Shown here: positions 1 to 64,000 of the stretch, one piece after another | Numbering within the stretch: the stretch's first letter is position 1 | How the letters are laid out: the number at the start of each line of letters is the position of its first letter | Source of the DNA: Bacillota bacterium | GTDB taxonomy: Bacteria > Bacillota > Negativicutes > Sporomusales > Sporomusaceae | DNA: 64,000 nt | Direction of reading: 5' to 3' | Assembly: GCA_017889705.1 (NCBI GenBank) | Contig: JAGGAB010000020.1 | Coordinates: forward strand, 62,001 to 126,000 | Position numbers and translations under genes: made by a program | The notes under the pieces: generated by a model | Told to the model about the DNA's origin: nothing | What the model saw: only the letters and a program-made list of their open reading frames with translations | Databases searched by the model: none

Positions 1-879
1 CTTGACATGCAATCAATTGGCGGCGGGATATTGGCCGAAGGACTCGGTACAATGTTAAGCGGACTTATGGGAACGATGGCGCAAACTACCAGTTCCGGCA
101 GTATTGGCCTTGCTATTGCGACCGGTGCTGTCAGCCGCTACATCGGGTATTGTGTAGGGACGATGTTCATTTTGCTCGCCTTTTTTCCCAAGATAAGTTC
201 TGTGTTTGCGGTTATGCCTGAACCTGTTATGGCTGCCATTTTAATGGTGCAAATTGTGTTTGTTATTCCGGCAGGAATGCAGATGTGTACTTCGCGCATG
301 CTGGATACCCGTAAGATCTTTGTTTTGGGAACCGCCATTACGGTTGGCTTAGCTGTGGAAATGTTTCCGGGGTTCGAAACTGGCTTTCCTGTATATTTAC
401 AGCCTTTGTTTAAATCCTCATTAGCAGCTACGGCATTTACGGCGGTTTTGATGAACCTGCTTTTTCGTATCGGTATTTCCCAACATCAGGTAATGGAAAT
501 GACCCCAGGAAATATTACCTCAGAAGAGATCGCTTATTTTATGGAAAGTAGTGGAGCTGCCTGGGGGGCACGCCGCGAAATTATTAACCGGGCTGCGGCT
601 GTCATTAATGAGTTTATGGAATCAACCGCAGAGTTAAACTTAGTACAAGGCCAGGTCAGGGTCGATGTTAGTTTCGAAGAATTTAACCTGGATATTGACC
701 TTGATTACACAGGCGCGCTAATGCAATTTCCTGACATAAGACCAACTGCAAATGAACTCCTGGAAGATGAAACAGCTATGAGCAGGATGCCGGGTTTTCT
801 GATCAAACAACATGTAGATTGGCTCAAGGCGGATGCTCGGGAAGAACGGTGCCATATTAGACTTCATTTTGATCACTAA
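1..879 (+). CDS. NCS2-family uracil/xanthine permease, 3' part (5' end outside window)
   Basis: Open from base 1, so only the C-terminal 292 codons are present. The first ~165 residues are hydrophobic transmembrane segments typical of the nucleobase:cation symporter-2 family (TSSGSIGLAIATGAVSRYIG, then helices around residues 45-85 and 100-155), which imports uracil, xanthine or uric acid across the inner membrane. The last ~120 residues are a soluble acidic tail that is not part of the usual NCS2 fold; its helix-strand pattern (REIINRAAAVINEFMES, then alternating strands, then GFLIKQHVDWL) recalls a degenerate GHKL/RsbW-type ATPase domain. Substrate cannot be decided from the fragment. It ends about 130 bp before the next gene. 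Confidence 0.85.
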   Translation, partial: LDMQSIGGGILAEGLGTMLSGLMGTMAQTTSSGSIGLAIATGAVSRYIGYCVGTMFILLAFFPKISSVFAVMPEPVMAAILMVQIVFVIPAGMQMCTSRMLDTRKIFVLGTAITVGLAVEMFPGFETGFPVYLQPLFKSSLAATAFTAVLMNLLFRIGISQHQVMEMTPGNITSEEIAYFMESSGAAWGARREIINRAAAVINEFMESTAELNLVQGQVRVDVSFEEFNLDIDLDYTGALMQFPDIRPTANELLEDETAMSRMPGFLIKQHVDWLKADAREERCHIRLHFDH

Positions 880-1009
880 GTAATGCCGAAACAGGGCAAG
901 AATAGGTATTATGTCTCATAGTAATAAATTTCCGCATATGGTAAAATAATAAAATCAAAAAAGTAATAGCAGATAATATTCTTATTTTACTAAGGAAGGG
1001 GGAGTTTTT

Positions 1010-1225
1010 ATGAAACAAGTTGAAGACGTGCTTAAGCTGATGCATGAATATCAAAAGCGGACCAATAAACCCCTCAAGCTGATAAAAATGTCCCAACAAA
1101 CCTTTGCAATGGTACGCAACGAATTTGCCGTGGTCTCAGGCAGTCGCAGCCAGGAATTCAATGGCGCAGCTATTGAATTCTGCACCGAAGCCGAAGAAGA
1201 TATGTATTATGAAGAGATGCTGTGA
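1010..1225 (+). CDS. Small conserved-looking hypothetical protein (71 aa)
   Basis: Not recognised. A strong Shine-Dalgarno (AAGGAAGGGGGAG, 992-1004) sits at good distance from the ATG at 1010. The product is a soluble 71-residue protein with no signal peptide, a basic N-terminal half (KRTNKPLKLIKMSQQTF) and a strongly acidic C-terminus (TEAEEDMYYEEML). It lies alone between the permease and a bidirectional terminator, so it is probably transcribed singly or as the tail of the permease transcript. Confidence 0.6.
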   Translation: MKQVEDVLKLMHEYQKRTNKPLKLIKMSQQTFAMVRNEFAVVSGSRSQEFNGAAIEFCTEAEEDMYYEEML

Positions 1226-1289
1226 TTGTTGCAAGCAAGCTCAGGTAAAAATGAAAAATGGATGCAATGGTGTATCAACGGTGTATCTA

Positions 1290-1339
1290 TAACAATAAGC
1301 ATAAGCTTGCCATAACGGCAGGACTTATGCTTATTGTTA
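1290..1339. terminator. Bidirectional terminator hairpin
   Basis: Perfect 16-bp inverted repeat, TAACAATAAGCATAAG (1290-1305) and its complement (1324-1339), with an inner TGCC/GGCA stem. It lies between the convergent 71-aa gene and kimA and can serve both. Confidence 0.75.
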
Positions 1340-1347
1340 TTAGGGGG

Positions 1348-3189
1348 TTATTTTTTCAGATGATAAGGAATTGTGGTAACTACTACATCCTCTTTAAGAA
1401 TGAGTAATGTTCGTAGTATCCAGCCTGTTTGATTATGCAGGAATCTATGCCACCATTTTTTTGTTTCAAATTCAGGAATCAAGATAGTAATAAAATCATC
1501 AGGAGCTTTGTTTTTGCGCAGTTTTTCAATAAAATGGATAATTGGGGAAATGACAAGTCGATAAGGCGAATAGATGGTTTTTAATTGAACTCCTGGGTCC
1601 CAGACTTTCCATTTTTCTTCGACTTTGCGTCCCAGTTCCTTATCGGTAGTAACATGTAAAGCAATAATATCCTTACTAATAGAATGAGCATACCTCATTG
1701 TTTGAACGACTACACTTGTCGGACTGGAAACAGGAACTACAATAATATTTTTTCCTACAGGCGCTTGTTCAAGAGATTGCCATTCATCAAGGGACAAATG
1801 CAGTTGCTCTGCCATGTCGGCGTAGTGCTGTTTTATGGCCTTGAAAATATAAATCATGCAAGGAATAAACAACAGTATAACCCAAGCGCCGTAGATAAAC
1901 TTTGTAACAGTAATAATTAAGACAACAAGCCCGGTAATAACAGCACCAAATGCATTGATGATTGCCCTCATTCTCCATTTTGCCCCTCTTTCCCGCTGCC
2001 AATGAACAACCAGGGCTGTTTGGGCAATCGTAAAGGAAAGGAAGACGCCAATCGCATAGAGTGAAATCAAATGCTCAACATTGCCGCTAAAGCCGGCAAT
2101 CAATGCACCGGCAAATACACTTAGTAGTATAATCCCGTTAGAAAAGCTTAACCGTTCCCCTCGGATTCCCAGGTACCGTGGCATATACCCATCACGCGCC
2201 AGGATGGACAGCAGTAGAGGCAAGCCGTTATAAGAGGTATTTGCCGCTAAATATAATACCAGCATGGTAGCAATTTGGAGAAAATAGTACATCCACCCCC
2301 GGCCAAATGTTTCTTCGGCTAGCAGTGACAGCATTGTCACATTTTCTTGCGGCAGGATGTGATTGTGGAGAATCAGAAAAGTGGTTCCTGTCAGCATAAT
2401 TCCAAGCATGCCTGCCATAAAAAAGGTGGTCTTGATCGCATTTTCGGCCTGAGGCTTTTGGAACATGGGAACACCATTGGAAATGGCTTCAATTCCGGTC
2501 ATGGAACTACATCCACTGGCAAAAGCGCGCAGCAGCAGTGCCAATACCATTAAGTCGAAAGGCTGTTTTGCTGCGGAATTTGCCGGAATAACAGGGACAG
2601 TTCCGGTAAAAGCCTGATAAGCACCAGTAAAAATTAAGACAAACATACTTAGCACAAATAAATAAGTCGGTAATACAAAAACATTGGAGGACTCTCGTAC
2701 GCCGCGCAGGTTAACAAACATTAAAATGCCAAATAAAACCAATAAATCAATAGTTACCTCTGAACCGATTAGGTTGGGAAACGCAGAGATAAGAGCCTCA
2801 GTTCCCGAGGAAACACTAACAGCGACTGTTAGCGTATAATCGGCAAACAAAGCGGCAGCAGCTACCAGGGCGGGAAACTCGCCAATAGTATTTTTGGCAA
2901 TGGCGTACGAGCCGCCGCCGCCAGGATTGGCCCGAGATACCTGAACATAGGATAGGGTAACAATAGCGAGTAATACTAAAATTGCGGCAGCCACATAGCC
3001 AATATAGCCATAAAGCAGTAACCCCGGCACAGCCAAAGTGATCGCAATTTGCTCTGGACCGTAACCGACCGACGAAAGTGCGTCAGACGAAAAAATGGAG
3101 AGCGCTTTCCACTTAGGTAAATGTTCAGCAGTAAGCTCACGGTTATGGAGTGGACGACCTATAAATAATTGCCTTAGTTGACGGTACAT
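1348..3189 (-). CDS. kimA: KimA-type high-affinity potassium importer (APC superfamily)
   Basis: About 613 aa, closely matching Bacillus subtilis KimA (formerly YdaO) in length and pattern: N-terminal LIGRPL-like segment, SSDALSSVGYGPEQI in helix 1, glycine-rich NPGGGGSYAIAKN, about 12 membrane helices to residue ~460, then a cytoplasmic USP-like domain ending in TTIPYHLKK. KimA is a proton-coupled K+ symporter. Start chosen at 3189 because GAGAGGGG (3195-3202) is correctly spaced from this ATG and the protein then begins MYRQLRQLF as in homologues; upstream ATGs overlap the ribosome site. It follows kdpD and kdpE on the same strand with a KdpE-like box in the gap. No c-di-AMP riboswitch, which controls kimA in Bacillus, is visible. 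Confidence 0.93.
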   Translation of the reverse strand: MYRQLRQLFIGRPLHNRELTAEHLPKWKALSIFSSDALSSVGYGPEQIAITLAVPGLLLYGYIGYVAAAILVLLAIVTLSYVQVSRANPGGGGSYAIAKNTIGEFPALVAAAALFADYTLTVAVSVSSGTEALISAFPNLIGSEVTIDLLVLFGILMFVNLRGVRESSNVFVLPTYLFVLSMFVLIFTGAYQAFTGTVPVIPANSAAKQPFDLMVLALLLRAFASGCSSMTGIEAISNGVPMFQKPQAENAIKTTFFMAGMLGIMLTGTTFLILHNHILPQENVTMLSLLAEETFGRGWMYYFLQIATMLVLYLAANTSYNGLPLLLSILARDGYMPRYLGIRGERLSFSNGIILLSVFAGALIAGFSGNVEHLISLYAIGVFLSFTIAQTALVVHWQRERGAKWRMRAIINAFGAVITGLVVLIITVTKFIYGAWVILLFIPCMIYIFKAIKQHYADMAEQLHLSLDEWQSLEQAPVGKNIIVVPVSSPTSVVVQTMRYAHSISKDIIALHVTTDKELGRKVEEKWKVWDPGVQLKTIYSPYRLVISPIIHFIEKLRKNKAPDDFITILIPEFETKKWWHRFLHNQTGWILRTLLILKEDVVVTTIPYHLKK

Positions 3190-3283
3190 AAATACCCCTC
3201 TCATCATTAAAGATATTTCTTTTCGGACAGTTATATTGTACCTGTATTACTAGCAAAAAAGTCGTCAAGAAATAGATCAATGA

Positions 3284-3300
3284 TGTAAAGAAAGTGTAAA
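3284..3300 (-). promoter_or_regulatory. Candidate KdpE binding site upstream of kimA
   Basis: On the minus strand this reads TTTACA-CTTTC-TTTACA, a hexamer direct repeat with 5-nt spacer, placed about 95 bp before the kimA start and just after the kdpE stop. As recalled, the E. coli kdpFABC KdpE site is TTTATA-CTTTT-TTTACA, identical at 15 of 17 positions. A weak -10 (TACAAT on the minus strand) lies downstream. The functional assignment is an inference from this match and the context. Confidence 0.65.
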
Positions 3301-3318
3301 GAACCGTAAGACAAGCCG

Positions 3319-4005
3319 CTAATGATCCATTAACCGGTAGCCAACACCTGATTCAGTAATGATATGACATGGTTGTGTCGGATCTGCTTCAATTTTGCGG
3401 CGGAGCTGCCCAATATAAACCCGGATATAATGCGTGTCTTCATTATAGGCGGTACCCCAAACGGCTTTTAATAACTGCTTATGGGTCAACACCCGACCAC
3501 GATGTTGGGCTAGTATTTTAATTAACTCATATTCGGTTGGCGTGAGTTTTACTTCGCGTCTGGCAACTGTTACTCGTCTTTGGACAAGATCAACAACAAG
3601 ATCGCCGCAAGTTATGACCGGTTCGTGCTCTGAGGCTGCGGCCCGGCGCAGCGATACCCGCATCCTGGCCATGAGTTCGCCAACACTAAAGGGTTTAGTT
3701 ACATAATCATCAGCCCCGGCGTCCAGGGCTTCGATCTTTTCTTGCTCCTGATCACGTACTGTTAAAACAATAATAGGTGTTTGCGACCATTCGCGGATGG
3801 CTTTCACAACCTCTTTGCCGTCCATATCAGGCAAGCCTAAATCAATGATTAAGATATCAGGCTTAAAAATGGCTGCCCGGTTGATGCCATCTACTGCGGT
3901 TGCGCATTCGTCGATTTCGTAACCATGGGCGCTAAGAGAGACTTTTAGGAGTTTTCTGATCGGTGGTTCATCGTCAATAACTAAGACACGCATTCCTTTA
4001 CTCAT
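3319..4005 (-). CDS. kdpE: KdpE response regulator, OmpR family
   Basis: 228 aa: receiver domain (residues ~5-118) with the acidic pocket Asp11/Asp12, phospho-acceptor Asp55 in IIDLGLPDMDG, and conserved Thr and Lys (IIVLTVRD, VTKPFS); C-terminal winged helix (residues ~130-226) with LTPTEYELIKILAQHRGRV. KdpE controls K+ uptake genes when phosphorylated by KdpD. It starts 2 bp after the end of kdpD, so the two are co-translated. The kdpFABC ATPase genes are absent here; the linked transporter is kimA instead. Confidence 0.93.
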   Translation of the reverse strand: MSKGMRVLVIDDEPPIRKLLKVSLSAHGYEIDECATAVDGINRAAIFKPDILIIDLGLPDMDGKEVVKAIREWSQTPIIVLTVRDQEQEKIEALDAGADDYVTKPFSVGELMARMRVSLRRAAASEHEPVITCGDLVVDLVQRRVTVARREVKLTPTEYELIKILAQHRGRVLTHKQLLKAVWGTAYNEDTHYIRVYIGQLRRKIEADPTQPCHIITESGVGYRLMDH

Positions 4006-4007
4006 AA

Positions 4008-6668
4008 TTACACAATCCTTTCGGGAATAACAACTTTCTCAGCCGCGGGGATGGCAAACGAAATCCTTGTTCCGCCACCAGCGCGTCTTTCGGCCCAAAT
4101 CCTGCCGCCATGTGTCTCAACGATGCCTTTGCAGATCGATAATCCCAGGCCTGTGCCGCTGATATGTTTGGGCTGCTGGATGCGATAAAATTTGTCAAAT
4201 ACTTTATTGAGATCCTCTTCCGGGATGCCTACGCCATTATCGGAAACTGAGATAACAACAGCGGTTTCCTGGGGGACGGCGCTAATCAGGATAGTGCTGC
4301 CAGGCGGAGAATATTTCATGGCATTGTCAATAAGATTAATCAACACCTGTTCTAATAAAACACAGTCAGCCTTAAGCATTGGTATAGTGGGAGGCATGGT
4401 AATAGTAAGACTGTAGTGTTTGGTTGATTCTTTAAGCCGGTTTAGTGACGTTCCAATGATATCTTCAATATCACACCAGTCAATTTTAAGCTGCATCATG
4501 CCACTTTCAAGACGGGCCGTATCCAAAAGGTTTGCGATAATCCGCTCCATTCTTGCAGCTCCGTCCTGAATGGTTTCAAGCAGCTCCTGCCTGGCTGCTT
4601 TGGAGTAGACAGCTTCTGCTTCCACAAGCGTTGAGACAGAGCCGATAATGGAGGCTAATGGTGTTTTTAACTCATGGGAAATTGAGTTAAACAAGGCTGT
4701 ACGCAGCTTGTCTGACTCCAAGAGGAGGGCTGCTTCCCTGGCTTTTTCCGCCAGTTTTACGCGTTCAAGGGCAATTGCCGCCAGCCCTGTCCAGGCATCT
4801 ATCAGGCGCTTTTCCTCCGGTAATACATTCTTTTCTTGTATATGTACGCCTAAAATTCCGACAATGCTGTCGGTAGTTTTGAGGGGGATATATAAAAACA
4901 TGGCATCTGACATCGTAGCAGTTGAACGCCCGGCTGCTTGGCCATGTTCAAAACTCCAGGCTGCTGTCGCTAGTTCGGTTGCATTTTGTGGTAAAGGCTT
5001 ATTTTTATCGCTGATGGTATAGCTATCGGCCCGAATACTTAGTTGGCCAGAAAGATCAGGTAGTAGCACAATAACAGAACTGCCGATGGTTTCAGCAGCT
5101 TGTTTTACTAAGTGGCGGGCAATCAGGTCTATATCAATAATCCCCGCAATTTCCCTGCTAAACTGATACAGCGCACGGGTGCTTGTTTCCCGCTGACGGG
5201 CTGATGCAGCTTCATGGCGCAATAGCTCTGTGCGGCCACCAATAACAAAAGCAATGATCAAAAAGATGGCAAAACTCCAAAGATAGCGAATATCGGCAAC
5301 GCTAAAGGTCAGAGTTGGTGGCACAAACAAGAAATCAAACGCAGCCAGGCCGCATAAAGCGGTAAAATAAGAAGGCCAGCGGCCCCACCAGAAGGCGCTT
5401 AAAACTACCGGAAGTTGATATAATAGGGCAATATTAATAAGTTCTATTTTTTCTTCAAAGTAAAGAGAAAAAAGTGTAAATAGAGTAATCATAGCTAATC
5501 CGTTCAGGCAGTGCCTCCAAGGCAAGGGGGCTTCTTTGGGCATTGTGCGAATGCCGTCATGCTGATCCTGCTCCGCAGTACCCTGAATTACATAAATATT
5601 TATACCGCCACTATTGCGAATTAGTTTATCAACCAAAGAACCGTGCCAAAGTTCCCGGAGACGGCTATGCTGCGGTTTGCCGATAACAATCGCGGAAACA
5701 TTCTGGGCACAAGCTGCTGCGAGAATTTCCTGAGTAGGATTTTCACCGACGATTGTCAGTGTTTTGGCGCCAAGATCTTCTGCAAGCCGCATGTTTTTAG
5801 TTACTCGGTCTCGTTCGCTATCGCCTATAGGAAAACGGCGGGCAGGTGCTTCAACATGGACGGCTATTAATTCAGCCTGGATTCCTGCGGCTAACCGGCG
5901 AGCGGCCCTGATTAACTGGGCCGAAAAAGGACTGGCGCTCACACATACCATGACACGGTCGGCAGCCGGCCAGGGACCATTGATGTTGTGTTTGTGCATA
6001 TAGGCGCTCATATCTTTATCTACACGCCTGGCTGTAAAGCGTAAAGACATCTCTCGCAAGGCATTAATATTACCCAGACGGAAAAATTTGCGCATGCTGT
6101 CTTTGCTATCGGGAGGAGCATGAATTTTGCCTTCTTTGAAACGCTTAAGCAATTCCTCGGGTGGAATGTCAATAAGCTGGACATTGGCGGCAGTTTCGAG
6201 AATCTGGTCAGGAATTGTTTTGGAAACTGTAAATCCGGTTATTTTGGTGACAATGTCATTTAAACTTTCGACATGCTGAATGTTAAGAGTTGTATAAACA
6301 TGAATACCGGCGTTGAGAAGCTCCTCCACATCCTGAAAGCGGCGAGCGTGACGTGAACCGGGAATATTGTCATGAGCCAGCTCATCGATCAGGACCAGCT
6401 CCGGCTTTCGCTGGAGAATGGCTTCGATATCCAGTTCAGGAGTAAGCCTATCGTCAATATAGCCAAGCCGGGTCTGGATTTGTGGCAAGCCTTCCAGTAG
6501 CTGCTCGGTTTCCGGCATACCATGTGTTTCTACCAAGGCTACAGCTACATCATAACCTTCCTTAAGCCGCTGATGAGCGGCTTCCAGCATGGTATAGGTT
6601 TTGCCAACTCCAGGTGCGGCTCCTAAAAAAACTGTCAGGTTGCCTCGGGCTTTACTTAATTGGTTCAT
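4008..6668 (-). CDS. kdpD: KdpD osmosensitive K+ sensor histidine kinase
   Basis: 886 aa with the full KdpD order: N-terminal KdpD domain with Walker A GAAPGVGKT (16-24) and Walker-B-like LVLIDELAHD, the conserved HARRFQDVEELL; a USP domain (~235-360) with VIGKPQHSRL; four membrane helices (~385-480); a GAF-like region (~510-640); HisKA with phospho-acceptor His665 in SHELKTPLAS; HATPase with N box (LIDNAMKYSPPG), DNGVG and GTGLGLS. KdpD reads K+ limitation and c-di-AMP through its N-terminal domains and phosphorylates KdpE. First gene of the kdpD-kdpE-kimA cluster; its upstream neighbour is a LysR gene ending 19 bp away. Confidence 0.95.
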   Translation of the reverse strand: MNQLSKARGNLTVFLGAAPGVGKTYTMLEAAHQRLKEGYDVAVALVETHGMPETEQLLEGLPQIQTRLGYIDDRLTPELDIEAILQRKPELVLIDELAHDNIPGSRHARRFQDVEELLNAGIHVYTTLNIQHVESLNDIVTKITGFTVSKTIPDQILETAANVQLIDIPPEELLKRFKEGKIHAPPDSKDSMRKFFRLGNINALREMSLRFTARRVDKDMSAYMHKHNINGPWPAADRVMVCVSASPFSAQLIRAARRLAAGIQAELIAVHVEAPARRFPIGDSERDRVTKNMRLAEDLGAKTLTIVGENPTQEILAAACAQNVSAIVIGKPQHSRLRELWHGSLVDKLIRNSGGINIYVIQGTAEQDQHDGIRTMPKEAPLPWRHCLNGLAMITLFTLFSLYFEEKIELINIALLYQLPVVLSAFWWGRWPSYFTALCGLAAFDFLFVPPTLTFSVADIRYLWSFAIFLIIAFVIGGRTELLRHEAASARQRETSTRALYQFSREIAGIIDIDLIARHLVKQAAETIGSSVIVLLPDLSGQLSIRADSYTISDKNKPLPQNATELATAAWSFEHGQAAGRSTATMSDAMFLYIPLKTTDSIVGILGVHIQEKNVLPEEKRLIDAWTGLAAIALERVKLAEKAREAALLLESDKLRTALFNSISHELKTPLASIIGSVSTLVEAEAVYSKAARQELLETIQDGAARMERIIANLLDTARLESGMMQLKIDWCDIEDIIGTSLNRLKESTKHYSLTITMPPTIPMLKADCVLLEQVLINLIDNAMKYSPPGSTILISAVPQETAVVISVSDNGVGIPEEDLNKVFDKFYRIQQPKHISGTGLGLSICKGIVETHGGRIWAERRAGGGTRISFAIPAAEKVVIPERIV

Positions 6669-6687
6669 AGTTTATGCATATCCTTTT

Positions 6688-7632
6688 TTAGCAATTATCT
6701 TTAAGTATACTACTATTGACTAGGCTGCCGGTAGGTATATCTTTTAAGAACTCGGATTTGTTATACTGTGTAACAATGTCCATAATAGTTTTAATGCTTT
6801 CGCTGATATATTTGTTTTTATAATAGACGATATTAAACGATCTGTCCCAGGCATTTTCACTGCTTTTAATAGCATAGAGCTTGCCGCTTTTTAGTTCTTC
6901 TTCCACCAGGCGGATCGAGATAGCCGCCAGGCAGTTGTTTTCCATTACCGCCTTTTTTATTACATCCGGGCAGGTTACCTCCCAGCCTATTTTATAATTC
7001 ACGCCATGTTTCTGCAGATCGTTCTCAAACAATTCCCGGGTACCGCTGCCTTCTTCGCGCATAACAAAAGACTGGTTTTCCAGCTCCGAGATTGCAATAC
7101 TGCTGCGTCCTGCAAACCTATGATCTTTGCCGCAGATAATCACTAGATAATCTTTTACTACCGGGATATTAATCAAATCATGGTTTTTGACTTGCCCTTC
7201 CACAATGCCAATGTCGAGTTCAGCTTTGAGAATTTTTTCTTCGATAAATTTTGTATTGTTCATATAAGCAAAGGTTTCAATCTGTGGCATTTGATGCCTA
7301 AAATCCTTTAAGAGAGAGGGCAGCAGGCAGGAGCCAACCGTTATAGTGGCGCCAATACGTATTTTTTCGGCATGGCCTTCAGTAAACATGTAGTTGTTTA
7401 ACTCATCAAATTGCTTTACTGCGATTCGGGCATAGGTAAGCAAATTTTTGCCGGTCTCGGTGATATACAGTTTTTTGCCGATACGTTCAAATAATAATAC
7501 CTCATAATAGGTTTCTAATTCTCTTACTGCTTGGCTTACTGTTGGTTGTGATATAAAATATTTGGCGGCGGCAGAACTCATTGTGCCGGTTTCTGCCACC
7601 GCAATAAAGATTTTCAAATGTCTTATTGTCAT
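6688..7632 (-). CDS. LysR-family transcriptional regulator
   Basis: About 314 aa with start at 7632, where AAGGAG (7638-7643) is well spaced; an upstream in-frame ATG lacks a ribosome site. Winged helix-turn-helix in residues ~1-60 (SSAAAKYFISQPTVSQAVRE), then the LysR effector-binding fold (~90-300), including GSCLLPSLL and FVMREEGSGTRELFE. Divergent from the siroheme/Fe-S reductase gene at 7816, with a LysR box in the shared 183-bp gap, so it most likely controls that gene and itself. The reductase suggests a sulfur or nitrogen oxyanion signal, but the ligand cannot be read from the sequence. Confidence 0.9.
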   Translation of the reverse strand: MTIRHLKIFIAVAETGTMSSAAAKYFISQPTVSQAVRELETYYEVLLFERIGKKLYITETGKNLLTYARIAVKQFDELNNYMFTEGHAEKIRIGATITVGSCLLPSLLKDFRHQMPQIETFAYMNNTKFIEEKILKAELDIGIVEGQVKNHDLINIPVVKDYLVIICGKDHRFAGRSSIAISELENQSFVMREEGSGTRELFENDLQKHGVNYKIGWEVTCPDVIKKAVMENNCLAAISIRLVEEELKSGKLYAIKSSENAWDRSFNIVYYKNKYISESIKTIMDIVTQYNKSEFLKDIPTGSLVNSSILKDNC

Positions 7633-7660
7633 GTGTTCTCCTTGTTTAACTAGTGCCATT

Positions 7661-7712
7661 ATAGGTTTTACCTATGATTAATATAAAATAATATCACTTT
7701 AATAATTAATCA
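7661..7712. promoter_or_regulatory. LysR-type operator region
   Basis: Two dyads in the divergent gap. ATAGGT-TTT-ACCTAT (7661-7675) is a perfect palindrome and fits the T-N11-A LysR box. TGATTAAT (7675-7682) and ATTAATCA (7705-7712) form a second, wider dyad that abuts it. This recognition-site plus activation-site arrangement is typical for LysR regulators with a divergent target. Confidence 0.6.
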
Positions 7713-7815
7713 ACAAGTGTTATATTGAAGATATGGTGTGTAAACAGGACAGACACGGGTTTTAGTGCATAATCCTTCCTATAAGGATGGTTAAATAGAA
7801 TCAGGGGGTATACAA

Positions 7816-8739
7816 ATGGCTACATTAACAGTAAGCAAAGAAGATGAAAAAAGAGTAAAGGCGCTCGGGTTTCTAAGTAACAAGGGAACTGATAATTTTT
7901 CCGGACGAGTGCTAACCGTAAATGGTGCGATAACGGCTGCGCAGATAAAGTGTATTGCTGAGGCCGCTGAACTATTTGGCAATGGCATTCTTACCTTTAC
8001 AACCAGACTTTCGGTGGAATGTCAGGGTATACCCTATGACAAGCTTGAAGATTTCCGTGCTTATATTGCCAAAGCAGGTCTTAGGACTGGTGGCACAGGC
8101 GCGAAAGTTCGCCCGGTTGTATCCTGCAAAGGGACTACCTGCCAATATGGTCTTATTGATACCTTTGCGTTGTCTAATGAAATTCATGAACGGTTTTTTA
8201 ATGGTTATACCAATGTAAAATTGCCGCATAAATTTAAAATTGCCGTAGGCGGCTGTCCGAATAACTGTGCCAAACCTAACTTAAACGATGTAGGCATTAT
8301 CGGTCAAATCATACCTGATTTTGAAGCCGACAAATGTAAAGGCTGTAAAAAATGTTCAGTGGAAGCCGTATGTCCCATGCAGGCGGCCACTGTTGTTGAC
8401 GGCGTTTTAAAAATCGATTCCGACAAATGCTGTCACTGTGGGCTGTGTATTGGAAAATGTAATTTTGATGCCATTGTAGATGGTAAACGGGGGTACAAGA
8501 TATACCTTGGCGGCAGATGGGGTAAACGCGTGACAATCGGCGGTACTATGAACAAAATTTTTACCGATAAAGAAGAAGCACTTGCCGTTATTGAAAAGGT
8601 TATTCTCCTATATCGTGAGCAGGGAATAACCGGTGAACGCTTATCGCAGACTGTCGAAAGACTGGGTTTTGCCAATGTAGAAGCGCAAGTATTGGCAGAT
8701 GAAATACTAACAAGAAAGCAAGCTGTTTTAGCTGACTAA
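7816..8739 (+). CDS. Siroheme/4Fe-4S sulfite or nitrite reductase-like protein with ferredoxin domain
   Basis: 307 aa: N-terminal ferredoxin-like half-domain (~5-80), nitrite/sulfite reductase Fe-S siroheme domain (~95-165) with cysteines in SCKGTTCQYG and GGCPNNCAKP, then a two-cluster ferredoxin (CKGCKKCSVEAVCP and CCHCGLCIGKC, ~173-220). This is the single-subunit, COG2221-like family of anaerobes related to DsrA/AsrC. The first cysteine pair is spaced CX4C rather than the CX5C of textbook siroheme reductases. No asrA/asrB or electron-transfer partner is adjacent. Start ATG follows AGGGGGTATACAA. Probably a low-potential reductase of sulfite or nitrite; substrate unproven. Confidence 0.85.
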   Translation: MATLTVSKEDEKRVKALGFLSNKGTDNFSGRVLTVNGAITAAQIKCIAEAAELFGNGILTFTTRLSVECQGIPYDKLEDFRAYIAKAGLRTGGTGAKVRPVVSCKGTTCQYGLIDTFALSNEIHERFFNGYTNVKLPHKFKIAVGGCPNNCAKPNLNDVGIIGQIIPDFEADKCKGCKKCSVEAVCPMQAATVVDGVLKIDSDKCCHCGLCIGKCNFDAIVDGKRGYKIYLGGRWGKRVTIGGTMNKIFTDKEEALAVIEKVILLYREQGITGERLSQTVERLGFANVEAQVLADEILTRKQAVLAD

Positions 8740-8797
8740 TTGTTTGGTTATCGGATAAACTACGAGAATACCTATGTGATTGCGGAGGGAATCAGTA

Positions 8798-9022
8798 ATG
8801 CCAATCTACGAGTATTCATGCAAAAAATGCGGAAAAATAGTGGAACTGTTACAAAAAAGCGGTACAGATAAGGCAGGGATTATTTGTCCGGTTTGTGGTG
8901 AAGACACCCTGACAAAAATGTTTTCTGTAACAGCTCCGTCGCAAATGGCAAAGAGTTCGTCAAGCGGCTGTGATATGGGGAATAGCGGAGCCTGCGGCGG
9001 CTGTTGTTCAGGCTGTCATTAA
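8798..9022 (+). CDS. FmdB-family zinc ribbon protein
   Basis: 74 aa starting MPIYEYSCKKCG, the hallmark of the FmdB/CxxC regulatory protein family, with a second CPVC knuckle forming a zinc ribbon (residues ~8-40). The C-terminal tail is Ser/Gly/Cys rich and ends CGGCCSGCH, adding a further possible metal site. Start at 8798 because GGAGGGA (8784-8790) is well spaced; an upstream TTG is not. It lies 58 bp after the reductase gene and ends at a hairpin, so it is probably in the same transcript, perhaps helping redox-metal handling (inference). Confidence 0.85.
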   Translation: MPIYEYSCKKCGKIVELLQKSGTDKAGIICPVCGEDTLTKMFSVTAPSQMAKSSSSGCDMGNSGACGGCCSGCH

Positions 9023-9039
9023 AACGATACAAAAATATG

Positions 9040-9077
9040 AATGCCCTACAGTTCGAAAATCAGAACCGTAGGGCATT
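9040..9077 (+). terminator. Terminator hairpin of the reductase/FmdB unit
   Basis: AATGCCCTAC (9040-9049) pairs with GTAGGGCATT (9068-9077), with an inner GTTC/GAAC stem. The same outer stem recurs in the terminator at 42700-42732. Confidence 0.65.
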
Positions 9078-9107
9078 TAGCATATGAGATTAGCGAGGTG
9101 GAGTAAG

Positions 9108-9452
9108 ATGAAAGGTAAGTCAAAACCTAATAAACCAGTTGAGTCATCTGATCTGGTAACTGTGCGGCGAACCTGGAACAGTTGGGAAACTGCCCAGGTT
9201 TATGTCGGTGATGTGTCCAATCCCCTCTGGGACATTGTTAGCGGTGGAGTAAAGGAGTCTGCTCCTGATGCGTTAATTTATGGGTATATATGGTGTGATA
9301 CCATTGTCTCCGGCAGTATTGCCCATTCGTGTTTACATGGTACTGCTCCCCACAGCATCAAGATCTGTATTCTGCGAAAAGACAACCCGCCACGCATTTT
9401 CAACCATTTCTTAGCGCTGGTGGGACCCAAACCGGCTTCATGGCAGCGCTAA
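9108..9452 (+). CDS. Hypothetical protein (114 aa)
   Basis: Not recognised. Start ATG 9108 follows GAGGTGGAG (9095-9103); an ATG at 9084 lacks one. Soluble protein without a signal peptide, basic N-terminus (KGKSKPNKP), then a Trp-rich central part (RRTWNSWETAQVYVGD, PLWDIVSGG) and a Cys/His-containing stretch (CDTIVSGSIAHSCLHGTAPH). It sits between a terminator and the convergent CPBP protease gene, so it has its own promoter or depends on read-through. Confidence 0.55.
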   Translation: MKGKSKPNKPVESSDLVTVRRTWNSWETAQVYVGDVSNPLWDIVSGGVKESAPDALIYGYIWCDTIVSGSIAHSCLHGTAPHSIKICILRKDNPPRIFNHFLALVGPKPASWQR

Positions 9453-9484
9453 TGGAGTGTTTTGCTGGAAAGTCCTTTTGCCGG

Positions 9485-10369
9485 TTAGCTGCCTGAGAGG
9501 ACCGGATAAGTAAAGAGCAAAATGTGAAGTAAATTTAAACAAAAATGAGCAATAATAGCGGCTTCAATATGGCCGGTTTTTTGATAAATCCAGCCATAGC
9601 CAAACCCGGCTAGTGTTCCCCAGGCGCTATAGGCAATTCCGCCTGCATAATGAGCAAAGCCAAACAAGAGAGAAGCAAGTGTTAACGAGGCCCAAGTCCC
9701 CCAAGAATATCTCGCAAATGCCAAGCTAAGCTTTTTTTGAACAAAGCCCCGGAAAAAGGCTTCTTCTGCCACGCTCACAATAAGCAGGTTATTTATCAGC
9801 CAAAGTGGTAGAATTTCCGGCAGCTTGGGCTCAACATTGATTTTGCCTGACAGCCAGGCAGAAAAGAGCAGTAGTACAGCAAATATCAGGGAAAAAGGCA
9901 GGGTTTGTTTCAGTATTGCCAGCCAATCTTTTTTTGTAGTTATCAAGCGGTGGGATATGCCGAGAATAAATAGGCCTACAAACGCTTTGTCAAAATTAAG
10001 ATATAAGGTAAAAGGAACGGCATTTTTACTGATAACTGCGCCTGAAAGCACTTTAAGATTGTGGAAATAAGGGATAGCATGTGCGCCGAGTCCGAACGAC
10101 AAAAGCAGAATTATGGCAACGGCAAGGAAGCGGCCAGGCAAAGGCGCTTCTTTTTTTTGCGCGTAATATAAGGCCGCGGCAAGCAGTGCCAATGGCAATA
10201 GAGCAGGAAAATCAAGTTGCCGGCTCAGTAGTGCCAAGCCACAGGCGATCCCGGCAAATACAACCCAGAGCGGAACTTGCCGGAGTCTATAAACAGGTGG
10301 CGACCATAAACACATAATCGAAAAAAATAAAAAGCTGTAACTTAGCGTGATAAACCATGAAAGTTGCAT
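9485..10369 (-). CDS. CPBP-family intramembrane glutamic endopeptidase (Abi/Rce1-like)
   Basis: 294 aa with about eight membrane helices. The family motifs are in the C-terminal half: EEAFFRGFVQKKL (EExxxR, catalytic glutamates), FGFAHYAGG and the late HFCLNLLHI histidine. Such proteases cleave substrates within the membrane; in bacteria they are linked to bacteriocin self-immunity, prenyl-protein processing or stress signalling. No bacteriocin gene is near. Single gene, minus strand. Confidence 0.88.
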   Translation of the reverse strand: MQLSWFITLSYSFLFFSIMCLWSPPVYRLRQVPLWVVFAGIACGLALLSRQLDFPALLPLALLAAALYYAQKKEAPLPGRFLAVAIILLLSFGLGAHAIPYFHNLKVLSGAVISKNAVPFTLYLNFDKAFVGLFILGISHRLITTKKDWLAILKQTLPFSLIFAVLLLFSAWLSGKINVEPKLPEILPLWLINNLLIVSVAEEAFFRGFVQKKLSLAFARYSWGTWASLTLASLLFGFAHYAGGIAYSAWGTLAGFGYGWIYQKTGHIEAAIIAHFCLNLLHILLFTYPVLSGS

Positions 10370-10595
10370 AGTATTCTCCCGTCATATTAGTCTTAAAGGA
10401 CATTGCGTAACCATAACATAGTTTTAATGTTGACTTTTCTATTATTCGAGTAATTAGGTTAGGACTTTTTTGTAAAATGAAATACAATAATTGCTAAAGT
10501 ATAGAAGTTTAAAAGGTTTATGTTCACACTTGTAGAAAAAAATAATAGCTCATTTAACTATTTTACAATAAATTCAAAAGTTTGAGGAGTTTTAG

Positions 10596-12311
10596 ATGCC
10601 AAGAGTAGAAGTCTTTTTGCCGATAGATAATATAATTTTATATTTAGTTATTGCTGCTGTTTTTGAGGCACTAGCCGTATACCTCTTCCAGTTCCGACGA
10701 ATACCAGGGGCATTGCTGCTGGTTTATTGCCAAATAGCGAAAGGCTTTTGGGTACTGGCCAAACCCTTTGTCAGTTTACAGCCAGATCTGCCGGGAAAAC
10801 TGTTTTGGGTTAATTTTAACGAATGGACGCCCATTCTGCTTACCTATTTCTGGTTTGAATTTATTTTGCAGGTCAGCCAGCAAAAAAACAGGCTGATAAC
10901 GGTTATTCAGGTGTTGAGTCGGGCAACAGTGGTAAGCTTGCTGCTCATTATTAGTTTTGACAGTATGCTTGGCTGGTACTGGGGGCCAATGACCTTTGAC
11001 GGTCAGGTTTTATCGATTGTTGCCGGGCCGGCAGCCAAGGTAAACGCCATTTTTTGTTATGCCCTGAATTTGTTATCATTGGGGCTGTCGGTGCGCTGGG
11101 TATATTGCAGTAATGGCTTGCGGCGTCAACAGGCTGTGGCAGTGTCTGTAACTCCGGTATTCAACTTAATCGGTATTATATTAGGGTATACCTTTGAGCT
11201 TCAGGCCGTACCGCCACAGGTGCCTGGCCTACTATTATCCGCAATTTATGTAACAGGGGTTTTTTACTGGTGGCGGATTTACAGTATTCTGCCGTTGGCT
11301 CAGGAGGCTGTCACCCGTAACATGAATGACGGTCTGTTGGTTGTTGATAAAAAAAGCTATATTGTTGACCTGAATCCGGCAGCAAGTACAATCCTTGCCG
11401 GGATTGCGGTAACAATAGGCGACAAATTTTCCGCAATCATTGCCGCCTGGCCGGAATTGGCGGCAATGGGCGATAAGCCAACTTTGGAAGTCAGCAGAAT
11501 TTTTAATGGCTTGCAGCGTTTCTATCTAATCAGCACACTCCAGTGTAAAACACCACAGGGTCATGTCATCGGACAAACTTTTATATTCAAAGATATTACT
11601 GAGCAAAAACGCGATCATGCCAAGCTGATGGATCAACAAAAAGCCCTGTCTATCATGGCTGAGCGCGAACGTCTGGGGCGGGAACTGCATGATGGACAGG
11701 GTCAGTTATGGAGTTATATTAATGTTCAGGTGGAAGCAGCTCGTTCGCTGTTAGACAAAAAAGATTTTGTTCAGGCTGATTTGCTGCTGGAAAAAGTGGC
11801 TGGCGTGACCCAGGATGTTCATGTTGATCTCCGGGAATCCATAACCGGCCTGCAGCTTTCTGCCACTAAGGAAGGGATATGGCAGACCTTGGATGAGTAT
11901 CTGCAATGGTTTAAGCAAAATCATGGGATAGATACCGAATTGCTGCTAAGTGAGGAAGTTGTCGCCGGGCTGCTACCGCCGACCACCGAGGTGCAGTTGC
12001 TGCGAATTATCCAGGAGGCCTTAACCAATATTCGAAAATATGCCAAAGCCCAAAAGGCCAGGGTTGCCATCCTGGTTAAGGATGACAATATTGTCGAGAT
12101 CCAGGTGGAAGATGACGGCTGCGGTTTCGATCTTACCGCCGTAGCGGCGAAAAAAGGCAGTTTTGGTTTGAAAATTATGCAGGAACGGGCAGCGGAAATC
12201 GGGGCGCAGTATCAGATCTGCTCCAAACCCGGAACCGGTACCAAAGTCATTGTGCAAGTGACGATAGCTGAAGAATCGGCGGCAGACACAAGAAAGGACA
12301 TATCGCTATGA
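10596..12311 (+). CDS. Sensor histidine kinase, 7TM N-terminus, PAS, HisKA_3 (NarX/DegS type)
   Basis: 571 aa. Seven hydrophobic segments fill residues ~10-225 (the 7TM module of bacterial histidine kinases), followed by a PAS-like domain (~235-345), the HisKA_3 dimerisation domain with phospho-acceptor His365 in GRELHDGQGQ, and an HATPase (~455-560) with EALTNIRKYA and DDGCGFD. It overlaps the next gene by 4 bp (ATGA), forming a two-component pair. Preceded by GAGGAG at good distance. The signal is unknown; the membrane sensor suggests a small or membrane-soluble ligand. The target may be the downstream autotransporter (see 13134). Confidence 0.92.
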   Translation: MPRVEVFLPIDNIILYLVIAAVFEALAVYLFQFRRIPGALLLVYCQIAKGFWVLAKPFVSLQPDLPGKLFWVNFNEWTPILLTYFWFEFILQVSQQKNRLITVIQVLSRATVVSLLLIISFDSMLGWYWGPMTFDGQVLSIVAGPAAKVNAIFCYALNLLSLGLSVRWVYCSNGLRRQQAVAVSVTPVFNLIGIILGYTFELQAVPPQVPGLLLSAIYVTGVFYWWRIYSILPLAQEAVTRNMNDGLLVVDKKSYIVDLNPAASTILAGIAVTIGDKFSAIIAAWPELAAMGDKPTLEVSRIFNGLQRFYLISTLQCKTPQGHVIGQTFIFKDITEQKRDHAKLMDQQKALSIMAERERLGRELHDGQGQLWSYINVQVEAARSLLDKKDFVQADLLLEKVAGVTQDVHVDLRESITGLQLSATKEGIWQTLDEYLQWFKQNHGIDTELLLSEEVVAGLLPPTTEVQLLRIIQEALTNIRKYAKAQKARVAILVKDDNIVEIQVEDDGCGFDLTAVAAKKGSFGLKIMQERAAEIGAQYQICSKPGTGTKVIVQVTIAEESAADTRKDISL

Positions 12312-12961
12312 GAGTACTGTTAGTAGATGATCACGCCTTGTTTATGGACGGAATGAAAAATCTGTTGACTGCCAATGATATTGAAGTTATAGGAACAGCC
12401 ACAAATAGCCGGGAAGCGCTGGACAAAACCCAGGAATTGGCGCCTGATGTTATTTTGATGGATGTGCAGATGCCGGATGGTGACGGAATTACGGCTACAC
12501 GCCTGATCAAAGCCGATTTTCCTGAAACCAAAATCGTGATGCTGACAGTTTCGCAAGATGACAGTCACTTATTTGAAGCCATCAAAGCCGGTGCTTCCGG
12601 CTATCTGCTCAAAGGGCTGCCGAAAAAGCAGTTCCTGGAATTATTGGCAGGGTTAAATGACGGTCAGTCGCCGCTTTCGCCGGGCTTGGCCGCCAAAGTG
12701 TTGGCAGAATTCGCCAAACTGCAGCAGGAACGTGACCTGGCACAACAGGTTGCCAATAAGACCGCTTTGTTAACTTCTCGGCAAATTGACATTCTTAAGC
12801 TGGTAGCCCAGGGGCTAACCTACAAAGAAATTGGCGATCAAATGAATGTCAGCGAAGCCACAGTAAAATATCATATGGGCGAAATTACTGCCAGGCTGCA
12901 GCTCGAAAATCGCTCGCAAGTGATTGCCTTTGCATCAGAAGTAGGTCTGACTGCGGACTGA
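12308..12961 (+). CDS. NarL/LuxR-family response regulator
   Basis: 217 aa: receiver domain with Asp7/Asp8, phospho-acceptor Asp52 (VILMDVQMPDGDG), the T/S switch (MLTVSQDD) and Lys (LLKGLPKKQ); then LuxR-type helix-turn-helix (~150-212) with LTSRQIDILKLVAQGLTYKEIGDQMNVSEATVKYH split across its two helices. Translationally coupled to the kinase through an ATGA overlap. It is followed by 375 bp of non-coding DNA carrying the repeated CTATACTTT motifs, plausible binding sites for this regulator. Confidence 0.93.
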   Translation: MRVLLVDDHALFMDGMKNLLTANDIEVIGTATNSREALDKTQELAPDVILMDVQMPDGDGITATRLIKADFPETKIVMLTVSQDDSHLFEAIKAGASGYLLKGLPKKQFLELLAGLNDGQSPLSPGLAAKVLAEFAKLQQERDLAQQVANKTALLTSRQIDILKLVAQGLTYKEIGDQMNVSEATVKYHMGEITARLQLENRSQVIAFASEVGLTAD

Positions 12962-13096
12962 CCAACAGTGAAACAGCCAGCAAATGTCTAACGTACGGGT
13001 TTCTATGACCACGCCAACAGCAATTGACAGATTAGCTGCCACTTGCAGCAGTAACTTCCAATAGCAGGGATAAGAAAACTATATAAGTATCGATTG

Positions 13097-13129
13097 AAAA
13101 AAGTATAGGAAAACTATACTTTTTTTTTG
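13097..13129 (+). terminator. AT-rich hairpin with T-run after the two-component operon
   Basis: AAAAAAGTATAG (13097-13108), loop GAAAA, then CTATACTTTTTT (13114-13125) with the T-run continuing to 13128. It can act as an intrinsic terminator, but the stem is AT-rich and its arm CTATACTTT is also the core of the promoter motif at 13134 and 23214, so it may be an operator instead. Confidence 0.5.
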
Positions 13130-13133
13130 TTAG

Positions 13134-13190
13134 AAACTATACTTTCGTCTAGTGTGCTTTGGTAAGGATTCTGTTACGCTTTTAAGCAAA
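13134..13190 (+). promoter_or_regulatory. Promoter/operator module shared with the MFS gene at 23214
   Basis: Starts AAACTATACTTT, then TAGTGTG at offset 17 and TTCTG-n-TACG at offset 36-45. It aligns without a gap to 23214-23270. The direct half-sites CTATACTTT and CTAGTGTG, 12 bp apart, followed about 18 bp later by TACGCT, look like an activator box in front of a weak -10. The module lies about 150 bp before the autotransporter start. Confidence 0.5.
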
Positions 13191-13210
13191 GGATTGCATG
13201 TAATAAAAAA

Positions 13211-13304
13211 GTTGGTGAAATATTGAAATTGATGGAAGTCTGTTTTGCGGCGATTCCCTGTATCTGTCCATGCTAACGGTCAGATTAAAGCAGGAACAGC
13301 GGTA
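13211..13304 (+). pseudogene. Remnant of a duplicate of the small receiver-like gene (15408)
   Basis: The stretch aligns with the beginning of the gene at 15408 at DNA level (GTTGGTGAAATATTGAAATT against GCTGGTGAAACTTTGAAACA). After a one-base deletion near 13240 the frame reads FCGDSLYLSMLTVRLKQEQR, against FCGNSLYLCGLAASLQQKEQ in the intact gene, and then stops. The rest of the gene is missing. It lies directly in front of the autotransporter ATG, so the leader of that gene is made from a decayed paralogue. Confidence 0.6.
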
Positions 13305-13336
13305 AGAAGATGCTATAGAAAGAAGGTTGAATCATT

Positions 13337-15367
13337 ATGGCAAGACTCTTGCGGCGTTTCCGGCGGCGAACGACTGAAACGCTTTTGGCGGCGATGCTTG
13401 GGGCAACTGTATTGGCAGTAACGCCCTCAACTGCCCATGCTGATCTGGGGGCACAAGAATTTTACGACGGTGTTTCGCATATCATATCGGACAACATTAC
13501 CACAGGCAGCAACTACGCCTTACAGGTTTACAACCCCGGCACAAGCGCGTCCATGAACGGTTTTACGATAAGGAGTAGTGGCCCTGTCAGTGTAGGGGTG
13601 AATGGGTGGGGCGCCCTGCAACTCACTGACGTTATTATCTCTCACTCAGGCGATTATGCGCTTGTCAGTGATTTATCGGGCAGTGCCACGATGGAGGGTG
13701 GCAGTATTACCACCACCCGCGTGAATGCTACCAACGGAGTTTATCCGTCGGCCTGCGCTGTGCTCGCACAAAGAGGCGGCACAATAGAGCTGCGAGATGT
13801 AACTATCCAAGCTGCAGGAACTGCTCTCTACGCCGATTCATATGACCAACCCACTTCCGGTCCCACAATTACCGCCAGCGTCAATGGTCAGAACATCAGT
13901 GGCGGCACCGCGTTGCTGAACGCAGTGGGGAGCGGTAAGATCAACCTTACCGCCAGCAGTGGTAGCCGGCTTTATGGCATCGTGACTATATCAAACCCCG
14001 CCACCGCTGTTGCCAACCTTACTTTGAACAGCGGCGCGACCTGGACAAATCCAGGCAATTCCATCCTTAGCAACCTCACTTTGAACAATGGCATAGTCAC
14101 CTTCGCCGCGCCGTCTGCCGGCAGCTACAAAACCATCACCATCAACGGCAACCTGACCGGCAGCGGCGGCGTATTCAATCTGAACGCCAACCTTGGCGCC
14201 GGGCTGGCCGACCTTATCACCATCAACGGAAATACGAGCGGCGTCTATCAACTGAGCATCAATAACCAAGGCACCGCCGCAGCAGCGCGTAGTGCGGTAA
14301 AAGTCGTGCAATTAAACCCAGGCGCGACCAATACTGCCAGTTTTAGTGGCAGCGATATCGGCGCCTACCGCTACGGCGTAGCCCAAGGCTCGACCCTTGG
14401 CGGTTATAGTGGCGTTAACAGTGCCGCCGATTATTACCTGTATAATGCCGGCAAGCCATCCAACGTTTCGCAAAGCGCAGTCGCCAGCAGCGCCGGCAGC
14501 GTAATCGCTTGGTACGGCGAAATGAATGAAATCCGCAAGCGGATGGGTGAATTGCGCCTGGGCCGACAGTCAAGCGACGACTTTTGGAGCCGGACCTATG
14601 CGACTAAGTTTAACGTCAAACCGGCCGGTGCCGAATCATACACTCAGATTACACACGGCATCGAACTGGGTAAAGATAATCCGCAAGCGTTTATCGGCGG
14701 CAAAAAAATCACCGGCTTTCTCGTCGGCTACGGCAAAGGTGACAGCAGCTTAACCAGCGGCGGCAGCGACACCACTGATAGCACCTATCTAGGCGCGTAT
14801 AGCAGCTGGGTGCGTGACGACGGCAGCTATTTTGACCTGATCGGCAAGTACAACTGGTTTAACCACAAATATGCCGCACCGGTTCTCGGCGGCGGCAGTG
14901 ACAGCGGCAGCTATCGCAACCAGGGTCTTGGATTGTCGGCGGAAATCGGCAAGCACATTGCACGCGAGGACGGCTTCTTCATTGAACCGGCGCTTGAACT
15001 GTCGACGCTGTGGTCAAGCAGCGCGTCTTATACCAGCGCAAATGGCCTTGCCGTTACCGTGCCGTCAGCCCATTCCCTTCAACTGCGTCTTGGCTGCACT
15101 GTCGGAAAAACCTGGCAGGGAAAGAGCGGCGCAGCCCGCCAACTCTACGGCAAATTATCCTGGGTCAATGAATATGCTGGCAACAGCAGTGTGCGTGTCG
15201 ATACAGCCTCGTTCGATGCCAGTCTGAAAGGGCACCAATGGGTAGCCGGTGTCGGTTTCGTGGAAGACAGCAAAAATCATCAGCTGTACCTTGATGCGGA
15301 AAAATCCTGGGGCAACTCTATCAGCAAAGTCTGGGGCGTCAATGCTGGCTATCGCTGGAAGTTGTAA
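13337..15367 (+). CDS. Type V autotransporter with pertactin-like passenger and beta-barrel
   Basis: 676 aa. Basic signal peptide with predicted cleavage after Ala35 (STAHA). Residues ~36-380 form a repetitive Gly/Ser/Thr/Asn-rich beta-helix passenger of the pertactin type (repeats such as NLTLNSGATW, NLTLNNGIVTF). A linker helix (~395-420, AWYGEMNEIRKRMGELR) precedes the autotransporter beta-barrel (~425-676) with alternating aromatic strands, ending YRWKL. The protein needs an outer membrane, so the host is a diderm. G+C and codon use look higher than the neighbours in the passenger region. ATG follows AAGAAGG. Passenger function unknown, probably adhesion. Confidence 0.9.
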   Translation: MARLLRRFRRRTTETLLAAMLGATVLAVTPSTAHADLGAQEFYDGVSHIISDNITTGSNYALQVYNPGTSASMNGFTIRSSGPVSVGVNGWGALQLTDVIISHSGDYALVSDLSGSATMEGGSITTTRVNATNGVYPSACAVLAQRGGTIELRDVTIQAAGTALYADSYDQPTSGPTITASVNGQNISGGTALLNAVGSGKINLTASSGSRLYGIVTISNPATAVANLTLNSGATWTNPGNSILSNLTLNNGIVTFAAPSAGSYKTITINGNLTGSGGVFNLNANLGAGLADLITINGNTSGVYQLSINNQGTAAAARSAVKVVQLNPGATNTASFSGSDIGAYRYGVAQGSTLGGYSGVNSAADYYLYNAGKPSNVSQSAVASSAGSVIAWYGEMNEIRKRMGELRLGRQSSDDFWSRTYATKFNVKPAGAESYTQITHGIELGKDNPQAFIGGKKITGFLVGYGKGDSSLTSGGSDTTDSTYLGAYSSWVRDDGSYFDLIGKYNWFNHKYAAPVLGGGSDSGSYRNQGLGLSAEIGKHIAREDGFFIEPALELSTLWSSSASYTSANGLAVTVPSAHSLQLRLGCTVGKTWQGKSGAARQLYGKLSWVNEYAGNSSVRVDTASFDASLKGHQWVAGVGFVEDSKNHQLYLDAEKSWGNSISKVWGVNAGYRWKL

Positions 15368-15407
15368 TGGTAAATGGTTGCTTTGCATTGAGGAAGCTGG
15401 TGAAACT

Positions 15408-15752
15408 TTGAAACAGGTGGAAGTAGTGTTCTGCGGCAATTCGTTATATCTCTGCGGTTTGGCTGCAAGCCTGCAGCAAAAAGAACAATTTCGTATCTGC
15501 TGGATGGAGTATGAACCGATGAATGCTCTTCCTGAGCTAAAAATGCTTTGTCCTGATGTGTTGGTGATGGAAGCAGCCAACTACAATGCGAAAATGGCCA
15601 GTAGTTTGCGTAAAAAAAGTGATCCGGTAATTATCGTAGTGTATCCTGAAACCGATTCGCTGGAAGTGTTTTGGGAGAACCGGCGTTATACAACGGCAAT
15701 TGATAGTTTGATAAGCGTAATTACAGATGTCACTGCCGGTAACCAAGCGTAA
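15408..15752 (+). CDS. Small receiver-like protein (114 aa), paralogue of remnant at 13211
   Basis: Start taken as TTG 15408, after GAGGAAG (15390-15396); a GTG at 15417 is possible. The product has the strand/helix rhythm of a response-regulator receiver: VEVVFCG, an LAASLQQ helix, PDVLVMEAAN, PVIIVVYP. The phospho-acceptor position is Glu in VLVME and no DNA-binding domain follows, so it would be a degenerate, non-phosphorylated receiver. Encoded 40 bp after the autotransporter and probably co-transcribed. Function unknown; a regulator of the autotransporter is only a guess. Confidence 0.6.
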   Translation: MKQVEVVFCGNSLYLCGLAASLQQKEQFRICWMEYEPMNALPELKMLCPDVLVMEAANYNAKMASSLRKKSDPVIIVVYPETDSLEVFWENRRYTTAIDSLISVITDVTAGNQA

Positions 15753-15781
15753 ATAATAACTAAACAACGACAGGAAAAAGC

Positions 15782-15828
15782 AACAGCCTTGCATTACGCC
15801 AAAAGAATATGGCAGATGCAAGGCTGTT
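15782..15828. terminator. Bidirectional terminator
   Basis: AACAGCCTTGCAT (15782-15794) pairs perfectly with ATGCAAGGCTGTT (15816-15828). Lies between the convergent 114-aa gene and bioA. Confidence 0.8.
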
Positions 15829-15830
15829 TG

Positions 15831-17171
15831 TTATCCTAAAATCTCATTAATACATTCTCGGCATACTTGGATGATCGCAGGCATATCAGCACGCTTAATG
15901 GTCAGCGGCGGGTTAAAATAGAGAACATCGCCAAGCGGCCTGAGCACTACGCCTTTGGCTAACGTCTTTTTATAAATCTGATAACCGATACGTTTACCGG
16001 AGTCAAAAGGCTGCTTACTCGATTTGTCAGCAACCAGTTCGATGGCATTAATCAGGCCAATTGACCGGATTTCACCAACATGCGGGTGATCAGCCAGTGA
16101 GTCTAGTAGCAGTTGGTGGAAGTAAGGTGCATTTTCGTTGGCCTTTTCTAAGATTTGCTCTTCCTTTAAAATGGCCAGCACTTCATTAGCTGCCGAGCAG
16201 GCCAGTGGGTTGCCGCTGTAGGTGTGGCTGTGGAGAAAGGCTTTGCCTTCGCCGTAGTCGGCATAAAACGCGTCATAAATGGTTTGGGTGGTTACTGCCA
16301 GTGCCATCGGCAAATAGCCGCCAGTCAGGCCTTTGGACAGACAGATGATATCTGGTGAGATGCCGGCATGGTCACAGGCGAACAGCTTGCCTGTGCGGCC
16401 AAAGCCTGTGGCGATTTCATCGGCTATTAGGTGAACCTTGTATTTGTCGCAGGCTTCGCGGAGTTTTTTGAGATACAGCGGCGGATATATTCGCATCCCG
16501 GCCGCTCCTTGGACAAGCGGTTCGGCGATAAAGGCGCAGACTGTGTCAGCATGCTCGGCAAAAGCCGCTTCTGCATCGGCGAAACATTGCGCCTGGCAGC
16601 TGTCGCGATGTTGATTATAACGACAGCGGTAGCAGTCCGGTCCGTCAACCCGGATAATATCAAGCAGCATGGGTTTATAGATTTGGGAATACAAATCCAC
16701 GCCGCCGACAGAAAGGGCGCCAACAGTTTCGCCATGATACGCGTCACTTAAGGCCATAAACCGTGTTTTCTGCGGCTGGCCTGTCTGATAATGATACTGA
16801 AAACTCATTTTCATGGCAGCTTCAATAGCAGAAGAGCCGTTATCGGTGAATAAGAACTTGGTCAGACCTTTTGGCAGCAGGCGGGAAAGACTGTCACAGA
16901 GATTAATGGCCGGGGCGTGAGAGAAGTTTGCGAAGATGACATGTTCTAGTTTGTCAATTTGGTTTTTGACAGCATTGTTTATGCGGGGATTGCAATGACC
17001 GAGCAGATTGCACCACCAGGAACTCACTACGTCGGCATACTTTTTGCCGTCAACATCGTAAAGGTATAAGCCTTTTGCATGGTCGATTATAATAGGCGGC
17101 AACTCTTCATAGTCCTTCATCTGGGAACAGGGATGCCAGATATGCTGTAAATCTTTTTGTACTAAATCCAT
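15831..17171 (-). CDS. bioA: Adenosylmethionine-8-amino-7-oxononanoate aminotransferase BioA
   Basis: 446 aa class III PLP aminotransferase. It converts 7-keto-8-aminopelargonate to 7,8-diaminopelargonate in biotin synthesis. Recognisable segments: IWHPCSQMKDYEELPP at the N-terminus, SSWWCNLLGHCNPRI, DNGSSAIEAAMKMSFQYH, DAYHGETVGALSVGG, LIADEIATGFGRTG, and the PLP lysine in LSKGLTGGYLPMALA. Last gene of bioB-bioD-bioA, starting 3 bp after bioD ends. Full length. Confidence 0.96.
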   Translation of the reverse strand: MDLVQKDLQHIWHPCSQMKDYEELPPIIIDHAKGLYLYDVDGKKYADVVSSWWCNLLGHCNPRINNAVKNQIDKLEHVIFANFSHAPAINLCDSLSRLLPKGLTKFLFTDNGSSAIEAAMKMSFQYHYQTGQPQKTRFMALSDAYHGETVGALSVGGVDLYSQIYKPMLLDIIRVDGPDCYRCRYNQHRDSCQAQCFADAEAAFAEHADTVCAFIAEPLVQGAAGMRIYPPLYLKKLREACDKYKVHLIADEIATGFGRTGKLFACDHAGISPDIICLSKGLTGGYLPMALAVTTQTIYDAFYADYGEGKAFLHSHTYSGNPLACSAANEVLAILKEEQILEKANENAPYFHQLLLDSLADHPHVGEIRSIGLINAIELVADKSSKQPFDSGKRIGYQIYKKTLAKGVVLRPLGDVLYFNPPLTIKRADMPAIIQVCRECINEILG

Positions 17172-17174
17172 AGC

Positions 17175-17861
17175 TTAGACCTCCTTGAACAGCTGGCAAA
17201 GTGCAGATGTATCGATATCCAGACAGCTTGCGTGCTCAGGAACGCAGGCGATGACTGGCACTTTGGTTAAGCGTTCAATCATATTTCGGTTATCTATATG
17301 TAAAAAATGAGTATTATCATAGTTGTTAAGAATGAACCCTTTTACTGTAATCCCCAGGCTTGCGGCATAATGTGCGGTAAGAACTGCGTTGTTAATGGAG
17401 CCAAGTCCGGCTGAAGATACCACAAGCAAGTCAAGGCCGAGCAACTTGATAATGTCGGTTTGCATCAGGATGGTGTCATCCATGCGTAACGGACAGACAA
17501 GGCCGCCGCAGCCTTCTACTGTAAGAAAATCATATTGGTGCGAAAATTTATTGAAGTCAGCCTGGATAACGCGCGCCTCTATTGGCTGGTGCTCTAGCTG
17601 GGAGGCCAGATGCGGCGAAACCGCAGTTTTATATATGTAAGAGGTTAACTCTTGCGGTGCTAGCGGGATACCGGCAATATCGGCGACAAACTTGCAGTCG
17701 CCGGGAATGAGGTTGCCGGCAATCTCTTCTGCGCCGCTTAACGCCGGTTTATAGTAACCGGCGTTAAGGCCGCTGCTGCGGAGTTTTTTTACAAGTAGAC
17801 CGCTCACATAGGTTTTGCCAATATCAGTTCCTGTTCCGGTGATAAAGATCGCTTTACTCAT
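17175..17861 (-). CDS. bioD: ATP-dependent dethiobiotin synthetase BioD
   Basis: About 228 aa from the ATG at 17861, which follows GAGGCG; an upstream in-frame start would lie inside bioB without a better ribosome site. P-loop FITGTGTDIGKTYVS near the N-terminus, VEGCGGLVCPL, and VSSAGLGSINNAVLT are diagnostic. It closes the ureido ring of dethiobiotin from diaminopelargonate, CO2 and ATP. Overlaps the end of bioB by 8 bp, so translation is coupled. Confidence 0.95.
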   Translation of the reverse strand: MSKAIFITGTGTDIGKTYVSGLLVKKLRSSGLNAGYYKPALSGAEEIAGNLIPGDCKFVADIAGIPLAPQELTSYIYKTAVSPHLASQLEHQPIEARVIQADFNKFSHQYDFLTVEGCGGLVCPLRMDDTILMQTDIIKLLGLDLLVVSSAGLGSINNAVLTAHYAASLGITVKGFILNNYDNTHFLHIDNRNMIERLTKVPVIACVPEHASCLDIDTSALCQLFKEV

Positions 17862-18819
17862 GTAGTTTCGCCTCGAATCCAAGAGAGTTCAGCATTGCTA
17901 AATCATCACTAATACTGATGCCGGCAGTTGTCAGCATGTCGCCGGAGATGGCAGCGTTGGCGCCTGACTGAAATACGGCTCTGCCCTTATCAGGCAATAA
18001 ACCTCGTCCGCCAGCCAACCGGATGGCAGCTGTCGGCAAGATAAAACGGTATATGGCGACAATGCGCCGCACTTCCTCAGCTGTGAGTTTAGGCAGGCCG
18101 GCAAGTGGTGTTCCTGGTATTGGGTTTAATATATTAACAGGAATGGATTTTATGCCAAGCTCGCGCAGGTCAAGAGCCATGTCAATCCGGTCTTCCAGAG
18201 TCTCACCAAGTCCCATAATGCCGCCGCTGCAAACTTCCAGGCCGGCTGCTAAGGCATTTTTGATTGTGGTAATTTTGTCGTCATAGGTATGGGTGGTACA
18301 GATTTGCGGGAAATAGCGGCGGGATGTTTCAAGATTGTTATGATAGCGCGAAACGCCGGCTGCTTTAAGCTCTCTAAACTGCTCCAACGACAATAAGCCG
18401 TGCGAAGCGCACAGCGAGATAGTGCAGTTATTCCGCAAGGTGCGGTAATGCTCGCAGATTTGCGTCAATTCGTCATCAGACAGTGTCCGACCGGAAGTAA
18501 CAATCGAATAGCGGTGAACGCCTTTATTTTGGTTATAAAGAGCTTCTTTGAGGAGACTCTCTTCATCCATCAGTGGATATTCTTCAACGTCAGTGTTGTA
18601 ATGAACCGATTGAGCGCAGTACTTACAGTTTTCCGAGCAGCGTCCGCTTTTGCCGTTAACAATAGTACAGAGATCAAAAGCATTGCCGCGGAAATGCTGG
18701 CGCAACTCATCGGCGGCTGAACAAAGTTCTGCCAGCGGTGCGTCATACAGTGTCAACGCTTCCTGCTTGGTCACCTGATGGCCGTTAAGCACAGCAGAGT
18801 ATAATTGTTGTAGGTTCAT
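17854..18819 (-). CDS. bioB: Biotin synthase BioB (radical SAM)
   Basis: 321 aa. Radical-SAM cysteines Cys61, Cys65 and Cys68 in GRCSENCKYCAQS; further family segments YHNNLETSRRYFP, CSGGIMGLGET and NPIPGTPL, which hold residues for the 2Fe-2S sulfur donor and substrate. It inserts sulfur into dethiobiotin. First gene of the operon; the promoter and two BirA-type operators lie 100-250 bp upstream. bioF, bioC and bioH functions are not in the window. Confidence 0.96.
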   Translation of the reverse strand: MNLQQLYSAVLNGHQVTKQEALTLYDAPLAELCSAADELRQHFRGNAFDLCTIVNGKSGRCSENCKYCAQSVHYNTDVEEYPLMDEESLLKEALYNQNKGVHRYSIVTSGRTLSDDELTQICEHYRTLRNNCTISLCASHGLLSLEQFRELKAAGVSRYHNNLETSRRYFPQICTTHTYDDKITTIKNALAAGLEVCSGGIMGLGETLEDRIDMALDLRELGIKSIPVNILNPIPGTPLAGLPKLTAEEVRRIVAIYRFILPTAAIRLAGGRGLLPDKGRAVFQSGANAAISGDMLTTAGISISDDLAMLNSLGFEAKLHE

Positions 18820-18918
18820 TAATATATCAGACTCCTTTTGTAAGATCTTATGTAAGCGCTTCCAGTCGATGGTTGGTAAAGTTTGCGAGTAACCGAGAGT
18901 GGGTTATTAGTAAAAAAA

Positions 18919-18951
18919 CTGTAAACCAAAAACGATTGCAAAGGTTAACAA
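18919..18951. promoter_or_regulatory. Second BirA-type operator, bioB leader
   Basis: CTGTAAACC (18919-18927), 15-nt spacer, GGTTAACAA (18943-18951). The known Firmicutes BirA consensus is TTGTTAACC-N14-16-GGTTAACAA; the right half is perfect and the left half has two mismatches. It lies about 70 bp downstream of the bioB -10, where binding would block elongation or a second promoter. Confidence 0.65.
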
Positions 18952-19014
18952 TTGAAACGCAATTTACCCTAAAGCTGCACAATTTTTTATTAAAGTAAAT
19001 CTGCGTATAGGTTT

Positions 19015-19067
19015 ATTATACTGCTTGGACCTATATTGTCAACTAATAACAAAACAATGGTTAACAT
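19015..19067 (-). promoter_or_regulatory. bioBDA promoter with overlapping BirA operator
   Basis: On the minus strand, consensus -35 TTGACA (19037-19042) and consensus -10 TATAAT (19015-19020), 16 bp apart. A BirA-type operator covers the -35: TTGTCAACT (19036-19044), 14-nt spacer, GGTTAACAT (19059-19067). Holo-BirA binding would exclude polymerase when biotin is sufficient. The perfect hexamers mean the operon should be strong when derepressed. Confidence 0.85.
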
Positions 19068-19100
19068 TACGACTAAGAATCTGGATTGTTTACTCCGGCC

Positions 19101-19502
19101 TCAAAAGCCATGACTGTCACCTCGCAATTTATCTACAAATGGTAAATCAGCCGGGGCAAAATCGTAATCACTAAGACATGCAATATCAACCCATTCAATA
19201 GTATCATGGGAATTAAGTTCAATTTCGCCTGATAACCAAGTACACCAATAAGCTTTAAGTTGAATAGTCCTATTCGGGTACTCATAGATACTTTCCCCGA
19301 AAAAGTCACTGACACTTATCTCGATGTTTACTTCCTCTTTTATTTCACGACGGAGGCATTCTTCTGGGGTTTCGCCAACTTCAACTTTGCCACCGGGGAA
19401 TTCCCATTTGCCGGCTAATTTATCTCCGATCGGTCGACGGGCAATTAGGATTGTACCTTTATCCTGAATAACAGCTGCAATTACTTCAATCAAATTCGTC
19501 AC
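19101..19502 (-). CDS. MutT-type NUDIX hydrolase (8-oxo-dGTP diphosphatase family)
   Basis: 133 aa with the NUDIX box GKVEVGETPEECLRREIKEE (residues ~37-56), followed by VNIEI where the usual glycine of the box is Asn. N-terminus VIAAVIQDKGTILIARRP is typical of MutT, which hydrolyses oxidised nucleoside triphosphates. ATG 19502 follows AAGAGGTGA. Single gene; its 3' end is 34 bp from the BirA operator of the bio operon. Confidence 0.88.
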   Translation of the reverse strand: MTNLIEVIAAVIQDKGTILIARRPIGDKLAGKWEFPGGKVEVGETPEECLRREIKEEVNIEISVSDFFGESIYEYPNRTIQLKAYWCTWLSGEIELNSHDTIEWVDIACLSDYDFAPADLPFVDKLRGDSHGF

Positions 19503-19651
19503 CTCTTTTACCTGGGGTTTACTGACCTTTCATCACCTGGGTTCTGAAAATAACCAAAATTAAATACTTCCCAATAACAACCAAAAAAGGACTTTTTCTA
19601 AAAAATAAAGGGAATTTATGGATCAATAGGGAAATATATAAAAGGCAATAG

Positions 19652-19697
19652 GGACGTTGCCGACGGGTTACTGAAAAGTAATCTTTCGGCAACGTCC
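19652..19697. repeat. Long isolated hairpin between mutT and the chemoreceptor gene
   Basis: GGACGTTGCCGA (19652-19663) and TCGGCAACGTCC (19686-19697) pair perfectly, with an inner TTACT-GAAA-AGTAA stem. No T-run follows on the plus strand; on the minus strand only a weak T-rich stretch. It sits about 50 bp before the chemoreceptor start. Could be a terminator, a palindromic repeat or a leader structure. Confidence 0.5.
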
Positions 19698-19750
19698 TAT
19701 CGTCATTCATTTGAGGAATACAAGAAACCAAAAATTAAGGTGGGATCAGA

Positions 19751-21769
19751 GTGCAGTTGCTAAAGATGATGAAGAAAAGTATTCAGGTAAAGGTCACGGT
19801 AATAGCTGTTGTTAGTCTGTTTATATCATTAAGTATTTTGGGTATTTGCAATTTTTATAATGCAAGAAATATAATCATTGCTGATGCGGAAGAAGCACTT
19901 GCTGAGCAGGCTGAGGCCAATGCCCGGGAAATTGCATTATGGAATGAGATGCGTAAAGGCGAGCTTTCCATATTGGCTACAAATCAAAGTGTTGTGAATG
20001 GTGATACTGAGGTTGCACTTAACTATTTGGCTTCAGAGGCCAAACGTAATCCCATTTATTCGCGGTTCTGGGTCGTAAATGCGCAGGGGCAGGCTATTCA
20101 TACCACCAGAGACAGAACCAATATTGTTGATCGCGACTACTTTAAGCAGGTAATGTCTACAGGAGAAGTGGTAGTTACTGATCCGATTATCTCAAAAGTA
20201 GACGGAAAAATGGTAGTCTCAGTGGTTGCTCCCATTAAAAGAGATAATAGAATTGTTGGGGTTTTAGGTGGCACAGTTACGGTGGATAGCCTGATTGCCC
20301 GTATCAATGAGATTAAAGTGGCGCAAACTGGATATGCCTATGTAATACAAGGCAATGGTTTAACCATTTTTCACCCTGATAAGGAGCGTGTTATGAAAAA
20401 CAATGCGCTGACCGATCAGGATGCTGATAGTAAGTTAAAAGAAATAACCAACAAGATGGTAAGCGGTGAAAAAGGCATTGCCAGTTATGTTGAGAATGGA
20501 GCTACAAAGTATATCGCTTATTCACCGATTGGCGGGTCGCATTGGAGCTTAGGTATTAACGTTCCGGAAAATGAAATTCTTACTAAAACCAAGGCGTTCA
20601 CAATTACTTCGATTAGTCTCATCGCCTTAATTCTTATTGTTACTTGCGGGTTTGGTATTGTTGCTTCCAGACGGTTGACAAAGCCAATTGTTACCTTAAA
20701 CAAAACAGTAGAGAAAGTTGCCCAAGGTGATTTAACCATACAAACAGCAGGGCTGGTTCAGCATAAGAGCAGCAAGGCTGACAAGGATGAACTTGATACG
20801 TTGGCTGCCAACTTTAATATGATGGTAGTAAATTTAAACAATCTGGTGCAGCAAATCTCGGTTTCGGCAGAACAAGTGGCCGTATCTTCAGAGGAGTTGA
20901 CTGCCAGTGCTGAACAATCTGCGCAGTCGATAACTCAGGTTGCCGGTTCGGTTGGTGATATTGTGGGTGGAACAGAAAGCGCATTGCAGGCGGTTGATGA
21001 AGCGTCAGCAGTAGTAGAGCAAATGTCTGCAGGTATACAGCAGGCTGCCGCTAGCTCTAACCAGGTAGCCGCACATTCTGCACAAGCGGCCGATAAGGCC
21101 AAAGAAGGCAATGCTTCGGTTGTCAAAGCTGTTACGCAAATGACCCAGGTTGAACAGACTGTCAATAACTCGGCACAAGTTGTGGCTAAACTTGGTGAGC
21201 GCTCCAAGGAAATCGGACAGATTGTTGATGCGATATCCGGTATTGCCGGGCAAACCAACTTACTGGCACTTAATGCTGCAATTGAAGCAGCACGAGCGGG
21301 GGAACAAGGAAGAGGGTTTGCGGTTGTTGCTGAAGAGGTCCGTAAATTGGCTGAACAATCCCAAGATGCAGCTAAGCAAATCGCAACTCTGATTGGCGAA
21401 ATCCAGGGGGATACAGATAAAGCTGTTGCAGCCATGGATGAAGGTACGCGTGAAGTCAAGATCGGAGCTGAAGTGGTTACTGTTGCCGGAAAAGCCTTTG
21501 AAGAAATCGCCTCATTGGTAACCAGTGTATCTGAACAGGTTAGAGAGATTTCTGCTGTTATGCAGCAATTGGCAAGTGGCAGTCAGCAAATCGTTCTTTC
21601 GGTTAGAACAATAGATAGCATCAGCAAAAATACGGCTGAAGATGCGCAAACCGTGTCAGCCGCCGCTGAAGGGCAGTCAGCATCTATGGAGGAAATTGCT
21701 GCTTCCAGCCAAAGTCTGGCCAAGATGGCAGAAGCGCTTCAGCAAGTGATCTGCAAGTTTAAAATCTAA
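19751..21769 (+). CDS. Methyl-accepting chemotaxis protein with dCache sensor
   Basis: 672 aa starting at GTG 19751 after AAGGTGGG. Order: TM1 (~12-35), extracytoplasmic dCache domain (~40-270; [40 protein letters not shown]), TM2 (~280-303), HAMP (~305-365), methylation helices and signalling tip with the conserved [20 protein letters not shown] hairpin (~505). It senses small ligands such as amino or organic acids outside the membrane and controls CheA. Single gene, ended by the hairpin at 21798. Ligand unknown. Confidence 0.95.
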
Positions 21770-21797
21770 TATAAGCGAAGAAAAACAGCTGCTGTTG

Positions 21798-21854
21798 AAC
21801 TGACCCCCAAAAGTTAGACCTTAAAAATCCAACTTTTGGGAGGTCAGTTTTTTT
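21798..21854 (+). terminator. Terminator of the chemoreceptor gene, resembling IS3-family ends
   Basis: AACTGACCCCCAAAAGTT (21798-21815) pairs with AACTTTTGGGAGGTCAGTT (21831-21849), then seven Ts. The arm TGAACTGACCCCCAAAAGTT closely resembles terminal inverted repeats of many IS3-family elements, so the terminator may be a fused pair of IS ends. Confidence 0.75.
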
Positions 21855-21947
21855 GTCTACCGGAATTTATAACAAAATGCTGTTGATATAAAGACGCCTG
21901 AGGCTTCTTTGTCACAAGCCAAGTCTTTTCTTATAGAGACAAATAGC

Positions 21948-22079
21948 TTATTTGTTTGGTATCAGCGGTTTGTTTTGTGTGTTCGTTTCTTTTGCACTAT
22001 CACGGTTAGAATTGTATTTCGGATCGCCAAAGGTAACTTTTTTTGAACTTTCTTTAATGGCTTGTTTGATTAGTGAAAT
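21948..22079 (-). CDS. Small protein (about 43 aa), unusual start codon
   Basis: Not recognised. On the minus strand GGGAGGTGATTACC precedes ATT TCA CTA ATC; either ATT at 22079 starts it, with ideal spacing from GGAGG, or an in-frame GTG at 22088 inside the ribosome site. Product: ISLIKQAIKESSKKVTFGDP followed by a Lys/Asn/Ser-rich tail ending PLIPNK. The first ~14 residues would form a basic amphipathic helix. It lies 117 bp after the 66-aa gene on the same strand. Confidence 0.45.
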   Translation of the reverse strand: MSLIKQAIKESSKKVTFGDPKYNSNRDSAKETNTQNKPLIPNK

Positions 22080-22195
22080 GGTAATCACCTCCCGGAGATA
22101 GTTTGTCCATAAAAAATAGGTGAGACTCGGGATTGTTGGAGATTTTCAACAAAAATAAGAGCGAAGATAATGTGCGCTATAGCAACACTATGAAT

Positions 22196-22396
22196 TTAAG
22201 AATTCTCTAGTTTGGCGACACGCTGCTCTAGTTCACTAATTCGCGCAAGTAAAGCTTGCTCTGCGTTTATATTCTCAATTTCGTTTTTGCGATCACAGTC
22301 TTGGGATAATAATTCGGCAACTAAGGCAAGCGCATCTCCCAGAACGGTAAAGATCAATGCTAGAAGGATTAATTTATCTATGTCGTCACAGTTCAT
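22196..22396 (-). CDS. Small membrane/coiled-coil protein (66 aa)
   Basis: Function unknown. ATG 22396 follows TAGGAG at 8-9 bp. N-terminal hydrophobic helix (residues ~8-30, LILLALIFTVLGDALALVAELL) followed by a heptad-like helix to the end (ARISELEQRVAKLENS). The layout suggests a membrane-anchored coiled coil. Probably co-transcribed with the 43-aa gene downstream. Confidence 0.7.
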   Translation of the reverse strand: MNCDDIDKLILLALIFTVLGDALALVAELLSQDCDRKNEIENINAEQALLARISELEQRVAKLENS

Positions 22397-22481
22397 GGTT
22401 GCCAGCTCCTAGATAGTTTATTAAGCATTTTATGCTAGAGCAGCTGCGCTGGTTCAAAACAGGGAGCAGTAAGATATAAAA

Positions 22482-22505
22482 AAACCTGCAAACAAATGCA
22501 GGTTT
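22482..22505 (-). terminator. Terminator of the 172-aa secreted protein gene
   Basis: AAACCTGCA (22482-22490) and TGCAGGTTT (22497-22505); on the minus strand the stem is followed by a run of Ts. Confidence 0.8.
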
Positions 22506-22579
22506 ATAATCGAAAAATATATATTGCTACAGGTGAGTTAAATTCTCTGCCGCCTTGGCGATAAGTAATTTGTAGAGGT

Positions 22580-23098
22580 TTAAGAATTGTTGCTAACTGC
22601 ATTAAAAATGTCAGTTAGGATTGAAAAAGGGGTTCGTTTAGGATTATGCATTCTTTTGTCATAATCAAGCTGCAAACGCGCATTGTTGGTCTGCGCATAT
22701 TTTAAAACAGCACTATAACAGGCTTCCGGAACTGTTTCAGGCAGGACAGGTGCCCAAAAACTAGGATTATACTGAGTGGAGGTTTTGCCAATGACTTGTC
22801 CGCTACCGTTATAGTCAGCTGTATCCATGAGCAGCATTTGACGCTCGTTTAGGCGGAACCAATAGTGTTTTAAAGTAGAGTCATAACTGAACTCAGAAGT
22901 GCTTTTTATCCAGACGCTTACCAGCTTTTCATCACGATAGGGATCTTTTTCATAGCGTAATGTAGTTGTATCAAACTGAGCTACCACTGCATCATCGGTT
23001 ACAATGTTCTCATAGCGGGAAGCTGCTGCCAGTCCAATTGCAGAAGAACAAGCAAACACTAACAAGGTAATAAACAGTATGTATTTTGCATATCTCAT
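22580..23098 (-). CDS. Secreted hypothetical protein (172 aa)
   Basis: Start at 23098, giving a standard signal peptide MRYAKYILFITLLVFACSSA, with cleavage around residue 22-25; an upstream in-frame start would bury it. The mature part contains segments such as VSVWIKSTSEFSYDST and YWFRLNERQMLLMDTADYN, seen in surface-associated small proteins of Negativicutes that respond to stress. Two-thirds beta-rich, no catalytic motif visible. Divergent from the MFS gene at 23303. Confidence 0.7.
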   Translation of the reverse strand: MRYAKYILFITLLVFACSSAIGLAAASRYENIVTDDAVVAQFDTTTLRYEKDPYRDEKLVSVWIKSTSEFSYDSTLKHYWFRLNERQMLLMDTADYNGSGQVIGKTSTQYNPSFWAPVLPETVPEACYSAVLKYAQTNNARLQLDYDKRMHNPKRTPFSILTDIFNAVSNNS

Positions 23099-23213
23099 AG
23101 TTTCATCTTCTTTCTGGCATGCCCGGCAAGCCAAGTATTTAGTGCAAGACAAAAATGTCTTTCATTTATTTATTTCTTCATAAGGTAAATAAAACCCTGT
23201 TTATTTATAGGTA

Positions 23214-23270
23214 AAACTATACTTTAGGATAGTGTGTTTTTTAGTAAATTCTGGTACGATATATGCAAAA
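23214..23270 (+). promoter_or_regulatory. Promoter/operator module of the MFS gene
   Basis: AAACTATACTTT, TAGTGTG and TTCTGGTACGAT occur at the same spacing as in 13134-13190, aligned without gaps. TACGAT is a possible -10 about 18 bp after TAGTGTG. A transcript from here would begin roughly 35 bp before the MFS start codon. Confidence 0.5.
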
Positions 23271-23302
23271 GTAAAAAAAGGTAAAATTAAGGAGGTGTGA
23301 GG

Positions 23303-24637
23303 ATGGCAAGTGTGCATTTTACTGAGGAACGCGAGAAGGCGCTTATGTGTAAAATCCGTTGGAAGATTGTTCCGTATGTTATGCTGCTGTATATTGTGGC
23401 GATGCTGGACCGGGTTAATATCGGATTTGCTGCTTTGCAGATGAATAAGGAGCTAGGAATTAGCGCCAGTATGTTTGGGTTGCTGGCGGGTATTTTCTTT
23501 ATTTCCTATTTCTTTTTTGAAGTTCCCAGCAATATTATTATGTATAAGGTGGGAGCGCGTAAGTGGATTGCCAGGATTCTTGTAAGCTGGGGACTGGTGA
23601 CGGTTTTGCTGGCGTTTGCACAAAATGTTATGCAGGTGGCAGTTTTGCGGGCGCTTTTGGGTGCTGCGGAAGCCGGTTTTTATCCTTGCATTATTTTATA
23701 TTTTACGTTTTGGTTTCCCAGCAGGCATTTTGCCAAAACTATGTCGCTGTTTATGTGCGGGATGGCGTTGGCCAATATTATTGTTGGGCCGATTTCATCA
23801 TGGATTATGGAAAATGTTGCGTGGCTGGGGCTATCTGGCTGGCGCTGGATGTTTATATTAGAAGGTTTGCCGGCAATACTTCTGGGGTTTGTTACGTTGT
23901 TTGTCATGGTGGACAGGCCGCAGCAGGCTCAATTTCTGAGTACGGAAGAAAAAGAGTGGCTTATTGACAAATTGGAGCGTGAACATGCCGCCAAAGCAGT
24001 AAAGGTCAAAGTTACAAATAAATGGGAGGTTTTTAAAAGCGGCCGCGTATGGCATTTGGCGTGTTGTTATTTGTGTTATACTTTTATGCTCTACGGTCTC
24101 GGAATGTGGATGCCGCAAATAGTAAAAAACCTTGCCCAAGCAATGAGTTTATCTAACATCGGGATAATTTCAACAGTTCCTTATGTGTGTGCCATTAGTG
24201 TTATGATTTACGTGGCTAAACGATCTGATGCTGTCCAGGAACGCCGGTATCATACGGCTATACCAATGGGAATCGGCTTTGTGGGCTTAATGAGTTTACC
24301 CTTAACAGAGGATCTTATCTTGTCGATGGTGCTGCTCTGTATCTGTCAGGCTGCAATTTATGCTTTTGTCGGAACGTTCTGGACGTTGCCTAATTTGTAT
24401 TTATCAGAAGTGAATGCGGCTATTGGCATTGCTATCATTAATTCGTTTGGCAATTTAGGCGGTTTTTTTGGACCCTATATGGTCGGCTTTCTGAAAGATA
24501 TTACCGGTTCAACTAATGCCGGTATGGTGTTCTTAGCTTCGTTTGCATTAGTGGGAACTGCTCTTATAGTAGCTATTCCTAAAAAGGAAGCCGCCCCCGA
24601 ATCGTTAAAAACCAATGTAAGCGTACAGCAGATTTGA
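23303..24637 (+). CDS. MFS transporter, anion:cation symporter (ACS) family
   Basis: About 444 aa. ATG 23303 follows AAGGAGGTGTGAGG. Twelve membrane helices; MLLYIVAMLDRVNIGFAAL in helix 1 and GAAEAGFYPCIILYFTFWFP in helix 4 are signatures of the ACS family (phthalate, tartrate, glucarate and hexuronate permeases). Probably an organic-anion/H+ symporter of the inner membrane. No catabolic gene is adjacent, so the substrate stays open. Its promoter module matches that of the autotransporter. Confidence 0.9.
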   Translation: MASVHFTEEREKALMCKIRWKIVPYVMLLYIVAMLDRVNIGFAALQMNKELGISASMFGLLAGIFFISYFFFEVPSNIIMYKVGARKWIARILVSWGLVTVLLAFAQNVMQVAVLRALLGAAEAGFYPCIILYFTFWFPSRHFAKTMSLFMCGMALANIIVGPISSWIMENVAWLGLSGWRWMFILEGLPAILLGFVTLFVMVDRPQQAQFLSTEEKEWLIDKLEREHAAKAVKVKVTNKWEVFKSGRVWHLACCYLCYTFMLYGLGMWMPQIVKNLAQAMSLSNIGIISTVPYVCAISVMIYVAKRSDAVQERRYHTAIPMGIGFVGLMSLPLTEDLILSMVLLCICQAAIYAFVGTFWTLPNLYLSEVNAAIGIAIINSFGNLGGFFGPYMVGFLKDITGSTNAGMVFLASFALVGTALIVAIPKKEAAPESLKTNVSVQQI

Positions 24638-24724
24638 TTCCAGTGGCGTTAAAACACCATACATAGAAGGATACCCTATAAAGATGGAGAATTTATTCAT
24701 AACTGATATTAGGGGGAATATGAT

Positions 24725-25822
24725 ATGTACACACGCAGGCTGTTAGTTGCATTGATAATGGTTTTGTCACTTGTGGTTGCCGGTTGTTCCGGGGAAAAAG
24801 ATGTCAAAACACCGGCTACCGGAAGTCTGATGGTGGGAATGCTGACTGATGCTGGTACCATTGATGACAGGTCATTTAATCAGGGAACCTGGGAAGGTAT
24901 TGTTAAGGCGGGAACGGATTTTAATTTTAAGCCTAAATATCTGCGCCCGGCCGGCACGACGACTGCTGATTATGATAAAGAAATCGCCAACCTTCATGAT
25001 GCGGGTTATAGGCTGATTATTACCCCAGGATTTAAGTTTGAGAATTCGATTTATACGGCGCAGGATAAGTATCAGGATACCAAATTTGTCATTTTGGATG
25101 GAGTTCCACATCCGGGCAATGATTATAGCAAAGTCAAGGTTGGTTCCAATACGGTAGCTATAAACTTTGCCGAGCATGAATCTGGGTTTCTGGCAGGTGT
25201 TGCGGCAGCGCTGCAGCTTAAGAGCGGTGAATTTGGATTTATCGGCGGCATGGAGATTCCTGCTGTGCAGCGGTTTAACTGGGGCTTTCAACAAGGAATA
25301 AAATATGCCAATGCCAATTTGGGCACTCAGATTACAATAAAAGCTGAAAACTTTTTGTATCAGGGAACTTTTCATGATGTTGCGGCAGGGCAGCAGCTGG
25401 CTGCACAGATGTATGACCGGGGCGTTAAGGTCATATTTGCTGCTGCCGGCAGTGTCGGTATTGGCGTAATTAATGAGGCCGTGGCCCGGACAAAGGGCGG
25501 TCAGGCTGTATGGGTAATCGGTGTTGACGTAGATCAATATGCACAGGGCTATTATGATGCCAACAAGACCAAGTCGGTTATTTTGACATCGGCAATGAAG
25601 TGTGTGAACCAGGCGGCCTATGATATGGTCAAAAGTGTAAAAGAGGGTAATTTCCCAGGCGGCAAAACACTTACTTTTAATGTGAAAAATGATGGTATTG
25701 GTATTCCTGCTCAGAACCCGAATCTTCAGGCTGAAGTTACCGGCAAGATAACAGAACTGGTTGCCAGTCTAAAAGAAGGAAAAATAACTGTTGCCGATAA
25801 GGGGGAGGGCCTGCTGCGATAG
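24725..25822 (+). CDS. BMP-family (Med/PnrA-like) ABC substrate-binding lipoprotein
   Basis: 365 aa. Lipoprotein signal with lipobox VAGC, Cys21. Domain begins at LMVGMLTDAGTIDDRSFNQGTWEG and includes HESGFLAGVAAAL and FIGGMEIPAVQRFNWGFQQG, hallmarks of the BMP family that binds nucleosides (PnrA, NupN). It delivers substrate to the ABC transporter encoded next. A terminator-like hairpin separates it from the ATPase gene, a way to make more binding protein than transporter. Confidence 0.92.
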   Translation: MYTRRLLVALIMVLSLVVAGCSGEKDVKTPATGSLMVGMLTDAGTIDDRSFNQGTWEGIVKAGTDFNFKPKYLRPAGTTTADYDKEIANLHDAGYRLIITPGFKFENSIYTAQDKYQDTKFVILDGVPHPGNDYSKVKVGSNTVAINFAEHESGFLAGVAAALQLKSGEFGFIGGMEIPAVQRFNWGFQQGIKYANANLGTQITIKAENFLYQGTFHDVAAGQQLAAQMYDRGVKVIFAAAGSVGIGVINEAVARTKGGQAVWVIGVDVDQYAQGYYDANKTKSVILTSAMKCVNQAAYDMVKSVKEGNFPGGKTLTFNVKNDGIGIPAQNPNLQAEVTGKITELVASLKEGKITVADKGEGLLR

Positions 25823-25846
25823 CAGCCTATCCTCAGGATTAAAGAT

Positions 25847-25875
25847 AAAGTACGGCGTAAGCCGTGCTTTTCTTT
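25847..25875 (+). terminator. Intra-operon terminator/attenuator hairpin
   Basis: AAAGTACGGC (25847-25856), GTAA loop, GCCGTGCTTT (25861-25870), then TTCTTT. A full intrinsic terminator by form, placed between the binding-protein gene and the ABC genes. Confidence 0.75.
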
Positions 25876-25938
25876 ACCAAAGGATTGACTAAGCAGTGTA
25901 AGCAGGAAATAAGTAGTTGTGACAGGAGGGCAGCGGGC

Positions 25939-27477
25939 TTGGAGTATGTTGTGGAAATGCGGGGCATTCGCAAAGAGTTTGCCGGGATTGTTGCCAATGA
26001 TGATATTACGTTAACTGTCCGGCGCGGCGAAATCCACGCATTATTAGGGGAAAATGGCGCCGGTAAGTCTACCCTGATGAATATTTTGTTCGGGCTTTAT
26101 CAACCGGATGGCGGCAGCATCAGGCTGCGCGGACAAGCGGTTAGCATTGCTAACCCCAAGGCTGCCAATGAGCTGGGGATCGGTATGGTTCACCAGCATT
26201 TTCAGTTGGTACATAATTTTACGGTTACGGAAAATATTATTCTGGGACTTGAACCTAATTGCTGTGGTATTGTCAACACTAAGTCGGCCGGCAACCGGAT
26301 AAAAGAACTGTCTAAGCGTTACGGGCTCAATGTTGATCCTGCAGCAAAAATCGAGGATATTTCAGTTGGCATGCAGCAAAAGGTAGAAATTTTGAAAATG
26401 CTGTACCGTGATGCCGAGATTTTGATTTTTGATGAGCCGACAGCTGTACTTACGCCGCAGGAAGTGACTGAGCTGATTTTGATTATGAAAAAGCTTGCCG
26501 CCGAAGGCAAAGCCATTATTCTTATTACGCACAAGCTAAAGGAAATCAAAGAAGCGGCTGACCGCTGCACGGTAATCAGACGGGGACGCTATATCGGGAC
26601 AGTCGAGGTAGACGGGTGCAGTGTTGAAGAAATGGCTGAGATGATGGTCGGACGAAAGGTTTTTTTTAAAGCCGATAAACAAAAGTACCTGCCCGGAGAA
26701 GTTTTACTGGAAATCAAAAACTTGACAGTGCATAACAAAAATAAGCTGCCGGCAGTTAAGGATTTTTCGCTGAGCCTCCATGCTGGTGAAATTGTCGGGC
26801 TTGCCGGAATTGACGGCAATGGGCAGGCTGAACTGGTGGAAGCCTTGGTGGGTTTGCGCAAGTGCCAGTCAGGGCAGATTTTACTGCAAGGTCAAGATAT
26901 TTCATCATTATCGATCAAAGAGCGGATTAATGCCGGTTTGGCGCATGTGCCAGAAGATCGCCATAAACGCGGGCTGGTGCTTGACTATAGTATGGAAGAT
27001 AATTTGGTGTTGGAAGTGTATGACCGGGAGCCGTTTGCCCGTAACCAAGTTCGGAAGCAGGCGGCTATCCGTCGGTACGCTCAGCAGATTATGCAGCAGT
27101 TTGATGTTCGTGCTGCTCAAGGGGAAGCCAGTATTGCCAGGTCATTATCTGGTGGTAATCAGCAAAAAGCCATTATCGGGCGGCAGATCAGCCTTAATCC
27201 CAAGGTGTTGATTGCCGTTCAGCCGACACGCGGACTTGATGTTGGTTCCATTGAATATATTCACCAACGGTTACTGGCGCAACGGGAGGCAGGTTATGCG
27301 GTACTGCTGGTATCGCTGGAATTAGAAGAGATATTGAATCTCGCTGACCGGATTGGGGTAATCAGCAAGGGCGAATTAATCGGGTTAGTCCAGGCCCAAG
27401 ATGCCAGTGAAAATGACCTTGGCCTGATGATGGCCGGTGTACGCAAGGAGGCAGCTAATGACACAGTTTCATTATGA
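25939..27477 (+). CDS. ABC transporter ATP-binding protein, tandem domains (sugar/nucleoside type)
   Basis: About 512 aa from TTG 25939, which follows AGGAGG (25924-25929); earlier in-frame starts have no ribosome site. Two ABC domains: first with Walker A GENGAGKST, Q-loop, ISVGMQQKVEILK signature and DEPTAVLTP; second with GLAGIDGNGQAELVEAL, LSGGNQQKAIIGRQ, and a degenerate Walker B (LIAVQPTRGLDVG). This matches the NupO/YufO class for nucleoside uptake. It overlaps the next gene by 20 bp. Confidence 0.92.
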   Translation: MEYVVEMRGIRKEFAGIVANDDITLTVRRGEIHALLGENGAGKSTLMNILFGLYQPDGGSIRLRGQAVSIANPKAANELGIGMVHQHFQLVHNFTVTENIILGLEPNCCGIVNTKSAGNRIKELSKRYGLNVDPAAKIEDISVGMQQKVEILKMLYRDAEILIFDEPTAVLTPQEVTELILIMKKLAAEGKAIILITHKLKEIKEAADRCTVIRRGRYIGTVEVDGCSVEEMAEMMVGRKVFFKADKQKYLPGEVLLEIKNLTVHNKNKLPAVKDFSLSLHAGEIVGLAGIDGNGQAELVEALVGLRKCQSGQILLQGQDISSLSIKERINAGLAHVPEDRHKRGLVLDYSMEDNLVLEVYDREPFARNQVRKQAAIRRYAQQIMQQFDVRAAQGEASIARSLSGGNQQKAIIGRQISLNPKVLIAVQPTRGLDVGSIEYIHQRLLAQREAGYAVLLVSLELEEILNLADRIGVISKGELIGLVQAQDASENDLGLMMAGVRKEAANDTVSL

Positions 27478-28522
27478 GGAACGGAAAGAAGTTGTCATTT
27501 TGCTGATGACCATTCTGCTTGGGTTAGTGGCAGGTGCAATTTTCATGCTCATGACCGGCCATGATCCGGCAGCCGGTTATGAATTTTTGTTCCGGGGCGG
27601 GTTAATGAGCTTGGAGAGAATCGGCAATACGGTAGCGACGGCGGTTCCTTTGATATTTACCGGATTGTCGGTAGCTTTTGCCTTTAAAACAGGGCTGTTT
27701 AATATCGGAGCAGCCGGGCAATTGTTAATTGGTGGATTTTGTGCTGTGGCTGTGGGGCTGACAGTGGAGCTTGCCAAGCCGCTGCTGCTGATAGTTATGA
27801 TTTTGATCGCACTTATAAGCGGTGGCTTATGGGCGGCAATCCCCGGCTGGTTTAAAGCCCGGTTTAATGTGCATGAAGTGGTGTCTACCATTATGATGAA
27901 CTGGATTGCTTACTGGCTGGTATATTATCTTGTGCCTGCCTATTTTAAAGGCGCATTTGAAACAGAATCCCGCAACATCCCGGCGGCGGCTTCCTTGCGC
28001 ACTGAGGGGCTTTCCCAGTTGTTTGACGGCTCTTATATTAATCTGGGGACTTTTTTAGCCCTTGCGGCTGTGCTATTTAGCGTGTTTATCCTGCAGCGCA
28101 CAACACTCGGATTTGAGTTAAAGGCCGTGGGGTTCAATCGCTATGCGGCAGAATGCGCGGGAATTAACGCCGGGCGCAGTATTGTCCTTTCCATGGTAAT
28201 TGCCGGAGCGCTGGCAGGCTTAGGCGGTATGACGCTGTATTGCGGTTATGCCACCAATCTTCAGATTGGAATATTGCCTTCTCAGGGGATTGACGGTATT
28301 GCGGTAGCGTTGCTGGGAGCCAATTCGCCGTGGGGAGTTCTGGCCGCCGCCTTGTTTTTCGGGTTATTGTATTCCGGCAAAGGCTTTATGAATGCCATGA
28401 CAAGTATACCGCCAGAGATTGCCGATACCATTATTGCCACCATTATTTATTTTGCAGCTACAAGTGTACTTATTGAAAAAGGCATTGAGAGAGTGCGAAA
28501 AAGCCAGAAGGGAGGCAGCTGA
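27458..28522 (+). CDS. ABC transporter permease (NupP/YufP-like)
   Basis: 354 aa. ATG 27458 lies inside the end of the ATPase gene in another frame, after AAGGAGG. About 8-9 membrane helices; FKTGLFNIGAAGQLLIGGF and IPGWFKARFNVHEVVSTIMM are typical of the BPD_transp_2 family permeases for nucleosides and sugars. Forms a heterodimer with the next permease (inference from gene order). Confidence 0.92.
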   Translation: MTQFHYEERKEVVILLMTILLGLVAGAIFMLMTGHDPAAGYEFLFRGGLMSLERIGNTVATAVPLIFTGLSVAFAFKTGLFNIGAAGQLLIGGFCAVAVGLTVELAKPLLLIVMILIALISGGLWAAIPGWFKARFNVHEVVSTIMMNWIAYWLVYYLVPAYFKGAFETESRNIPAAASLRTEGLSQLFDGSYINLGTFLALAAVLFSVFILQRTTLGFELKAVGFNRYAAECAGINAGRSIVLSMVIAGALAGLGGMTLYCGYATNLQIGILPSQGIDGIAVALLGANSPWGVLAAALFFGLLYSGKGFMNAMTSIPPEIADTIIATIIYFAATSVLIEKGIERVRKSQKGGS

Positions 28523-28523
28523 T

Positions 28524-29468
28524 ATGTGGCAGATTTTACAGCAGATTTCGCCTTATGCAATTGCTTTTACCATTCCGCTTTTGATTACCGCAATTGGCGG
28601 TTTATATTCTGAGCGTAGCGGTGTGGTTAATATCGGTTTAGAGGGTTTGATGGTAATTGGTTCGTTTGCGGCCGCAATTACGGTAACAGTTTTCCAGCCG
28701 GTTTTGTCCAGCCAGGCTTTATGGCTGGGATTGTTGGCGGCAATGCTGGCAGGTGCGGCATTTTCTCTGCTGCATGCGTTTGCCAGTATCAGTCTGCAGG
28801 CTAACCAGGTAATCAGCGGCACGGCCATTAATATGATTGCTGGGGCGTTAACCGTGTTTATTGCCCGCAATCTGACAGGCAGCGGAAATATCCAGATTAG
28901 TCCATTTACTCGCTTTGACATTCCAGGGCTTAGTGAGATACCAGTGATTGGAAAAATGCTATTTGTTAGCACCTATGCGACAACCTGGCTAGTACTGTTG
29001 ATTTTTATAGTTGCTTATTTTGTGTTATATAAGACGGTTTACGGGCTGCGTCTCAGGGCGTGTGGCGAGCATCCTCAGGCAGTTGCTTCAGCCGGCGTCA
29101 ATGTGCAGTGGGTGCGATATACGGCAGTTGCCATATCTGGTGCTTGTGCCGGACTGGGGGGCGCCATTATTTTGACAACCTATTCCGGTGAATTTAACGG
29201 ATCGGTATTTGGTCTGGGATTTTTAGCGCTGGCGGCACTGATTTTTGGACAGTGGAAGCCGCTTGGGATTTTGGGAGCCGCCTTTTTTTTCGGATTTGCC
29301 AGCACGCTGGCCACATCGGCGCAGGCTATTCCGGCTTTGGCTCAGATACCAGGTGTAGTACTGAAAACCTTTCCGTATATTGTCACTTTGCTGGTGCTTG
29401 TGATTTTTTCCAAAACCTCACAAGCGCCGCGGACGGCCGGCGAACCTTTTGAACAAGGAAAACGATAA
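28524..29468 (+). CDS. ABC transporter permease (NupQ/YufQ-like)
   Basis: 314 aa from ATG 28524, one base after the stop of the first permease and following GGGAGGCAG. About 8 membrane helices with YSERSGVVNIGLEGLMVIGSF and the coupling region RACGEHPQAVASAGVNV, the second BPD_transp_2 permease of this transporter. Completes a binding protein-ATPase-permease-permease set like Bacillus NupNOPQ. Confidence 0.92.
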   Translation: MWQILQQISPYAIAFTIPLLITAIGGLYSERSGVVNIGLEGLMVIGSFAAAITVTVFQPVLSSQALWLGLLAAMLAGAAFSLLHAFASISLQANQVISGTAINMIAGALTVFIARNLTGSGNIQISPFTRFDIPGLSEIPVIGKMLFVSTYATTWLVLLIFIVAYFVLYKTVYGLRLRACGEHPQAVASAGVNVQWVRYTAVAISGACAGLGGAIILTTYSGEFNGSVFGLGFLALAALIFGQWKPLGILGAAFFFGFASTLATSAQAIPALAQIPGVVLKTFPYIVTLLVLVIFSKTSQAPRTAGEPFEQGKR

Positions 29469-29618
29469 AAGCATAAAAGGACAGACGCTAACAGGATTTT
29501 ATTGGTAAAAAAATGTGTGGAATAGCAAAATAAAAGAGGAAAAAGGAAGTTGATGGAGAAAAAATGTCATATAGATCATGACAAAATTACGGTTTAATAT
29601 AATAGGGGCGTGAATGAC

Positions 29619-29948
29619 GTGGAGGAAAAGATAGTAGCAGATGTTAAAATAGTTACGATTATACCCAGGGTGGATGCCGCAAACGCTAAAACAGTAGAAA
29701 CACAACTTAATGATATCATTAATGGTGGCACTAGGAAGTTAGTATGTAACTTTTCACAAAATGAGTATATTTCCAGTGCGGGTCTGCGCGTGTTTTTATC
29801 AACCTTAAAAATGATGAAAAAATCTGGTGGTGAAATTGTTTTATGCGGGCTGCAGCCTTATGTCCAGGAAGTGTTTGACATGGCTGGCTTTAGTCAGTTG
29901 TTTACGATCTCCGGCAGTGAAGATGAGGCTGTTAAAGAGTTTAAGTAG
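29619..29948 (+). CDS. STAS-domain anti-sigma factor antagonist
   Basis: About 109 aa. GTG 29619 is preferred because AGGGG (29604-29608) is 10 bp upstream; GTG 29610 would lie on top of it. Single STAS domain with the loop NEYISSAGLRVFLSTLK, where one of the serines is the phosphorylation site in SpoIIAA/RsbV-type partner switching. GFSQLFTISGSEDEAV near the C-terminus is typical. Partner is probably the RsbW-like kinase 240 bp downstream, although a terminator separates them. Confidence 0.88.
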   Translation: MEEKIVADVKIVTIIPRVDAANAKTVETQLNDIINGGTRKLVCNFSQNEYISSAGLRVFLSTLKMMKKSGGEIVLCGLQPYVQEVFDMAGFSQLFTISGSEDEAVKEFK

Positions 29949-29967
29949 GAAACGCAAGGACACGGAG

Positions 29968-29997
29968 ACGAAGTATGAGGTATCATGCTTCGTTTTT
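29968..29997 (+). terminator. Terminator after the STAS gene
   Basis: ACGAAGTATGA (29968-29978) pairs with TCATGCTTCGT (29983-29993, one G-U), followed by TTTT. Confidence 0.75.
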
Positions 29998-30111
29998 CTC
30001 TTTGCTCTTTCAGTTAGTCAGAATAAGGTAGGATTTTGTGTAACATATATTTATATAAGTTTGTTAGTGTTATGGGGAAAAGGAAAATAAAAATAAAGGG
30101 TGGTGCATACT

Positions 30112-30186
30112 ATGGATTTTCATGATGGTACAAATAAAATGGACCGCAATTTCCCAATAAATAAACCGCTCCGTGTAGTGCCATGA
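30112..30186 (+). CDS. 24-aa leader ORF coupled to the RsbW-like gene
   Basis: ATG 30112 follows AAAGGGTGGT at normal distance and reads MDFHDGTNKMDRNFPINKPL then RVVP and TGA. The stop overlaps the next start as ATGA (30183-30186). The RsbW-like gene has no ribosome site of its own, so this short frame probably delivers ribosomes to it. No known family. Confidence 0.5.
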   Translation: MDFHDGTNKMDRNFPINKPLRVVP

Positions 30187-30611
30187 ATCAACAACAAATT
30201 GTTTTAAAAAATGACTTGGCCGAAATTGAAACCATGACGGCGGTGATAGAACAATTCGGCGAAGCACAGGCGTTGCCGCTGCGGGTTATCTTTGATATGA
30301 ACCTGGTGCTGGAAGAAATCATAACCAATATTATCTCCTATGGATATGATGATGAGCTGGAACACAGCATTATGATAGAGCTGTCCTGGGATAATGGCCT
30401 GTTGGCATTGACCGTAACTGATGATGCCAAACCATTTGATCCGTTAGCAAATGCAGCGCCTGATCTATTATTGCCGCTGGAAGAGCGGGAAGCAGGTGGG
30501 TTGGGTATTTTCTTTGTAAAAGAAAAAATGGATGAAGTTACCTACAAATGGGAGCAAGGCCATAATATTTTGGCGATGAAAAAAAAATATGCTCCAGAGT
30601 TGCAGAATTAG
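30183..30611 (+). CDS. RsbW/SpoIIAB-like serine kinase anti-sigma factor (GHKL ATPase)
   Basis: 142 aa single HATPase domain: N box LVLEEIITNIISYGY, G1-like VTDDAKPFDP, G2-like GGLGIFFVKEKMDEV. In partner switching such proteins hold a sigma factor or other target and phosphorylate the STAS antagonist. No sigma factor or PP2C phosphatase gene is near, so the target is not known. Translation seems to depend on the 24-aa frame upstream. Confidence 0.88.
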   Translation: MNQQQIVLKNDLAEIETMTAVIEQFGEAQALPLRVIFDMNLVLEEIITNIISYGYDDELEHSIMIELSWDNGLLALTVTDDAKPFDPLANAAPDLLLPLEEREAGGLGIFFVKEKMDEVTYKWEQGHNILAMKKKYAPELQN

Positions 30612-30658
30612 TAAGTTTCCCCAACGGCAAACAGACAGCGATATAAATCAAGAATGCT

Positions 30659-30685
30659 AAAGAAGCCACAATTCGTGGCTTCTTT
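30659..30685 (+). terminator. Terminator after the RsbW-like gene
   Basis: AAAGAAGCCAC (30659-30669) and GTGGCTTCTTT (30675-30685), perfect stem with T-rich end. Confidence 0.85.
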
Positions 30686-30830
30686 GTTTATTTACAGCAA
30701 ATAAAATGCATGCGAACTCACAATAAATGGCAAGATGAGAGTTGTACTGGATCAATCTACCTAAAGGAATAAGATTACATAACGTTGAACTATCTGGGGA
30801 TGGTAAGGTAGTAATATAAGTCTCCATTTG

Positions 30831-30957
30831 TCCGATGACTAACCCGTTCTAAGACTCCCGCTTATTGGAGCAGGAGTGAGAACGGTTAAGTCCCTGGATA
30901 ATTTCGACTAGAAATTCAGGTAGCGCTAAAGCACTATCTGAATTAAGTCTCCATTTA
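30831..30957 (+). ncRNA. Repeated structured element, copy A (upstream of PBP2 gene)
   Basis: Highly similar to 50951-51076. Hairpin 1: GACTAACC...GGTTAAGTC closing GTTCT/AGAAC and ACTCC/GGAGT, with a GC/GC tip. Hairpin 2: AATTCAGGTAG...CTATCTGAATT. A conserved alternative stem, CCTGGAT with ATTCAGG, competes with hairpin 2. Ends AAGTCTCCATTTA, 22 bp before the PBP2 start. The same tail also precedes the element (30818-30829), as if part of a former tandem copy remains. Strand is assigned from the downstream gene and is not proven. Confidence 0.65.
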
Positions 30958-30978
30958 TCTTAGAGAGGATGCTTTTAG

Positions 30979-32865
30979 GTGGTAGGTAAGCAGACAAATC
31001 CCAGATTAGTTGTATTTACTTATGCAATTGTCATAATCGTTATCGTGCTTGTTGTCAGAATGGGCTATTTGCAGCTTGCCCAAGGATATGATTATCGGGT
31101 TAAGTCTGATGAAAACCGGATCAGACTTGTTACCATAACAGCGCCGCGTGGTACATTTTATGACCGCAACGGAATCGGCCTTGTGGCAAACCGGCCCGGA
31201 TTTTCTGTATCGCTTGTTCCTATAACCGGCCCAGTACCTGATGATGTATTGGTAAAATTAGCTGATATTTTGGGGATGAAAGTTGAAGATATTAAAAAGA
31301 AAATTGAAAAGCAGGATAATCCCCTCCATCCGGTACGAATAAAAGATGATGTAGGTTTGGAGATTGTCACCAAGATCGAAGAGCGCCGCAGTGAACTGCC
31401 AGGTGTAACAATCGATATCCAGGCAATCCGCAATTATGTTAACAACGAGCTAGCTGCTCATAGTTTCGGGTATGTTGGCGAAATCAGTGATGCCGAGATG
31501 GAAAAGGGAAAGGCGCAGGGCTACAAGTCTGGCGACATTGTTGGTAAATTCGGCTTAGAGAAAGTATATGATAAAGAAATCCGGGGCGTAGACGGCGGTG
31601 AGCAGATCGAAGTCAATGTCACAAGCCGCCCGGTGAAGATGCTGGGTAAGAAGGAACCGGTAGCCGGAAATGATTTGGTATTAACACTAGATTCCAATAT
31701 TCAAAAAGCTACTGAAAAAGCCATAGATGACCGGCTAAACTACTTGCAGAAAAAGCTGGGAAATGTTAATGCCAAAGCCGCTGCAGCAGTAGTGATGAAT
31801 CCGAATACCGGTGAAATTTTGGCCATGGTAAGTCGACCGGCCTTTAATCCTAATTGGTTTAATGGCGGTATATCAAGTAAGAACTGGAAACTGATTAATG
31901 ATGACCCCTTTGATCCTATGCAAAACCGTGTGCTGTCAGGCGAATATCCGCCAGGCTCCACCTTTAAAATTATTACAGGTACTGCGGCTCTGGAATTAGG
32001 CAAGGTGACACCGGAAGAAAAAATATTTGACAGTGGCCGCCACTGGATTATTCCTAAAGGGAATGCCATGAATGAAGCACTGGGCTGGATCAATTTTAGA
32101 GAGGCGTTATCCAAATCGGACAACGTGTATTTCTACGAGATGGGTAATCGCCTGGGAATCGATAATCTTGAGAAATATGCCAGGATGTTTGGCCTAGGTG
32201 CGGTTACCGGCATAAACTTGCCAGGCGAATCAGACGGACTGGTTGCCAATCAAAAGTACAAGCAGAAGGTATATGGTGAAGACTGGTATTTATCCGAAAC
32301 CTTTGACGCCGCTATCGGCCAGGGGTTTCAATTGGTTACTCCCCTGCAGATGGCAGTGGTTATGGGGGAAATTGCCAACGGTGGTCACCGCTACCGGCCT
32401 TATCTGGTAAGCAAGATTGCCGCACCTAATGGTCAGGCAATAAAAACTTTTGGCCCGGAAGAAGTGGGGAATATAAAAATATCTGACCGCAACCTCAAAT
32501 TGGTCAGAGACTCTTTGCAGGAAGTGGCAATGCCTGGTGGTACGGCTGCCTATATTTTTCAAGGCTTCCCGATTTCGATTGCCGGTAAAACAGGAACAGC
32601 CGAAAACTCGCATGGTGACGACCACGGCTGGTTTGTTGCCTATGCTCCTTTTGACAAGCCTACTGTTGTAGTAGCGGTTATCGTGGAACAGGGCGGTTTC
32701 GGTTCTGATTCAGCTGCCCCGATTGCCAGAAAGATATTAGAGGCTGCATTAAATGTAACGCCATCCAAAGATCCGGCAGACTGGCTACAGGAGGAAGAGC
32801 AGGCAAAGGCGAAAGCCAATACTAGTGTTAATGCCACAGTAACTCCGCCGCTAAAGCAGCCATAA
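30979..32865 (+). CDS. mrdA: Penicillin-binding protein 2 (class B transpeptidase)
   Basis: 628 aa from GTG 30979 after GAGAGGAT. N-terminal membrane anchor (~10-30), PBP dimerisation domain (~50-225, starting APRGTFYDRNGIGL), transpeptidase domain (~255-590) with active-site Ser327 in PPGSTFK, SDN motif in LSKSDNVYF, and KTGTAENSHG. It cross-links peptidoglycan during elongation or spore wall formation, at the outer face of the inner membrane. Monocistronic here, without rodA or mreBCD alongside. Preceded by the structured element at 30831. Confidence 0.93.
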   Translation: MVGKQTNPRLVVFTYAIVIIVIVLVVRMGYLQLAQGYDYRVKSDENRIRLVTITAPRGTFYDRNGIGLVANRPGFSVSLVPITGPVPDDVLVKLADILGMKVEDIKKKIEKQDNPLHPVRIKDDVGLEIVTKIEERRSELPGVTIDIQAIRNYVNNELAAHSFGYVGEISDAEMEKGKAQGYKSGDIVGKFGLEKVYDKEIRGVDGGEQIEVNVTSRPVKMLGKKEPVAGNDLVLTLDSNIQKATEKAIDDRLNYLQKKLGNVNAKAAAAVVMNPNTGEILAMVSRPAFNPNWFNGGISSKNWKLINDDPFDPMQNRVLSGEYPPGSTFKIITGTAALELGKVTPEEKIFDSGRHWIIPKGNAMNEALGWINFREALSKSDNVYFYEMGNRLGIDNLEKYARMFGLGAVTGINLPGESDGLVANQKYKQKVYGEDWYLSETFDAAIGQGFQLVTPLQMAVVMGEIANGGHRYRPYLVSKIAAPNGQAIKTFGPEEVGNIKISDRNLKLVRDSLQEVAMPGGTAAYIFQGFPISIAGKTGTAENSHGDDHGWFVAYAPFDKPTVVVAVIVEQGGFGSDSAAPIARKILEAALNVTPSKDPADWLQEEEQAKAKANTSVNATVTPPLKQP

Positions 32866-32951
32866 GCGTACTACAAAATAGCAATAGTCGGCAGTGGAAA
32901 GGTTCGGAATGATTGGCAAAAGTTAAAGTTAGTAAACCGTTACATTGTGTG

Positions 32952-32965
32952 ACATAATATTATGT
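32952..32965. promoter_or_regulatory. Palindrome in promoter region of the 118-aa secreted protein gene
   Basis: ACATAATATTATGT is a perfect 14-bp palindrome, followed by TATATA and a small CCC-TTTC-GGG hairpin next to the ribosome site GGGGAGGAG. A possible operator; no regulator can be named. Confidence 0.3.
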
Positions 32966-32999
32966 ATATATAAAGGCCCTTTCGGGGAGGAGAAAAGAT

Positions 33000-33356
33000 A
33001 TGAGAAAAGCGCTGACTAGGTTAGTTCTTAAACGGATTTGTCTCCTGATGAGTGGGTATTTATTATTGGTTCCAGTGGCAGGACACGCTGCAGAAAAAAC
33101 AGTAATTGTTTCGCAAAACAGGGTGATTGAGCAGCCGGTAGCGCTGAATTTCGGCACTAGTGCAGATCCAGTGTCTGCTGTTATCGGCGCATCCGAAATA
33201 CTGGGTTTTAATCCTAAGGTGGATACCTTTACGCTGATAAAGCAAGAGGCTTCGCAGGCGGTAGTTCAGGTTACCCACAACGGAACCAATTTTGAAGTCA
33301 GATTGGAAGCTGCGGGTGGTTCTTGGGGAGTGGCTTCTATGAACTCCAGAATTTAA
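33000..33356 (+). CDS. Secreted hypothetical protein (118 aa)
   Basis: ATG 33000 follows GGGGAGGAG. Signal peptide with hydrophobic core and likely cleavage after Ala30 (PVAGHA). The mature ~88 residues are beta-rich and end VASMNSRI. No known motif. The C-terminus resembles that of the other small secreted protein at 43992 (both end in a FxVR/VEVRD-like strand then WNIASVRAI or WGVASMNSRI), suggesting a shared small periplasmic domain. Followed directly by a strong terminator. Confidence 0.7.
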   Translation: MRKALTRLVLKRICLLMSGYLLLVPVAGHAAEKTVIVSQNRVIEQPVALNFGTSADPVSAVIGASEILGFNPKVDTFTLIKQEASQAVVQVTHNGTNFEVRLEAAGGSWGVASMNSRI

Positions 33357-33379
33357 TTAAATAGTTGAGGTAAAACATA

Positions 33380-33410
33380 AAAACAGGAATCGCGAAGGAT
33401 TCCTGTTTTT
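33380..33410. terminator. Bidirectional terminator
   Basis: AAAACAGGAATC (33380-33391) and GATTCCTGTTTT (33398-33409), with A-run and T-run on either side, between convergent genes. Confidence 0.88.
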
Positions 33411-33433
33411 ATATTATGTTGCCAAACAAAATG

Positions 33434-34156
33434 TTAAAACATAGGGCTAAGGGGATTAAAAGAATGCCGGACTTCATAATAAGCTAATAATTCGCTTACG
33501 GTGACAAAAGTATAGCCGCGTTCGCGCAAGCCGTCAATAATTGCGCCAAGTGCCTTGGGGGTAGGCAGCGGATATTGACCATCATGCAGAAGGATAATGC
33601 TACCAGGTTTTACTTTACTAAGTACCTCATCAATTACTTTTTCCTTAGGTGGACAATTCCAGTCCTGAGGGTCAATTGACCATAAAATTACAGAATAACC
33701 CCGCTCGCGGGCTGTTTCAAGTATTTGTGAATTGTAAAGACCGCCAGGAGGTCGAAAAACTACCGGTTTAGGAGCGAATGGTAATATTGCGTTTTCTGCT
33801 TTGTCAAATTCTACGGCAACCTTTTGGGGGCTTAATTTTGCCAAAGACGGGTGACTATAGGTGTGAGTGCCAATCTCGTGCCCATCAGCTACTTCTTGGG
33901 CTAAAATTCCAGGAGACTTTTCTACATTTATTCCAAGGACAAAAAAGGTGGCTTTTACTTGTTTTTCTTTTAGAATTGCCAAAATCTCAGGAGTGATCTG
34001 CGAATGTGGTCCGTCATCAATTGTTAGTGCCACTACTTTGTGAGTGGTGGGAACTTTAGAGATCGCCTGAATATCGTCTGTTGCAAGTTTTTCCACTATT
34101 CCGCTTAGCATTGCAAACAGAATTAGAGCGCAAAACATCCAGATGAATTTTCTCAT
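33434..34156 (-). CDS. Polysaccharide deacetylase (NodB domain; PdaA/PdaB-like)
   Basis: 240 aa. N-terminal membrane anchor or signal (FIWMFCALILFAMLSGIV), then NodB domain: motif 1 TIDDGPHS (catalytic Asp and metal Asp), motif 2 GTHTYSHPSL (metal histidines), motif 3 FRPPGGLYN, motif 4 IDPQDWNCP, motif 5 ILLHDG. It removes N-acetyl groups from peptidoglycan sugars. It begins 16 bp after the cwlD reading frame on the same strand; CwlD and a PdaA-type deacetylase together make muramic-delta-lactam in spore cortex, so that role is likely. Confidence 0.9.
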   Translation of the reverse strand: MRKFIWMFCALILFAMLSGIVEKLATDDIQAISKVPTTHKVVALTIDDGPHSQITPEILAILKEKQVKATFFVLGINVEKSPGILAQEVADGHEIGTHTYSHPSLAKLSPQKVAVEFDKAENAILPFAPKPVVFRPPGGLYNSQILETARERGYSVILWSIDPQDWNCPPKEKVIDEVLSKVKPGSIILLHDGQYPLPTPKALGAIIDGLRERGYTFVTVSELLAYYEVRHSFNPLSPMF

Positions 34157-34172
34157 CAGGTCTCACCCTTTC

Positions 34173-34873
34173 TTAGTCTTGATGATAATAAGTGTTGATA
34201 CCCTTAGCAATTGCTTTAGCCACTTTGTGCTGATAATCAGGTGTCTGTAATAACTGGCGCTCAGGCAGATTAGTAATATAACCGGCCTCGATCAATACTG
34301 CAGGGATTTTAGTGCGGCGCAGTACAAAATAGTCGGCAGTCTTGGCTAAACGACTGGCTGTGTTATCTTGCAGAGTTCGGTTTGGATGGATTCAGCCAAC
34401 TGTTTTCCGGCCTCTGACTTTGCGAAATAGAAAACCTCTGCTCCATGGCGTTTGGCATTGCTGACGGCATTGGCGTGTATACTAATAAATAAATCGGCGT
34501 CAGATTCTTCGGCCATCTCGGCACGCGCCATTAAATCACGGTGATAGCGGCCTCTGACCTGTTCATTGTCACAGTCAGGGCTGAGCTCTATATCAGACTG
34601 GCGGGATAATACTACTTTGGCACCGTAACGGTTAAGCTCTTCTTTTAGCTCGAGGGAAATTGCCAGGTTAATATCTTTTTCAGCTACACTAGGTCGGTTC
34701 GCCCCCGAGTCAATACCACCATGACCGGCGTCTACAATAATTACTTTTCCTGTTAAGGTTGAGGCAGCATCAAGCCCATATAACGCTTTTACCAGAAAGA
34801 GAGCAAGAAATACCAGCAGGGTGGGCAGCAAAAATATCAAAAAGTGACGTTTAGCCAGATAAAAGACTCTCAT
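34173..34873 (-). pseudogene. cwlD: CwlD-like N-acetylmuramoyl-L-alanine amidase, single frameshift
   Basis: The first frame (34873 to 34346) encodes an N-terminal anchor and the Amidase_3 fold: IIVDAGHGGIDSGANRP with zinc His, NLAISLELKEELN, and FISIHANAVSN with the second His. It derails after ESIQTEL. One base to the side the protein continues, LQDNTASRLAKTADYFVLRR, then IPAVLIEAGYITN (catalytic Glu) and NTYYHQD, stop at 34173-34175. A one-base loss near 34370-34378 explains this. Full protein would be about 233 aa. Either an inactivated spore-cortex amidase or a sequencing error; the C-terminal half shows no other decay. Confidence 0.85.
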
Positions 34874-35071
34874 AGCTTATTCACCCCGTAGATACCTATA
34901 TGTGTGAAACCGGCAGATATGCTAAATTTGGCGGAAGGAAATGCAAATGTGCGGCGATGTATTGATAAGTGGTTGCGTATATTCGTAAGACTGTTTTGGC
35001 GTAGTCACCAATCACACGGTTTGGCAACCTGTGCTGATACAACAACTTACAAAGTAGATATATGAAAAGTC

Positions 35072-35102
35072 GAACCCCCGCAGCTTATGAATGCGGGGGT
35101 TC
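35072..35102 (-). terminator. Terminator-like hairpin after the synthetase fusion gene
   Basis: GAACCCCCGCA (35072-35082) and TGCGGGGGTTC (35092-35102), GC-rich perfect stem; on the minus strand GACTTTT follows. Confidence 0.7.
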
Positions 35103-35151
35103 GGTAACTTGTTAAATTAAACTGAAAATAGCAGTGTGAGACAAAAATTTA

Positions 35152-37677
35152 TTAAGCAGTTTCAATCTGACTGGCAGCTTCCAGACCTAGTTTTTTGACA
35201 GCCTGTTCACGCATTTTATATTTCATAATTTTTCCGGCGGCATTCATCGGAAATTCGGTGACAAAATCGATATAACGGGGAGTCTTATGTTTGGCCATAT
35301 GAGAGCGGATATAATCTTTAAGCTCGTCGGCTGTCAGAGTCGCGCCGGCCTTAAGGATGACGCAGGCAACAATTTCCTCGCCGTACTGTTTATCAGGAAC
35401 GCCGATAACCTGCACGTCTTTGACTTTGGGATGGGTATAGATAAAGTCCTCAATTTCCTTAGGATAGATATTTTCACCGCCGCGAATAATCATATCCTTG
35501 ATGCGTCCGGTGATTTTGTAGTAGCCGTTTTCATCGCGCCGTGCCAGGTCGCCGGTATGAAGCCAACCGTCCTTGTCAATGGCGGCTGCGGTTGCTTCCG
35601 GCATTTTGTAATAGCCCTTCATAATGTTGTAGCCGCGGGCGACAAACTCGCCATCTATATGATCAGGTAAATCTTCACCGGTTATGGGATCGACAATTTT
35701 GCATTCGACGCCAGGCAGTGCTCGGCCAACCGTGGTAACGCGCAGTTCTACCGAGTCATCTACTCTGCTTTGAGTGCAGCCAGGCGCTGATTCGGTCTGA
35801 CCGAAGACAATGGTTATCTGTGACATGTTCATCTTGTCCACAACATTCTGCATGACTTTAATGGGGCAAGGGCTGCCGGCCATGATGCCTGTCCGCATAT
35901 AAGAAAAATCTGTGATAGAGAAGTCTTCATGCTCGAGCATGGCAATAAACATAGTGGGAACGCCATGGAAACAGGTTATTTGCTCTTTGTTGATACACTC
36001 CAGTGACTGTTTTGGCGAGAAATATGGCAGTGGTGATAAGGTTACGCCATGTGTCATGGACGCAGTCATAGCAAGCACCATACCAAAACAGTGGAACATG
36101 GGGACCTGAATCATCATGCGGTCAGCAGTGGAAAGATCCATACAGTCACCGATGTTTTTGCCGTTATTGACTACATTATAGTGGGAGAGCATGACACCTT
36201 TGGGGAACCCCGTGGTTCCAGAGGTATACTGCATATTGCAGACATCATCTTTGCTGATAGCTCGTTCTCGGCGATAAACCTCGGCAATCGGAACTTTATC
36301 AGCCATAGCGACAGCTTCATCCCAGGTCAGGCAGCCTTTCTGCTTGGAATCAATGGTAATGATATTGCGCAGGAAAGGCAGGCGTTTTATATGAAGACGT
36401 TTATCGGTCTCAGTAGTTTCCAGTTCAGGGCAAAGTTCTTTTATAATTGCCACATAATCAGAATCCTTATACCCGTCGATCATCACCAAAGTATGTGTAT
36501 CTGACTGGCGCAAGAGATACTCGGCTTCGTATATTTTATAGGCGGTATTTACCGTGACAAGCACAGCGCCAATCTTAGTGGTTGCCCAGAAAGTAATAAA
36601 CCACTGGGGTACATTGGTTGCCCAGATAGCAACATGGTCGCCAGGTCTTACACCCAGAGCGATGAGCGAACGTGCAAAGGTGTCGACATCATCGCGGAAT
36701 TCTGAATAAGTGCGAGTATAATCCAGGGTGGTATACCGGAATGCATATTGATCGGGAAATTCGTTAACCATGCGGTCAAGTACCTGAGGGAAAGTCGAAT
36801 CAATGAGGGTATCCTTTTCCCAGACATATTTGCCGGTTTTGGCATTATTGTCGAACAGTCGGCCTTTAGCTGCAGATTTTTCAGTAAAACGCCCCATATA
36901 GTTGGCGAAGTTGGGGAAAACAACAGCGGCATCGTCAAGGTCTGGGGCCCAGCGTTTGAGCCATTCAAACGAAATATAGCCATCATATTTAATGGAATTT
37001 AAGGCCTGCATTATATCATCAATAGGCATATCTCCCTCGCCCATTACGCGATACTGAATGTGGCCGCCGTCTATGAGAGAATCTTTTATATGTACATATT
37101 TAATGTAGGCACCAAGATTTTGCACTGTTTTGCCTGGAGTCTCACCGGCAAAGCGATAGGGGTGATGGACATCCCAGAGTGCACCGACTGCATCACTGGC
37201 TGCTTGATTGAGGAGTTGGCACAGGCGGGCTGTATCGGCATAAACGCCGTTAGTTTCCAGCAGCAAAGTAACATTATTTTTCTCGGCAATAGGAATAAGG
37301 CGTTTTAGTGCGGCAAGCACGACAGTGTCATCCACTTCGCCGCTCGCTTGTGCCTCTAGGTCTCCCAAAATGCGGACATAGGGCGTGCCAAACTCAGCAG
37401 CAAGCAAAATATATTCTATTAGTTCGTTATGGTTTTCTTCCGCTTTATCCGCAAATTTTAGGCAGCAGCCTGATGAAAAACAAGGAATTTCGAGGCGAAG
37501 CTCAGAAAGTTTTTTAATGGTTTGCGGGATTTGAGCTGCGGTGAAAGGCTTGGTGTGAACAGCATCACTGCCGAGACCACGAACTTCAATACCGTCAAAG
37601 CCTAAATCTTTGGCCATGGAATAAATATCTTTCCAGGTAAAGTCAGGACAACCCAGGGTAGAAAAAGCTAATTTCAT
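35152..37677 (-). CDS. Fusion of xylose-isomerase-like TIM barrel with AMP-forming acyl-CoA synthetase
   Basis: About 841 aa from ATG 37677 after GAGGAG. Residues ~1-265: AP-endonuclease-2/sugar-phosphate isomerase TIM barrel (FDGIEVRG, LLLETNG, WDVHHPYRFAGETPG, YVHIKDS, FEWLKRW) with metal-type Glu/His/Asp. Residues ~285-830: ANL adenylating enzyme with YTSGTTGFPKG, GQTESAPG, YYKITGRIKDMIIRGGENIYP and the PMNAAGKIMKYKMR lysine loop, close to medium-chain or branched acyl-CoA ligases. The two domains are one frame with no stop. Substrates of either half are unknown. A T-box leader lies directly upstream. Confidence 0.88.
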   Translation of the reverse strand: MKLAFSTLGCPDFTWKDIYSMAKDLGFDGIEVRGLGSDAVHTKPFTAAQIPQTIKKLSELRLEIPCFSSGCCLKFADKAEENHNELIEYILLAAEFGTPYVRILGDLEAQASGEVDDTVVLAALKRLIPIAEKNNVTLLLETNGVYADTARLCQLLNQAASDAVGALWDVHHPYRFAGETPGKTVQNLGAYIKYVHIKDSLIDGGHIQYRVMGEGDMPIDDIMQALNSIKYDGYISFEWLKRWAPDLDDAAVVFPNFANYMGRFTEKSAAKGRLFDNNAKTGKYVWEKDTLIDSTFPQVLDRMVNEFPDQYAFRYTTLDYTRTYSEFRDDVDTFARSLIALGVRPGDHVAIWATNVPQWFITFWATTKIGAVLVTVNTAYKIYEAEYLLRQSDTHTLVMIDGYKDSDYVAIIKELCPELETTETDKRLHIKRLPFLRNIITIDSKQKGCLTWDEAVAMADKVPIAEVYRRERAISKDDVCNMQYTSGTTGFPKGVMLSHYNVVNNGKNIGDCMDLSTADRMMIQVPMFHCFGMVLAMTASMTHGVTLSPLPYFSPKQSLECINKEQITCFHGVPTMFIAMLEHEDFSITDFSYMRTGIMAGSPCPIKVMQNVVDKMNMSQITIVFGQTESAPGCTQSRVDDSVELRVTTVGRALPGVECKIVDPITGEDLPDHIDGEFVARGYNIMKGYYKMPEATAAAIDKDGWLHTGDLARRDENGYYKITGRIKDMIIRGGENIYPKEIEDFIYTHPKVKDVQVIGVPDKQYGEEIVACVILKAGATLTADELKDYIRSHMAKHKTPRYIDFVTEFPMNAAGKIMKYKMREQAVKKLGLEAASQIETA

Positions 37678-37734
37678 GATAAATCTCCTCACAAATCTGT
37701 ATTTTAGTGTTACCAACAGGTCAATTCCAACAAC

Positions 37735-38089
37735 AAAAAAGCTCTCATCTCTAAGCAGGGCTGCTAAGAGACGAAAGCACTAAACTTCCGTGGTACCACT
37801 CTTGTTGATATGAAACATATCCACTCGTGGCCTTGAGGCAAAGCCTAAGGCCATATCCTTGATAACGGTAGGAAACCGTTCATACCTACTAATGATAACC
37901 AGTATTCCAAACAGCAATGGTTATGTTTTCAGTTGACTGCTCCAGGGCGAGTATGCAACTGTTTTGCGCACTGTTTCACAGCAAACAACAGCTCTCTGGG
38001 GCGCAAAGCACAGTATTTTTTCCCTATCAATGCATTTGAATTTTTATTCGAATTATTTATAAGCTACCAAACTATGCATTTTTTGTCAA
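37735..38089 (-). promoter_or_regulatory. T-box leader with promoter, controlling the synthetase fusion gene
   Basis: Minus strand. -35 TTGACA (38084-38089), -10-like TAGCTT 17 bp on. Then Stem I with AGAGAGC and the CTGTTGTTTGCTGTGA apical segment, a CTCGCCCTGGAG segment, CTGAAAAC near the specifier loop; a 7-bp stem ATAACCA/TGGTTAT (Stem II); the T-box AGAGTGGTACCACGG (37788-37802); and an 18-bp terminator (37741-37778) with six Us. Uncharged tRNA would stabilise the antiterminator. The variable T-box base is U, matching a tRNA with A73. The specifier codon is not secure (AAC and ACA are candidates by position). Confidence 0.85.
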
Positions 38090-38234
38090 GATAAGTTTGG
38101 TAAAGATTGCAAGTGTAATGTACTCTTGGATAGGTTTTGTGCTGTTTGGCCGGCGAAACTGTCTTATTTCCTGCCGGGAGAGGCAAAAGTATGAGACAAA
38201 TTGACAAAGTATACATTATTTATCCAAAAACATC

Positions 38235-38347
38235 TTGACGGTAAAGGGGTAAGAGAGTATGATTAAATATAATCATTGTACATAACTTCACAGTTGTTGT
38301 AAGCAAAGACGCTTTAGCAGGTAACAGGCCATATAGTGTCTTTTTTT
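38235..38347 (+). other. Promoter followed by terminator hairpin: short transcript or attenuator before the IclR gene
   Basis: TTGACG (38235-38240), 17 bp, TATGAT (38258-38263) is a good promoter. About 40 nt later AAAGACGC (38305-38312) pairs with GTGTCTTT (38336-38343), followed by a T-run to 38347. The result would be an ~75-80 nt RNA ending 136 bp before the IclR start. No known riboswitch motif is recognised. Remaining bases 38101-38234 and 38348-38470 show nothing certain. Confidence 0.5.
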
Positions 38348-38483
38348 AATTTTTGCAAAAATAATATAGCGATGAAAAAACATTGGCAAAACAGTATGCG
38401 GCGAGGAAACGCCATATTTTTTTTAAGATCAAGTGGAACCTTGTACCGCTTAACGGAACAATTGCGCTAAAGGAGATAAAGAT

Positions 38484-39266
38484 TTGGAGTGGCTTAAACG
38501 TTTTGTTGCGATAATGGACGTTATTAGTGAAGCAACAGCAGATGGAGTAAGTATTACTGAGCTTGCCAGTACAACCGAATTAAGCAAGGGAACGCTTCAT
38601 CGCATACTTCAGGATATGGTTGGTCACAATCTTATTTCGCAAAACAGCAGCACGAAAAAGTACTGTTTAGGGCCCAAAGCCATGGTATGGGGAAGTAAAT
38701 TTGTTTTGGGACAGGATCCGGCTGGCATACTTTCGCAGTATTGTGATTTGCTGGCTGAGCGGACTAATTTGTATACTTTTTTGAGCCGGATCAATGAAGG
38801 CGAAGTTTATTGTATTTATACTAAGCAGCCAAGTAAGTTCAATAAAAAATATTTTGTCCATGTTGGGCAGCGTATGCCGCTTCACTGTACGGCAGCTGCA
38901 AAATCCATGGTGGCTTTTCTGCCTGCTGTTCAAATTGATGACCTTATAACCCACAACAACATGATAAAGTTCACCGAACATACTAAGATCGAAGCAAGCA
39001 ACATTATTAAGGAATTGCAGGATATCAAGACAACCGGTATTGCTTTTTGCCGGGAAGAACTTGAGCTGGGCGTATCTGGAATTTCCACACCGATATTTGT
39101 AGGAAATGAACAGGCTGCTTTTAGTATTAGCTTGTTAAGTGATGCGGGTTTTATAAATCAACAGGAAGAAAGCCTGATCCAGGAAATAGTTAAGATTGGC
39201 AAGCAAGCCAGCGAACATATGGGAAGAGTATGTTTGCTAACTTCTATCAAGACTGGCGAGTGTTAG
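38484..39266 (+). CDS. IclR-family transcriptional regulator
   Basis: 260 aa from TTG 38484, well spaced after AAGGAGA. N-terminal winged helix (~5-65; TELASTTELSKGTLHRILQD), C-terminal IclR effector domain (~80-250) with GQRMPLHCTAAAKSMVAFLP and GIAFCREELELGVSGISTPI. First of four plus-strand genes with pyrF, pyrC and an MFS transporter, which it probably controls. IclR proteins usually answer to small organic acids or aromatics; its pairing with pyrimidine genes is unusual. Confidence 0.9.
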   Translation: MEWLKRFVAIMDVISEATADGVSITELASTTELSKGTLHRILQDMVGHNLISQNSSTKKYCLGPKAMVWGSKFVLGQDPAGILSQYCDLLAERTNLYTFLSRINEGEVYCIYTKQPSKFNKKYFVHVGQRMPLHCTAAAKSMVAFLPAVQIDDLITHNNMIKFTEHTKIEASNIIKELQDIKTTGIAFCREELELGVSGISTPIFVGNEQAAFSISLLSDAGFINQQEESLIQEIVKIGKQASEHMGRVCLLTSIKTGEC

Positions 39267-39289
39267 TGCATAAAGGAAGGATTGGTACT

Positions 39290-40012
39290 ATGGAAAACAC
39301 GGATAGACTTATTGTGGCACTTGATGTTCCCACAACCGAACAGGCAATCAATGTAGTAGATTCGTTAGGGGATCTTGTGCAATATTACAAAGTAGGCATG
39401 GAGGCTTTCTATGGTATGGGACATGCTGTGCTGGCACAAATTGCCGGTCGCGGCAAGAAACCCTTTCTTGATCTTAAGTTGCATGACATTCCGACAACGG
39501 TGGCCAGAACGGTAACCACACTTTGTCAGTTTTCGCCGGCATTTCTTACGCTGCATGCGGCCGGTGGCTCCAATATGCTCAAGGCAGCTATCGGGGCGGC
39601 AGAGGATTGGGCAGGCAAGACTAGCCAGCCACGTCCTAAGCTGCTGGCGATTACGGTGCTGACAAGTATTGGCGAACGGGATTGGGTAGAGATCGGTTAC
39701 CAGAGCCCAATCCGCGAATCAGTGCTACGCATGTCAGTCATGTGCAAGGAAGAAGGTTTGGACGGTGTTGTAGCTTCGCCGCGCGAGGCGGCCGCTATAC
39801 GAGCCCTGTGCGGTCCGGACTTTTTAATTGTTACTCCAGGTATCCGGCTTGTGCCGGAAGAACAGGGGGATCAAATGAGAATAGCCACACCTTCGCAAGC
39901 GCTTAAAGTTGGTGCCAATTATCTAGTGGTAGGGCGGCCGATTGTGGCGGCAGATAATCCCCGAGAAGTGGTGGCAAGCATCTTAAACGATATGAAGGCT
40001 AGCGGACAATAA
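39290..40012 (+). CDS. pyrF: Orotidine 5'-phosphate decarboxylase PyrF
   Basis: 240 aa from ATG 39290 after AAAGGAAGG; an ORF start at 39230 lies inside the IclR gene. Group I OMP decarboxylase with LIVALDVPT, the catalytic segment FLDLKLHDIPTTVART (Asp-Lys-Asp tetrad), TLHAAGG, and VTPGIRL near the phosphate site. Makes UMP from OMP. It is 23 bp after the IclR gene and 35 bp before pyrC, apart from the rest of the pyr pathway, which is not in the window. Confidence 0.95.
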   Translation: MENTDRLIVALDVPTTEQAINVVDSLGDLVQYYKVGMEAFYGMGHAVLAQIAGRGKKPFLDLKLHDIPTTVARTVTTLCQFSPAFLTLHAAGGSNMLKAAIGAAEDWAGKTSQPRPKLLAITVLTSIGERDWVEIGYQSPIRESVLRMSVMCKEEGLDGVVASPREAAAIRALCGPDFLIVTPGIRLVPEEQGDQMRIATPSQALKVGANYLVVGRPIVAADNPREVVASILNDMKASGQ

Positions 40013-40047
40013 GGCATAAGGAGAACTCCGGATAAGGTGGTGTTACT

Positions 40048-41316
40048 ATGCGCGTGGAAGATACAAGACCGGCTGCGACTATAGTGCTGAAAAATGGCCG
40101 GGTTATTGATCCGGTTCAAGGCATGGATGGTTCGGCAGATGTTCTAATTGATGCAGGAAAAATAGCTGCGATTGGTTCCAAAGTAAATTATGAAGGGGCC
40201 AAGGTGGTGGACTGCAGCGGCAAATGGGTAGTGCCAGGCTTGATTGACGCACATTGCCATTTGCGCGAGCCAGGGTTTGAACACAAGGAGACAATTGAAA
40301 CCGGCACCAAAGCTGCTGCGCGTGGCGGGTTTACGACTGTTGTGGCTATGGCCAATCTCAATCCTGTTCCCGATAAACTCATCATTTATAACCGGATTCA
40401 GAAGCTTATTGAAGAAAAGGCGGTTGTGCGGGTTATTCAAGCCTGCAGCGTTACCAAGGATTTAAAAGGCCGGGATCTTTGTGATATGGCGACGCTGACA
40501 GCAGCGGGAGTCCGGATATTTTCTGATGATGGGCTGTATATTGACAGGGCGGCGGTACTTTATCAGGCGTTGAAATTAGCACAGAAATTGAATGTGGTGA
40601 TTTCTTTGCACGAAGAAGACGCTACGTTAAAATCATACTGGCCGACTGCCTACGAGCCGGTCAATGAATTTGCTGCTATTGCCCGTGATCTTGAAATTTT
40701 GAGAGTTACTGGCGGGAGAGTGCATTTTCAGCATTTAAGTACAGCCAACAGTGTGGAATTAATTCGTCGGGCCAAAAAAGAGGGCTTGGCGGTAACTTCC
40801 GAAGTTTGTCCGCATCACTTGACGCTTTCGCTGCCTGATGTGACCCGGCAGGGTACAAACGCCAAAATGGCGCCACCGGTGAGGACACAGGAAGATATTG
40901 CTGAATTAATTCGCGGGTTGGATGATGGAACCATCGATATAATTGCCACCGATCATGCGCCACATGCCCCCGACGATAAGAATGTAACCTTTGACTTGGC
41001 TGCAAATGGCATTGTCGGGTTTGAGACCGCGCTGCCAACTCTGCTTACCAAAATTGTGCATGAGCAAGGCTTTTCGCCCGCCTGGCTGATTGAACGTATG
41101 AGCAGTAAACCTGCCCAAATTTTTGATTTGCCAGGAGGAAGCTTAGCGGTAGGATCATCGGCAGATATTTGCGTGATCGACCCGCAACGAGAATGGACAA
41201 TTGATAAAAATAAATTCTTGTCAAAGAGCCGTAATACACCTTACCAGGGAACAAATGTAACAGGCGATGTCTGGCTTACTTTGGTTAACGGAAATGTTGT
41301 TTTTGACGGCAGATAG
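40048..41316 (+). CDS. pyrC: Dihydroorotase PyrC (class I amidohydrolase)
   Basis: 422 aa after AAGGTGGTG. Metal and substrate motifs: DAHCHLREPGFEHKE, carboxylated-lysine region (ARGGFTTVVAMANLNPVPD), EVCPHHLTL, IIATDHAPHAPDDK. It interconverts carbamoyl-aspartate and dihydroorotate. In the usual motif MPNTxP the sequence here is AMANLNPVPD, a mild deviation. Followed after 59 bp by an MFS transporter in the same direction. Confidence 0.92.
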   Translation: MRVEDTRPAATIVLKNGRVIDPVQGMDGSADVLIDAGKIAAIGSKVNYEGAKVVDCSGKWVVPGLIDAHCHLREPGFEHKETIETGTKAAARGGFTTVVAMANLNPVPDKLIIYNRIQKLIEEKAVVRVIQACSVTKDLKGRDLCDMATLTAAGVRIFSDDGLYIDRAAVLYQALKLAQKLNVVISLHEEDATLKSYWPTAYEPVNEFAAIARDLEILRVTGGRVHFQHLSTANSVELIRRAKKEGLAVTSEVCPHHLTLSLPDVTRQGTNAKMAPPVRTQEDIAELIRGLDDGTIDIIATDHAPHAPDDKNVTFDLAANGIVGFETALPTLLTKIVHEQGFSPAWLIERMSSKPAQIFDLPGGSLAVGSSADICVIDPQREWTIDKNKFLSKSRNTPYQGTNVTGDVWLTLVNGNVVFDGR

Positions 41317-41375
41317 GCTGCCACAAAACGGCATTTTGTTAAATAAGCTATTATTCATTAAAAGGAGGAGAAAAA

Positions 41376-42683
41376 ATGGACGTACAAAACAAACAAGATT
41401 TATTTTCAGGCGATGATGCTGCCACCTGGAAACGGCGTTGGAAAATGATGTATGCTTCGGTCGCGGGTTATGCCATGGATGGTTTGGATATGCTAATCCT
41501 TTCCTTCGTTATGACCGCTATTATCAAGGAATTTGGCCTGTCCTTTGCAGAAGCAGGCGCTATTGCGACATATACTTTGATCGGGGCGGTTATTGGTGGT
41601 TATATTTTCGGCATTATGGCCGACTATATTGGCCGCGTAAAGGTATTCGCCCTAACCATTCTGCTGTTTTCGATTTTTACAGGACTGTGTGCATTTGCGA
41701 ATTCGCTTATGGAGCTAAATATCTACCGTTTTCTAGCCGGCCTTGGTCTTGGCGGCGAATTTGGTATTGGCATGACACTTGTCGCTGAAACCTGGCCTGC
41801 TGCCAAACGGGCACGGGCATCTGCCGGTGTAGCGATTGGCTGGCAGTTGGGTGCAGTATTGGCGGCCGTTCTGTCGGCACTGGTTGTGCCGTATTATGGT
41901 TGGCGCGGACTTTTCGCCATCGGTGTTTTACCGGCTTTATTTGCCGCGTGGTCACGGCGCGGTATCCCCGAGCCTGACATTTGGGTAAACCGCAAGCTGA
42001 TGAAAGAAACTATTAGCAATAAGGTGGCAAAAGGCGAAGCATTAACTGAGACTGAGCAAGAGTTTTGGAATAAAGCCAATAAATTTCCGCTTGCCCATCT
42101 ATTTGTTACACCTCGGAAAACCGTAACTACTTTCGCACTTACTGTTATGACAAGTGTGCAAAACTTTGGTTATTATGGTATTATGATTTGGCTTCCTACC
42201 ATTTTGATGCAAAAGCATAATCTTACACTTAATAAGACAACAACCTGGATGGTTGTTACGGTAATCGGCATGGTAATCGGCATTTATCTCTTTGGGCAAT
42301 TTGCCGACAGGGTAGGCAGAAGACCTGCTTATATTACCTTCTATATTTGTTCGGCGGCAGCGGTTTGGATGTATTCTGTTTTGAATGATCCGATTTATCT
42401 CCTTATCGGCGGCGCCATTTTAGGCTTCTTCTGCAATGGCATGATGGCCGGTTATGGTGCGCTGTTATCAGAACATTATACAACCGACGCGCGTTCCACT
42501 GCCCAGAATTTCATCTTCAACTCCGGTCGGGCAGTCGGTGGTTTTGCCCCGGTTATTATCGGTATTCTAGCTGCTAAATACACCCTCAACGGTGCTTTGG
42601 TAATATTGGCCTTTATTTATTTGGCTGCTGCGGTTAATGTATTTTTCCTGGTACCTGAGACCAAGGATGTTAATCTGGATTAA
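41376..42683 (+). CDS. MFS transporter, aromatic acid:H+ symporter-like (AAHS/SHS group)
   Basis: 435 aa after AAAGGAGGAG. Twelve helices; GYAMDGLDMLILSFVM in helix 1, GIMADYIGRVKVF in loop 2-3 and FGQFADRVGRRPAY in loop 8-9 are typical of the metabolite:H+ symporter families that carry benzoate, shikimate, sialate or dicarboxylates. Last gene of the IclR-pyrF-pyrC run and closed by a terminator, so import of orotate, dihydroorotate or another ring acid is a reasonable but unproven guess. Confidence 0.88.
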   Translation: MDVQNKQDLFSGDDAATWKRRWKMMYASVAGYAMDGLDMLILSFVMTAIIKEFGLSFAEAGAIATYTLIGAVIGGYIFGIMADYIGRVKVFALTILLFSIFTGLCAFANSLMELNIYRFLAGLGLGGEFGIGMTLVAETWPAAKRARASAGVAIGWQLGAVLAAVLSALVVPYYGWRGLFAIGVLPALFAAWSRRGIPEPDIWVNRKLMKETISNKVAKGEALTETEQEFWNKANKFPLAHLFVTPRKTVTTFALTVMTSVQNFGYYGIMIWLPTILMQKHNLTLNKTTTWMVVTVIGMVIGIYLFGQFADRVGRRPAYITFYICSAAAVWMYSVLNDPIYLLIGGAILGFFCNGMMAGYGALLSEHYTTDARSTAQNFIFNSGRAVGGFAPVIIGILAAKYTLNGALVILAFIYLAAAVNVFFLVPETKDVNLD

Positions 42684-42699
42684 GAATGACACTTTTTAC

Positions 42700-42732
42700 A
42701 AATGCCCTACAGTTAGCGCTGTAGGGCATTTG
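42700..42732 (+). terminator. Terminator after the pyr/MFS cluster
   Basis: CAAATGCCCTACAG (42700-42713) pairs with CTGTAGGGCATTTG (42719-42732). The stem repeats the sequence of the hairpin at 9040-9077. Confidence 0.8.
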
Positions 42733-42819
42733 TCTTGTCTGAGAGTATATGAAGGCAGGGTATTTACTAAGCCTGTCGAAAGATATGATAACTGCAAAAG
42801 ATGACCGGAGGTAGTGGGG

Positions 42820-43515
42820 TTGGGGAAACAAGAGGAAGTGCTTGACGAATATAAACGCGCTCGCCTGAACGAAGAAGCCGTAAATGTGGAAAGGGTGCAT
42901 TTTTATAAGACTGATAGGAAGGTTAATCCTAAGCAGGAAGAGCCCTTTTGGATTTCTCTGGGCAAGCTGCCTGTTTTGGTGTCGGCTCCACATGCCGTTA
43001 GGCATGTTAGACAGAAAAAGATCAAGATGTCAGATGAGTTTACCGGGTCTATCGCATATCTTATCAGCAAACTGACAGGCTGCCACGGGATTGCGACAAC
43101 CAAGCTTTATGGCGGCGATCCCAATGTTGATAATCCTTGCCTGTACAAAGAAAAAATTGCAGAGATATGCAAGCGGGAAAACGTGAAGTTTATACTAGAC
43201 ATCCATGGCGCTGCCCGTGAACGGGAATTTGATATGGATTTTGGCACAAATCAGGGCAAGAATCTGTTACATCAAGCTATGGTATTGGAAATGCTGGTGC
43301 GAAACTTTCAAGCTTTCGGATTAACGAAAATTTCAACCGATTATTTTGCTGCAGCAGGTTCTAACACAATTGCAAATTATGCAGCCCGTGAGTTGCAGAT
43401 ACCGGCGCTGCAGTTAGAGATTAACAAGCAGTTTCGAGTGCCTGGACAAAACCCAGTAGGTTTTCACCGGCTGCTTGGGGCACTTGTAGAAAGTGTCAGT
43501 GAGTTAGCCCGCTGA
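42820..43515 (+). CDS. N-formylglutamate amidohydrolase-like protein
   Basis: About 231 aa, start taken as TTG 42820 because GGAGG (42807-42811) is 8 bp upstream; GTG 42814 is too close. Family segments: LVSAPHAVRHVR (metal His), KFILDIHGAARER (Asp-His), and LEINKQFRVPG in place of the usual substrate arginine region. Such enzymes hydrolyse N-formyl or N-acyl amino acids. The N-terminal ~45 residues precede the domain. Stands alone between two terminator-like hairpins. Confidence 0.78.
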   Translation: MGKQEEVLDEYKRARLNEEAVNVERVHFYKTDRKVNPKQEEPFWISLGKLPVLVSAPHAVRHVRQKKIKMSDEFTGSIAYLISKLTGCHGIATTKLYGGDPNVDNPCLYKEKIAEICKRENVKFILDIHGAAREREFDMDFGTNQGKNLLHQAMVLEMLVRNFQAFGLTKISTDYFAAAGSNTIANYAARELQIPALQLEINKQFRVPGQNPVGFHRLLGALVESVSELAR

Positions 43516-43539
43516 CGGGGAAGCGTCTTTGCAAAGACA

Positions 43540-43982
43540 CAAAAAACTGTTACGGCATGGCGCAGATCAAAGCGTTTGATAGCCTGAATAAATTCGCAAC
43601 AGCAGCTACAGCAGTTACAAATAAAGCCGACATCACGCTGGACATTATCGGCAATTTGCATTAACCCCTGCTTTTTACAGTCTACGATAATTTTCAAGGC
43701 TTTGTTATTGGTTATTGATACAGCCATGTTTTTCTTTATAAGAATATCGGTGCTTTTTCCCATTGTCAGACAGGTTTCGAGCGGGGCCTGACAGCTTCTG
43801 CCAAGATGACTGGCTTTGTGACGACAGGTGCAAAGCGACAAACCGATAGATGTTGCCGAAGCTACAATAACACTGGCTTTTAATGAAATGGTAGGATTTT
43901 TAATGACAAAACACCAGACCCTGCTGTGTAGCATCAGGAGAGGCTGGTGTTTGCCGTGTATATTCACCAAATGGACGAGCAC
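43540..43982 (-). pseudogene. Decayed 4Fe-4S ferredoxin-type protein gene, truncated at both ends
   Basis: A clear internal fragment of a larger Fe-S protein: ASVIVASATSIGLSLCTCRH, SCQAPLETCLTMGKSTDIL, and DVGFICNCCSCCCEFIQAIK. In intact homologues a ferredoxin domain follows, but here homology stops near 43545 and the frame runs into the convergent gene. Upstream, the neighbouring frame reads CARPFGEYTRQTPASPDATQ, which looks like the displaced N-terminal part, so there is at least one frameshift too. No ribosome site is seen at 43982. Confidence 0.7.
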
Positions 43983-43991
43983 ACAGGTCTT

Positions 43992-44531
43992 CTAGATAGC
44001 CCGAACAGAAGCAATGTTCCAATCATGACCATAGGTCCGCTCTAAGAGCACATTATATAATTTGCCGGTATCATAGTCGCGAACTTCAACAAGTGCCCGA
44101 CGGTGGGTAATGGTAAGCAACGCAAAAGTATCCTGGACAGCATCAAAGCCATAATTGGCTGCTCTAGCTTTTACATAATCTACCGGGCTGCTATCTGTAT
44201 ACGCATATTCATCATACCAGCGGCTACGGTGATTGTCGCTGCGGTAATAAATTTTGCCATCCTGATACCAGGCTTGATTTTCATCTGAACTGGGCCAGGT
44301 GTGTTTGTGTTGATGCCAGCCAGAACCTGGCGGATGGGAAGTATCTTTGACCTGTAAGGACTGTTCAGTCTTAAGAGGATCAGGATTAGTCGGTGTTTCC
44401 GCAGCGAGAGCTTTGGTAGCTGGAATACCACTCAAAACCGCGCCTGTCATAATGGCTGCACCCATTAAGGCGGCAACGCGGTGTTTGTACTTGTGTCGTA
44501 GCAGTTTGCGTTTAGCGGAATTTTTTCCCAT
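43992..44531 (-). CDS. Secreted hypothetical protein, His/Tyr-rich (179 aa)
   Basis: Start ATG 44531, after GAGGAGGGAAATCT. Basic N-region then signal helix (RVAALMGAAIMTGAVLSGIP) with cleavage near Ala43. Mature protein: Pro-rich stretch, a His/Trp/Tyr-rich centre (GWHQHKHTWPSSDENQAWYQ, YYRSDNHRSRWYDEY) and a C-terminal beta domain (FALLTITHRRALVEVRDYD...DWNIASVRAI). The histidines may bind metal (inference). Divergent from the germination operon. Confidence 0.7.
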   Translation of the reverse strand: MGKNSAKRKLLRHKYKHRVAALMGAAIMTGAVLSGIPATKALAAETPTNPDPLKTEQSLQVKDTSHPPGSGWHQHKHTWPSSDENQAWYQDGKIYYRSDNHRSRWYDEYAYTDSSPVDYVKARAANYGFDAVQDTFALLTITHRRALVEVRDYDTGKLYNVLLERTYGHDWNIASVRAI

Positions 44532-44749
44532 AGATTTCCCTCCTCTGCAATACTTATTTTTAGTATTGCAGATTGTCATTTCAAAATTCCCGGTAAATAT
44601 AGCATTATGCTATATTTTTTTGTTGAAAATGCCATGCTTTTTGGCTTGCCGGATTTCGGCAAAATAATAATGAACTCTGTATGAGAGTAATATTCGTAAA
44701 GCAACTGGCAAATAATAACTTGAATACTGTCTGTAGGGGAATAATATCC

Positions 44750-46633
44750 ATGGATGATTTGTCGGGTAATTTTATCGCAAAAATATACAAATCAGTCAAG
44801 CGGTTGGTTATATATCAGCCGCCACAACAGCCAACACGGTTTGTATTACAAGAGACAACCGAGAACAGCAAAATTTCGTGTCCGGCTGCTATGGCGATAA
44901 GAGAAGGTTTTACAGAACTTACCAAATTGATCCGTTATGCTAAACGTTTGTCTGGCGCAATGGAAGAGGCAGTACAGATAATTAAGTCAGTTCAGATGGC
45001 GAAAGCTTCTCCGACTCTAAAAAAGCTCAGTATAACGCTTGAAAAACAGCAGGCAGAGCTTAATCCGCTGTTACTTGCTTATGATGAGGCAGAAGATGAT
45101 GTAGACAATCTGCCGGTCAGTGCTAGCCTGGGGGAGAATGAAAAGACAATTGCAAGGATATATCGATTGCCGTATAACACCGATCTTATTATTCATAGGT
45201 TTGTTATCTCTGTTGAGCCGCCAATGCCGTCTATGCTTATCTACATGGACGGTTTATGTGATAGTAAGTTTATAAACAGTATTGTCCTAAAGCCACTTAT
45301 GTATTATAAGCATTCTGGGGCTGTTTTGTCAGATAATGAAGTGATTAAAAATTTGCTAACCCAATATCTGCCCAGTAGCAAGACTAAAACGGCAATGAGT
45401 TTCGGTGATGTTCAAAATGCGGTAAATACTGGAGATGCGGTGCTCTTACTTGAAGGCGAGATAAGCGCGATTATTATTGAAAGCAAGGGGTGGGAGCATC
45501 GCAGTGTTGAGCGGCCGGTTTTTGAACAGTCTGTTCGTGGTGCGCAGACGGGCTTCGGTGAAATGCTGGGGGTGAACACTGCCTTAATCAGGGCACTGTT
45601 TAATAGCAGTGACTTGATTGCTGAAAAACTATCTGTAGGCATAAAAAGTAAAACCGCGTGTGTAGTTATGTACCTGGAGTCAGTTGCTAATCCTACGTTG
45701 GTGAGTGAGATTAAGCGGCGAATTACAGGGATAGAGACTGATTATATAACTGATATCGGTATTTTAGAACAATTTATTACCGATCACCCGAACCTGCCTT
45801 TTCCGACCACGTTAAATACGGAGCGGCCTGACCGGGTTGCTGCCGGTCTTAATGAGGGGCGGGTGGCCATACTTCTTGACAGCAGTCCTTTCGCACTGGT
45901 TTTGCCAATATCCTTATTTTCATTGATACATTCAGCAGAAGACTTTGCCTTACTGCAACCTTATAGCAGCGTAGTGCGCTTGCTTCGCTGGGTGGGAGTA
46001 GGCATAGCTTTATTTATGCCGGCAACTTTTTTGGCGATTAGCATCTTTCATCAGGAGGCTATCCCGACAGAAATGCTATTGGCGATAACCTCGGCCAGAC
46101 TGCAGGTGCCATTTCCGACAATTGTTGAAATGTTGTTGCTGGGGGTGGCGTTTGAACTTATTCGGGAAGGCGGACTTAGGATTCCCGGTTTCCTGGGACC
46201 GACTATTGGTATTGTAGGTGGCATAATTTTAGGACAGGCTGCGGTTTCGGCCAAAATTGTCAGCCCAATCATGGTCATAGTTGTTGCAGCTACCGGAGTG
46301 GCAACTTATACTATCCCGGATTTTAGGTTAGGTGCTGCCATTCGTTTAAGCAGCTTGGTGCTTATGTTATTTGCGGCAGTAATGGGGCTTGTAGGCATTG
46401 CTACCGGGACATTGGTTATACTGGCGGTTTTATGCAATATGAAGTCCTTTGGAATGTCTTATATCAGTCCTGTTGTACCAAAATCCGGGGCAGGTTTGGA
46501 TGTGATCATCAGAGGTCCGGTTTACCGACAGGAAATGCGTCCAGACGCACTCAATCCCAAAGTGCGTCGCCGGCAACCGTCTATAAGCCTGGTATGGAGA
46601 AAGCAGAAACCAAGTGGAGGCGATTCTAAATGA
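44750..46633 (+). CDS. Spore germination receptor subunit A (GerA family)
   Basis: About 627 aa from ATG 44750, after TAGGGGAA; an upstream in-frame start at 44681 has no ribosome site. Large soluble N-terminal region (to ~400), then five or so membrane helices (~385-600) with GLNEGRVAILLDSSPFALVLP, PFPTIVEMLLLGVAFELIRE and GIVGGIILGQAAVSAKIVSP, diagnostic of GerA/SpoVAF proteins. Subunit A of the nutrient receptor in the spore inner membrane. ATGA overlap with the B subunit gene. Confidence 0.95.
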   Translation: MDDLSGNFIAKIYKSVKRLVIYQPPQQPTRFVLQETTENSKISCPAAMAIREGFTELTKLIRYAKRLSGAMEEAVQIIKSVQMAKASPTLKKLSITLEKQQAELNPLLLAYDEAEDDVDNLPVSASLGENEKTIARIYRLPYNTDLIIHRFVISVEPPMPSMLIYMDGLCDSKFINSIVLKPLMYYKHSGAVLSDNEVIKNLLTQYLPSSKTKTAMSFGDVQNAVNTGDAVLLLEGEISAIIIESKGWEHRSVERPVFEQSVRGAQTGFGEMLGVNTALIRALFNSSDLIAEKLSVGIKSKTACVVMYLESVANPTLVSEIKRRITGIETDYITDIGILEQFITDHPNLPFPTTLNTERPDRVAAGLNEGRVAILLDSSPFALVLPISLFSLIHSAEDFALLQPYSSVVRLLRWVGVGIALFMPATFLAISIFHQEAIPTEMLLAITSARLQVPFPTIVEMLLLGVAFELIREGGLRIPGFLGPTIGIVGGIILGQAAVSAKIVSPIMVIVVAATGVATYTIPDFRLGAAIRLSSLVLMLFAAVMGLVGIATGTLVILAVLCNMKSFGMSYISPVVPKSGAGLDVIIRGPVYRQEMRPDALNPKVRRRQPSISLVWRKQKPSGGDSK

Positions 46634-47730
46634 ACTATCAGGGCGGGAATATGGGGATTGCTGCAGGTATTGCACTTGTATTTGCAGTGACAATACCCCG
46701 GGTTTTTCTGACTTCGCTGGCGAGTAGACTGGTAGACGATGCTCAGCTTGCCTGGTTTAGTGTCGCTGTTAGCGCTGGCGCAGCCATGATTATGACCAAA
46801 GTGCTCCTGTACATACTTAGCCGTACCGGGGGAGATGTAATTGATGGGGTGCGCTGGCTACTGGGGAGCACAGCGGCCTGGCTGGTGGCGCTAATATATA
46901 TTACGATATTTTTGGCTAATACGGTTTTGTTGTTACGGGAATTTGCCGAAAACACCCTGCTTACCGCACTGCCTCTTTCTGAATTTTCTTTGGTGACAAT
47001 CTGGTACGCAGTTTGGGCAGCCGTATTTATCTATTTCGGAATTGAGGTTGTGGGAAGAGTAGCCTATATGGTACTGCCATTTTTAGTCGCATCCATGTTG
47101 CTTATTGTTATTTTGCTTATTCCTTTCTATAATGTATACCAGCTTGTTCCCTGGCAGGGTAACGGGCTGGAAATTGCGGTGTATCATGGTCTCACTATGG
47201 CAGGTACTAATGTTGGTGCAGTAATACTGGCGATTTACGCCCGTGAATTTCAGAACGCAAAAACAACCGCTCAAGCCCTGTTTTGGGGGTTAGGCGGTTC
47301 CATGCTGATTAAAGTGGTTTATACGCAGTCGTATTTAATGACTTTTGGTGTATATGTGGGGCAAGAAAAGATTCTCCCGTTTTTTGAAATGACCCGACTG
47401 GTGTACTTGAATCGTTTTCTGCAGCGCATTGAGGCTTTGCTTATTGCCCTGTGGGCTATGGTGAGTATTTTGGCGATTGCAATAAGCCTGTATACGGTTG
47501 TTTATCTGATTGCCAGAATACTTGAACTGCCATCTGGACGCCCGCTTGTCCCGCTTGTAGCAGCGATAACTGCTAATGTAGCCATGATGCCGCCAGATAT
47601 AATCACCGCAATTGGCTATGAAAAAATATATCTTTATATTAGCAGTGCAGGAGTGTATGCGATACCGGCCCTGTTATTTCTGGCATTTTTCCTTAAACGA
47701 AAAGGGGTGAAGCGATGTACCTCCGTTTAG
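46630..47730 (+). CDS. Spore germination receptor subunit B (GerB, spore permease)
   Basis: 366 aa, ten membrane helices, APC-superfamily spore permease that binds the germinant. GTNVGAVILAIYAREFQNAKT-like middle segment and the late YLIARILELP are typical. Starts within the stop of gerA (ATGA) and overlaps gerC by 16 bp. Germinant specificity cannot be told from sequence. Confidence 0.94.
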   Translation: MNYQGGNMGIAAGIALVFAVTIPRVFLTSLASRLVDDAQLAWFSVAVSAGAAMIMTKVLLYILSRTGGDVIDGVRWLLGSTAAWLVALIYITIFLANTVLLLREFAENTLLTALPLSEFSLVTIWYAVWAAVFIYFGIEVVGRVAYMVLPFLVASMLLIVILLIPFYNVYQLVPWQGNGLEIAVYHGLTMAGTNVGAVILAIYAREFQNAKTTAQALFWGLGGSMLIKVVYTQSYLMTFGVYVGQEKILPFFEMTRLVYLNRFLQRIEALLIALWAMVSILAIAISLYTVVYLIARILELPSGRPLVPLVAAITANVAMMPPDIITAIGYEKIYLYISSAGVYAIPALLFLAFFLKRKGVKRCTSV

Positions 47731-48953
47731 CTGCTGTTTTTTTGCTAGGTATAAGTGTAATGGTATGCGGGGGGTGCAATGGGGCAAGAGAACCAGACGA
47801 ACTAGCATATTCAGTAGCTGTTGGTATAGATAAGTCTGCCAAGAAAGGTATGATTGACATTACTTATGTAGGAGCTCTACCCGTAGTCGTTGGGGAAGGC
47901 GGGGGTGGAGACAAGCCGAAAATGACCACTGAAGTAACATATACGGTTCCATCGTTGGCTGAAGCAAGAAATCTTCTTAACTCTGTGACTTATTTTGTCC
48001 CTACCCTGACACATGTTAAGATTTTGGTAATCGGAGAAGAACTGGCTAAGCAAGGAATCGGGGATATCATAGGTCCGTTAACAAGGTTTAGAGAGTACCG
48101 TGGTACCAATTATGTTGTTGTGGCTAAGGGAACAGCCAAGGATTTTTTTAAAAATAATAAACCCGGTATTCCCGGCACCGCCTCGCGTTATTTTGAGTCC
48201 ATGATGGAGTCGAGTGTAGAGACGAGCTATTTTCTAAAGACAACTCTGCATGAGTTTTACCAGAGGCTAAAAGATACTGACGGGACTTCATATGCTACTA
48301 TGGTGGACGTTAACCCGCAAACCATGGAAGATAAACCCGCAAAGTCAAAAACACCTGGTGAAAAGATGGAAGAGTACTACGCTGGTGATGTGCCGCGAGC
48401 CGGCAGCAATCCGGTTGAATTCTCCGGTGCGGCCATGTTCAGGGGCGACAAAATGGTGGCTATGTTGACAAATGCTGAGACGCGGTCGCTAGCCATGTTG
48501 ACTGGAAAATATAAGCGAAGCTATATAACCATTGAAGATCCACTGGCACCCAAGCATGGAATTAATATTAACCTGAGGCAAGGTGAAAAAAACGAATATA
48601 TAACGCAAATTGTTGATGGTAAACCGGTAGTGCAGGTAACGGTCTTGCTGGAAGGTGAGATTACGAGCTTACCTAGTGGCATCAATTATGAACAACCAGA
48701 ATATAAAGAGCTGCTGGAGGAAAGCATTTCTCAGATCATGCAGCAGGAGATAACCCAGCTAGTGATACGAACCCAGGAAAAAGGTGCTGATATTGTCGGA
48801 TTTGGCTATCAGTTTCGCAGCAAATTTAAGACGTGGCAAGACTGGAAAGAGTATGCTTGGCAGGAAAAGTTCCCGCAGGCAGATATACGTGTAGTGGTTA
48901 AGTGCAAAATTCGCCGTACAGCATTAATGTGGCGGACAACGCCTAAACAGTAG
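47715..48953 (+). CDS. Spore germination receptor subunit C (GerC lipoprotein)
   Basis: 412 aa. Lipobox VCGGC with lipidated Cys21, then the GerC family start REPDELAYSVAVGIDKS and the three-domain GerC fold (SLAEARNLLNSV, THVKILVIGEELAKQG, VEFSGAAMFRGDKMVAML). Anchored to the outer face of the spore inner membrane and needed for receptor function. Completes gerABC. Confidence 0.94.
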   Translation: MYLRLAAVFLLGISVMVCGGCNGAREPDELAYSVAVGIDKSAKKGMIDITYVGALPVVVGEGGGGDKPKMTTEVTYTVPSLAEARNLLNSVTYFVPTLTHVKILVIGEELAKQGIGDIIGPLTRFREYRGTNYVVVAKGTAKDFFKNNKPGIPGTASRYFESMMESSVETSYFLKTTLHEFYQRLKDTDGTSYATMVDVNPQTMEDKPAKSKTPGEKMEEYYAGDVPRAGSNPVEFSGAAMFRGDKMVAMLTNAETRSLAMLTGKYKRSYITIEDPLAPKHGININLRQGEKNEYITQIVDGKPVVQVTVLLEGEITSLPSGINYEQPEYKELLEESISQIMQQEITQLVIRTQEKGADIVGFGYQFRSKFKTWQDWKEYAWQEKFPQADIRVVVKCKIRRTALMWRTTPKQ

Positions 48954-48998
48954 CTGGGGACTTAATTCTAACTGAGTTGATAATAGGGGGTAGTTATA

Positions 48999-49163
48999 GT
49001 GGATTATGTAGTGTTTGCAGGAACTTGTATTGCGGCATTGCACGCCTATACTTATGGCCGGTGGCTTAAATCAAATCACAACAGGGTTGGCGCAGCAGGA
49101 GTTATTGTCTTGGCTGCAGGCGGAGTTGTATTATCTTTGTACAGAGTGCTGTTTGCTAAATAA
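48999..49163 (+). CDS. 54-aa small membrane protein downstream of gerABC
   Basis: GTG 48999 follows ATAGGGGG at good distance. Product begins MDYVVFAGTCIAALHAYTYG, then a short basic loop (RWLKSNHNR) and a second hydrophobic helix (VGAAGVIVLAAGGVVLSLY). Two-helix hairpin, likely in the same transcript as gerABC. Some ger operons carry a tiny gerD-like or GerE-type membrane subunit; similarity to those is not established. Confidence 0.6.
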   Translation: MDYVVFAGTCIAALHAYTYGRWLKSNHNRVGAAGVIVLAAGGVVLSLYRVLFAK

Positions 49164-49250
49164 TGTTTGCGTAACTAATTTGAAATCAAGGATAACTGCC
49201 GATTAATTGAGGTGTAGCTAATCATAGTAACAAGACTTATAGATAGTGTG

Positions 49251-49285
49251 AGTCCTGGTCAGCGTAAACTGTGCCAGGACTTTTC
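49251..49285 (+). terminator. Terminator of the germination operon
   Basis: AGTCCTGG (49251-49258) and CCAGGACT (49274-49281) with TTTTCGTTTG after it. Confidence 0.7.
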
Positions 49286-49404
49286 GTTTGTTTACAAGTT
49301 AACAGATTTTTAGTTAACTGTTATAAGTATTGCAGGTATTTCTTAATTTTTTGTCGAAGTGTACTGCATAAAGGTATATCCAATAATTACTGGAGGTGGT
49401 GCTC

Positions 49405-49704
49405 ATGTCGATAATTGAGTTAATCGAAAAAGGGAAAAAACAACGTAAACAAAAGGAAAAGAAAAAAGCATTACAAAATGCCGCTATAGGTGCTGCTATT
49501 GGTGTGACTGTCGGAGCAGCCGCCGGCGTACTATTGGCACCTAAATCAGGCAAAGAAACCCGCGGTGACATTGCTGAAGCTGCGAAGGAATTGCCGGTAA
49601 AGGCCAAGGAAATTGTTGAAAAGACCAAAGAAAAGGTTGCAGAAGTAAAAAAAGAAATTGCCGAACGGACAAAACCCGTTAGCGATGAAGAAGTACAGCC
49701 ATAA
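49405..49704 (+). CDS. YtxH-domain envelope/stress protein
   Basis: 99 aa from ATG 49405 after GGAGGTGG. Basic N-terminus (KGKKQRKQKEKKK), the YtxH glycine/alanine helix (AAIGAAIGVTVGAAAGVLLA) followed by PKSGKETRGDI, then a Lys/Glu-rich coiled coil. YtxH proteins are induced by general stress and are membrane-associated. The DUF948-like gene follows 90 bp downstream, a common pairing. Confidence 0.85.
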   Translation: MSIIELIEKGKKQRKQKEKKKALQNAAIGAAIGVTVGAAAGVLLAPKSGKETRGDIAEAAKELPVKAKEIVEKTKEKVAEVKKEIAERTKPVSDEEVQP

Positions 49705-49793
49705 ACTCATTCCCAGAGGACAAGGCTTAAGGCCGGGCAGTAATGCCCGGCCGCTTGTTGATTGGTTTAACTGCACTGAAAGAAGGGATAGCT

Positions 49794-50099
49794 GTGTATA
49801 TCTCATTATATGATTTGGCTCTTTTCATTTTATTTGTTCTGCTTGCCGGCGTTTGCATATATTTGATCGCCTTTTTGCGACAGGGACTATGTGTGCTTGG
49901 CATGGCTCGCGGCGTTTTGGAATCACATCAGGGCGATATTACCGAAACACTAACCTTGCTCAAAGATACGCTCGCCAATGTGAATGCGCTTACCGCCAGC
50001 TTAAAAGAAACCACAGAGCATACCAGTAAAGCCGTAAGGGCAATTCCCGGCAAGATTGCCGTAGATGTTTTCAAAGCAGTGTTTGCCAAGTCAAAATAA
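49794..50099 (+). CDS. DUF948-like membrane protein with coiled coil
   Basis: 101 aa from GTG 49794 after GAAGGGATA; earlier in-frame starts lack a ribosome site. One N-terminal membrane helix (LALFILFVLLAGVCIYLIAF) then an amphipathic region (DTLANVNALTASLKETTEHTSKA) of DUF948 type, and a basic tail. Paired with YtxH as in general-stress operons of Firmicutes. Exact role unknown. Confidence 0.7.
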   Translation: MYISLYDLALFILFVLLAGVCIYLIAFLRQGLCVLGMARGVLESHQGDITETLTLLKDTLANVNALTASLKETTEHTSKAVRAIPGKIAVDVFKAVFAKSK

Positions 50100-50109
50100 C
50101 GAATAAAAA

Positions 50110-50146
50110 ACGCGGGATTGTCTGATCAGACAATCCCGTGTTTTTT
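50110..50146 (+). terminator. Strong terminator
   Basis: ACGCGGGATTGTCTGA (50110-50125) and TCAGACAATCCCGTGT (50126-50141), near-perfect dyad, then TTTTT. Confidence 0.85.
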
Positions 50147-50222
50147 ATTCTAACGGAATTTATCCTTGAGGCTAATCGAATTCTGTCGGCAGAGTGATGG
50201 CGGTAAGCATTACTTACTAACG

Positions 50223-50654
50223 CTAAGGCAGTTTGTGAAAAATTCGTGCCAGTTCGCTTAAGGCATTATTTAATGAAGTTAAGTCCTGCTCATCTAAGAG
50301 TTTGAATTTATCCTGCAACAGCTTAAGGGCTTGCTCTTTGGTTTGCTCAAGCAACTGTAAACCGGCCGGTGTTATACTTATTCTGATAATGCGCCGATCA
50401 AACGCATCATATTCGCGTTGAACCAGAGCCTCGGCAACTAGCTTATCAATAAGCGGCGTCATTTGCTGCTTGGACAGTAGTGTTTCTGTAGATAGCTCAG
50501 TCATGGTAGCTTTTTTTTCTTTCACTATTGTGAGAATATGAAACTGAATAGGAGTATGGTGCGGCTTGAAACGTAAGGATACAGGGCGCATGAACTTAAT
50601 GTCAATAGTCGGAATCAGATGAAACATCATCTCGGCAGATTTTATATAACTCAA
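50223..50654 (-). CDS. MarR-family transcriptional regulator
   Basis: About 143 aa. TTG 50654 is 8 bp after AAGGAG; GTG 50663 sits too close to it. MarR fold: TPIQFHILTIVKEKKATMTEL, recognition helix LLSKQQMTPLIDKL, wing EYDAFDRRIIRISITPAG, dimer helix at the end. Divergent from tolC, with a 22-bp dyad in the gap, so it most likely represses the efflux operon and responds to a toxic compound. Confidence 0.9.
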   Translation of the reverse strand: MSYIKSAEMMFHLIPTIDIKFMRPVSLRFKPHHTPIQFHILTIVKEKKATMTELSTETLLSKQQMTPLIDKLVAEALVQREYDAFDRRIIRISITPAGLQLLEQTKEQALKLLQDKFKLLDEQDLTSLNNALSELARIFHKLP

Positions 50655-50849
50655 AGAACTCACTCCTTTTTAATAACAATGGGGATAGGTATGCATAAAG
50701 AATACCAAATTGCTTGGGATTTCTTCGCTCGATATCCATAATTCTAACGAAATTCAAAAAAAAACCATGTATAATAAAACTATTGTTTATATATAAGTAC
50801 AAAATTACTCCTATTGCTTCTTGACAATAGGAAATAAAAATCATACCAT

Positions 50850-50871
50850 ATAGTAAATAAATATTTACTAT
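50850..50871. promoter_or_regulatory. MarR operator in front of the efflux operon
   Basis: ATAGTAAATA (50850-50859), AA, TATTTACTAT (50862-50871): a perfect 10-bp-arm dyad of MarR-site size. TTGACA at 50821 and TACCAT at 50844 could be the tolC-directed promoter that it overlaps. A partial half-site (GTTTACTAAAT, about 50897-50907) follows. Confidence 0.6.
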
Positions 50872-50950
50872 TAATAGATATTGATAATATATAGTTGTTT
50901 ACTAAATTCATTATAGCACAAATTGTATGACAAATCCAAGTGGTAATTTA

Positions 50951-51076
50951 TCCGATGACTAACCCGCTCTAAGACTCCTGCTTATGCAAGCGAGAGTAAG
51001 AGCGGCTAAGTCCCTGGATGATTGCGACTAGAATTCAGGCGGCGTCAAAACGCCGTCTGAATTAAGTCTCCATTTA
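50951..51076 (+). ncRNA. Repeated structured element, copy B (upstream of tolC)
   Basis: Second copy of the element at 30831. Hairpin 1 has GCTCT/AGAGC where copy A has GTTCT/AGAAC. Hairpin 2 has AGGCGGCG/CGCCGTCT where copy A has AGGTAG/CTATCT, so base pairs change together. The alternative stem CCTGGAT/ATTCAGG is unchanged. Ends AAGTCTCCATTTA, 57 bp before the tolC start codon. Together with the MarR dyad it fills the 480-bp gap between marR and tolC. Confidence 0.65.
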
Positions 51077-51133
51077 CAAACCTATTAGTAAATGACTATG
51101 TCAAGTCAAAATAAACTAGGGGAGGGTTTTAAC

Positions 51134-52456
51134 ATGATTAGATTTCAGCGGTATTTTGCGGTGATTATTCCTGCTATTATGCTGGTAGCAGCAATTCAGC
51201 CGGCGTTTGCTGAAACAGTCGAGTTATCGGTCAGTGACAGTGTTGCTCTGGCATTAAAAAATAACTATGATATCAAATATGCTCAATCAGCAAGGGAAAA
51301 GTCCTACTGGGCCATGAAGGAAGCCAGGAAAAACAAGGGGCTTTCTATTAATTTTACCCATACCGATCAACGGTATAACACTCCGCCATCAGAGACTGGA
51401 ACAGGTACATATCTCTACACCAATAATTTTGATAACCAAATTGCACTTACTCTGCCGTTGTATTCGGGCGGCAAGCTTGAAGGGCAGATTGAACAGGCAA
51501 AACTTGATTTGCAGGTAGCTGAACTTGATATTGATGCAGCCAAGCAGCAGATTAAACTGGAGGTTGTTACCGATTATCTTACTGTGCTGGAATATCGCAA
51601 TCAAGTTCAGGTAAATCAGGAAACAGTCAAAAACTATGAAGAACACCTAAAGCTGGTTCAGGATAAATTTGACTTAGGTATGGTAGCCAAGACTGATGTG
51701 TTGTCAAGTCAGGTAGATTTGGCCGGAGCACAGAATGATTTGATTACAGCGCAAAACAATTATACCAATGCAGTTGCGGCGCTTAATAATGCCATTGGTT
51801 TGCCGCACACTACTGAAATTAATCTAAAAGATAATTTTTCTTATGAAAAATACACAAAAACCCTGGAAGAATGTTTGCAATATGCTCTGGCTCACCGACC
51901 CGAACTGGCTCAGCAGGAAGCTAAAATCGCCAGTGCCAAGTATGATGTGAATATTGCCAAAAGCGGTCAGCGGCCGACGGTAAATCTAACAGCCGAACAA
52001 GACTGGTATGATAGTCATCTGCTAGGGACAAAAAACAGCAATTGGCTGGTGAAGGTAACTACCACGCTCAATGTGTTTGATGGCGGAGTAACCAATTCCC
52101 AGGTTAAGCAAGCCCAGCACAATGTGGATATGGTCATGGATACGGCCAGCCAGACGCGCGATACTATCCTTTTAAATGTCCGCCAATATTATCTGAGTAT
52201 GTATGAGGCCGAGAAGCGGATTGATTCCAATAAATTATCGGTAGAACAGGCAGAAGAAAATCTGATGATCCAGAAAACCCGTTATGAGGTCGGGATTGGC
52301 ACCAATCTTGATTTGCGTGATGCCGTGTTGTCGCTGGATTCAGCCAAAAAGGATTATATTCAGGCACTTTATGACTACAATACTAATAAAGCCAAGCTTG
52401 AGCAGGCGATGGGGCTGCCGGTGCAAACACAGAGCGAACGGGGGAATGACAAGTGA
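51134..52456 (+). CDS. TolC-family outer membrane efflux protein
   Basis: 440 aa from ATG 51134 after GGGGAGGG. Signal peptide, cleavage after Ala26 (QPAFA). Two OEP repeats of long helices with beta strands: LALKNNYDIKYAQSAREKS, TLPLYSGGKLEGQIEQAK in the first, LQYALAHRPELAQQEAKIAS, TTLNVFDGGVTNSQVKQA in the second. Trimer forms the outer membrane channel of the pump. Its presence requires an outer membrane. GTGA overlap with the adaptor gene. Confidence 0.93.
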   Translation: MIRFQRYFAVIIPAIMLVAAIQPAFAETVELSVSDSVALALKNNYDIKYAQSAREKSYWAMKEARKNKGLSINFTHTDQRYNTPPSETGTGTYLYTNNFDNQIALTLPLYSGGKLEGQIEQAKLDLQVAELDIDAAKQQIKLEVVTDYLTVLEYRNQVQVNQETVKNYEEHLKLVQDKFDLGMVAKTDVLSSQVDLAGAQNDLITAQNNYTNAVAALNNAIGLPHTTEINLKDNFSYEKYTKTLEECLQYALAHRPELAQQEAKIASAKYDVNIAKSGQRPTVNLTAEQDWYDSHLLGTKNSNWLVKVTTTLNVFDGGVTNSQVKQAQHNVDMVMDTASQTRDTILLNVRQYYLSMYEAEKRIDSNKLSVEQAEENLMIQKTRYEVGIGTNLDLRDAVLSLDSAKKDYIQALYDYNTNKAKLEQAMGLPVQTQSERGNDK

Positions 52457-53619
52457 ATATCAAGGGGTCAAAAAAACTGTATGTCGGATTGATTGTTGTG
52501 GTGGCTTTGCTTGGTGTAGTAGTGGTGCGCAGCGGCCTATTGAATAAAGCCAAAACGGCCAATGCTTCGCAGGCTGTGACCGTAAAGGCAATGCAGGTAG
52601 TAACCAAGGACACGCCAGTTACCAGTGAATTTGTCGGGCAGGTAAAAGCAAAAAGCGAAATAAAAATTATGTCCAAGGTGTCCGGCAATATTGTGGACAA
52701 GATGGTCAATGGCGGTGATACCGTCTATAAAGGACAACCGTTATTCCAGATTGATAATAAACAATATCAGTCAGCTATTGTTTCGGCGCGGGCCGCCATG
52801 AATAAAGCACAGGCCACGCTCAACAACACGCAAAGAGATGTAGACCGCTATGAAAAACTAGGGGCGATAAAAGGTGTTGCCCAGCAAACGGTAGATGCCT
52901 ATCGAGCCCAGGCGGAAGAAGATGCTGCTACTGTTGACGTTAACCGGGCCAGTTTGCAGCAAGCCATGCAAGATGACCAGGACACATTGATTCTTTCGCC
53001 GGTAGATGGCCGCATTGATGTCAATGACGTAAGTCAGGGGTACTATGTAGCAGCCGGTTCTACCGTAATGGCGACCGTATCTTCGATTGATCCGGTCTGG
53101 GTACAGTTTAGCATGAGTGAAACCGAATACCTGAAATATATCCGAAGCGGCAACGGAACGCTGCCTGCCAATTTTAAAGAACATCTGCAGCTCATTCTAA
53201 GTGATGGCAAGGAATATTCGCTCATTGGCAAAGTAGAGCAAATCGACAGAGGCGTTAGTGATACAACTGGCACAATTACGCTAAAGGCCAGCTTTGAAAA
53301 TCCGCAAAAATTCCTGTTGCCGGGGATGTTTGCCCGGGTAGTTGTCCAGGAAGATGTACGCAAAGGAGCGCTCCTCATTCCGCAAAAAGCGGTTAAGCAA
53401 GTGCTTGATAATACTTTTGTTATCGTGGTAACTGATGATAATAAGGCTGAAAGCAGACAAGTCAAGCTTGGCAATAAAATCGGCGACATGTGGTTGGTGG
53501 AGGAAGGCTTGAGTGCCACCGACCGGATTGTAGTCGAAGGTATTGATAAGGTAAAACAGGGAACTGATTTGCAGGTAACCATGGTACAACCGGACGCACA
53601 GGCGCCGGTTAAGCAGTAG
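52453..53619 (+). CDS. RND efflux periplasmic adaptor (membrane fusion protein)
   Basis: 388 aa from GTG 52453. N-terminal membrane helix (LYVGLIVVVALLGVVVVRSG) rather than a lipobox, lipoyl half-motifs around SEIKIMSKVSGNIVDKMVNG, alpha hairpin (~105-165), beta-barrel (~215-295) with GTITLKASFENPQKFLLPGM, and the membrane-proximal domain. Bridges the RND pump and TolC. 11 bp before the pump gene. Confidence 0.93.
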   Translation: MNIKGSKKLYVGLIVVVALLGVVVVRSGLLNKAKTANASQAVTVKAMQVVTKDTPVTSEFVGQVKAKSEIKIMSKVSGNIVDKMVNGGDTVYKGQPLFQIDNKQYQSAIVSARAAMNKAQATLNNTQRDVDRYEKLGAIKGVAQQTVDAYRAQAEEDAATVDVNRASLQQAMQDDQDTLILSPVDGRIDVNDVSQGYYVAAGSTVMATVSSIDPVWVQFSMSETEYLKYIRSGNGTLPANFKEHLQLILSDGKEYSLIGKVEQIDRGVSDTTGTITLKASFENPQKFLLPGMFARVVVQEDVRKGALLIPQKAVKQVLDNTFVIVVTDDNKAESRQVKLGNKIGDMWLVEEGLSATDRIVVEGIDKVKQGTDLQVTMVQPDAQAPVKQ

Positions 53620-53630
53620 GGGGCACTCAT

Positions 53631-56600
53631 ATGGCTAATTTTTTTATTAATCGCCCAGTATTTGCCATTGTTATTTCCATTCTTATTACCTTATTAGGGA
53701 TAACGGCCGCATTTACCCTGCCGATCGCACAGTACCCGCAGATTTCACCGCCGACTATTTCGGTAAGCACAACCTACCAGGGGGCTAATGCCGATGTTGT
53801 CGACCAAACGGTTGCCCAGGTTATTGAAGAACAGGTAAACGGCGTTGAAGGCATGGTATATATGTCATCAACAAGTACCGATTCAGGTTCGTATTCACTG
53901 AATGTGCAGTTTGAAACCGAAAAAAATTCTGATACGGCATCTGTACAAACCCAAAACCGGGTGTCCCAGGCTAATGCTTCGTTGCCGGGAACAGTGCAAA
54001 CCTACGGGGTTACAACCCGAAAATCCTCACAGGATATGTCTCTGATTTTTACACTGTGGTCACCCAGTGATCAGTTTGATACCAATTTCTTAAAAAACTA
54101 CGGCAGTATCTATATGGTAGATGATATTAAGCGGGTCAGCGGTGTTGGCGAAGTAACGGCTTTTGGTTCGGATTACAGTATGCGGATTTGGCTGCAGCCG
54201 GAAAAAATGGCTCAGCTCGGGATTGCCGTCAGTGAGGTGACGGCAGCAATTGAATCGCAAAATGTTCAGGCTGCCGCCGGTTCTTTCGGCAACATGCCGG
54301 CAGCCTCGCAGCAGCAATTTCAGTATACGGCCAAGGTAAAAGGCCGTCTTACTGATCAGAAAGAGTTTGAGAACATCATTGTCCGTTCCCAGTCAGATGG
54401 GTCGTTTGTCCGGATCAAGGATATTGCCCGGGTGGAGCTGGGCAGTAAGGAATATAATTTTCAAAGTTTACTGAACGGCCATGTGGCAGCCGGTTTTGCC
54501 ATTAAACTGACAAGTGATGCCAATGCGCTTGAAACCATCAGCAATGTAAAAACCGTGCTGGCAAAGGCGTCAAAGAATTTTCCGGGGGACATGGAATATA
54601 AAGTTGTTGTTGATAATACCGAGTTTGTACGCGAATCCATGCAAGAGGTGGTAAAAACCTTTGCAGAGGCGCTGCTGCTGGTTGTACTGGTGGTATTTGT
54701 ATTCCTGCAGAGCTGGCGGGCCACTTTGATTCCGGTACTGGCTATTCCGGTATCACTGCTGGGTACCTTTGGTGCCTTTAGCCTGATGGGTTTTACCATC
54801 AATACCCTGACGCTGTTCGCGTTGGTACTGGCCATTGGCTTGGTTGTCGACGACGCCATTGTTGTTATTGAGGCGGTCGAACATCATATGCGTTATTCCG
54901 GCTTGTCGCCGCGTGAAGCTACGAAAAAGGCTATGAGCGAGGTTTCCGGACCGGTAGTTGCCATTGCGTTTGTGCTGGCTTCCGTATTTTTGCCTGTTGC
55001 GTTTTTAAGTGGTACTACAGGTATTTTGTATAAGCAATTTGCGTTAACTATCGTAGTATCCATGGCTTTGTCGGCCATCGTGGCCTTATCGCTCACACCG
55101 GCTTTGTGTGTTATGCTGCTTAAACCGCATAATCCTGAGGCTCATCAGGGTGTTTTAGCCAAATTTTTCACCAAATTCAACAATTGGTTTGAAAGTAATA
55201 TTGAACGGTATGGTGGCAGCCTGGGCAGCATTATTCCGAAAGCCCGGTTGTGTATGGTGTTGCTGGCAGTACTCCTTGTTTTGACAGGCGGACTCTATAA
55301 GCTGGTACCTTCCTCCTTTGTACCCAACGAGGATCAGGGGTATTTTATAACCTCCATCACATTGCCGGAAGCATCCAGTTTGAACCGAACCGAAGAGGTG
55401 GTCAACCAATTTGCCACGCAGGTTCGTGAAATGCCGGGAGTTGCCAATAGTATGGCACTAGCTGGCATGGATATTATGGGCGGCGGTACCAAATCCAATG
55501 CCGGTGCCATGTTTACTTCCCTGGAATCCTGGGATAAACGTCAAAAGCCTGAAACACAGCTAAGTTCCTTAGTGGGCCAGACCTTCATGAAAGGCGCCCA
55601 ATATCCGGAAGGTACGGTAATTGCCTTTACACCACCAAGTTTGCCAGGACTGGGAACGGTTGGCGGGTTTACGTTGATGCTCCAGGACCGGAGCGGCGGC
55701 ACGCTGACTGATTTAGACAATGTGGCGCAGAAATTTGTGGCGGCAGCTAAAGAACGGCCGGAAATTGCATCTGTTATGTCTACCTTTAAAGCCAATACTC
55801 CTAGTTATGAATTCGAGGTTGACCGGGAAAAAGCCCAGCAGCTGGGCGTAGATGTTGATGATGTGTTTACTGCCCTGCAGGTTTTCCTGGGAGGTAGTCA
55901 GGTCAACGATTTTAATAAATTTGGCCGCTCCTACAAGGTTACGGTGCAAGCCGAAAATACTTTTCGCGGTGATGCTGATGCAACCCGGTACCTATATGTA
56001 AAAAGCTCCAATGATGCGATGGTGCCGCTGAATACTCTCTTAAAACCCAAGAAGATCAACGCACCAACTATTATTACCCGGTTTAACGGGGTTAAAGCCG
56101 TTCAAATCAGTGGCTCCCAGGCTTCTGGCTATAGTTCTGGACAAGCCATGACGGCGCTTGAAGAAGTGGCCAAACAAACCTTGCCTGAGGGTTATACGTA
56201 TGAGTGGTCAGGACAAAGCCGTGAGGAAAAACAGGCAGGGTCGCGAACAGCCATTGTGTTCGGGATGGCGATTGTATTTGTATTCTTGTGTCTGGCAGCG
56301 TTATATGAAAGCTGGAGTGTTCCGTTTGCCGTCTTGCTTTCGGTGCCCACCGGCGTTTTTGGAGCCTTCCTGTTCCAGTACCTTACCAATCTCGAAAATA
56401 GTGTGTATATGCAAATCGGGTTAGTTATGCTTATCGGCCTGGCTGCCAAAAATGCTATATTAATCGTGGAGTTTGCCAAAGTCAGGGTCGATCAGGGCAT
56501 GAATCCGGTACAGGCTGCTATTGAAGCCGCTAAAATTCGGCTGCGCCCCATTCTCATGACTTCACTTGCCTTTATTATCGGCTGCATTCCGCTGGCTATA

Positions 56601-56780
56601 GCCACCGGTGCCGGGGCCGGCGCGAGAAACTCCATGGGAACAGCCGTTGTAGGTGGTATGTTTGCCGCGACGACACTGGGTATATTCTTAATTCCTGTCC
56701 TTTTTGTGGTGGTGGAACGGTTAACCGAGAAGTTTGCTAACTGGCGAAAGAGCGGGAAAAACACGGTAACTGCAGACTAA
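53631..56780 (+). CDS. RND multidrug efflux permease (HAE1/AcrB type)
   Basis: 1049 aa. Starts MANFFINRPVFAIVISILI. Two repeats each with six membrane helices and a large periplasmic loop; proton relay residues in GLVVDDAIVVIEAVEHH (helix 4) and GLAAKNAILIVEFAKV (helix 10), plus SVPTGVFGAF. AcrB-like drug/proton antiporter of the inner membrane. Third gene of the tripartite operon under the divergent MarR. Substrates probably hydrophobic compounds; not decidable here. Confidence 0.95.
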   Translation: MANFFINRPVFAIVISILITLLGITAAFTLPIAQYPQISPPTISVSTTYQGANADVVDQTVAQVIEEQVNGVEGMVYMSSTSTDSGSYSLNVQFETEKNSDTASVQTQNRVSQANASLPGTVQTYGVTTRKSSQDMSLIFTLWSPSDQFDTNFLKNYGSIYMVDDIKRVSGVGEVTAFGSDYSMRIWLQPEKMAQLGIAVSEVTAAIESQNVQAAAGSFGNMPAASQQQFQYTAKVKGRLTDQKEFENIIVRSQSDGSFVRIKDIARVELGSKEYNFQSLLNGHVAAGFAIKLTSDANALETISNVKTVLAKASKNFPGDMEYKVVVDNTEFVRESMQEVVKTFAEALLLVVLVVFVFLQSWRATLIPVLAIPVSLLGTFGAFSLMGFTINTLTLFALVLAIGLVVDDAIVVIEAVEHHMRYSGLSPREATKKAMSEVSGPVVAIAFVLASVFLPVAFLSGTTGILYKQFALTIVVSMALSAIVALSLTPALCVMLLKPHNPEAHQGVLAKFFTKFNNWFESNIERYGGSLGSIIPKARLCMVLLAVLLVLTGGLYKLVPSSFVPNEDQGYFITSITLPEASSLNRTEEVVNQFATQVREMPGVANSMALAGMDIMGGGTKSNAGAMFTSLESWDKRQKPETQLSSLVGQTFMKGAQYPEGTVIAFTPPSLPGLGTVGGFTLMLQDRSGGTLTDLDNVAQKFVAAAKERPEIASVMSTFKANTPSYEFEVDREKAQQLGVDVDDVFTALQVFLGGSQVNDFNKFGRSYKVTVQAENTFRGDADATRYLYVKSSNDAMVPLNTLLKPKKINAPTIITRFNGVKAVQISGSQASGYSSGQAMTALEEVAKQTLPEGYTYEWSGQSREEKQAGSRTAIVFGMAIVFVFLCLAALYESWSVPFAVLLSVPTGVFGAFLFQYLTNLENSVYMQIGLVMLIGLAAKNAILIVEFAKVRVDQGMNPVQAAIEAAKIRLRPILMTSLAFIIGCIPLAIATGAGAGARNSMGTAVVGGMFAATTLGIFLIPVLFVVVERLTEKFANWRKSGKNTVTAD

Positions 56781-56912
56781 CTTCAACGAATAAATTCTTG
56801 GAACATTTTTTCAGGAAAGCCAAAGCTTTCTAATCAAATTCAAAAAAAAGCTGTGTATGATAGGATTATCAACTGAAAGATAAAGCTTAATTGCGAAGAG
56901 GAGAAGAGCGAT

Positions 56913-57170
56913 ATGAACAAAATAACCCAAAAAGTAATGATTTATTCCCTGGCAGGTTTGCTACAACTTGGTCTGGGTGTTGCCGTAACACAGGCAGCGC
57001 CGGCACCTGAAACAGCTCCTTGGCAGCAGCAAGAAAACGAAAAGCAGCACCCGCAGCCAGACAAAGATAATCGTCATAATGAAGGCGAACATAACAGACA
57101 GCACCACCAACCGGACGGCGATAAACCGCAACAACAGCCGCCTGCGCCTGAACAGCCTTGGCGGGGCTAG
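56913..57170 (+). CDS. Small secreted His/Gln/Pro-rich protein (85 aa)
   Basis: ATG 56913 after GAGGAGAAG. Signal peptide (MIYSLAGLLQLGLGVAVTQA) with cleavage after residue ~28. The mature ~57 residues are disordered, rich in His, Gln, Pro and acidic residues (HNEGEHNRQHHQPDGDKPQQ). It is the first of twin genes sharing the signal sequence. His-richness suggests metal binding, unproven. It follows the efflux operon by 130 bp. Confidence 0.7.
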   Translation: MNKITQKVMIYSLAGLLQLGLGVAVTQAAPAPETAPWQQQENEKQHPQPDKDNRHNEGEHNRQHHQPDGDKPQQQPPAPEQPWRG

Positions 57171-57216
57171 AATGCCAATCGCGAGTAAAGACTAATTTGA
57201 TAGGAGAGTGTCAACT

Positions 57217-57543
57217 ATGAATAAAATCGCAAAGAAAGTAATCGTATTCTCCATGGTTGGTTTATTGCAACTAGGGCTAGGTGTTTCGGTAAGTCAGGCG
57301 GCGCAAAGACAACCGGAACCGCCGCACCAGGTACAGCTTGACAACAGGCCTCACCATGATCAGGACCAGGAGCGCGAGCGCAAAATCCGGGAAGAGAATG
57401 AGCGTCATGAACGTGAGATGCGTCGACGCGACCATGAAAGTGAGCGAGAGTGGCATGAACGTCAGGAGCGGGAAAGAGAAAGACATGACCGAGCGTTAGA
57501 AACTATTGCCTCTGTTATTGCAGCGATCATTTCCAACTCGTAA
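57217..57543 (+). CDS. Small secreted charged protein (108 aa), paralogue of 56913
   Basis: ATG 57217 after TAGGAGAG. Signal peptide nearly the same as in the preceding gene (MNKIAKKVIVFSMVGLLQLG), cleaved near QAAQ. The mature protein is a single very charged helix of Arg/Glu/His heptads (HEREMRRRDHESEREWHERQ) and ends with a hydrophobic helix ETIASVIAAIISNS. Function unknown. Closed by the terminator at 57568. Confidence 0.7.
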   Translation: MNKIAKKVIVFSMVGLLQLGLGVSVSQAAQRQPEPPHQVQLDNRPHHDQDQERERKIREENERHEREMRRRDHESEREWHERQERERERHDRALETIASVIAAIISNS

Positions 57544-57567
57544 TGCGGATAACTTAGTTATGGAAAG

Positions 57568-57604
57568 AAACCCTGTTTTCTGTGGATATCAGAAAACAGG
57601 GTTT
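57568..57604 (+). terminator. Terminator after the twin secreted genes
   Basis: AAACCCTGTTTTCTG (57568-57582) and CAGAAAACAGGGTTT (57590-57604), perfect 15-bp stem, then TTATG. Confidence 0.85.
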
Positions 57605-57783
57605 TATGTATCTTATGTTGAATTAGTGGTAGAATCTGAATGCATAAAATACCTGAGCTGCAAAGATGCACAAGCAATTTGCGATTAGAAAACATAATTA
57701 AATGGTATTTATTGCAAAATGTCTTTAAAAAGTATAAAATAAGTAAATAAAATACAGTGAAAATTAGATAAGGAGCGGGAAAT

Positions 57784-58740
57784 ATGCCAATAAAAATACC
57801 TAATAATTTGCCGGCTGTAAATATTCTTGAAAAAGAGAATATCTTCGCAATGGATGAAAAGCGCGCTTATTCACAAGACATACGTCCGCTTCGTATTTTG
57901 CTCTTGAATCTGATGCCAACCAAAATTGTCACAGAAACCCAATTGCTCCGGTTGCTAGGCAACTCGCCGCTGCAGGTGGAATTTGATTTTCTGTTTACGG
58001 CTACTTATGAGCCTAAAAATACGCCTCATGAACACTTGGTCAAATTCTATGAAACCTTTGATGAAGTGAAAAATCGTAAATATGACGGCATGATTATTAC
58101 CGGCGCGCCGGTGGAACAAATTCCTTTTGAAGAAGTTGAATATTGGAAGGAATTATGTGAAATTATGGCGTGGAGCAGGCGGAATGTGTATTCTACTTTT
58201 CATATTTGCTGGGGAGCACAGGCGGCCTTGTACTACCATTATGGCATTCCTAAATATGATTTGCCGAAAAAAATGTTTGGTGTATTTCCACATACCGTAA
58301 ACAGAAAAGAAAAAATGCTATTTCGCGGCTTTGACGACATTTTCTATGTTCCCCATTCCCGGCATACCGAAGTGCGGCGGGAAGACATTGAAAAAGTGTC
58401 AGGTTTGTCAATCCTCTCTGAATCAAAGGAATCAGGGGTTTATGCTGTTATGGATAAGAAATACCGACACTTGTTTATTACCGGTCATTCCGAGTACGAT
58501 CCGCTGACTCTTAAAGCCGAATATGACCGCGATGTTGCTTTAGGACTGCCAATTGAGGTTCCGGTAAACTATTATCCTGATGATGATCCACAGCAGCAGC
58601 CGGTGGTGCGTTGGCGGAGTGCAGCTAATTTGCTGTTCTCTAATTGGCTTAACTATTATGTTTACCAGGGGACGCCGTTTGATCTTGACAAACTATCTGA
58701 GTCTGAAGAGCTAAACGGACTTTATGGTGAGGGGATTTAA
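57784..58740 (+). CDS. metA: Homoserine O-acetyltransferase (MetA family)
   Basis: 318 aa after AAGGAGCGGG. MetA signature: [19 protein letters not shown], catalytic Cys142 in [12 protein letters not shown], His in [10 protein letters not shown] and FITGHSEYD. Position 111 is Glu ([11 protein letters not shown]), which in Bacillus cereus MetA gives acetyl-CoA specificity (E. coli has Gly and uses succinyl-CoA), so acetylation is predicted. First committed step of methionine synthesis. No SAM riboswitch or T-box is seen in the 179-bp upstream gap. Confidence 0.94.
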
Positions 58741-58781
58741 CAAAAAACATCAATAGGTAAGTTGCTGGAGGTGAATACGTA

Positions 58782-59549
58782 ATGTATATATCACAGCGAA
58801 AATTGCAGGTTTTTAGCCAAGTTGTATTACAATTGCATCAATGTAAATGTTTTTCTTCCTTTATTACTGAAGCTATGTCTTGTATCAGGCGAGTTATCCC
58901 GTACGAAACCGGCGCATTTTTCTCTGTTGAACCGGCTTTGCAATTATTTGACTGCCCTTATCATACCGATATTGAGGATGAGCTCTTTGCGCACTTTCGC
59001 GAAAACTATCAAGATTACCACAGTCACCGGAAAATGGTATGCTCAACTGGTAATCTGAGGATGGTTGATAGGGCGCTTGATTTGTTTGACTATGGGATAT
59101 GGGAAAATAAAGAACGCGATGATTTTCTTGCCGCTAATAACATTTGTTATCTGGCTGGTGTTCAATTAATACATAATCGGAAAGTGTTGGCCGATATTAC
59201 CATTCATCGTACAACAAAGCAGCGTGATTTTGACGATGGTGAGATGCAACTGCTAAAAATGCTGGGTGAGCATATGCAATATATTTTTGCCAAACTCAAG
59301 AACGCCAGAAATGCTGAACAGGCTGACAACGTTCAGCAGGATGTGGCTGCCGGTCAGTCGATGTCTGCTTTTACTACGCGGGAGGCCGAAATACTGCTGT
59401 TGCTTGCTCAGGGATTATCAAATAAAGAGATTGGTGAGCGGCTGTTTATCAGCACCGAGACTGTGAAGACCCATTTAAAAAAATTATTTACAAAAATGAG
59501 TGTGCGCTCAAGAACAGAATTGTTATCACGCAGCATTGCAGATCTGTAA
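58782..59549 (+). CDS. LuxR-family transcriptional regulator with GAF-like N-terminus
   Basis: 255 aa after GGAGGTGAATACGTA. N-terminal ~170 residues look like a GAF-type sensor (ITEAMSCIRRVIPYETGAFF, ADITIHRTTKQRDFDDGEMQ), followed by a LuxR helix-turn-helix (~190-250): TTREAEILLLLAQGLSNKEI, STETVKTHLKKLF. 41 bp after metA and perhaps co-transcribed. Ligand and targets unknown. No receiver domain, so it is not phosphorylated. Confidence 0.88.
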   Translation: MYISQRKLQVFSQVVLQLHQCKCFSSFITEAMSCIRRVIPYETGAFFSVEPALQLFDCPYHTDIEDELFAHFRENYQDYHSHRKMVCSTGNLRMVDRALDLFDYGIWENKERDDFLAANNICYLAGVQLIHNRKVLADITIHRTTKQRDFDDGEMQLLKMLGEHMQYIFAKLKNARNAEQADNVQQDVAAGQSMSAFTTREAEILLLLAQGLSNKEIGERLFISTETVKTHLKKLFTKMSVRSRTELLSRSIADL

Positions 59550-59647
59550 ATATACAGATCTTGTAACCAATTAGTTGCGAGGAAATAGAGAGTGTGATAA
59601 CGGATAATTATTATCCGAACCTTAGATATAAATAGGTATTTTGTAAG

Positions 59648-59673
59648 AAATCCCCCAAATGGGGGATTTTTTC
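59648..59673 (+). terminator. Terminator
   Basis: AAATCCCCC (59648-59656) and GGGGGATTT (59661-59669), then TTTT. Confidence 0.85.
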
Positions 59674-59755
59674 TATTTTTAACAATTAATATAATTAATT
59701 TATAATATGCCTGAAAATTTCGAAAAAGCAAGAAAAGGGATGAGGAGGGTTACCT

Positions 59756-59974
59756 ATGGATAACGCAAGACAACCTTTTGCTAGTGTTCGAAAAGAAGTC
59801 AGCTATATGGATATGGAAGGAAATCCGGTGCGACCCCGAAAGGCCGTTAAGGTGCTTACCAAGGAGTATGATGACCAAAATAGGCTGGTTCAGGCAAGTA
59901 TGCATGTAGATTTTTCCAAAGCCGATGTACCCAAAGGATGGTTTTTTAATATCGCGAAAGGACAGTTCTTCTGA
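59756..59974 (+). CDS. Small hypothetical protein (72 aa)
   Basis: ATG 59756 follows GAGGAGGG. Soluble, basic, no signal peptide; contains EVSYMDMEGNPVRPRKAVKV and ends VPKGWFFNIAKGQFF. Not recognised. Lies between two terminators and so forms its own transcription unit. Confidence 0.6.
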   Translation: MDNARQPFASVRKEVSYMDMEGNPVRPRKAVKVLTKEYDDQNRLVQASMHVDFSKADVPKGWFFNIAKGQFF

Positions 59975-60011
59975 TATAAGCCTTAATATACATTGATACT
60001 GATAGTTAGTG

Positions 60012-60041
60012 CCGTTTACTGCGAGTAAGCGGTATTTTTTT
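60012..60041 (+). terminator. Terminator of the 72-aa gene
   Basis: CCGTTTACT (60012-60020) with AGTAAGCGG (60024-60032, one mismatch) and a T-run to 60041. Confidence 0.7.
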
Positions 60042-60241
60042 GCCCTAACAGAAGTATTGCTTCTAAAGAACAATAAGGGCAACAGCAGGTTGCGCTTTCG
60101 CTAAAGCTCGACGCAAGCCGTGTTTTCTTTATTTTTTGGACAAGCAGTGGCAGGCGCTGAGCTAGGAGGAAAAGAAAAACCAAAAAAGAACTTTAATAGG
60201 ATAAGGGTATAAGAAAAAGCGTAAACAGAGAAGGTGATAAT
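60042..60241. other. Non-coding stretch before the adenosyltransferase gene
   Basis: Contains a hairpin TTGCG...CGCAA (about 60090-60115) and a run AAGCCGTGTTTTCTTTA...AAGCAGTG...CAGG that partly repeats 25859-25910. No complete cobalamin riboswitch was recognised. Just after it, a 13-codon frame (GTG 60249 to TAA 60290) touches the ATG at 60290. Confidence 0.3.
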
Positions 60242-60283
60242 ATTAGTTGTGACAGCAATAGACAACTTTTTGGAAAACGCGGC

Positions 60284-60793
60284 TTGGTAATGGTAATCAC
60301 CGGTGACGGCAAAGGCAAAACAACAGCGGCTTTTGGGCAGGCATTACGGGCGGTAGGGCAAGGCTATAAGGTTTGTATTATTCAGTTTATGAAAGGCCGG
60401 AAATATGGTGAGGTTGTGGCAATAGAAAAATATCTGCCTGACATTACTATAATCCAGTCAGGTCTTGATAGTTTTGTCATGCGAGATAACCCGACTGCCG
60501 AAGATATTGCGCTTGCCGGGCGAGGTTTAGCGCTAGCATATGAGGTTATTAATAGCAAAAAATATGATATGATTATTCTGGATGAGATTACTGTTGCAGC
60601 TGATTTCGCGCTAATTTCTGGGCAAGCAGTTGTGAATTTGATTAACAGTAAGCCGCCAGAACTGGACTTAGTGTTAACTGGGCGCTATGCGGCAGAAGAA
60701 GTTAAAGCAATGGCCGATATGGTAAGTGAGGTAACTGAGATTAAACACCATTATTATGCCGGTATTGCCGAACGAGCTGGCATAGAGTATTGA
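60284..60793 (+). CDS. cobO: Cob(I)yrinic acid a,c-diamide adenosyltransferase (CobO/BtuR family)
   Basis: About 169 aa. P-loop VITGDGKGKTTAAFGQALRA, FMKGRKYGE, and MIILDEITVAADF are diagnostic. It attaches adenosyl to cobalt in B12 synthesis or salvage. The start is uncertain: TTG 60284 and ATG 60290 have no ribosome site, while the same frame continues upstream as QLFGKRGLV, which fits the family N-terminus, to an ATT at 60242 placed after GAAGGTGAT. A non-standard ATT start is therefore possible. Confidence 0.88.
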   Translation: MVMVITGDGKGKTTAAFGQALRAVGQGYKVCIIQFMKGRKYGEVVAIEKYLPDITIIQSGLDSFVMRDNPTAEDIALAGRGLALAYEVINSKKYDMIILDEITVAADFALISGQAVVNLINSKPPELDLVLTGRYAAEEVKAMADMVSEVTEIKHHYYAGIAERAGIEY

Positions 60794-60880
60794 GATAAGG
60801 TTAGCGAGTGCCGCGATAACTGGGTTAAGAAATAATGGTTAAAATAATTTACATACTATATAAACGAAAGGAAGTTAATT

Positions 60881-62068
60881 ATGGAAGTAACACCAATTAC
60901 AGAAATCCAGTCGAGAATTTTTAAGTTTCAGCAAAAATTGGCAGAACAAGCAACAGACGGAGCCATTGTTTTACTGCAAAGTGATTTGTTCTATTTTGCC
61001 GGCACCGTGCAAAATTCCTATTTGTTCATTCCGGCGGACGGCCAACCTGTTCTGATGGTGAAAAAAAGTCTCACCCGTGGACAACAAGAGTCGCCGCTGA
61101 AAAATATTGTTGCTATTAGCAGTCCTAAACAAATCCCGGAGATTTTAGCCGGATATGGGTATACCTCCATAGGAAAAATAGGCATGGAATTAGATGTTTT
61201 GCCGGTTAATTTGTATAATTCCTACAAGAAGATTTTCCTGGAAGCCGCGTTTGTTGATATTTCGCCGGCCATTAAGGAAATTCGCGCGGTAAAATCAGCG
61301 TATGAAATCGAAATTATGCGCGGCGCATTGGCGGTTATTGATGCGGCATTTAAGGCAGTGCCGTCTTTCTTACGGGAAGGTATGACCGAACTTGAGTTGG
61401 CAGCCTTATTTGAGGCTGAGATGCGCAAACGTGGCTTTGCCGGGCCAAGTAAAATGCGTGCATTTAATCAGGATTTCTTCCTTGGCAATGTATGCACAGG
61501 CGGCAGCGGCTTTTATCCTAACTATTTCGATGGGCCGGTAGGCGGCCAAGGGGCCAGCATTGCTCAGCCGCAGGGAGCAGGCTGGAAAAAAATTAACCGC
61601 AATGAAGTTATTTATATGGATTACACGTCAATTGTTAAAGGGTATACTGGTGATCAGACACGGATTTTCTGTATTGGCGAGCTTTCTCCTAAACTGGTTA
61701 AAGCCTATGAAGATGCTTTATTTATTGAAGCTGAAATCGTCAAAAGCATAAAACCGGGAACTCCTGCGGAAGAACCCTATCTGCTCGCTATGAAACTGGC
61801 AACTGAACTTGGCTACCAGGACAACTTTATGGGGTATAAACAGGATCAGGTCAAATTTATTGGCCATGGCATTGGACTAGAATTAGATGAATTGCCGGTT
61901 TTGGCCAAAGGGTTGAAGATGCCGATTGTTCCGGGGATGACCTTTGCACTTGAGCCTAAGTTTGTTTTTGCCGAAGGAGCAATAGGTACGGAAAATAGCT
62001 TTGTTATGACTGAAAATGGTCCGGAGTATTTGAGTATAACTCCACAGGTAATTACCTACGTAAAGTAA
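60881..62068 (+). CDS. M24-family aminopeptidase P-like peptidase
   Basis: 395 aa after GAAAGGAAG. N-terminal creatinase-like domain (~1-145), C-terminal pita-bread domain with metal ligands in YMDYTSIVKGYTGDQTRIF (two Asp), GHGIGLELDE (His), FALEPKF (Glu) and IGTENSFVMTE (Glu). Cleaves Xaa-Pro bonds or acts as a creatinase-like hydrolase; the family also includes prolidases, and the exact substrate is open. Convergent with the 32-aa gene. Confidence 0.88.
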   Translation: MEVTPITEIQSRIFKFQQKLAEQATDGAIVLLQSDLFYFAGTVQNSYLFIPADGQPVLMVKKSLTRGQQESPLKNIVAISSPKQIPEILAGYGYTSIGKIGMELDVLPVNLYNSYKKIFLEAAFVDISPAIKEIRAVKSAYEIEIMRGALAVIDAAFKAVPSFLREGMTELELAALFEAEMRKRGFAGPSKMRAFNQDFFLGNVCTGGSGFYPNYFDGPVGGQGASIAQPQGAGWKKINRNEVIYMDYTSIVKGYTGDQTRIFCIGELSPKLVKAYEDALFIEAEIVKSIKPGTPAEEPYLLAMKLATELGYQDNFMGYKQDQVKFIGHGIGLELDELPVLAKGLKMPIVPGMTFALEPKFVFAEGAIGTENSFVMTENGPEYLSITPQVITYVK

Positions 62069-62075
62069 CTCAAAT

Positions 62076-62174
62076 TTACTCTGGGTAGAGCAGACATAAC
62101 AGCCAGACAAGAAACAATATTCCAATTGGTATGATAAGCAAAGCCCCGATTGCTTTGGAAATTTCTAGCACCAT
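62076..62174 (-). CDS. 32-aa small membrane protein
   Basis: ATG 62174 follows AGGGGGGATTATT, an excellent ribosome site. Product is one hydrophobic helix, AIGALLIIPIGILFLVWLLC, with a short acidic start (MVLEISK) and tail (LLYPE). Not recognised; single-helix microproteins often modulate a membrane complex. Ends 7 bp from the convergent peptidase gene. Confidence 0.6.
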   Translation of the reverse strand: MVLEISKAIGALLIIPIGILFLVWLLCLLYPE

Positions 62175-62351
62175 AATAATCCCCCCTGTACAGCCTATGC
62201 AAAGTATTGCCCTGGAAGAACACATAATTTTGCACATGTATACGGAGCTGGGGGAAGGCAAATATAGAGGAGTGGCTGCTCAGTTGCCATAAATTCCGCT
62301 TGTCGCTATAATTATGTCATAGTAAGCTGTAAATCTTGGGCGGAATGCAGG

Positions 62352-63104
62352 GTGGTGGAAAATATGTTGCTGAACAATGAACTGGAGAGTAAGTCGCTTG
62401 TTGAGAGTACTTCAGAGGAAATTGTCAGGATTATCATTGATAATGAGTACAAGGCCGGACAAAAGCTTCCCAATGAATATGAGCTTTCTAAACAATTGGG
62501 GGTAAGCCGTAATACCATTCGCGAGGCCATACGGGCGCTGGTATCAAGAAACGTGGTAGAAATCCGGCGCGGAGCAGGAACTTTTGTGTCACAAAGACTG
62601 GGGATAGCGGATGACCCGCTGGGGCTGACCTTCCTGAAGGATAAAGACAAAGTATTCCTGGATCTAATCCAGGTGCGGTTTATGTTAGAACCTCCGATTG
62701 CCGCGCTGGCTGCCCAAAACGCAACAGAAGCAGATATCGAAAAGCTGGGTCAGTTGTGTGATGAGGTCGAGCAACTGCTATTAGTGGGAGCAGATCCAGT
62801 GCAAAAGGATATTGAATTTCATACCCAGATTGCCAAGTGCAGCCAAAATATGGTGGTGCCTAATTTAATTCCCATTATCAACGCCGCTATTACCGTATTT
62901 ACTAATATCAAAGAAAACCGAGTAGTAAGCCAAACTATCGGCCATCATCGGGAAATCTTTGAAGCCATTAGAGATCATCAGCCTAATGATGCCCAGGATG
63001 CTATGTTATTGCATTTGTCTTACAATAGAAATAAACTAAGAAAAAGTATCAAAAGTAAAGTGGACTTGGCTTCAAGAGGCGGTTTAACCCCAGTTGAAGG
63101 TTAG
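62352..63104 (+). CDS. FadR-subfamily GntR transcriptional regulator
   Basis: 250 aa counted from GTG 62352; ATG 62364 is the alternative start. N-terminal winged helix (~18-85; AGQKLPNEYELSKQLGVSRN, ALVSRNVVEIRRGAGTFVS) and an FCD effector domain (~105-230) with metal-type residues in EFHTQIAKCSQN and IGHHREIFEAI. FCD regulators sense organic acids such as lactate, glycolate or gluconate. It is followed by a strong terminator and then by two palindromes before the FAD oxidoreductase, its probable target. Confidence 0.92.
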   Translation: MVENMLLNNELESKSLVESTSEEIVRIIIDNEYKAGQKLPNEYELSKQLGVSRNTIREAIRALVSRNVVEIRRGAGTFVSQRLGIADDPLGLTFLKDKDKVFLDLIQVRFMLEPPIAALAAQNATEADIEKLGQLCDEVEQLLLVGADPVQKDIEFHTQIAKCSQNMVVPNLIPIINAAITVFTNIKENRVVSQTIGHHREIFEAIRDHQPNDAQDAMLLHLSYNRNKLRKSIKSKVDLASRGGLTPVEG

Positions 63105-63111
63105 TCATTAG

Positions 63112-63162
63112 AAAAAGAAGTCACATTTCGCGAATAAAATCGTGAAATGTGACTTCTTTTTC
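63112..63162 (+). terminator. Strong terminator after the GntR gene
   Basis: AAAAAGAAGTCACATTTCGC (63112-63131), extending by GA, pairs with TCGTGAAATGTGACTTCTTT (from 63140) and TT, giving a stem of about 22 bp with one wobble. Confidence 0.88.
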
Positions 63163-63167
63163 ACGCG

Positions 63168-63184
63168 AATACATCCCATGTATT
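63168..63184. promoter_or_regulatory. Candidate FadR-type operator 1
   Basis: AATACAT-CCC-ATGTATT, a perfect 7-bp-arm palindrome. Same as operator 2 except for the centre base. Confidence 0.65.
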
Positions 63185-63284
63185 TGTGGCGAAACTTAAT
63201 ATAAAATAAGAAAAAACACTTAACAATCGTTGATTATATAAAAATATTGACAAAATACAAAAATAAAGCTAACCTATAAATATA

Positions 63285-63301
63285 AATACATCCTATGTAT
63301 T
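63285..63301. promoter_or_regulatory. Candidate FadR-type operator 2
   Basis: AATACAT-CCT-ATGTATT, 34 bp before the GTG start of the oxidoreductase and 117 bp (centre to centre) from operator 1. TTGACA at 63247 with weak -10 candidates at 63270-63280 lies between the two. Confidence 0.65.
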
Positions 63302-63334
63302 TTAATCTTGGCAAATATGGGAGGGGCAGTCCAA

Positions 63335-64000
63335 GTGAATAAGTTGTATGACGTAATCATTATTGGCGCCGGGGTTGTAGGCAGCGCAGTTGCCAGAGAA
63401 TTCGCCAGGTTTTCCTTGAAAATCGGCGTAGTGGAAAAGGAATTGGACGTATGTTGTGAAACAAGTGCCCGCAATACAGGGGTACTGCATGCCGGCTTTA
63501 CTTACAAAACCGGTTCGCTTAAGGCGCAGTGCGCAGTGGAAGGCAATGCTGAATTTGATAAAGTGGCTGAAGAACTCGATGTCCCATTTAAACGTACCGG
63601 CAAGGTTGTGGTAGGCTTCAATGAAAATGACAGGCAAAGCTTGCTTAAGTATAAGGCAGTGGGTGATGCCAACGGCGTACCGGGGTTAGCCATTATTGAT
63701 AAACAAACACTCGAAAACCTGGATTCAAGCGCGGGCGGAGAATTTGCCATGCATGCCCCCTCTTCAGGAATATTAAATCCTTTTATTTATAATATTGCAC
63801 TGGCGGAAAATGCTAAGCAAAACGGGGTAGATTTTTACTTTAATAATGAGATAATGTCTATTCAGAGGAAAAACGGTTTTTATGAACTGACTACTAACCG
63901 TACGGTATATCAAGCCAGATGGGTAGTTAACTGTGCTGGGCTTAACTCGGCTAAAATTTCCAGTATGCTGGGGATTGATGGTTATACTCTTGCTGGTTTC
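63335..64000 (+). CDS. FAD-dependent oxidoreductase (GlpA / L-2-hydroxyglutarate oxidase type), 5' part
   Basis: Open to the window end; 222 codons present, from GTG 63335 after GGGAGGGG. Dinucleotide-binding motif DVIIIGAGVVGSAVAREFAR, then the DAO-family segment CCETSARNTGVLHAGFTYKTGSLKA and VVNCAGLNSAKISSMLG. It would oxidise a hydroxy acid or glycerol-3-phosphate with FAD. The regulator upstream of it favours a 2-hydroxy acid substrate (inference). C-terminal half missing, so subclass is uncertain. Confidence 0.88.
   Translation, partial: MNKLYDVIIIGAGVVGSAVAREFARFSLKIGVVEKELDVCCETSARNTGVLHAGFTYKTGSLKAQCAVEGNAEFDKVAEELDVPFKRTGKVVVGFNENDRQSLLKYKAVGDANGVPGLAIIDKQTLENLDSSAGGEFAMHAPSSGILNPFIYNIALAENAKQNGVDFYFNNEIMSIQRKNGFYELTTNRTVYQARWVVNCAGLNSAKISSMLGIDGYTLAGF

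Follow-up and report, generated by a model that had tools for sequence, protein, structure and literature searches.

What is the segment of DNA that the promoter regions of an autotransporter gene and a transporter gene have in common in a 64,000-nucleotide stretch of a Sporomusaceae genome (the window), which protein acts on it, and how far does its use extend? The initial annotation of this locus had described a 57-bp module and proposed that a NarL-type two-component pair encoded just upstream governs a regulon composed of an adhesin and an organic-anion importer.

Two promoters share a dyad and an extended −10 element

The sequences that begin at 13134 (AAACTATACTTTCGTCTAGTGTGCTTTGGTAAGGATTCTGTTACGCT) and 23214 (AAACTATACTTTAGGATAGTGTGTTTTTTAGTAAATTCTGGTACGAT) aligned without gaps when read directly, with their common blocks equally spaced, which together with the control counts reported below bears out the existence of a 57-bp module common to the autotransporter and MFS promoters. 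The module is more than three common words: it combines a dyad, ACTATAC-N4-GTATAGT, with an extended −10 element (TGnTAnnnT). At the autotransporter promoter the putative operator is the 18-bp proximal dyad ACTATACTTTCGTCTAGT (13136–13153, plus strand; sequence, dyad search and profile), followed at constant spacing by the extended −10 TG-T-TACGCT (13172–13180, plus strand). Its counterpart at the MFS promoter, also an 18-bp putative operator, is ACTATACTTTAGGATAGT (23216–23233, plus strand), the top-scoring site of the profile genome-wide (E = 4.4e-8), with the extended −10 TG-G-TACGAT in the same register (23252–23260, plus strand).

At both promoters the −10 hexamer starts at dyad position 40, placing the dyad centre near −42.5, which, judged from sequence, is the position of a class II activator overlapping the −35. 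Neither promoter has a −35 hexamer of good quality or a consensus −35/−10 pair on the same strand, and TGn-TAnnnT at a fixed distance from the dyad without a good −35 is the arrangement of a class II sigma-70 promoter with an extended −10. Across 22 aligned modules the TG, TA and T of this element did not vary, an invariance that is partly selected because some modules were found with a pattern already containing the −10. The only conserved columns of the 22 modules were those of the dyad and the −10, with the spacer between them diverging. We also considered a promoter specific to one sigma factor but discarded the idea, since conservation upstream takes the form of the dyad and the −10 is of the ordinary extended type. 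A search of positions 9000–25000 against Rfam returned no match.

The module recurs in the genome

The 5.0-Mb genome contains exactly three copies of CTATACTTTNNNNTAGTGTG, two in the window and one before a second autotransporter gene (C32:2797), and the composite pattern of dyad and extended −10 has four perfect genomic copies versus none for a reversed control. A search with the dyad only found the ideal dyad intact at C32:41975 and C50:34114; C113:26160, C32:41992 and C50:34114 were also among its yield. A 46-position profile gave its seven highest genomic scores to 13136, 23216, C32:2797, C113:26160, C32:41992, C50:34114 and C145:60176, a ranking that is descriptive only because several of these sites went into building the profile; evidence independent of the profile comes from the dyad-only search and from the control counts. 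The genome-wide motif search for which the initial annotation had called favoured the module, in that hits outside a promoter context were not abundant and the six strongest sites in the genome kept the extended −10 in register to within one base (TAnnnT with a preceding TG at dyad position 40 or 41), a feature that the dyad-only search had ignored. The shared module is thus real, far beyond what chance would give, but not limited to the pair of promoters, with about seven copies estimated in this genome. Among 380 genomes of the class, allowing at most two mismatches, we found 20 module sites versus 2 control sites; profile matches with E > 0.02 in other genomes were set aside.

Upstream half-sites are phased with the dyad

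As the initial annotation had pointed out, the core CTATACTTT and its complement make up the two arms of a hairpin at 13097–13125. This inverted repeat (plus strand) reads AAAAAAGTATAG-GAAAA-CTATACTTTTTT, with a T tract behind it; it has equivalents in relatives, and the RNA fold of 13092–13134 has an energy of −12.7 kcal/mol (z = −5.8). Its left arm contains a putative distal operator half-site, GTATAG (a right half; 13103–13108, plus strand), which lies 44 bp ahead of the corresponding half of the proximal dyad, and its right arm a putative middle half-site, CTATAC (13114–13119, plus strand), 23 bp before the left half.

The phasing of these elements recurred among 29 promoters: 18 had CTATAC 17–23 bp upstream of the dyad (shuffles, mean 1.0, maximum 5), with a sharp peak at −21/−22, and 16 had GTATAG 30–36 bp upstream (shuffles, mean 1.5, maximum 6), with a peak at −33. 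About 60% of module copies have such further half-sites ~22 and ~44 bp upstream, which we interpret as single halves, left and right respectively, of dimer sites displaced by these distances. In the hairpin, the distal site would then contribute its right half and the middle site its left half, side by side, and in two relatives (G007 and G068) the distal element is an almost full dyad. In another relative (G008) the half-site has drifted to CTGTAC/GTACAG, in the hairpin as well as in dyads at other places of that genome, one of them before an autotransporter gene.

Sites accompany close relatives of the neighbouring response regulator

The two-component pair is encoded by overlapping genes. 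The upstream gene (10596–12311, plus strand) encodes a 571-aa sensor histidine kinase with HisKA_7TM, PAS_4, HisKA_3 and HATPase_c domains, all above the Pfam gathering cut-offs, whose closest NCBIfam models, NarQ and NarX, score far under cut-off; no module was found upstream of this gene. The downstream gene (12308–12961, plus strand) encodes the proposed activator, a 217-aa NarL/VraR-type response regulator recognised by Pfam, orthologues and alignment, with recognition helix SEATVKYHMGEI. Its receiver (Response_reg, 100.6 bits) and GerE helix-turn-helix (61.8 bits) both exceed their cut-offs and have the composition of the NarL/FixJ type, and the HisKA_3 and HATPase_c domains encoded by the overlapping gene fit the kinase partner of such a regulator. 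It is not a member of the NarL (nitrate) equivalog (143 bits against an NCBIfam cut-off of 250) and also falls under the NCBIfam cut-offs for other named equivalogs. By sequence, the closest solved full-length relatives are VraR (E = 6e-37) and NarL (E = 7e-30), the operator sequences of which differ from the CTATAC dyad. Orthologues in relatives share 49–78% identity with the regulator, and other NarL-type regulators of the same genome 44–48%.

In relatives, the module often lies directly 3′ of the regulator gene. Using a matrix trained on just four sites of the window's own genome, we scanned the 420 bp that follow each regulator gene on its 3′ side. Of 13 regulators with 50% identity or more to ours (the window's own counted), 8 had a site above the level of 99.9% of shuffles, versus none of 17 less similar paralogues; the best of these paralogues (G014) has a recognisable site (12.4) together with a TIKYH helix. 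When one mismatch at most was allowed, the 380 genomes contained 15 modules, all within 8 genomes, and these were present in 7 of the 13 genomes with a close regulator relative versus 1 of the 367 without (Fisher p = 6e-11, which is optimistic because the species are related rather than independent). The recognition helix is mostly TV[KR]YH where the module adjoins the regulator gene, and mostly TVKNH or TVKHH in the module-less clade of 44–48% paralogues. Some regulator copies have no adjoining site (G062, G042, G008 C56 and one of two in G027), and G035 has a strong module with a regulator relative of only 47% identity.

These observations make it probable, in our view, that the module serves as operator and promoter for a regulon under direct activation by the 12308 regulator and its close relatives, binding and expression being predicted. 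The initial proposal of a common regulon under the NarL-type pair gains from the adjacency in relatives, the co-occurrence and the recognition-helix match, but the regulon would be wider than an adhesin and an importer, extending to exopolysaccharide operons in relatives and to chemotaxis and fabH-type genes in the window's own genome.

Genes that follow the module

The first module in the window precedes its proposed target, an autotransporter adhesin gene (13337–15367, plus strand) with a Pertactin-like/AC_1 passenger end and an Autotransporter beta-barrel (Pfam/NCBIfam). Elsewhere in the genome, modules precede the second autotransporter gene (C32:2797), a fabH-type gene (C113:26160), a cheY-like gene (C32:41992) and a chemotaxis receptor gene (C50:34114). 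Among relatives, G009 has a module before an inverse autotransporter of the intimin type and a second before the next gene upstream; G027 has one before a 1419-residue protein whose end, by reading of the sequence, is autotransporter-like; and ShlB/FhaC-type two-partner secretion genes follow the module in G008 (by Pfam) and in G020 and G013 (by sequence likeness). Type V secretion genes in the window, at C32 and in these five relatives back the initial proposal of an adhesin target and make adhesins the likely main targets. The module also precedes Poly_export (Wza-like) operons in G068 and G064 and, in G035, an operon headed by a GH114 gene that includes an epimerase-like gene. The theme common to the targets, as their predicted products indicate, is attachment and matrix.

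The second module in the window precedes an MFS transporter gene (Pfam MFS_1; 23297–24637, plus strand) of the anion:cation symporter type (HpaX / D-galactonate transporter-like), which matches TIGR02332 and TIGR00893 strongly yet under their curated cut-offs and likely starts at the ATG at 23303, behind AAGGAGG. The initial annotation's organic-anion importer may keep a place in the regulon by virtue of its own strong site, the one argument for its predicted membership; we found no relative with a module before an ACS-type MFS gene.

Downstream of the adhesin gene, a small receiver-like protein of 114 aa without the acidic pair is encoded from a TTG start (15408–15752, plus strand; alignment, AF2 and Foldseek). 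In the window and in G052, G009, G020, G027, G008 and G042, members of its family, ~105–130 residues long, are encoded after the module or after the adhesin gene. The AF2 model (pLDDT 89) had weak Foldseek matches to receiver domains (E about 1e-3, TM about 0.55). The family has C-G in place of the receiver acidic pair, and an invariant Glu (E55) appears to occupy the phospho-acceptor position; because of these two replacements, the protein is probably a pseudo-receiver.

A proposed mechanism and its alternatives

We propose that the membrane kinase at 10596, with its 7TM input and PAS domains, would phosphorylate the regulator upon a signal, and that a regulator dimer would bind the proximal dyad, which, centred near −42.5, would stand in for the −35. 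At the ~60% of promoters with phased upstream elements, extra dimers, facing the same side of the DNA, would bind one or two half-sites ~22/44 bp upstream and, if binding is cooperative, help to recruit RNA polymerase to the extended −10. The predicted outcome, drawn from the genomic context, is that surface-attachment genes are turned on (the 13337 autotransporter here, type V adhesins and exopolysaccharide export in relatives), along with the MFS gene at 23297, the cheY-like gene, the chemotaxis receptor gene and the fabH-type gene of this genome.

The module might instead belong to a different GerE-type or other dyad-binding activator, such as a NarL/LuxR paralogue or a CRP/FNR-like protein, with the two-component pair linked to it merely because adhesin and regulator genes travel together. 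Dyads of 16–18 bp near −42 are in use by several activator families, other NarL-type regulators are encoded in the genome at the 44–48% identity given above, and a module-like site adjoins a MalT/LuxR-type gene (C92). Co-travel sits poorly, however, with sites that track the regulator while the next surface genes vary (classical, two-partner or exopolysaccharide), with the two regulator copies of G068, each of which has sites 3′ of its gene, and with the co-occurrence across genomes and the match to the recognition helix, and we judge another activator to be improbable. Far less credible still is an origin of the modules by copying of a mobile or repetitive element, without selection for a regulatory role. 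Several near-identical copies within one genome are what such an element would leave, but conservation is limited to the dyad and −10 columns while the spacer diverges, the copies hold their orientation and distance to the next gene, operators diverge in step inside one genome (G008), and no identity between copies extends past the module into the flanks.

A more local alternative concerns the 13097–13125 hairpin, which might mainly terminate transcription of the kinase/regulator operon and resemble the operator only incidentally. The stable stem and T tract fit a terminator, as do the similar hairpins of relatives, which mostly lie behind co-directional genes, and the promoters with divergent upstream genes (23216 and C113), which have no hairpin. 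Against an incidental likeness, the arms nearly always equal the operator half-site and change with the operator (GTACAG/CTGTAC in G008; GTATAA/TTATAC in G052), the hairpin is positioned in phase with the dyad, and the promoters C113 and C32a keep one upstream half-site without any hairpin. We hold a mainly terminating hairpin with incidental likeness to be rather doubtful; the structure may combine an operator role with termination of the kinase/regulator transcript.

Separately, several NarL/LuxR-type proteins are encoded in the window's own genome, and any of them with a TVKYH-like helix could bind.

We found no description of this regulon in the literature searched, and near-identical promoters beside the regulator gene and before adhesin or slime-polysaccharide genes in relatives point to an undescribed surface-attachment circuit of outer-membrane-bearing Firmicutes, to which the window's genome, judged by its gene content, would belong. 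More speculatively, there may be a class-wide circuit of diderm Firmicutes, not described before, in which the 7TM-kinase/NarL-type pair activates each species' own surface system, be it exopolysaccharide or a type V adhesin of the classical, inverse or two-partner kind. The pair would act through an operator array phased by 22 bp that doubles as the terminator of the gene upstream, and a pseudo-receiver made from a shared transcript, which keeps a Glu where the phospho-Asp would be and has lost the acidic pair, would tune the kinase or the regulator. A defined operator, regulator and target list makes the question of attachment control directly testable and shows one regulator family associated with differing surface systems across species.

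Comparison with known systems

The canonical site of ComA, a NarL-family response regulator of Bacillus subtilis, consists of two inverted hexamers with a 4-nt spacer (PMC4797271). CTATAC-N4-GTATAG fits this inverted 6-4-6 geometry, and both systems have additional recognition elements nearby. The half-sites differ (CTATAC here, TTGCGG in ComA), the extra elements of ComA form a direct repeat with a 5-nt spacer downstream of the dyad, and ComA serves a quorum response.

At the fha promoter of Bordetella, BvgA dimers occupy one face of the DNA with their centres spaced by 22 bp, and the most proximal of them abuts the −35 (PMC7250471). The module resembles this arrangement in pairing a NarL-family regulator with type V adhesins (here as proposed targets) and in having sites phased by ~22 bp with the proximal one at the −35: the half-site peaks across the 29 promoters (−21/−22 and −33 relative to a dyad at about −42.5) match BvgA-type phasing. 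The heptad sequence differs, and the strong inverted site of Pfha is distal whereas the strong dyad here is proximal. The kinases also differ, BvgS being a large hybrid kinase and the one here of a short 7TM HisKA_3 type. The likeness of the two regulons is one of geometry, without sign of common descent. Because its half-sites differ from those of both ComA and BvgA, we liken the module to these systems in its working and claim it as neither.

The lux box of LuxR-type regulators is a dyad of CT-N12-AG type centred near −42.5 that contacts the −35 region, and the module shares this dyad type and position. Unlike LuxR, the 12308 regulator has a receiver domain rather than an autoinducer-binding domain, and its presumptive half-site is a different one.

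Operator variants and sequences neighboring the regulator genes

Within a single relative's genome (G008), the operator half-site CTATAC had drifted to CTGTAC at several sites, found in the loci L090, L270 and L271, a pattern that might be a case of co-evolution between regulator and operator. In the own genome, a near-perfect dyad, AATATACTTTCGTATAGT, lay immediately behind a MalT-like LuxR-type gene on contig C92 (locus L054, about 7490–7507), with the hexamer TATGAT at position 41, without the TG. Long inverted repeats separated the regulator gene from the next promoter in loci L104 (4500–6100) and L109 (1900–5250); terminator-like in form, they contained many operator half-sites, and their arms carried compensatory differences (e.g., AAGTATAGTTAAACACTA/TAGTGTTTAACTATACTT).

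A regulator relative with 51% identity (locus L064; G023:C1:3892873–3893502) carried a single in-frame TAA and is possibly a decayed copy. The small receiver-like protein encoded at 15408–15752 of the window, which lacked the acidic pair, was kept beside the regulator or the adhesin in six relatives and matched no family in searches against Pfam and NCBIfam.

Separately, the own genome contained a strand-biased repeat around AAGAAAG[CT]TATACTTTCTGTTAGGGTAA, its core present in ~17 copies, for which no matching Rfam family was found. Examples occurred near position 1500 of loci L015, L016, L019 and L027, and all four copies that were read stood immediately ahead of terminator-like hairpins.
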